A stretch of 23,207 nt of DNA from Desulfobulbus sp. (lineage in GTDB: Bacteria > Desulfobacterota > Desulfobulbia > Desulfobulbales > Desulfobulbaceae): NCBI GenBank assembly GCA_028684915.1, contig JAQUEZ010000088.1, forward strand, positions 1 to 23,207. Reading direction: 5' to 3'. Every line of letters begins with the position of its first letter. The stretch's first letter is position 1. Positions 1 to 23,207 of the stretch are shown here, piece after piece. The notes beneath the pieces were generated by a model. It was not told the DNA's origin, searched no databases, and was given only the letters and a program-made list of their open reading frames with translations. Position numbers and translations under genes: made by a program.

Positions 1-124
1 CTCGCTCGAATTCCGCAAAGGTAGCCACAATCTGCATCATCATGCGGCCAGCCGGCGAAGTGGTGTCTATTGCTTCCGTCAGGCTGCGAAAACCAGCCCC
101 AGCCTGGTTGATTTTTTCCATCAA
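1..124 (-). pseudogene. serine recombinase (resolvase/invertase) fragment, interrupted
   Basis: The minus strand is open from about position 124 to the window edge. It encodes a peptide that begins LMEKINQAGAGFRSLTEAID and continues through TTSPAGRMMMQ and FAEFER. This is the segment running into helix E of the catalytic domain of Tn3-resolvase/Pin-type serine recombinases. The usual preceding segment, which carries the catalytic serine, is absent. At position 125 the sequence switches to a Tn3-type terminal repeat, and the recombinase frame hits a stop inside it. I infer a recombinase gene broken by a transposon insertion. The DNA-binding domain would lie off the left edge, and the N-terminal half is not in this window. 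Confidence 0.75.
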
Positions 125-162
125 GGGGCTTGAAGCCCAATGGAACGAAAAACCACGCTAAG
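125..162 (+). repeat. Tn3-family 38-bp terminal inverted repeat (element extends to the right)
   Basis: The 38 bases start with GGGG, contain TGGAACGAAAA at 141-151 and end in ACGCTAAG at 155-162. From memory this aligns without gaps to the 38-bp inverted repeat of Tn3 (GGGG...TGGAACGAAAA...ACGTTAAG) with only a few mismatches. The GGGG outer end faces left, so the element lies to the right. The decayed tnpA C-terminus just inside it supports this. The flanking 5 bases at 120-124 (ATCAA) would be one copy of the 5-bp target duplication typical of the family. I found no opposite-end repeat in the window. Confidence 0.8.
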
Positions 163-245
163 CACTTGCCACCATCTACATTGGTTGATTCAGAGGACGG
201 AGTTCTCCATTCTTGATTGCATAGGGGGAGTGACCGGGTAGCTGC

Positions 246-530
246 GCATCGCCAACTATTAAGCTGCCACTTCAATGGTCATTCTTGTATTCATATCCAC
301 AAATCAAATATCCCATAGGGATTCACATGGGCGTAGATAAGCGGCGTCAATGCCCTCAATAATTCACTTTTCCCCTTACCAAAGGCATTTTGCTCATCTC
401 TCTTGTTGCCAGCCAGCACACTACTGAACCTGAACACACCATCAAAGATCAGCGCAAAAATGGAGCCGAAAGTGTAATTATAAGCAATGCCGCAGCAAAA
501 AGAGATGGTGGTTTCTCTGGGCAATCTCAA
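246..530 (-). pseudogene. Tn3-type transposase C-terminal remnant, frameshifted
   Basis: The minus strand encodes ELLRALTPLIYAHVNPYG followed by IFDL. This fits the end of Tn3-family TnpA proteins, where an LSPLxxxHINxxG-type motif closes the protein. Reading then stops early at about 291. Moving one frame at about position 295 restores DMNTRMTIEVAA and a stop near 246, so a one-base indel is likely. The gene end lies just inside the 125-162 terminal repeat, as in Tn3. The upstream 60 or so codons in this frame do not resemble TnpA, so most of the gene has been lost or replaced. The family call rests on a short motif and its position. Confidence 0.5.
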
Positions 531-623
531 ATAACACGAAATGAAAGCTATTCCTGCTCTCTTGGGAGAGTGAAGGAGAGTTTGGTTCAGAGGTACATTT
601 AAGCTCTTGTTTTGATGAAGCAG

Positions 624-1052
624 CTATATTTCTTCATAATTCGCAACCTCAATCAGGTTTTCGTCCGGATCACGAAAATAAACTGATTTTATGGTACCCT
701 TAGCACCCGTTCTAGGGACTGGGCCTTCCAGTATTGCGATACCGCTTTTCCCGAGATGTTCGATCACTTCTGGAATGGATATTTTTGTTACAAAACAGAG
801 ATCAGCGGCACCTGGGGTAGGTTCCTTCGCCTTCGGCTCTAATTCTAATCCATGCTGATGAAGATTGATCTTCTGCTCACCGAAAGACAGGGCTTTTCTC
901 CCTCTACCAAAGGTGATGATTCGCATTCCAAGTACCTGAGCATAAAAAGCACAGGTGGTATTGATGTCTTTGACGGTCAAGACGATATGATCGATCGCTT
1001 CAATATTCACAGGAATGTCCAGCATTTCTAAGATGTATGTAGTTGGTTCCAT
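624..1052 (-). CDS. VOC family (glyoxalase/bleomycin-resistance fold) protein
   Basis: A 142-aa single-domain protein. It shows the vicinal-oxygen-chelate pattern: an IDHIVLTVKDI opening beta strand, FYAQVLGM, then KINLHQHG and a C-terminal SVYFRDPDENLIEV. The H in IDHIV, the H/Q region near KINLHQ and the E in LIEV are the usual metal-binding positions. It resembles the small STM3117-like subgroup, whose substrates are unknown. The ninth or tenth residue is another Met (position 1025), and the alignment to family starts would favour it, so the first nine residues may not be translated. It is the last gene of a four-gene minus-strand operon, 22 bp after the CsaA-like gene. It could be a thiol transferase, lyase or binding protein; the fold is clear and the reaction is not. 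Confidence 0.85.
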   Translation of the reverse strand: MEPTTYILEMLDIPVNIEAIDHIVLTVKDINTTCAFYAQVLGMRIITFGRGRKALSFGEQKINLHQHGLELEPKAKEPTPGAADLCFVTKISIPEVIEHLGKSGIAILEGPVPRTGAKGTIKSVYFRDPDENLIEVANYEEI

Positions 1053-1074
1053 TCAGTTGCATTTCAAGTCCTTT

Positions 1075-1410
1075 TTAGAAAATTTCCTGACCATTACGGA
1101 CTTTTTTATGGGTGGTTAACGGAATGGGGCCTCCGTTTTCTGCTGCCACGCCCAACACGAGAACTTCAGAATTTTCCGGGCTCATTTTCATCGTTCCTAG
1201 ATTGGCCACACAGATGACCTGCATGCCGGTCAGTTCAGCAGTTTCATAGTTTGTATAGGCACCACAAGAAATCCTCGTCCCGATGTCCTCGCCAAAATCG
1301 ATGACCATTTTCCAGGTGGGCTTGCGAGTCTTACTCTCCTTCACGCTGACAATCGTGCCGACACGGATTTCCAAGGATGCAAATAAGTCGTATGACGCTT
1401 TTTTCTTCAT
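1075..1410 (-). CDS. csaA: CsaA-like tRNA-binding domain protein
   Basis: A 111-aa protein consisting of one EMAP-II/Trbp111-type OB-fold domain. Features seen are FASLEIRVGTIVSV near the start, a KPTWKMVIDFG strand, GTRISCGAYTNY (in place of the more common RQ-S-A/GG motif) and a closing GGPIPLTTHKKVRNGQ. Length and order match CsaA/YgjH proteins, which bind tRNA and were described as export-related chaperones in Bacillus. It lies between the EamA exporter (19 bp upstream) and the VOC gene (22 bp downstream) on the same strand, so it is almost certainly co-transcribed. Its Shine-Dalgarno is weak, which suggests coupling to the upstream gene. The fold is secure; the physiological role is inferred from the family. 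Confidence 0.85.
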   Translation of the reverse strand: MKKKASYDLFASLEIRVGTIVSVKESKTRKPTWKMVIDFGEDIGTRISCGAYTNYETAELTGMQVICVANLGTMKMSPENSEVLVLGVAAENGGPIPLTTHKKVRNGQEIF

Positions 1411-1429
1411 AACATTTTTCTGTATTTAG

Positions 1430-2368
1430 TTAACTTTTACGGACCTGATTTCGTACCGGATGAAGGGGCAGTATTCCGGATGGTAAGGTGATAACGACCA
1501 GACAGGTCACAATGAGCCCAATGCCGAGCCAGCCTTCTGCAGGAAGTTTTTCTCCAACCAGCATCACCGCCAATACTGCTGCGATCACCGGTTCAAGCAG
1601 AGTAATGGTAGTGACCGTACTGGCTCTAATTCGGGCTAATCCAATTCCGTAACAGATATACCCGATGAACATTGGGATCAGCGCCATATACATTCCGACG
1701 CAGACATTGCTCCAAGAATGAAGCAATGGAGAGCCTGTCATCAGCAGAACTGGCATCAACAGCACACCACCAATGCTGAACGTCGCCCCCATGGCGGCCC
1801 GCGACGTTATCCCTTTCTGCATCAGACGGCGTGCTGACCATGAATAAAAGGCATAGGTAAAACCCGCTATCAGGCCAAGCAGTATGCCTGTTATGGCGTG
1901 GCCCTTGGTACCCGTGTGATACACATTATTTTCAGCCAGAATAAGCAGCACCATACCAGTAATACCAATGGCTGCACCACAGCTCCACTGACGGGTCAGG
2001 CGAAGCCCGTCCATACGGTATTTAATCATGGCGGATAACATAGGCGCTGAGCCAATCGAAATAACAGTACCGACCGCCACACCAGCGAAGCGCATCGATG
2101 CGTAAAATGCAAGTGGGTACAAGGCCACAGCTAACGCGCCGGTCAGCAGGTACGACCAGTGATGCACTATTTGCCGCCACTGGCGTAGGATCTCTCCAGT
2201 TGCAATTAGCCCCTGCAAAAGTCCACCGCCCCCCATAGCCATGGCACCAATAGCCAGCGGACTGAGATCTGGGGCAAAGGTGGCCGCCGTTCCTGTTGTG
2301 CCCCAGAGTGCGGCGGCTAAAGACACACCGGCGATACCGGTCAAACGTTTCATATCGGTTGAGTTCAA
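1430..2368 (-). CDS. EamA/DMT-family membrane exporter
   Basis: A 312-aa integral membrane protein with about ten hydrophobic segments in two repeated halves of five, the layout of the drug/metabolite transporter superfamily (EamA). The first half opens with GVSLAAALWGTTGTAATF. The second contains AFYSWSARRLMQKG followed by a stretch ending ITLLEPVIAAVLAVMLVGE, which is the typical EamA C-terminal motif. The longest frame begins with TTG at 2368, overlapping the TetR stop by four bases; an ATG at 2353 is an alternative. It is directly downstream of a TetR repressor and probably under its control. The substrate (amino acid, metabolite or drug) cannot be read from the sequence. Confidence 0.88.
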   Translation of the reverse strand: MNSTDMKRLTGIAGVSLAAALWGTTGTAATFAPDLSPLAIGAMAMGGGGLLQGLIATGEILRQWRQIVHHWSYLLTGALAVALYPLAFYASMRFAGVAVGTVISIGSAPMLSAMIKYRMDGLRLTRQWSCGAAIGITGMVLLILAENNVYHTGTKGHAITGILLGLIAGFTYAFYSWSARRLMQKGITSRAAMGATFSIGGVLLMPVLLMTGSPLLHSWSNVCVGMYMALIPMFIGYICYGIGLARIRASTVTTITLLEPVIAAVLAVMLVGEKLPAEGWLGIGLIVTCLVVITLPSGILPLHPVRNQVRKS

Positions 2369-2952
2369 AAAGTCCCCATGAGTTCTTCGGCCATATGGCT
2401 TGCCTGAGCAATACAGTCGCTGTTTCCTTCCAGACCGGCACGAGTAATACTGCCTTCAAGCAGAAATGATAGGTGCCGGGCAACTATGCGAACCCGAGCA
2501 GGATCGACGCTAATGATGGCAGCCAGGTGACCCGCCAGTATGTCTTCGATTTCTTCTTTATGCCTGCACACGATCTGACGTCCCGGTGCTCCTGCAGGAA
2601 ACTCAGCAGCCGCGTTGAGCAGACCGCATCCTCTAAAGCCACGTTCATAAGAAAAATCGGCATGGTCAGCGTAGGCGGTAAACACGGCAAGCACCTTCTC
2701 TTGGGGCGTGACGGCATCTCGCTCACGCGCCCGATACAAAGCCAGCCATTCCTCATGGCGTACTTCCAGATACGCAAGAATTAGCTCATCTTTCGATTTG
2801 AAGTTGTTATAGAGGCTTTTTTTGGCGACACCGGCGCGTTTCACGATGGTATCAATCCCTGTCTCGTGGATACCTTCGTTGTAAAAGAGGACCCGAGCTG
2901 CATTCAGCAGTTTATCGTAGGCTGTTTGTGCGCCTGAGGATGTTTTTGGCAA
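2365..2952 (-). CDS. TetR/AcrR family transcriptional regulator
   Basis: A 195-aa protein. Its N-terminal helix-turn-helix reads ARVLFYNEGIHETGIDTIVK, then RAGVAKKSLYNNFKSKDEL, which is the TetR_N signature. The remaining helices (about 75-195) form the ligand-binding domain and are variable as usual. The start is TTG at 2952, supported by an AGGAG seven bases upstream; an ATG a few bases earlier is out of frame. It is the first gene of the minus-strand operon with the EamA exporter, CsaA-like and VOC genes, so it is likely an autorepressor of that operon. A 24-bp imperfect palindrome 23 bp upstream is the candidate operator. The inducer is unknown. Confidence 0.9.
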   Translation of the reverse strand: MPKTSSGAQTAYDKLLNAARVLFYNEGIHETGIDTIVKRAGVAKKSLYNNFKSKDELILAYLEVRHEEWLALYRARERDAVTPQEKVLAVFTAYADHADFSYERGFRGCGLLNAAAEFPAGAPGRQIVCRHKEEIEDILAGHLAAIISVDPARVRIVARHLSFLLEGSITRAGLEGNSDCIAQASHMAEELMGTF

Positions 2953-2974
2953 AGCTCATCTCCTGACAGATTTA

Positions 2975-2998
2975 AGTAGGTAGACCAGTATACTTACT
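2975..2998 (-). promoter_or_regulatory. candidate TetR operator/promoter of the minus-strand operon
   Basis: Arms AGTAGGTA (2975-2982) and TACTTACT (2991-2998) are inverted with one mismatch in eight, separated by 8 bp that include GTATAC. The site is 23-46 bp upstream of the TTG start of the TetR gene. Size and placement fit autorepression by a TetR dimer. The assignment is inference from position and symmetry. Confidence 0.45.
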
Positions 2999-3000
2999 AC

Positions 3001-3347
3001 AAAGAAAAAAACAACCCCCTTAAGTTAAGCATAATGAGCGGGGCGATGCGACAAGAGTAATGGGCCCGCTTTTCTGGGTGGACAGAATAAGAGCATGATG
3101 AAAGCTGATACGGGCAGTCTCAATCTACTCCACATAGCAAGGCTTGAGGTTATCCCTGATTATACGTAGATCGGAGAGTAAAGGGAGTCTGTTCTAATAC
3201 AATTCGCGGACATGCCCCACTCTTGCCATAAGAGCCCAATGATCCGGTAGCTTATCGATAAGCTACCGGATCATTGGGCCTAGGTGTGTGTTCTTAAACC
3301 GTAAACCCAGCTCTGACTCTAACATTCTTCTATACAATTGTGGTGAG
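3001..3347. other. intergenic region with no recognisable gene
   Basis: Between the TetR operator and the first response-regulator box I see only short frames broken by stops on both strands, with no recognisable protein motif. The one striking element is the 46-bp palindrome at 3234-3279. A stretch near 3060-3100 is faintly reminiscent of an insertion-sequence end, but nothing supports calling it. Confidence 0.5.
3234..3279. repeat. perfect 46-bp palindrome
   Basis: Reading from GCCCAATGATCCGG at 3234 to the centre ATCGAT (3254-3259), the following 23 bases are the exact reverse complement, ending CCGGATCATTGGGC at 3279. There is no loop and no mismatch, and no U-tract follows, so it is not a standard intrinsic terminator. 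It could be a cruciform, a dimeric protein or recombinase site, or joined ends of a mobile element. Confidence 0.85.
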
Positions 3348-3378
3348 CTAATTCTGGTCTAATTTTCGTTTGCTATTG
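3348..3378 (+). promoter_or_regulatory. response-regulator box and promoter of the first DUF347 operon
   Basis: CTAATT (3348-3353), five bases, then CTAATT (3359-3364) form a direct repeat with 11-bp period, the architecture of OmpR/PmrA-type activator sites. Eight bases later comes a -10-like TGCTATTG. The second copy, just upstream of the PepSY gene, matches it in both the box and the CTATTG spacing. No good -35 is present apart from the box, consistent with an activator-dependent promoter. The transcript would have a leader of about 140 bases. Confidence 0.65.
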
Positions 3379-3388
3379 AGCCTAGTCA

Positions 3389-3405
3389 CCGTCGATCAAC
3401 GACGG
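3389..3405 (+). other. short leader hairpin
   Basis: CCGTCG (3389-3394) and CGACGG (3400-3405) can pair over a 5-base loop, just downstream of the predicted start of transcription. A G/C-rich run follows but no U-tract. It may stabilise the 5' end of the transcript; its significance is unknown. Confidence 0.35.
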
Positions 3406-3486
3406 CCCCCTCATCAATGGTTGCAACATTTATTTCTCAAATGCTCTCTGAATAAGGAATGAGGGGGGCTTGAAATCGTCTATTCA

Positions 3487-3503
3487 AGTTAACGACGTTA
3501 ACT
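3487..3503. promoter_or_regulatory. 17-bp palindrome upstream of first DUF347 gene
   Basis: AGTTAACG and CGTTAACT flank a single central A, a perfect dyad 18 bases before the first possible start codon. It could be an additional operator or a small hairpin in the leader near the ribosome-binding region. Confidence 0.35.
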
Positions 3504-3521
3504 CTATGTCGATCAGTAATA

Positions 3522-4793
3522 ATGCAACGGAAAAAAATGATGAATTCACATGAAATGAATAATGCAGAAAAGCTGTTCAGCAAAGTTCCTGAGGTTACCT
3601 TATACTTTTGGATCATCAAAGTGCTCTGTACCACTGTTGGTGAAACAGCGGCAGATTTTCTCAATATGAGCCTAGGTCTGGGGCTTGGCGGCACATCGAT
3701 AATTATGGGGGGCCTGCTTGCAATGTCCATGGTTTTGCAATATCGCGCCAACAAGTATATCCCTTCCGTGTATTGGTTGACTGTTGTTCTTGTAAGTGTT
3801 TTTGGGACATTAGTGACAGATTTGCTCACGGATAATATGCATGTTCCTCTCGAAACAAGTACCATCTTTTTCAGTTTGGCATTGGCGGCAACATTTTCAA
3901 TCTGGTTTGTGAGCGAGAAAACGCTTTCCATCCACTCCATTTTCACGGTCCGGCGGGAAACCTTTTACTGGCTTGCTATTCTTTTCACCTTCGCTCTGGG
4001 AACAGCCACCGGCGATCTTATGGCAGAGAGCCTTGGGTTGGGTTATCTGCTGACCGGCTTCATTGTCTGCTTCGTCGTTGCAATCATAAGTATTGCCTGG
4101 AAATTTGGCCTGGATGCCATCCTCTCGTTTTGGATCGTTTATATCATGACCAGGCCCTTGGGGGCTTCTTTGGGAGATTATCTCTCCCAGTCAAAGGCAA
4201 GCGGTGGGGTGGGGCTTGGGCCGACAATGACCAGTGCCTTGTTTTTCACAGCTATTTTGCTGACAGTCATTTTTCTTTCGATAACCAAGCGAGATATGAT
4301 CACCGGCACCATAAAGAACGTAAGGAGGTTACGTTCCCGCAAAGTTGTTTTTGCTCAAGTCGTTTTTGTCCTTACCGCCTTACTCTCTGTTTCTTGGGGA
4401 GGATACTATTGGCGCAATCTAGAGTTGGCGGCCCCTTTAGCCGACAAATCTCTTTCAGCTGAAGGAAGAGAAACCGGTGCAGCCGCATCCCACATGAGGC
4501 CTTTGGGAGATTTGTCCCATTATCGAACTATAAGCGTGGATAGCCTTGCATTGGTCGATTCCGGTAATCTCGTCGAGGCAAAATCAAGGGTGCGAGACCT
4601 GGAGTCTGCCTGGGATCGTGCTGCGGGGAGACTGAGATCGATGGATCAGAAAACCTGGACCAAGGTTGACGGTGCCATTGATTCAGTGCTCCACAATCTC
4701 AGGGCATTTCATCAGGATGCCACGGAGTGCCATGCATCTCTTCTCTCATTGATAACTACGATTGACGCATTAGATCCTGCGGCGCAGCCTTAA
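3522..4793 (+). CDS. DUF347/COG4705 membrane protein with C-terminal helical domain
   Basis: A 423-aa membrane protein built of four DUF347 repeats, each with an aromatic-Trp pair and a T/G...D motif. These are YFWIIKVLCTTVGETAADF (28-46), YWLTVVLVSVFGTLVTD (84-100), FYWLAILFTFALGTATGD (148-165) and LSFWIVYIMTRPLGASLGD (201-219). After a further membrane segment (about 276-298) comes a soluble, probably periplasmic helical domain (about 330-415) with NLVEAKSRVRDLESAWDRAA, followed by DQKTWTKVDGAIDSVLHNLR. The second DUF347 protein in this locus lacks this domain. ATGs at 3537 or 3540 sit better behind a GGA than 3522 does. The promoter carries the shared response-regulator box. The family has no established biochemical function that I know of; the link to envelope stress or metals is inference from context. 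Confidence 0.88.
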   Translation: MQRKKMMNSHEMNNAEKLFSKVPEVTLYFWIIKVLCTTVGETAADFLNMSLGLGLGGTSIIMGGLLAMSMVLQYRANKYIPSVYWLTVVLVSVFGTLVTDLLTDNMHVPLETSTIFFSLALAATFSIWFVSEKTLSIHSIFTVRRETFYWLAILFTFALGTATGDLMAESLGLGYLLTGFIVCFVVAIISIAWKFGLDAILSFWIVYIMTRPLGASLGDYLSQSKASGGVGLGPTMTSALFFTAILLTVIFLSITKRDMITGTIKNVRRLRSRKVVFAQVVFVLTALLSVSWGGYYWRNLELAAPLADKSLSAEGRETGAAASHMRPLGDLSHYRTISVDSLALVDSGNLVEAKSRVRDLESAWDRAAGRLRSMDQKTWTKVDGAIDSVLHNLRAFHQDATECHASLLSLITTIDALDPAAQP

Positions 4794-4967
4794 TAGCTAT
4801 GAAACAAGCACTGCAAGTGCAGCCGCTAGTTTTTTTACTGACAGAATACGTAATGCGAACCTGGTTTTTGATCTCAATAATACTCTCTGTAGCACTGCTG
4901 ACGGGGATGCCAGGTCTCTATTCGTTTCAAAATGAAGGAAAAATCCATTTATTACAGCAGGATTCAT

Positions 4968-5393
4968 ATGAAACCACTGGCTATAGTTTGTCCCGGAATA
5001 AATGGGCGAATACAATTCATGGCTCTACTATTCTCCAGTGTGAGAAGGAAAATCCGCCGGGCTATTGTCGATTCCCGTGGGTATTGCCATACAGTTGGGA
5101 AAATTCGGCGTTTTGTGTTGGTCCATTGCAAAAAAGATTATGTGCAGAGGCAACTGCAAATTCGACAGGGGGAATGTCGACAATGTGGCAGTTGCTGCAA
5201 TCTGGTGTTCACCTGCCCCATGTTAGCCAGACAGGGAAACTGCCGTGTCTATGGAACGTGTCGTCCTCAAGCATGCAAAGTTTTTCCTATTGATCAGCGG
5301 GACACAGACGAAATACGCCTGTGTGGCCACCAGTGTGGCTACCGATTTACAGGAAAAGCCTTGGGCAGGATAGAAATTAAAGAGGAGATTTGA
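4968..5393 (+). CDS. YkgJ-family cysteine cluster protein (CxxCxxCC)
   Basis: A protein of about 141 aa with twelve cysteines. The core [18 protein letters not shown] (residues 69-86) is followed by [19 protein letters not shown] and CGHQCGYRF. This matches the UPF0153/YkgJ zinc- or iron-binding cysteine cluster family, whose function is unknown. The start at ATG 4968 is chosen for the AGGA six bases upstream. The frame is open from ATG 4932, and ATG 5019 is a third option. It ends one base before the DedA start, so the two are translationally linked, and it follows the DUF347 gene on the same strand. A different frame from 4799 also stays open here, but it lacks family resemblance. Confidence 0.8.
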
Positions 5394-5394
5394 A

Positions 5395-5994
5395 ATGTTT
5401 CACCAATGTGTGGTTTGGCTTTCAGAGACTGTTGGTCAGTGGGGGTATCCCGGTATTGTCCTGCTTATGGCCTTGGAATCCTCTTTTTTCCCTTTTCCGA
5501 GTGAGGTGGTGATTCCACCGGCGGCTTATCTTGCGGCAAGCGGAAATATGAATCTCAGCATGGTGATCCTCAGTGGTACAGCGGGAAGCCTACTGGGGGC
5601 ACTGTTCAACTACTGGCTCGCGGTGCAATTCGGCCTTCCTTTTTTGGAAAGATATGGGCGTTACCTACTTATCAGCCCTCATACACTTGAAAAGTCACAT
5701 CTGTTTTTTGAGCGTCATGGGCATATCAGTACCTTTATTGGACGTTTGATTCCTGGAATTCGCCAATATATATCCCTGCCTGCAGGGGTGGCTCGTATGG
5801 GGCTTGCAACCTTTTGTGGAGCAACTGCGCTCGGCGCGGGAATCTGGGTTATGGTGTTGGCCGGGCTTGGTTTTTGGTTTGGGCGCAACGAGCAAATGGT
5901 GCTCCACAACCTGCGCTGGGTTTCCTTAGGGCTGGTGTTTGTCTGCAGTATGCTCGCATTATTATACTGGCTGAAACAAAAACAGAGGATTTGA
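5395..5994 (+). CDS. DedA/SNARE-associated (VTT) family membrane protein
   Basis: A 199-aa protein with the DedA hallmarks: an acidic re-entrant motif [17 protein letters not shown] (26-42) and the paired-arginine motif [18 protein letters not shown] (114-131, R117 and R123), plus several membrane helices. A strong GAGGAG precedes ATG 5395. The family includes undecaprenyl-phosphate flippases (UptA-type) and members needed for polymyxin resistance and membrane potential. That is notable beside an arn operon, whose pathway uses undecaprenyl phosphate. It is the last gene of the DUF347-YkgJ-DedA unit and is followed by a likely terminator. The exact transported lipid is not shown by sequence. 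Confidence 0.92.
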
Positions 5995-6072
5995 CAGAAG
6001 GTACGTTACAAAAAAAAATCATAGGCCAAATCATTCATGCCGAATTATAGGTAGTCTGGCTATTTTTTTTGC

Positions 6073-6123
6073 GGGCGCAAAGGTTGTCGATAACAAGATG
6101 ATCCTTGCGCCTCTTTATTTTTT
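6073..6123 (+). terminator. intrinsic terminator after DedA gene
   Basis: GGCGCAAAGG (6074-6083) pairs with CCTTGCGCC (6103-6111), apart from one bulged A. The stem is followed by CTCTTTATTTTTT. The position after the DedA stop and before the PepSY promoter fits the end of the first transcript. Confidence 0.7.
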
Positions 6124-6164
6124 GGAGACGAGTTGCACAATGCATCTGAAAAAAAATGATCTTT

Positions 6165-6201
6165 CTAATTCTGGTATAATTCTCATTCGCTATTGTATAG
6201 G
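6165..6201 (+). promoter_or_regulatory. response-regulator box and promoter of PepSY gene
   Basis: CTAATT (6165-6170), five bases, then ATAATT (6176-6181), followed after 8 bases by CTATTGTATA. The 31 bases from 6165 match the 3348 promoter at nearly every position, including the -10 region, although the downstream genes are unrelated. This supports a shared regulator, most simply the OmpR-family protein encoded at 7638-8303. Confidence 0.7.
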
Positions 6202-6245
6202 AAACGCGAATAACCGCGTCTCTTCAACTTAGTGGAGTATGAACG

Positions 6246-6602
6246 ATGAAACAGAATGTATTAGCCCCCGCACTTGCCCTTGTCATGGTCTCAATGTCGA
6301 GCGGAGCCTTTGCAAATAGCATGATGCAAAACGATGCTTTAACCACTCCTCCTGCTCAAATCAGCCTGACTAAAGCCATATCTATTGCGGAACAGTATGC
6401 CACGGGAACCGCATCCAAGGCTGAATTGGAGCAGAATGACGATCAATGGGTCTTTGATGTCGAAGTTGTGAATGGTCCCAAAGTCATGGACGTGAAAGTT
6501 GATCCGCAATCTGGAAAGATCCTGGCTGCAAACTTGGATAAGGCTGATCACGATGATGACTGTGACCGGGATGATGACGACGAACACGAGCATAAGGATT
6601 GA
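6246..6602 (+). CDS. secreted PepSY-domain protein with acidic metal-binding-like tail
   Basis: A 118-aa protein. Residues 1-23 form a signal peptide ending GAFA-NS. Residues 38-97 are one PepSY domain: ISLTKAISIAEQ, then WVFDVEVVNG, then VMDVKVDPQSGKILA. The last 20 residues (99-118) are almost entirely Asp, Glu and His with one Cys (C106), a likely cation-binding tail. GGAG eight bases before ATG 6246 supports the start. Single-PepSY periplasmic proteins often sit beside QseBC-like two-component genes and are proposed inhibitors, sensors or metal buffers. Here it has its own box-containing promoter and precedes the second DUF347 gene and the two-component genes. Confidence 0.88.
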   Translation: MKQNVLAPALALVMVSMSSGAFANSMMQNDALTTPPAQISLTKAISIAEQYATGTASKAELEQNDDQWVFDVEVVNGPKVMDVKVDPQSGKILAANLDKADHDDDCDRDDDDEHEHKD

Positions 6603-6614
6603 TGCCTAATGGAT

Positions 6615-6644
6615 TGTGCCGAGGTACCTCAACGCTTCGGCACA
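6615..6644 (+). other. hairpin between PepSY and second DUF347 gene
   Basis: TGTGCCGA (6615-6622) pairs with TCGGCACA (6637-6644) over a 14-base loop that begins GGTACC. No clear U-tract follows, so this may be a weak terminator or processing site. It would let the PepSY transcript read through partly into the DUF347-regulator-kinase genes. Confidence 0.5.
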
Positions 6645-6763
6645 GTCTCTCATTGTATGTAAGCAGATATTCAGTCTCATCCGAACGGGAAAAAACCATC
6701 GGTGAGCAGGAATCACACAATACATAATTTTCCAGTTTGAATTACCCCAAAAGAGGCATGGAT

Positions 6764-7534
6764 ATGAACGGATATCGCCCAAAAAATTTTCAAGTAACCC
6801 TGAGTAAAGTTCCGCAGGTAACCCTTCTTTTTTGGATTATAAAAATTGCAGCAACCACCCTGGGGGAGACGGGCGGTGATACGGTTTCCATGTCGTTGAA
6901 CCTGGGATATCTTTTGGGAACAGCTATTTTTGCTGGCATTTTTTTAGTTGCGGTTGCCGCACAAATCAAGGCCACTGCATTTCATCCTTCGCTCTATTGG
7001 ATAACTATTATTGCAACCACCACCGTTGGTACCACCTTGGCGGATTTTGCAGACCGTTCGCTGGGCATTGGCTATGCTGGAGGATCGCTGCTATTGTGTG
7101 GCCTTCTCGGCATGTCTCTCATTGTATGGTACCGATCCATGGGAACAATTTCAGTGCAATCGATCAACTCGGCCCAAGCTGAAACCTTCTACTGGGTTAC
7201 CATCATGTTCTCCCAGACACTGGGAACCGCCCTGGGGGATTGGACCGCCGATACTGCCGGCCTGGGATACAGCGGTGGGGCTGTGATTTTCGGTGGACTT
7301 CTGATCCTCCTTGTTGCCGCATATTATTGGACCAATATTTCCCGCACCCTGCTTTTTTGGGCAGCTTTTATCCTCACCCGCCCCTTGGGTGCAGTGGTTG
7401 GCGATTTTCTCGACAAACCGCTGAGCTCCGGCGGCATGGCCTTAGATCGGGCAACCGCATCGTTTGTGCTTTTTACCTTCATGTTGGCGTGTATACTGTT
7501 CTTTAAGCAAAAAGCGGCCGAAACTGCACATTGA
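6764..7534 (+). CDS. DUF347/COG4705 four-repeat membrane protein
   Basis: A 256-aa protein with four DUF347 repeats: LLFWIIKIAATTLGETGGD (21-39), LYWITIIATTTVGTTLAD (77-94), FYWVTIMFSQTLGTALGDW (142-160) and LLFWAAFILTRPLGAVVGD (196-214). It is a paralogue of the protein at 3522, sharing SKVPQVTL-FWIIK at the N-terminus, but lacks that protein's C-terminal domain and ends at the last membrane helix. ATG 6764 is chosen because AGAGG lies seven bases upstream; the frame also extends to a TTG at 6737 and an ATG at 6758. It lies between the PepSY gene and the response regulator. Function unknown; each repeat is thought to contribute two membrane helices. Confidence 0.88.
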   Translation: MNGYRPKNFQVTLSKVPQVTLLFWIIKIAATTLGETGGDTVSMSLNLGYLLGTAIFAGIFLVAVAAQIKATAFHPSLYWITIIATTTVGTTLADFADRSLGIGYAGGSLLLCGLLGMSLIVWYRSMGTISVQSINSAQAETFYWVTIMFSQTLGTALGDWTADTAGLGYSGGAVIFGGLLILLVAAYYWTNISRTLLFWAAFILTRPLGAVVGDFLDKPLSSGGMALDRATASFVLFTFMLACILFFKQKAAETAH

Positions 7535-7637
7535 AGATTTCAGTATACCTGTGAACGACGGATATGAACTTGTACTTTGTAATCACAGTCATTCCCGTGT
7601 CGTGAAAGGGGAATGGCACAACCTGAAGGACAAAGTG

Positions 7638-8303
7638 ATGCGCGTATTACTGGTTGAAGATGATCCGATGATTGGTGCGGCTATCCAGGATGCCCTTAAG
7701 GATGCTTCATATGCCGCCGATTGGGTCAAGGATGGGCAGGCAGCACTTGATAACCTCCAATTCCAACAGTACGACATCCTGCTTTTGGATTTGGGACTGC
7801 CGGGAAAAGATGGGGTGGAAGTGCTGCAACATGTGCGAGCCCGGAAAAACTCTATCCCCTTATTGATCATTACTGCCCGCGATGGATTGGATGATAGGAT
7901 TCGCGGTCTCGATGAGGGGGCCGATGATTATGTGCTCAAACCCTTTGCCATGGCGGAGTTGTTGGCCCGCATGCGTGCTGTGTTGCGGCGCAAGGGCGGC
8001 TCGGCTTCCCCCCTGTTAACCAATGGCATCGTCAGCTTGGATCCCGTGACCCGGGAGGCGACAGGCCCAGTCGGAACATCTGTTCAACTTTCCAGCCGCG
8101 AATTTGCACTCCTTCAGGCATTGCTTATTCGTCCCGGCGCCATTCTCTCTCGTAGTGAGTTGGAGGACCGCATCTACAGCCTAGGGGAAGAGGTTGAGAG
8201 CAACGCTGTTGATTTCTTCATCCATGCGATTCGCAAGAAACTGGGAAGCGAGGTTATCAAGAACATTCGAGGGGCGGGCTGGATGGTCGCAAAAAGCGCA
8301 TGA
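7638..8303 (+). CDS. OmpR-family response regulator (QseB/PmrA-like)
   Basis: A 221-aa regulator. The receiver domain has the acidic pair D8/D9, phosphoacceptor D51 in LLLDLGLPGKDG, T79 and K101 in YVLKPF. The C-terminal winged helix has SSREFALLQALLIRPGAILS and NAVDFFIHAIRKKLG. This pattern is that of the QseB/PmrA/BasR group. ATG 7638 is supported by a GGA seven bases upstream and by homologues that start MRVLLVEDD; the frame is open further upstream, but that part overlaps the DUF347 gene. It overlaps the kinase by four bases (ATGA). The group recognises direct repeats with 11-bp period, and three such boxes occur in this locus, so it is the best candidate for their regulator. Confidence 0.95.
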   Translation: MRVLLVEDDPMIGAAIQDALKDASYAADWVKDGQAALDNLQFQQYDILLLDLGLPGKDGVEVLQHVRARKNSIPLLIITARDGLDDRIRGLDEGADDYVLKPFAMAELLARMRAVLRRKGGSASPLLTNGIVSLDPVTREATGPVGTSVQLSSREFALLQALLIRPGAILSRSELEDRIYSLGEEVESNAVDFFIHAIRKKLGSEVIKNIRGAGWMVAKSA

Positions 8304-9757
8304 AGAGGCGGGCAGGGAACAACGAGCAGGTGAAGAGCAAGCACTGGCACAAAGAAGTGTTCCGCAAGTGTATAGGTATTATTTCATCGCATGTTCCACG
8401 GACGATGCACCTTGATTCCCTGCAGGGCCGGTTGGCGCTATGGCTCTCTGTCGCCATTGTTGGCGTTGGCGTGATAGCGGGCATTTTTGCCTTTGTCAGT
8501 GCCTTTATCGAGGCGCATGAGATGCAGGATGATATGCTGTCTCAGGTGGCCGCCTTGTTGCAACAAAACGGTCTAACTGTTCTACCGGCTACTGCATTAG
8601 GGGAACGGGTGGTCAGTGATCCGGAATCTCGTCTATTGGTGCAGATGCTTCCGAACACACAAAAAACTAGAAAACAGAATACAAACAATCCTTCATCTAT
8701 CGTATTACCGGCTCAATTATCCGATGGACTGCATACGGTACGGGTGCACCACAAAGATTACCGGGTTATGTTGAAAACATGTGCCTCGAATCAAAGGCTT
8801 GCCGTAGCGCAGGAGACGGAGTTTCGTGATGAAATTGCCCGGGACAGTGCCTTGCGTACCTTGCTTCCGTTTCTTTTTTTAGTACCACTGTTGCTCATTG
8901 TCGCTTCCTTCCTCATCCGCACAATATTTGCTCCGATTACGCACCTTTCGCGCCAATTAGACAGCCGAAGTGAACAGGAGTTGCACCCCGTTGCTGTCGA
9001 AACCTTCCCGCTAGAGGTTCGCCCCTTTGTCGGTGCCATTAATCGTCTCTTCAAACGAGTGGATCAATCCATGACCCTGCAGCGGCGATTTATTGCCGAT
9101 GCCGCCCATGAGCTACGTTCGCCCATGACCGCTCTTTCCTTACAGGCAGAGCGGCTGGCGCAGGCTGACATGTCTGGCCCTGCCAGTGATCGGCTCCATA
9201 CTTTACGTCAGGGGCTTGATCGGGCAAGAAAGTTGTTGGATCAGTTGCTCACCTTCGCCCGTGCTCAGTCAACGAGTAGTCGATCAGGTATAAGGCTGTC
9301 CGTGCAGCAGCTTTATCGGCAGGTGTTGGAGGATTTGCTCCCTCTGGCCGAGGCCAAATCGATTGACATCGGGGTTACTACTGCTGCAGATGCCCAGCTT
9401 GAGGTTGATGCCGTTGATCTTCTTACCCTGGTAAAAAATGTGGTGGATAACGCCATTCGCTACACACCCTTCGGTGGGCGGGTCGATCTTTCGGTCGGAC
9501 TTGACCCGGAAACCGTGCTTCTGGAGGTTACGGACAGTGGTCCCGGTATTCCTGAAGAGGAGCGATTGCGAGTATTTGATCCTTTTTACCGGGTCCTGGG
9601 GAGTGAACAGATTGGCTCGGGTCTGGGATTGTCCATTGTTCAGACCATTGCCCAACGTATCGGGGCGAGGATCACGCTTGAAACGGCCGATCCGCAGACT
9701 GGAAGCGGTCTGCGGGTGAATATAACCCTGGCACGGGGAAATGAAGCACGACAATAA
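8300..9757 (+). CDS. QseC-like sensor histidine kinase
   Basis: A 485-aa kinase. Two membrane helices (about 45-70 and 189-210) enclose a periplasmic region of about 120 residues. It then has a HAMP-like linker, the H-box FIADAAHELRSPMTAL with H270, the N-box NVVDNAIRYTP (380-390), G1 DSGPGI (412-417) and G2 GSGLGL (439-444). LQGRLALWL near the first helix is typical of QseC/PmrB-type kinases. The coupled start at 8300 overlaps the regulator stop. An internal ATG at 8405 (MHLDSLQGRL) matches family N-termini better, so the first 35 residues are uncertain. It is almost certainly the partner of the upstream response regulator. The signal is unknown; cationic peptides or metals are plausible. 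Confidence 0.93.
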   Translation: MKRRAGNNEQVKSKHWHKEVFRKCIGIISSHVPRTMHLDSLQGRLALWLSVAIVGVGVIAGIFAFVSAFIEAHEMQDDMLSQVAALLQQNGLTVLPATALGERVVSDPESRLLVQMLPNTQKTRKQNTNNPSSIVLPAQLSDGLHTVRVHHKDYRVMLKTCASNQRLAVAQETEFRDEIARDSALRTLLPFLFLVPLLLIVASFLIRTIFAPITHLSRQLDSRSEQELHPVAVETFPLEVRPFVGAINRLFKRVDQSMTLQRRFIADAAHELRSPMTALSLQAERLAQADMSGPASDRLHTLRQGLDRARKLLDQLLTFARAQSTSSRSGIRLSVQQLYRQVLEDLLPLAEAKSIDIGVTTAADAQLEVDAVDLLTLVKNVVDNAIRYTPFGGRVDLSVGLDPETVLLEVTDSGPGIPEEERLRVFDPFYRVLGSEQIGSGLGLSIVQTIAQRIGARITLETADPQTGSGLRVNITLARGNEARQ

Positions 9758-9877
9758 TGGGTTTCAGATTTTTCTCTGCTTTTAAACCAGAAGTTTCATT
9801 TATTTTTGTGACATTTCCCAGGGGTGTTTTTATAGCCTCTGTCACGTTATTTTTTGTAAAAAATATTCTGTACGGGC

Positions 9878-9908
9878 CTAATTCTGGCCTAATTCTATAG
9901 TGATATGT
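9878..9908 (+). promoter_or_regulatory. response-regulator box and promoter of small-protein gene
   Basis: CTAATT (9878-9883), five bases, then CTAATT (9889-9894), and after 8 bases ATATGT as -10. This is the third copy of the box in the locus with the same box-to--10 distance. It drives the 69-aa gene at 10005, with a leader of about 95 bases. Confidence 0.65.
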
Positions 9909-10004
9909 TGCTGCTAGCTACAGATATGAAGTTACTTGTCGAGTCATTTGTTATCTAGGTAACATGCTGATTATAAAAATAATTTTCACGCCAAGGAGGG
10001 TCGT

Positions 10005-10214
10005 ATGAATATCAGCAATATCAATGGATCGCAGGCAAATAATTTGTACCAGCTTCATACCCAGAAGGCTAGCAGCCCGACATCGCAGAAAATGCAGCAG
10101 GTACAGCAACAAGGCTCAACTGAAGAGAGTCGTGAGAGTGGCGCGGAAAAAATCCGAGAAGCCAAATCTGGAGGAGAATCGAAAGAATCCAAGGCTATAA
10201 ATTTTTATGCCTAA
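10005..10214 (+). CDS. small hydrophilic protein, putative regulon member
   Basis: A 69-aa protein rich in Ser, Glu, Gln and Lys. It begins MNISNINGSQANNLYQLHTQ and ends SKAINFYA, with no signal peptide, no membrane segment and no recognised domain; it is probably disordered. A consensus AAGGAGG lies five bases before ATG 10005, so translation should be efficient. The response-regulator box upstream places it in the same regulon as the PepSY and DUF347 genes. Its TAA stop lies inside the target duplication of the MITE that follows, so the insertion just preserved the reading frame end. Function unknown. Confidence 0.8.
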   Translation: MNISNINGSQANNLYQLHTQKASSPTSQKMQQVQQQGSTEESRESGAEKIREAKSGGESKESKAINFYA

Positions 10215-10336
10215 CAGGCTGTTGAAAAAGGGATTTTGGGCTCGATCGCTACACTACATATCGAATGATACCGAGCGAAGCTTCTATTCATAGTGGGTGC
10301 AAGACACCATTTTGGAGTTTTTCAACAACCTGCTAA
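10211..10336. mobile_element. 118-bp MITE with 4-bp target-site duplication
   Basis: CAGGCTGTTGAAAAA (10215-10229) and TTTTTCAACAACCTG (10318-10332) form a 15-bp terminal inverted repeat with one mismatch. CTAA flanks both sides (10211-10214 and 10333-10336) as a perfect 4-bp duplication of the YTAR type used by IS5-like elements. The 118-bp element has no coding capacity and would need a transposase supplied elsewhere in the genome. Confidence 0.8.
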
Positions 10337-10577
10337 TGCTCACCTGTTTTTGAAAGTGAAACCCTTCGTCGAAGCCCTTAATCAGACGTTCAATTCGTAA
10401 AAGGGGCTACAAGTTCCCAAGAAAATAGGTTTACCCGTCGAACAAGTAGATCGAGATGACCGTGCGGGCAGGATAATTTCCATGCTGTTCGATGCAGGGA
10501 TCAAAACCTTCACTATTAACGAAAGAGAGGCTTCTAAAGAATCCGTGGGTGGCAGGGATATTTTGCGAAGTTTATAG
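10337..10577 (+). pseudogene. possible decayed coding fragment
   Basis: After the MITE, one frame reads HLFLKVKPFVEALNQTFNS, a TAA at 10398-10400, and then about 58 open codons. Those include EQVDRDDRAGRIISMLFDAG and FTINEREASKES, ending at TAG 10575. The composition looks protein-like, but there is no good start or ribosome-binding site and I do not recognise a family. It may be a degraded gene or chance. The rest of this gap up to the arnB start holds the direct repeat at 10612-10628 and the arnB leader. Confidence 0.25.
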
Positions 10578-10611
10578 CTACAGATTCGTTGGAAGACACC
10601 TCTTTTTCAAT

Positions 10612-10628
10612 CTTCATCTTTTCTTCAT
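10612..10628 (+). promoter_or_regulatory. candidate 11-bp-period direct repeat upstream of arnB
   Basis: CTTCAT (10612-10617), five bases, then CTTCAT (10623-10628), about 95 bp before the arnB start. The geometry is that of an OmpR-family site, but the half-site differs from CTAATT and no convincing -10 sits at the expected distance. It is a weak candidate for control of the arn operon by a two-component system. Confidence 0.3.
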
Positions 10629-10721
10629 ATGACTTTGGTTAAGGTGCCGCTCTCCTCAGATTGGGTAAGGCGAGATCCATAGGATTCGTTGTTACAATTT
10701 CAGATCAACCATAAAGAGACA

Positions 10722-11873
10722 ATGATACGATCAACATTTCTGCCGTTTTCAAAACCGTCCATCTCCGAGGCTGAAATAGAGGCGGTTGCCGAAGTCATGC
10801 GATCCGGTTGGATTACCACCGGTGCCAAGGCGCTAGCCTTTGAACATGCCTTTGCCGAATATTGTAAGGCACCGGGTGCCGTGGCCTTAAGTTCCGCCAC
10901 CGCCGGTATGCACCTGCTGCTCGTTGCCATGGGCATCGGTCTTGGAGACGAGGTGATCACCCCCTCGCTAACCTGGGTTTCAACGGTGAATCTGATTCGT
11001 TTGCTCGGGGCGACCCCAATCTTTGCTGATATCGACCGCGATACCTTGATGGTGACGCGGGAGACGGTGGAACCGCTGATCACCGAGCGGACCAGGGCGA
11101 TCATTCCGGTCCATTTTGCCGGTGCAGTTGTGGATCTGGAGCCACTGCGGCAACTGGCGGTGGCGCGCACCCTTCCCCTGATCGAGGATGCAGCCCATGC
11201 CGCCGGTAGCGAATACCGGGGTGAGCGGATCGGACAAAGGGGCACGACGATTTTTTCCTTTCATCCGATTAAAAACCTGACCTGCGGTGAAGGCGGTATG
11301 TTCTGCTCGGATGATGCGGATCTGCTCGAGCATATCCGCCGTCTGAAATTCCACGGTCTTGGTGTGGATGCCTTTGACCGCACCATGCAGGGACGTTCTC
11401 CCCAAGCCGAGGTCCTGGAACCGGGGTTCAAGTATAACCTCACCGATATGGCGGCTGTCCTTGGTCTAGGGCAGCTGGAGCGGTTGGATGGATTCATCGA
11501 AAAGCGTACCCAGCTGGCCGAGCGCTACCTCGAATTGCTCGCCGAGGTGCCAGAGATCCAGCCGCTGGGACGTCCTGACTATCCTATGCGTCACGCCTGG
11601 CATCTGTTTATCGTTCGGGTCAACTCCAAGAAAATAGGCATGGATCGGGACCGGTTCATGGCAGCGCTGAAAGAACGCAATATCGGCACAGGCATCCATT
11701 TCAAGGCGGCCCATCTGCAACGTTACTACCGCGAAACCATGCCCCAGACCAAGGGCTCTCTGGTCAACACCGAATGGAACTCGGAGCGTCTCTGTTCGCT
11801 GCCTTTGTTTCCGGATATGCGCCTGGAGGATGTTGATGAGGTGGTGCTGGCCATCAAGGAGGTGCTTGCATGA
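10722..11873 (+). CDS. arnB: UDP-4-amino-4-deoxy-L-arabinose aminotransferase
   Basis: A 383-aa PLP-dependent aminotransferase of the DegT/DnrJ/EryC1/StrS family, matching ArnB over its full length. [20 protein letters not shown], then SGWITTG and [19 protein letters not shown] are typical. The PLP lysine is K184 in [16 protein letters not shown]. It converts UDP-Ara4O to UDP-Ara4N with glutamate as donor. ATG 10722 is preceded by AAGAGA; the frame extends to a TTG at 10689, which is less likely. It overlaps arnC by four bases (ATGA). It is the first gene of the arn operon. Confidence 0.95.
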
Positions 11874-12877
11874 TTGATAGTCCCGAAATTTCCGTGGTTA
11901 TTCCGGTCTACAACGAGCGGGAAAACCTGACTGAACTCATTGATCGTTGCCTTCAAGCCTGCCGCGGCATGGAGCGCAGTTTCGAATTGATCCTTGTGGA
12001 TGACGGCAGCCGCGACGGTTCCCGGACCATGATTCTTGAGGCTGCTGACCAGCACGATGAACTCGTCGGCATCATTCTCAACCGCAACTACGGCCAGCAT
12101 GCCGCTGTTTTTGCCGGCTTGCAGCAGAGCAGGGGAGAGATCGTCATTACCCTGGATGCGGACCTGCAGAATCCGCCGGAAGAGATCCCTAACCTGGTCC
12201 TGGCCATGGATGAGGGCGTTGATGTGGTAGGGACAGTCCGTGAAAACCGGCAGGACAGCCTTTTCCGCCGGGTAGCCTCAGGCCTGGTCAACCGTATGGT
12301 GCAACAGTCGACAGGGGTGATGATGCATGACTACGGATGCATGCTCCGCGCCTACCGACGCCCGATCGTCGAGGCCATGCTCCAGTGTTCGGAACGCTCC
12401 ACCTTTATCCCCATTCTCGCCAACAGCTTTGCCGGCAGCACCGCTGAGATCTCTGTCCAGCACGCACGCCGCGAAAATGGGCAGTCCAAGTACAGCTTTT
12501 TAAAACTGATCAGCCTGCAGTACGACCTGCTGACCTCAATGTCTACCTTCCCCCTGCGCTTGTTGTCATTTCTTGGCGTGGTCATCTCCCTTTGCGGAAT
12601 CGGTTTTGGTGGTCTGCTGATGGTACTGCGGGTGATTTATGGCGCATCCTGGGCAGCCGAAGGGGTGTTCACCCTCTTTGCCCTTCTTTTTGTCTTTATC
12701 GGTGCCCAGTTTATCGGACTTGGTCTGCTCGGTGAATACATTGGCCGAATCTACCATGATGTGCGTAGCCGCCCACGCTTCTTCATTCATGAAATCAGGA
12801 GAGCAGGGGATTCAACAGGGTTTCAAGTCTCAACGCATCCGTCTGTCAACGCAGCTGAACAGCACCTTTTTCAATAA
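11870..12877 (+). CDS. arnC: undecaprenyl-phosphate Ara4FN transferase
   Basis: A 335-aa GT2 glycosyltransferase. [26 protein letters not shown] (41-51) and [13 protein letters not shown] (95-107) are the donor and metal-binding motifs. Two C-terminal membrane helices (about 230-258 and 265-290) end in [12 protein letters not shown], as in ArnC and DPM1-like enzymes. It transfers 4-deoxy-4-formamido-L-arabinose from UDP to undecaprenyl phosphate on the cytoplasmic side. A GGAGG inside the arnB end precedes the overlapping ATG. Confidence 0.94.
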
Positions 12878-12894
12878 TTATTCAGGAGAGTTTC

Positions 12895-14886
12895 ATGAAA
12901 GCTGTCGTTTTAGCCTATCATAACATCGGATGCACCGGTATCAAGGCCTTGCTTGCCCAGGGATTTGAAATAGAGGCCATCTTTACCCACCACGACAATC
13001 CGCAGGAAAACATCTGGTTTGATTCAGTGGCCGAGTTGGCCGCTCTCCACAATATTGCCGTCTATGCACCCGAGAATATCAACCATCCCCTGTGGGTGGA
13101 CAAGATTCGGGAGATGCAGCCTGATGTGCTCTTTTCTTTTTATTACCGCAATATGGTGGGACAGGAGATCCTCTCCATTCCATCCTCCGGATGTATCAAT
13201 CTCCATGGTTCGCTGCTGCCCCGTTACCGGGGACGTTGTCCGGTGAATTGGGTGTTGGTGCATGGGGAAAAGGAAACCGGGGTTAGCCTCCACTACATGA
13301 CCCCCAAACCCGACGACGGCGATATCATCGCGCAAAAAAAAGTTTCCATTGATGATGAGGACACCGCCCTAACCCTTTTTGCCAAAATGGATCAGGCAGC
13401 GGCGGCGCTGTTGGATGGAGAACTGCCCAAAATCAAAACCAGGACTAATGCGCGTGTTCCCCAGGATGCGGGCTTAGCCAGTTACTATGGCGGACGTGGG
13501 CCCCAGGACGGTGAGATCCACTGGCACCAGAGCGCTGTGGCAATTCGCAATCTCGTTCGCGCCGTTACCCGGCCTTATCCCGGGGCCTTTACTTATCTGG
13601 TCAACAGCAAGTTCATTGTCTGGCAGGCCAGTATCGTTGCCAGTCCTCAAACGGCAGTCCCCGGGACGGTCATCGCCACCAATCCGCTGACCATTGCCTG
13701 CGGCGAGGATGCGCTGCGAGTGGAATTCGGGCAGGTTGAAAACGGGGTTTATCTGGGCGGCGCTCGACTGGCCGAGGAGTTGAACCTGGCGGTCGGAATG
13801 CGCCTTAATGGACGGATGGGGGATATTGCCCAGCTGCGACAGAAAAAGCAGGTCCTCATCCTCGGGGTGAACGGCTTTATCGGCAACCATCTGAGCAAAC
13901 GTTTGCTTGACAGCGGTCACTATGTGGTGCACGGCATGGACCTAGGCACAAGCAGTATTCAGCACCTACTCGGCGAGGCTGATTTTCATTTCACCGAAGG
14001 CGATATCTCGATCATGCGCGAATGGATCGAGTATCATGTGCGCAAATGCGATGTCATCCTGCCGTTGGTGGCTATTGCCACTCCGATCGAGTATGTACGT
14101 AATCCTCTGCGCGTTTTTGAGCTCGATTTCGAAGAAAACCTGCGGGTTGTCCGTTACTGCGCCAAATACGGAAAGAGACTGATTTTCCCGTCCACCTCCG
14201 AAGTGTATGGCATGTGCCAGGATACGGAATTCGATGAACAGCAGTCAAATTTTGTCCTTGGCCCCATCCACAAGCAACGCTGGATTTACTCATGCAGCAA
14301 GCAGATGCTCGATCGAGTTATCTGGGCCTATGGGGCCAGCGAAGGATTACCGTTCACTTTGTTCCGCCCCTTCAACTGGGTCGGGCCCAAGCTCGATTCC
14401 CTCCAGTCCGCGCGAATCGGCTCCTCTCGGGTTATCACCCAGTTTATTTTGAATCTGGTGGAAGGGACGCCCATCCGGCTGGTCGACGGTGGGCGGCAGA
14501 AACGGTGCTTCACCGATGTCAACGATGGTGTCGAATGTTTGTACCGCATCATCGAGAACAAGGATGATTGCTGCAACAGCCGCATTTTCAATATCGGCAA
14601 CCCGGACAATGAGTACTCCATGCAGGAGTTGGCCGACATCCTCCGGGAGAAGTTTGCCGCCCATCCCCTGCGCGACCATTTCCCACCGGAAGCTGGCACG
14701 CAATACATCGAGGCCCGTGCCTTTTACGGCAAGGGGTACCAGGATGTGCAGCACCGGCGGCCATCGATCCGCCAGGCCCGCACCATTCTTGGTTGGGAAC
14801 CGAAGGTGCGCTTTGAAGAGTCGGTAGGCGCAACCTTGGACTATTTTCTCCAGGATTGGGTCCAAAGCCAGCTGGTGGGTGCATGA
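12895..14886 (+). CDS. arnA: bifunctional UDP-Ara4N formyltransferase / UDP-glucuronate oxidative decarboxylase
   Basis: 663 aa, close to the 660 of E. coli ArnA. The N-terminal formyltransferase domain (1-300) has N102 and H104 in [13 protein letters not shown] and D140, the known catalytic trio. The C-terminal SDR decarboxylase domain (about 315-660) has [15 protein letters not shown] for NAD binding, then the STSEVYG motif whose Ser-Glu pair is catalytic. AGGAG precedes the start, 17 bp after arnC. It makes UDP-Ara4O from UDP-glucuronate and formylates UDP-Ara4N. No ugd gene is present in the window, so UDP-glucuronate must come from elsewhere. Confidence 0.96.
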
Positions 14887-15812
14887 TTCCAGTCGGCCTG
14901 CGGGTGGATGTGGATACCCTACGCGGAACCCGTATTGGGGTGCCAAATCTGCTCGCTCTTTTTGCGCGTCATCAGATTCAGGCCACCTTCTTTTTCTCGG
15001 TGGGGCCGGATAACATGGGCCGCCATCTCTGGCGATTGCTGCGGCCAGGGTTTCTTTTCAAGATGCTGAGAACCCGGGCCGCAAGCCTCTACGGCTGGGA
15101 CATCCTCCTCAAGGGAACCCTATGGCCGGGACCTGCAATCGGTAAACGGTGTGCGCCGATTCTGAGGAGGACCTCCGAGAAGGGCCATGAAGTAGGGCTG
15201 CATGCCTGGGATCATCACCGGTGGCAGTCCCGATTACCCCGGATCGCTCCCAAATCAATTGAAGCGGATCTCCGTCGCGGTTATGAGACCCTTGCCCACA
15301 TACTGGGCAAGGAGCCAACCTGCTTTGCCGCACCTGCCTGGCAGGTGACACCGGAAGCGCTTTTCGTCCTCGACCAGTTTCCCTTTCGTTTTCAATCCGA
15401 TTGCCGCGGATGGGCACCTTTTCAACCGGTTGTCGCTGGGCACCGTTTTAGTCATCTCCAGGTGCCGACCACCCTGCCTACCTATGATGAACTCATCGGT
15501 CTGCAATGCGATCCTGAGCAGTATAATACGCATCTGCTTTCCCTGATCAAACCCGAGCGGTGTAACGTGCTGACCATTCACGCAGAGGTGGAAGGGGGAG
15601 CATGCCTTGCCCAGTTCGAGGATTTTCTGGACAGAGCGAGAGCTCAGAACATTATGTTTGAACCCCTCGGAGCAACCCTTTCCCGAATCGAGACGATCAC
15701 CGAAGCCTCCATTGTCCAAAAGACTGTTGCCGGCAGGGATGGATGGATCGCCTGCCAGGAAGGGGGGGACGGGATTTCACCCGAAACACCAGGAGCATAT
15801 GTACATGAATGA
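14883..15812 (+). CDS. arnD: Ara4FN-phosphoundecaprenol deformylase
   Basis: A 309-aa polysaccharide-deacetylase (NodB-like) protein. [11 protein letters not shown] holds D9/D11, and [13 protein letters not shown] (102-114) holds the metal-binding and catalytic histidines. HAEVEGG near the C-terminus is characteristic of ArnD. It removes the formyl group from the undecaprenyl-linked Ara4FN, making the transfer irreversible. The ATG at 14883 overlaps the arnA stop (ATGA); an upstream in-frame ATG at 14856 would overlap arnA by 31 bases and is less likely. Confidence 0.94.
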
Positions 15813-17514
15813 CGTGCATCAACAACCAAGAGGGCAGCGGACGATGCTCTACGCCCTCTTGCTTCTGTCTTTTTATGTCCTTGTCTACTTGCTGCCGCTT
15901 GGGGCCCGTGATCTTTTTGTCCCCGATGAGACTCGGTACGCTAAGGTGCCCCGTGAGATGATTGCCAGCGGGGACTGGGTCGTGCCTCACCTCAACGGTC
16001 TACGCTACTTTGAGAAACCGGCTCTAGGCTATTGGGCCCATGCTGGCGCCCAGTTGCTCTTCGGGGAAAATAATTTTGCGGTGCGCTTCCCCTCGGCGCT
16101 CTCCGTGGGCCTTTCGGCCCTGCTTGTGTTTTTATTGGTGCAAAAAGCCCAGTCAAAGCAACTGCAAGAGGATGGGGGATTTGCGCCAATTGCCGCAGCC
16201 CTTGTCTTTCTCTCCAGCTTTGAGGTTTTTGGAGTGGGCAATACCGCAGTGCTGGATAATTTGTTTTCGTTTTTATTAACGGCCTGCACCGCTGCTTTTT
16301 ATTGGGCTACCGAGACGGATCGGGGCAGTTCCCGGGAAAAGGTGTGGCTGGTCTTTGCTGGGCTCTTGTGTGGACTTGCCTTCCTTACCAAGGGATTCCT
16401 TGCTTTTGCCGTACCGATCCTGGCCCTGGTTCCTTACCTGCTTTGGCAGCGCCGCTTCATCGATATCCTGCGCATGAGTTGGTTGCCCATCCTTGTCGCC
16501 GTGATTGTGGCCTTACCCTGGGCGTTGAGTATACACCTGCGCGAGCCTGATTTTTGGAACTATTTTTTCTGGAACGAGCATATACGCCGTTTTGTCGGCA
16601 ATGATGCCCAACATAAGGAGTCGATCTGGTTTTTCTTGCTTGCTGCACCGGCCCTGGTCTTTCCGTGGACTTTTCTCATCCCCGCAGCCGGCGCCGGGAT
16701 CAAAAAGCTCTGGCGTGGTCAGCCGGAATACTCCAGTCTGCTGAAGTTTTGTCTGTGTTGGATGCTGGTTCCTTTTCTCTTTTTCTCGCTCTCGCACGGC
16801 AAGTTGCTCACCTACATCCTGCCCTGTTTTCCGCCCTTTGCCATCCTTATGGGGCTGGGGCTGTTGCAACTCCTGCGGCACAACGGGCAAAGCAGAATGT
16901 TTCGCGGCGGTATTGTCGCTAATGGCCTGCTGTTTGTGCTGCTGCTAATCGCCTTTGTCGGGCTCCAGTTTTTGGGCCTACATGGAGTCAGGCCCTATAG
17001 CCAGGCCTGGAAGGTGATTATGATTGTCAACGGCCTGCTTTTCTTTCTCCTGTTTTGTTATTGGTCCTATCAAGACAAGCGCGCACAAACAAAAGTCACC
17101 TTTGTGGGCATGTCCCTACTCTTTGTCTATGTTTTGGCCCATTATGCGCTTCCGGATCGAACGATCGAGGTGAAATGCCCTGGTCCATTTTTGGAACAAC
17201 ATCGACTGTCCATAGCGCCGGACGATCTCGTTATATCTGATGAGGATTCGATTCGGGCTGTCTGTTGGTACCTGAAACGAAATAATGTCTATAATCTCGG
17301 GCCGGCCGGTGAACTTTCCTATGGCTTTGCGCATCCGGATGCGGCAGGTCGGCTTATTGATCTTGCAGCCGCGCCGGAATTGATTCAGCAGCATCGTGGC
17401 AAGACCGTGATCATTGCCCGTGTTCGGTCTTTTAATCGCTGGCGGGATGGGTTGCCGCCACCTCTCTCGCAGGTTTCCAGTGGGGAAAATGGATATATTC
17501 TCCTGAAATATTAA
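15805..17514 (+). CDS. arnT: undecaprenyl-P-L-Ara4N:lipid A transferase (GT83/PMT fold)
   Basis: A 569-aa multi-spanning GT-C transferase. FVPDETRYAKVPREM (38-52) carries the essential acidic pair in the first periplasmic loop, followed by YFEKPALGYW. About twelve membrane helices and a C-terminal periplasmic domain follow, as in ArnT (about 550 aa). It moves L-Ara4N to lipid A phosphates on the periplasmic face, lowering negative charge and polymyxin binding. AGGAG at 15791 lies nine bases before ATG 15805 and three before ATG 15799; I prefer 15805. It overlaps the arnD end by eight bases. The long upstream open frame inside arnD is not coding. Confidence 0.94.
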   Translation: MNDVHQQPRGQRTMLYALLLLSFYVLVYLLPLGARDLFVPDETRYAKVPREMIASGDWVVPHLNGLRYFEKPALGYWAHAGAQLLFGENNFAVRFPSALSVGLSALLVFLLVQKAQSKQLQEDGGFAPIAAALVFLSSFEVFGVGNTAVLDNLFSFLLTACTAAFYWATETDRGSSREKVWLVFAGLLCGLAFLTKGFLAFAVPILALVPYLLWQRRFIDILRMSWLPILVAVIVALPWALSIHLREPDFWNYFFWNEHIRRFVGNDAQHKESIWFFLLAAPALVFPWTFLIPAAGAGIKKLWRGQPEYSSLLKFCLCWMLVPFLFFSLSHGKLLTYILPCFPPFAILMGLGLLQLLRHNGQSRMFRGGIVANGLLFVLLLIAFVGLQFLGLHGVRPYSQAWKVIMIVNGLLFFLLFCYWSYQDKRAQTKVTFVGMSLLFVYVLAHYALPDRTIEVKCPGPFLEQHRLSIAPDDLVISDEDSIRAVCWYLKRNNVYNLGPAGELSYGFAHPDAAGRLIDLAAAPELIQQHRGKTVIIARVRSFNRWRDGLPPPLSQVSSGENGYILLKY

Positions 17515-17518
17515 TCAT

Positions 17519-17558
17519 TTTTTGGATACCCTCTTATGGGATGGCGGTCATCCAAAAA
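17519..17558 (+). other. inverted repeat after arnT
   Basis: TTTTTGGAT (17519-17527) and ATCCAAAAA (17550-17558) are perfect inverted arms around 22 bases. It spans an alternative ATG at 17541 for the next gene and sits just after the arnT stop. It could be an attenuator or RNA-processing hairpin that lowers expression of the distal genes. It also argues for the start at 17580. Confidence 0.4.
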
Positions 17559-17579
17559 CAGTTGTCCACAAAGGTTCAC

Positions 17580-17951
17580 ATGGCTGTCTATCTTCCTCTT
17601 ATTCTATTCGGCGTCCTCCTGAACGCTGCTGCCCAGCTGGCTTTGAAACAGGGCATGCGCCAGGTCGGATATTTCGACTTCATGCTCAGTAATCTCTCGC
17701 GGATATTTTGGGCAGTTGCCGGAAACGGCTATATCTGGGCAGGATTGACCTGCTATGTCATCAGTGTGGTGGTTTGGCTCTTGGTGCTTTCTCGGGTTGA
17801 GGTGAGTTACGCCTATCCGCTGCTCTCGGTTGGCTATATCGTGACCGCTTGCGCCGGCTGGCTCTTTTTTCAAGAAAATCTGAGCCTGACCCGCTTACTA
17901 GGCATAGCCATTATATGTCTGGGAGTCTACCTCATCACTCGATCATCATAA
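17580..17951 (+). CDS. small EamA/SMR-like protein, probable undecaprenyl-P-Ara4N flippase subunit
   Basis: A 123-aa protein with four membrane helices, starting MAVYLPLILFGVLLNAAAQL. The helix-4 region SYAYPLLSVGYIVTA and the ending LGIAIICLGVYLI are typical of ArnE/ArnF and other SMR-like flippases. E. coli uses an ArnE-ArnF pair; only one such gene is seen here, so it may act as a homodimer or pair with a protein encoded elsewhere. AAGG five bases before ATG 17580 supports this start; ATG 17541 would add 13 residues. The position directly after arnT supports the role. Confidence 0.85.
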   Translation: MAVYLPLILFGVLLNAAAQLALKQGMRQVGYFDFMLSNLSRIFWAVAGNGYIWAGLTCYVISVVVWLLVLSRVEVSYAYPLLSVGYIVTACAGWLFFQENLSLTRLLGIAIICLGVYLITRSS

Positions 17952-17982
17952 TCAACGGCCTAGCTCCCGAAGTATTTCTACC

Positions 17983-19425
17983 ATGACTGTGCAAACCCGT
18001 ATCATGCTCTTTATTGTAGGCTCGGGTTTCCTCGCGAGCCTGCTTTTATCCCTAGTGGTCTTTTATGAAATGGTCGAGCAGCCGTTTAACCTGCTGGATA
18101 CCGTTTTACGGGAAGAAGGGACCAGAGTTGTGCGATCGCTTGCTCTCTCTCCAGCCGAGACGACGAAGGAGGACGGGGACAGGAAAAATCTGGGCGTGGA
18201 TCAATACTGGCTCGAGGTGCGAGAAGAAGGGAATGATCACCTCCTGTTTCGTTCGCAGCTTGCCGAGGAGCTATCTTTTGCCCCTTTACCGTCCGATTCG
18301 GTTGCGATTGTGCATCTCCAGGCGGAGGATATTTTGCACAAGCTGTCGCAGTACAAAAGCAACAGTCCTGTCTTGCGGATGATCACCTTCTCAGTGGAAA
18401 GTGCCGGGCATCATTTCAGGGTGCAGATAGGGCGGCCTATGGAAAAACTCCATGAGGAAATTTGGGAGATGATATATGGGCTGGTTGCAGGGCTGATCTT
18501 TTCCACGTTGGTTCTCAGCGCGCTCAGTCGGTTGGTTGCGAGGAAAATTTTGCAGCCGGTGCAGCAGATTAAGGACCTGGCTAGGGATATAAGTGAACAA
18601 AATTTAAGCCAGCGCATCCCCTTGCAGGAACCTGGTGACGAAATCAACGAGCTGGCCAGGACAATCAATCTTATGCTTGATCGCTTGCAGCTTTCCTTTA
18701 TTCGCCAGCGAACCTTTCTCTATGCCACTTCCCACGAAATGAAAACACCTCTAGCCTCGATCCGTTTGGCAGTCGATGAAATCTTTTCAAGGGAAACAGC
18801 AGGAGATCTGGCGTTAGTCCAGGAAGATCTATTTCGAATCAGTGAGCAAAGCTTTCGACTGGAACGGCTGGTCAAGGATCTGTTGACTCTGTCTTCCTTA
18901 GAGATAATGACCGGGGTTAAAGGGAGCCCGGTTGATCTTTCGGTCCTGCTGGGCTCACTGGTGGAAGAGTTCACTATGCTTGCTAAAGAACGAAACATCG
19001 CCCTGCAATGCACGATTGAACCGGATTGTGTTGTCCAAGGCGATAGGGAAAAGCTGCATCGGGCTTTGGTGAATGTGCTTGATAATGCGGTGAAGTTTAC
19101 CAAAGATGGTGGCCGGGTCGATATTGCCTCGCACTTGGCAGCAGATACAGCGGTGATCATCGTTGCCAATACAGGGGTAGGCGTAGCCGAGACTGATCTC
19201 AGCGAGGTGTTTGAGCCATTTTTTCGAGCCGAAAAATCGCGGGCAATTGAGTTTGGTGGGTTTGGCTTAGGACTGGCAATTGTTAAAAAAATTGTCGAAC
19301 TCCACCAGGGGTGCGTTACGTTTACAAGCGGATTGGAACAACTCACCACAGTCACGTTACGTTTCCCAGCCTGTAAAAAGATCTCAGGGGAGAGGCATCA
19401 TCCGTTCGATAGTAGCTCTGTTTAA
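17983..19425 (+). CDS. sensor histidine kinase without adjacent response regulator
   Basis: A 480-aa kinase: membrane helices at about 8-28 and 165-185, a periplasmic sensor of about 135 residues, a HAMP domain (about 185-240), H251 in LYATSHEMKTPLASI, the N-box NVLDNAVKFT (364-373) and G2 GFGLGL (426-431). The G1 box reads NTGVGV (396-401), with Asn in place of the usual Asp; this Asn also occurs in some CusS-like kinases, so activity is not excluded. It lies 31 bp after the small flippase gene and is probably co-transcribed with arn. The last dozen residues beyond TVTLRFPA lie over a CLC-channel remnant in another frame, so the C-terminus may have been altered by recombination. No response regulator is adjacent; it may act on the 7638 regulator or on one elsewhere. 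Confidence 0.9.
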   Translation: MTVQTRIMLFIVGSGFLASLLLSLVVFYEMVEQPFNLLDTVLREEGTRVVRSLALSPAETTKEDGDRKNLGVDQYWLEVREEGNDHLLFRSQLAEELSFAPLPSDSVAIVHLQAEDILHKLSQYKSNSPVLRMITFSVESAGHHFRVQIGRPMEKLHEEIWEMIYGLVAGLIFSTLVLSALSRLVARKILQPVQQIKDLARDISEQNLSQRIPLQEPGDEINELARTINLMLDRLQLSFIRQRTFLYATSHEMKTPLASIRLAVDEIFSRETAGDLALVQEDLFRISEQSFRLERLVKDLLTLSSLEIMTGVKGSPVDLSVLLGSLVEEFTMLAKERNIALQCTIEPDCVVQGDREKLHRALVNVLDNAVKFTKDGGRVDIASHLAADTAVIIVANTGVGVAETDLSEVFEPFFRAEKSRAIEFGGFGLGLAIVKKIVELHQGCVTFTSGLEQLTTVTLRFPACKKISGERHHPFDSSSV

Positions 19426-19660
19426 GGTCCTGGTTTCAGCCTTTGGTATCGTTGCCGGTGGCTCGGTTGGCCGCGAGAGCCCCAGAAGCAATGCAAAAAA
19501 AATGACCAATCCTATTAATTCGTTCGCAGTATGGGGTGATTACGTAATTGATTTTCAGGCCGAAACAAAACTGACCCCATTCGCCATTCTCCTGCCTGTG
19601 ACCGGAGACAATCATCTATGGTTCATCAAGATCATTCCTAAGGGACGCATTGGATGTTAA
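19402..19660 (+). pseudogene. remnant of a CLC-type chloride channel gene
   Basis: In the frame offset from the kinase, the DNA from about 19402 reads IVALFKVLVSAFGIVAGGSV then GRESPRSNA. This matches the GSGGSxGREGP selectivity-filter segment and preceding helix of CLC chloride channels or antiporters. The similarity ends near 19490. The frame then runs through unrelated sequence to a stop at 19660, so only a short piece of the channel remains. The remnant overlaps the kinase 3' end, implying a deletion junction near 19390-19400. The stretch from 19661 to the next start shows nothing more that I can name. Confidence 0.5.
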
Positions 19661-19766
19661 TTTTTTTCCGCAACCCTTATTCTCCTGGAAGAAATTTTCA
19701 TCCCCCAATACGCTGAAAATGAAATTTAATAATCCGGGTGCAGTTGACCGTTCATAATGGAGTATT

Positions 19767-21353
19767 TTGCGTCTACTACTTTGGCTCAGCTCTGGAAAGA
19801 AAACACTGTGGCTCATACTTGCCTTGGGATGTCTTGTTCGAATTGTTGGGCTATTCAATCTGGCCATCATCAATCCAGATGGCATTTTGTATATCGAGCA
19901 GGCAAAAGCGATTGCTTCCGGGCAATGGGATTTTTTAACCCATTATGAACTGCCGTATGTCTCACTGTATCCTTTTCTCATAGCTTGTGTACATCTGGTT
20001 GTCCCGAGTTGGATTGCATGCGGCCAACTGGTCTCTCTGTTTTTTGGATGCGGTCTCCTCCTTCTCCTCTATCCCCTGGCTCGTTGTTTTTTTTCTCGAA
20101 CCATCAGTCAGTTGGTTCTCTTACTTTTTGCGCTGACGCCGCTGTTGGTGCGCTACAGTGTAGATGTCATGCGGGATTCGACCGCCTGGTTTATGTATTG
20201 TGCCTCTGTCCTGGTTTTCCTTGAGTCTGACCGATTGCAGGGCAAGAAAGCGCAATATGTTGCGGTCATAACCAGCGCATTTGTCCTCGCTTTTCTTGCG
20301 GCCTGGTGCCGAATAGAAACTGTTATACTCCTTCCTGCCTTTTGCATATATCTCTCTTTAAATCTGATAAGGACCCGCCTGAGGCTGATACTTACGATTG
20401 TATTGCCATTTTCGCTGTTATTGCTGGTTGTATGGGTGTTCGGAGATGTGATCAGTAGTTTTGATCTGTTGAAAATAGTCCGTTTAAACGAGGTTGCAGA
20501 AAAGATTTATGAACCTATACGGTCCTATAGCCTGCTTCGTTCGAAATTGCACCCCATCGCCTTGAATTACGGATTCTCACCGATTGGTAATTTCCTCACC
20601 GATGCCTATCATGTCGTTTGGAGCATGCCTTTTGCAGTGGTTCTCAGCAATGTTGTCGAGGCCTTTTTCCCTCCTTTTTTTCCCTTGTATGTTCTGGGAA
20701 TAGTGGAGATAGCCAAATGGCGGGTATGGAACACTCCGCTCTTACTCTTTTGGCTTCTTCTCTTGTTTGGCTGTATTGTTCTTTATTTTCACGTTCTGGA
20801 AACATGGGTGATGACGTATCGATTTGCGGCCCTCCTCCTGTTTCCCTCCTTGGTCATTGCGGCCTCGGGGATAGAGAGCTGTCTGCGGTGGCTTCATCCG
20901 AGGTTGGGACAGCGTTGGGCTGTCATCGCTGTTGTGGGATGGCTTGTTGTTTTTTCCCTGGGAAAAAATATGCAGGCCATTGAAGCCGATAAGAAAGTGT
21001 ATCCCGTCATCGCTGCAAGGTCCGTTGCCCTGGCGGAAAAGGGGACGCATTCCGTATTCATTGCGGGGCTGAATACCGTTGCCCATCGATGGGTCTCCTT
21101 TTACGCAGCAGCCAGGTTGGACGAGCCAATAGGGCACGCGCAACTCGTTGTCCGTCCCTCTTCCATGAATCATCTTATTATCTTGATGCGCGAAAAAAAA
21201 ATGGAATTCTTGCTCTGGGAACAACGGGCCTGGAAACGTTATCCTTTTGGCCAATCACCTGCTAGCTTTCTCGATCAATTTACCCCCGTTGGCGAGTGGT
21301 CGCATGATAATACGGGAAAGTTGATTCTATTTCGATTGAAAAATAGAACCTAA
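19767..21353 (+). CDS. GT39/ArnT-like membrane glycosyltransferase
   Basis: A 528-aa protein with about eleven to twelve hydrophobic segments. The first loop, IINPDGILYIEQAKAIASGQ (35-54), has the acidic residue plus E44 expected of GT-C transferases that use polyprenyl-phosphate sugars, and VMRDSTAWFMY follows in the third helix region. TTG 19767 is the start, with GGAG four bases upstream; no in-frame ATG lies near. It is distinct from ArnT and lacks the DETRYA motif. It may add another sugar to lipid A, a protein or another envelope polymer. It is not tightly linked to its neighbours (gaps of about 340 and 80 bp). Confidence 0.8.
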   Translation: MRLLLWLSSGKKTLWLILALGCLVRIVGLFNLAIINPDGILYIEQAKAIASGQWDFLTHYELPYVSLYPFLIACVHLVVPSWIACGQLVSLFFGCGLLLLLYPLARCFFSRTISQLVLLLFALTPLLVRYSVDVMRDSTAWFMYCASVLVFLESDRLQGKKAQYVAVITSAFVLAFLAAWCRIETVILLPAFCIYLSLNLIRTRLRLILTIVLPFSLLLLVVWVFGDVISSFDLLKIVRLNEVAEKIYEPIRSYSLLRSKLHPIALNYGFSPIGNFLTDAYHVVWSMPFAVVLSNVVEAFFPPFFPLYVLGIVEIAKWRVWNTPLLLFWLLLLFGCIVLYFHVLETWVMTYRFAALLLFPSLVIAASGIESCLRWLHPRLGQRWAVIAVVGWLVVFSLGKNMQAIEADKKVYPVIAARSVALAEKGTHSVFIAGLNTVAHRWVSFYAAARLDEPIGHAQLVVRPSSMNHLIILMREKKMEFLLWEQRAWKRYPFGQSPASFLDQFTPVGEWSHDNTGKLILFRLKNRT

Positions 21354-21432
21354 ATCCGTGACTGATGTAATTTATTCAGCGTAAGGTGATCAAATTAAAA
21401 CGTATCAATTTTGGCATGGCATCCCAAGAGGG

Positions 21433-22605
21433 GTGTGGGTGCTGGGGTTCGTCAGCCTATTTATGGACGTTTCTTCAGAAATGATCCATTCGCTCTTACC
21501 CGCTTATCTTGTTACCGCATTGGGCGCATCAACACTCACTGTCGGAATCTTGGAAGGAATTGCAGAGGCGACGGCATCTATAACGAAAGTGTTTTCTGGG
21601 GCGCTGAGCGATTGGCTCGGTCAACGCAAATTGCTTGCAATTATCGGCTATGGCCTAGCAGCCTTCACTAAGCCCGTTTTTCCGCTCGCACCTTCAGTAG
21701 ACTGGTTGTTTGCTGCTCGGTTCATCGATCGGATCGGTAAAGGTATCCGAGGCGCGCCTCGCGATGCCTTGGTAGCCGACATAGCCCCTCCACATCTACG
21801 TGGGACATGCTTCGGTTTACGCCAGTCATTGGATACAATTGGTGCTTTCTTGGGACCACTTCTGGCTATTGGCCTGATGCTGCTCACCGCCGATCATTTC
21901 CAGGCAGTATTCTGGGTAGCTGTCATCCCGGCGGTCTTGTCGGTTGCGCTTATTGTTATTGGGGTAAATGAACCTCCGCGCTCACCGGAACTTAGGCAAG
22001 TTCACATACCACTTCATCCTGACGAATTACGCCATCTCAATACAGAATATTGGAAAGTGGTGACTATCGCGGCAGTTTTTTCTCTTGCTCGTTTCAGTGA
22101 GGCTTTTCTGATCCTGCGGGCACAATCGGTTGACCTCCCCCTAACCCTGGTTCCACTTGTATTGGTGATCATGAATATCGTCTATTCCCTATCCGCCTAT
22201 CCCGTAGGGATATTAGCGGACAGAATAGATCGGATAGCTATTCTTGCCGGGGGCCTAGTGGTACTCGTTCTGGCCGATTGTGTTCTGGCTTTCTCGAAAA
22301 ACATGCTTGGTATCGCTATCGGTGTTGGATTTTGGGGCCTGCATATGGGGTTTACTCAAGGGGTACTAGCGACCTTAGTTGCTGAGGTGACACCGGCGGA
22401 ACTGCGTGGCACAGCTTTTGGCATGTTCAACTTGATTACGGGGGCAGCATCGTTGGCCGCCAGCATCATTGCAGGAGCCCTTTGGGATACTGTTGGCCTA
22501 AAAGCTACCTTCCTCTCCGGGGCCAGCTTTGCTGTGCTGACGATTTTAAGCTTACTCACCCTTCGCGGTCGGATGGGCGGAAAGTGCTCTACCCGTAAAG
22601 GATGA
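21433..22605 (+). CDS. MFS transporter
   Basis: A 390-aa major facilitator protein with twelve predicted helices. LFMDVSSEMIHSLLPAYLV is the helix-1 motif of a common bacterial MFS group, and GKGIRGAPRDALVADIAPPH is a loop 2-3-like signature conserved in that group. ELRGTAFGMFNLITG marks the second half. The GTG at 21433 is only one base after AGAGG; GTG 21439 is better spaced. The frame stays open to an ATT at 21394, itself five bases after AAGGTG, and this would add the family-like HGIPRGVWVLGF N-terminus. The start is therefore uncertain. The substrate is unknown. It is followed 67 bp later by the PAP2 gene. Confidence 0.85.
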   Translation: MWVLGFVSLFMDVSSEMIHSLLPAYLVTALGASTLTVGILEGIAEATASITKVFSGALSDWLGQRKLLAIIGYGLAAFTKPVFPLAPSVDWLFAARFIDRIGKGIRGAPRDALVADIAPPHLRGTCFGLRQSLDTIGAFLGPLLAIGLMLLTADHFQAVFWVAVIPAVLSVALIVIGVNEPPRSPELRQVHIPLHPDELRHLNTEYWKVVTIAAVFSLARFSEAFLILRAQSVDLPLTLVPLVLVIMNIVYSLSAYPVGILADRIDRIAILAGGLVVLVLADCVLAFSKNMLGIAIGVGFWGLHMGFTQGVLATLVAEVTPAELRGTAFGMFNLITGAASLAASIIAGALWDTVGLKATFLSGASFAVLTILSLLTLRGRMGGKCSTRKG

Positions 22606-22672
22606 CAATTATCAACTCTGTTCTTGGAGCTCTTTAGCGCTACGCGCTTGAAATCTTAATGTGAAATTAATC

Positions 22673-23207
22673 ATGAACAACCTTGATTCTGTAGTTACGC
22701 ATGCTATCAACAGCTTTGCCGGAGGCAATGCCGCCATCGATACCCTAATGATATGGGCCTCGACGATCGGCGTACCGCTTCTCGTGCTTGCAGTAATGGG
22801 ACAGTGGTTGGTCCAGAACCAACGAGTGCATACCCGTCATATCCTCATTGCAACAGGACTTTCTTTTATCACCGGGCTTGCCCTTAACCAATTTCTTATC
22901 TTGTTCATACACCGTCTTCGCCCCTACGATGTCGGCCTGACACACTTACTGGTGCCTCCGAGCCCGGATTTTTCTTTCCCCTCTGATCATGCAACGGCGA
23001 GTTTCGCCATCGTCGCCGGTTTTTTGCTGCATGGGTTCTGGAGACGAAGTCTGGGGTTCCTCGTTCCAGCGTTCTTGATTGCATTCTCCCGAGTATACAT
23101 AGGAACCCACTATATAGGCGACGTGATAGGCGGCGCGACTACAGCTCTTCTTGCGGCCGTACTTGTGCGTCTCTTCTACCGTGAAGGCTCACGTCTCGAT
23201 AATATGC
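22673..23207 (+). CDS. BcrC-like PAP2 undecaprenyl-diphosphatase (partial, runs off the edge)
   Basis: 178 codons are present from ATG 22673 to the window end. PAP2 motifs are seen in order: HRLRPYD (80-86), FPSDHATASFAI (102-113, in place of PSGH) and SRVYIGTHYIGDV (139-151). The PSDH form and the spacing match Bacillus BcrC, which hydrolyses undecaprenyl diphosphate to the monophosphate. Several membrane helices are present. An in-frame GTG at 22661 is an alternative start. Its place after the arn genes and an MFS gene fits a role in carrier-lipid supply; lipid A phosphatase or another PAP2 activity cannot be excluded. Confidence 0.9.
   Translation, partial: MNNLDSVVTHAINSFAGGNAAIDTLMIWASTIGVPLLVLAVMGQWLVQNQRVHTRHILIATGLSFITGLALNQFLILFIHRLRPYDVGLTHLLVPPSPDFSFPSDHATASFAIVAGFLLHGFWRRSLGFLVPAFLIAFSRVYIGTHYIGDVIGGATTALLAAVLVRLFYREGSRLDNM

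Follow-up and report, generated by a model that had tools for sequence, protein, structure and literature searches.

Which protein reads the direct repeats that stand in front of three genes in this stretch of Desulfobulbus DNA? In the window, i.e. the whole stretch of 23,207 nucleotides analysed here, a preliminary description had placed repeats of the type CTAATT-N5-CTAATT at positions 3348, 6165 and 9878, and all three are present on the forward strand. They lie outside the listed open reading frames of at least 60 aa, and each is followed by a -10-like hexamer. Scores refer to the box model R1, described below.

3348..3364, forward strand: box 1, CTAATTCTGGTCTAATT, preceding the DUF347 fusion gene; 30.0 bits (member of the training set)
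3374..3379, forward strand: -10-like hexamer TATTGA, 9 bp past box 1, without the usual T at position 6
6165..6181, forward strand: box 2, CTAATTCTGGTATAATT, upstream of the PepSY gene; 27.5 bits (member of the training set)
6191..6196, forward strand: -10-like hexamer TATTGT, 9 bp past box 2
9878..9894, forward strand: box 3, CTAATTCTGGCCTAATT, preceding the 69-aa gene; 19.1 bits, E 3.3e-5 (outside the training set)
9904..9909, forward strand: -10-like hexamer TATGTT, 9 bp past box 3

The three window repeats are not due to chance. CTAATT-N5-[AC]TAATT occurred three times in the window, against a mean of 0.01 and a maximum of 1 in 300 dinucleotide-preserving shuffles. A search with up to two mismatches to CTAATT-N5-CTAATT returned boxes 1-3 as the sole matches in the window, a count of at least three that was also reached by 30 of 100 window shuffles. 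The three boxes further share the spacer letters CTGG, and across relatives the repeat unit is better given as CTAAKTYT. After box 3, the next match to model R1 in the window scored only 7.2 bits.

The hexamers were as previously described, but their distance was not: nine bases, rather than eight, separate the boxes from positions 3374, 6191 and 9904. This spacing is common in relatives. Among 78 boxes gathered without requiring a -10, 69 had a hexamer with A at position 2 and T at position 6 exactly 9 bp past the box, and each remaining offset between 0 and 24 bp had one in at most nine. The boxes thus lie over the -35 region at a fixed distance from the -10, as expected for a class II activator of the OmpR family.

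The genes behind these promoters had been regarded as unrelated to one another. This description still fits the 69-aa protein; the DUF347 and PepSY genes, in contrast, belong together, because both are part of the known mmf cluster with the regulator and the kinase.

3522..4793, forward strand: DUF347 protein carrying a C-terminal MmfD-like part (fusion of mmfC1 + mmfD); PF03988 in four stretches
5395..5994, forward strand: VTT/DedA membrane protein of the same cluster; PF09335
6246..6602, forward strand: PepSY protein, MmfA-like, with an Asp/His-rich C-terminal tail; PF03413
6737..7534, forward strand: DUF347 protein, MmfC2-like; PF03988, 75% identity to the CH34 copy
7638..8303, forward strand: MmfR-like response regulator of the OmpR family, predicted to read the boxes; PF00072 and PF00486
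8300..9757, forward strand: histidine kinase, MmfS-like; PF00512 and PF02518
10005..10214, forward strand: 69-aa small protein; two metagenome homologues (84% and 72% identity)

The cluster corresponds to the mmf ("multiple metal response") genes of Tn6048 in Cupriavidus metallidurans, with PepSY, two DUF347 proteins, the MmfD part, regulator and kinase all on one strand. The accessible text of PMC4914505 and PMC2864759 places mmfA-B-C1-D-C2-R-S in Tn6048 of C. metallidurans CH34 and on plasmids pMOL98, pHB44 and pBS64, and that of PMC2864759 describes induction of Tn6048 by zinc and lead. From these partial sources the cluster is reported to be metal-induced and mobile via transposons and plasmids; mmf genes or pMOL98 are also mentioned in the accessible parts of PMC12029693 and PMC4290620. 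The mmf cluster looks widespread and metal-responsive. Asp/His-rich tails like that of the window PepSY protein occurred in most of the PepSY orthologues compared. The mmfC1 and mmfD parts are fused in Desulfobulbus rhabdoformis as well (locus L001, 427 aa); Cupriavidus (L111) and several further betaproteobacterial loci encode them separately. The VTT/DedA protein weakly resembles the undecaprenyl phosphate transporter UptA (NF052604, 112.7 bits, cutoff 250). Genes resembling the arn genes start about 475 bp past the 69-aa gene. They are not claimed as a target of the boxes, because L001 has no box between the kinase gene and its arnB-like gene.

Conservation upstream of orthologous genes and rarity of the box in genomes had been proposed as checks on the regulon, and in relatives the outcome of neither check spoke against it. 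The counterparts of boxes 1 and 2 in D. rhabdoformis stand at L001:6407 and L001:9433. Boxes were found in many bacteria upstream of PepSY and/or DUF347 genes, including both mmfA and mmfC1 of CH34. Under a strict rule, an 11-bp-period box was present in 57 of the 99 distinct regulator loci that remained once 29 duplicates with short flanks (L143-L171) and six loci whose regulators were identical had been dropped. The rule gave no box in the other 42, of which 16 have cluster genes; two loci without a box under this rule (L010 and L059) have one further upstream. In the wider set of 174 sequences, 134 encoded a regulator with at least 50% identity.

Near-exact boxes accompanied the regulator. 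In a comparison drawn from the best 80 of 384 relatives, 22 sites with zero or one mismatch (three of them those of the window) occurred in 879 kb of 48 regulator-bearing sequences (47 loci and the window). The 456 kb of 33 loci without the regulator contained a single such site, upstream of PepSY on L072. Sites with exactly two mismatches showed no enrichment (31 in the regulator-bearing set versus 20 in the other). The exact sequence CTAANTN5CTAATT occurred 16 times in 18 genomes, with 12 occurrences at the cluster; only the four sites elsewhere are informative, because the genomes had been chosen for boxes or clusters already seen. A triple CTAATTGTCCG repeat lies away from the cluster in one genome (G001, locus L085), with no clear link suggested by its open reading frames, as judged by eye.

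Model R1 was trained on 26 of 31 T-type sites, excluding two sites of Glu regulators (L019, L124) and three of one distant Asp clade (L204, L207, L208). Across 21 genomes, its top site preceded a cluster gene in 20 and the regulator gene in one. Of these 21 top sites, 20 were training sites (all except that of G015), and just 150 first-look candidates were scored in 20 of the 21 genomes. The top sites scored 17.3-33.8 bits, 19 of the 21 at 22.9 bits or more; the two weakest (17.3 and 17.5 bits) were barely above 17.2 bits, the maximum across 21 control genomes lacking a close regulator.

The exact repeat CTAATT-N5-CTAATT was rejected as a universal box, because betaproteobacterial loci whose regulators have about 75% identity carry CTAAGT as the downstream half-site and a degenerate sequence in the upstream one. 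This base difference tracks a single residue of the regulator.

8211..8213, forward strand: codon of the recognition-helix residue Asp192 of the regulator, the residue that varies with the fifth base of the downstream half-site

Asp at residue 192 went with a downstream CTAATT and Glu with CTAAGT in all 55 unambiguous loci, i.e. in 55 of the 57 loci, excluding L019 (both bases) and L205 (C). Residue 192 was the sole perfectly predictive column among all columns of the regulator. The later-fetched set (L123-L214) gave Asp with T 12 times, Glu with G 10 times and Glu with C once. The exceptions all have Glu regulators: L019 combines a T box with a G box, L205 has a C, and the second box of L124 is T-type. 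On the tree, this pattern goes back to only about four independent switches of residue 192, one of them on starred branches. Base 5 of the upstream half-site follows residue 192 loosely (Asp regulators: T 15, C 11, A 3, G 1; Glu regulators: G 39, T 3, C 1). It is fairly probable that Asp or Glu at residue 192 is a one-residue switch in this PmrA-like clade that sets downstream base 5 to T or G, and the upstream base more loosely. Regulator and promoters would therefore have changed together several times in evolution, and in some bacteria RND efflux operons may likewise be under the control of this clade.

Conservation, rarity and the tracking of base by residue support, at the level of sequence comparison, the earlier proposal that the regulator at 7638-8303 acts at the repeats. 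Together with the computed sites and their geometry, they make it very likely that the repeats are binding boxes of this adjacent MmfR-like regulator of the PmrA/QseB group, which would activate transcription there in class II fashion. Two phosphorylated protomers would bind head to tail, one per CTAATT(CT) half-site and 11 bp apart. Residue 192, Asp in the window, matches the fifth base of the downstream half-site: Asp goes with T, and Glu with G. Covering the -35 region at a distance of 9 bp from the -10, the protomers would recruit RNA polymerase as activators of the PhoB/PmrA type do. The promoter at box 1 would drive the DUF347/MmfD fusion gene and the genes that follow it, and that at box 3 the lineage-specific small gene. 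The promoter at box 2 would drive PepSY, probably reading into DUF347, the regulator and the kinase, and therefore would imply positive autoregulation. The stimulus is presumably metal.

Box 3 is less certain as a regulator site, because it is absent from the closest relative: the stretch of about 9746-10694, which holds box 3 and the 69-aa gene, has no counterpart in L001. The 69-aa protein had no match among the open reading frames of L001 or in plasmids, and its only two homologues in the protein search lie on metagenome contigs of at most 1163 bases. A simple scan found no terminator or sigma-70 promoter near box 3. The missing counterpart in L001 and the small number of homologues would suit a reading in which the boxes at 3348 and 6165 are functional while that at 9878 is a targetless decoy or relic; this, or repression by the regulator at the boxes, is unlikely. 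Box 3 retains the 9-bp spacing and a TAnnnT hexamer, and reached its 19.1 bits in a model that was not trained on it. Moreover, by analogy with PhoB and PmrA promoters, a box over the -35 with an intact -10 would suit activation rather than repression.

It is improbable that the boxes serve another regulator, such as the partner of the additional histidine kinase encoded at 17983-19425, or a paralogue of the PmrA type from another part of the genome, with the adjacent regulator nearby by coincidence. OmpR-family paralogues can have similar direct-repeat boxes, and boxes also precede the regulator gene in 7 of 33 loci without cluster genes, meaning none on the regulator's strand within the stretch fetched. 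However, in every unambiguous locus the identity of base 5 follows that of residue 192 in the adjacent regulator, and near-exact boxes are enriched where this regulator is present.

The constant distance to the -10 would also fit if the element were the -35/-10 pair of a sigma factor (e.g. an ECF sigma) and not an activator box. We consider this very improbable in view of the 11-bp-period direct repeat, its covariation with a response regulator, and the location of near-exact copies mostly at the cluster in the genomes scanned. A chance likeness of AT-rich promoter sequences can practically be dismissed: shuffles imitate the two-mismatch count and two-mismatch sites are not enriched beside the regulator, but shuffles do not match the number of near-exact copies, many bacteria have conserved boxes in a constant promoter position, and the conservation of boxes 1 and 2 argues strongly against it.

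With binding by the adjacent regulator as the preferred reading, the box defines a candidate regulon for the mmf system and offers a means of finding this regulon in any genome. The correlation of residue 192 with base 5 is an unusually clean case of a specificity change in a two-component regulator that was apparently matched by its promoters. It is also directly testable, since one substitution and a few oligonucleotides suffice.

Among known systems, the regulator and kinase form a two-component pair of the OmpR/PhoB family (receiver and winged-helix domains, adjacent kinase). The solved chains nearest to the regulator are those of PmrA (BasR; 8jo2 and 4s04), although its score against the PmrA equivalog NF007928 (205.9 bits) is below the cutoff of 330. 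The kinase matched QseC best (227.9 bits, cutoff 475) and the regulator also matched QseB (193.3 bits, cutoff 345), both below the curated cutoffs. Heavy-metal regulators of the CusR/CopR/CzcR type (TIGR01387) belong to the same OmpR family and share a metal-related setting; the window regulator scored 168.1 bits against this model, below its cutoff of 279.2. Boxes of the CusR/CopR/CzcR type have another type of sequence.

The mmf box represents a variant PmrA box rather than a novel kind of site. The preliminary description had suggested that it may be a new specificity; the half-site does differ, yet the two boxes have the TAAK core and the 11-bp-period direct repeat in common. In the accessible sources, PmrA half-sites are YTTAAK in Salmonella and CTTAAT and CCTAAG in Klebsiella, and the Acinetobacter box is TTTAAG-N5-TTTAAG (PMC10927774). 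The half-site here is CTAAKT(YT) rather than an exact YTTAAK: C precedes TAAK and T comes after, and the neighbouring genes differ. In the accessible parts of the open-licence literature (including PMC4531530, PMC4914505, PMC2864759, PMC6210171, PMC13192273, PMC10927774, PMC10127602 and PMC11952213), mmf gene content and hypothesised function are described, and no published box for the mmf regulator was found.

The closest comparison is the mmf cluster of CH34. The window differs from it in the fusion of mmfC1 and mmfD, in gene order (the DUF347 fusion precedes PepSY), in the presence of the VTT/DedA gene, and in the additional third promoter and the arn-like genes downstream. No phosphatase-family match, as would be expected for the undecaprenyl pyrophosphate phosphatase MmfB, was seen among the window proteins scanned. 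Both clusters contain PepSY, two DUF347 proteins, an MmfD part, a regulator (77% identity) and a kinase (58%), and in CH34, as in the window, boxed promoters precede mmfA and mmfC1, with the half-site CTAAGT in place of CTAATT.

The preliminary description had placed hexamer repeats at three forward-strand positions of the window, and inspection of the sequence confirmed all three, none of them within a listed open reading frame of at least 60 aa:

3348, + strand: box 1, CTAATTCTGGTCTAATT
6165, + strand: box 2, CTAATTCTGGTATAATT
9878, + strand: box 3, CTAATTCTGGCCTAATT

The spacer letters CTGG are common to the three boxes. Each is followed after 9 bases, recounted from the 8 bp originally given, by a −10-like hexamer: TATTGA (box 1), TATTGT (box 2) and TATGTT (box 3). 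The near-exact pattern CTAATT-N5-[AC]TAATT occurred three times in the window, whereas 300 dinucleotide-preserving shuffles averaged 0.01 occurrences and never exceeded 1. With two mismatches tolerated, 30 of 100 shuffles reached at least three boxes. Hence, the signal rests on the near-exact copies.

The same geometry was found in relatives. In 69 of 78 boxes, collected without requiring a −10 and not including box 3, a hexamer with A2 and T6 lay exactly 9 bp downstream, and none of the other offsets between 0 and 24 exceeded 9 boxes. The box 1 hexamer lacks T6. The half-site was best described as CTAAKTYT, with a period of 11 bp. A box of 17 bases whose end lies 9 bp ahead of the −10 spans the −35 region. 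PhoB and PmrA are class II OmpR-family activators whose box covers this region and, by analogy, the placement would fit an activator of this class.

We compared 80 loci, the best 80 of 384 relatives from one scan of genome contigs. With no more than one mismatch to CTAATT-N5-CTAATT allowed, 48 regulator-bearing sequences (47 loci and the window; 879 kb) contained 22 sites, three of them the window's own. The 33 loci without the regulator (456 kb) contained one, on L072, a short distance upstream of PepSY. Sites with exactly two mismatches were not enriched (31 in regulator-bearing versus 20 in regulator-lacking sequences). Boxes 1 and 2 are kept in Desulfobulbus rhabdoformis (L001). Variant boxes were frequent among loci without such a match: betaproteobacterial PepSY promoters carry CTCAGTGCCAGCTAAGT and mmfC1 promoters CTATGGCTGGCCTAAGT, or close forms, and Cupriavidus metallidurans CH34 has both kinds. 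A second locus set was selected by regulator similarity, supplemented with ten stretches from a single phylum that were retrieved by way of DUF347, of which two (L139, L141) enter the counts. Under a strict rule, with base 5 of the half-site free and the hexamer required at 9 bp, 57 of 99 distinct regulator loci had a box: 50 of 66 with same-strand cluster genes and 7 of the 33 others. At least two loci escape this rule, L010 and L059, with boxes >450 bp away from the annotated start.

Across 18 genomes chosen because of their loci, CTAANTN5CTAATT matched exactly 16 times (12 at the cluster, four elsewhere) and its reversed pattern seven times. A sequence model, R1, was built from 26 T-type sites. 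It gave 30.0 bits to box 1 and 27.5 bits to box 2, both in the training set, and 19.1 bits to box 3, outside it; the next window match reached only 7.2 bits. A genome scan had been proposed as a check, and in 20 of 21 relatives' genomes with an Asp-type regulator the top site lay upstream of a cluster gene (in one, of the regulator gene), at 17.3–33.8 bits, with 19 at ≥22.9; all but one of these top sites (G015) were training sites, and in 20 genomes R1 scored only 150 candidates. The maximum in 21 control genomes of unmatched base composition, having no regulator match at 1e-80 (20 genomes) or 1e-75 (G413), was 17.2 bits, and the two weakest of the 21 top sites were barely above it.

The most testable part of the analysis is the correlation between residue 192 of the regulator and base 5. 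In most loci the sequence of the recognition helix is SNAV[D/E]F(L/F)IH..R. Counted by locus, base 5 of the downstream half was T with Asp (27), and G (29), T (1) or C (1) with Glu; the later-fetched set (L123–L214) alone gave D-T 12, E-G 10 and E-C 1. Agreement was looser in the upstream half (Asp: T 15, C 11, A 3, G 1; Glu: G 39, T 3, C 1). Among all regulator columns, only residue 192 predicted the base perfectly (55/55, 1.00 bit; runner-up 51/55, 0.74 bit). The ranking omits two loci: L205, with C, and L019, a Glu locus with both a T box and a G box. An additional, T-type box is carried by L124 (Glu). The Fisher value of 2e-15 ignores kinship and is not to be taken at face value. On a regulator tree with residue 192 masked, residue and base each change four times; there are four independent pairs over all branches and only one on starred branches, with the base going the same way.

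One regulator (7638–8303) had been proposed to activate all three promoters. The comparative evidence supports two of them as members of a predicted regulon; the third is plausible. Box 3 and the 69-aa gene lie in a stretch (about 9746–10694) for which L001 offers no equivalent; in L001, arn-like genes start about 200 bp after the kinase. The 69-aa protein has two metagenome homologues (84% and 72%) and its gene a plausible ribosome-binding site, and we regard the gene, with lower confidence, as a lineage-specific target. Right after this gene, in the same stretch, an inverted repeat (10212–10335), whose 18-base arms are 89% complementary and separated by 88 nt, may be what is left of a small mobile element.

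Downstream of the cluster, 10689–17951 holds genes resembling the aminoarabinose (arn) lipid A modification operon (DegT aminotransferase, glycosyltransferase, formyltransferase/epimerase fusion, deacetylase, PMT-type transferase, EamA/SMR-like protein). By DNA similarity they also follow the cluster in L001, where the DNA ahead of the arnB-like gene showed no box. In enterobacteria, arn is under PmrA control. A second histidine kinase (HAMP, HisKA, HATPase) lies at 17983–19425, with no response regulator recognised beside it among the window proteins scanned.

Secondary R1 sites also occurred: at a cytochrome c gene (G010, 29.8 bits, almost equal to that genome's cluster site) and in stretches leading to PepSY (G740, 20.5 bits; G807, 19.3 bits and a partial match, PepSY and DUF347 there being recognised by eye). 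Of three sites at outer-membrane/MFP/RND efflux operons, G004 scored 21.7 bits, and G901 (15.1 bits) and G017 (14.5 bits) fell within the control-genome range; the one in G901 nevertheless matches CTAATT-N5-CTAATT exactly and adjoins a regulator-kinase pair. The scanned RND permeases were below all listed NCBIfam cutoffs, including CusA and CzcA. Taken together, these results make a wider efflux regulon no more than a lead. By locus, L245 (1817 and 7439), L246 (2856) and L247 (10050) carry boxes of this kind ahead of such operons and, in L245, ahead of a PepSY and YncE-like propeller gene pair as well; of their three RND sites, two fall within the control-genome range. In L085/L096 (G001:C9:14756-14783), CTAATTGTCCG stands in three tandem copies, away from the cluster.

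The window's gene set comprises DUF347 with a C-terminal extension, a cysteine-rich protein, VTT/DedA, PepSY, DUF347, response regulator and histidine kinase. The small cysteine-rich protein (4932–5393; CxxCGxCC...CP...GxC..Y..RP..C) had no match in the Pfam scan; its pattern we take, by eye, to be YkgJ-like. L001 was the nearest relative found among the best 80 of 384 (regulator 95%, DUF347 protein 89–91% identical). Asp/His-rich tails are common to most PepSY orthologues compared. On plasmids pHB44 and pBS64, a gene set of this kind is described under the name mmf ('multiple metal response'), with mmfA (PepSY), mmfB (undecaprenyl pyrophosphate phosphatase), mmfC1 (DUF347), mmfD (secreted), mmfC2 (DUF347), mmfR and mmfS (PMC4914505). 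The regulator and kinase of the CH34 copy (L111) share 77% and 58% identity, respectively, with their window counterparts. In CH34 and several other betaproteobacterial loci mmfC1 and mmfD are encoded separately (about 260 and 150 aa), whereas a single protein carries both parts in L001 (427 aa) and the window (423 aa); the window's first DUF347 protein (3522–4793) thus looks like an mmfC1–mmfD fusion. By analogy with Tn6048, we infer that metal may be the stimulus of the window's system. In Frankia, the operons upregulated under lead stress are reported to include some with DUF347 genes (PMC4531530).

The regulator belongs to the OmpR family, with BasR (PmrA) as its nearest solved structure, and falls below the curated cutoffs for PmrA, QseB and heavy-metal regulators. 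Published PmrA sites are YTTAAK in Salmonella, CTTAAT and CCTAAG in Klebsiella, and TTTAAG-N5-TTTAAG in Acinetobacter (PMC10927774). The half-site had been thought to differ from the PmrA box, possibly as a new specificity; it does differ in the C before and the T after the core, but the 11-bp period and the TAAK core are shared. Because of this likeness, and of the score below the PmrA cutoff, the regulator is better said to work, as predicted from sequence, like PmrA at its box than to be PmrA. The box is better viewed as a variant of the PmrA-type box that keeps the known period and core.
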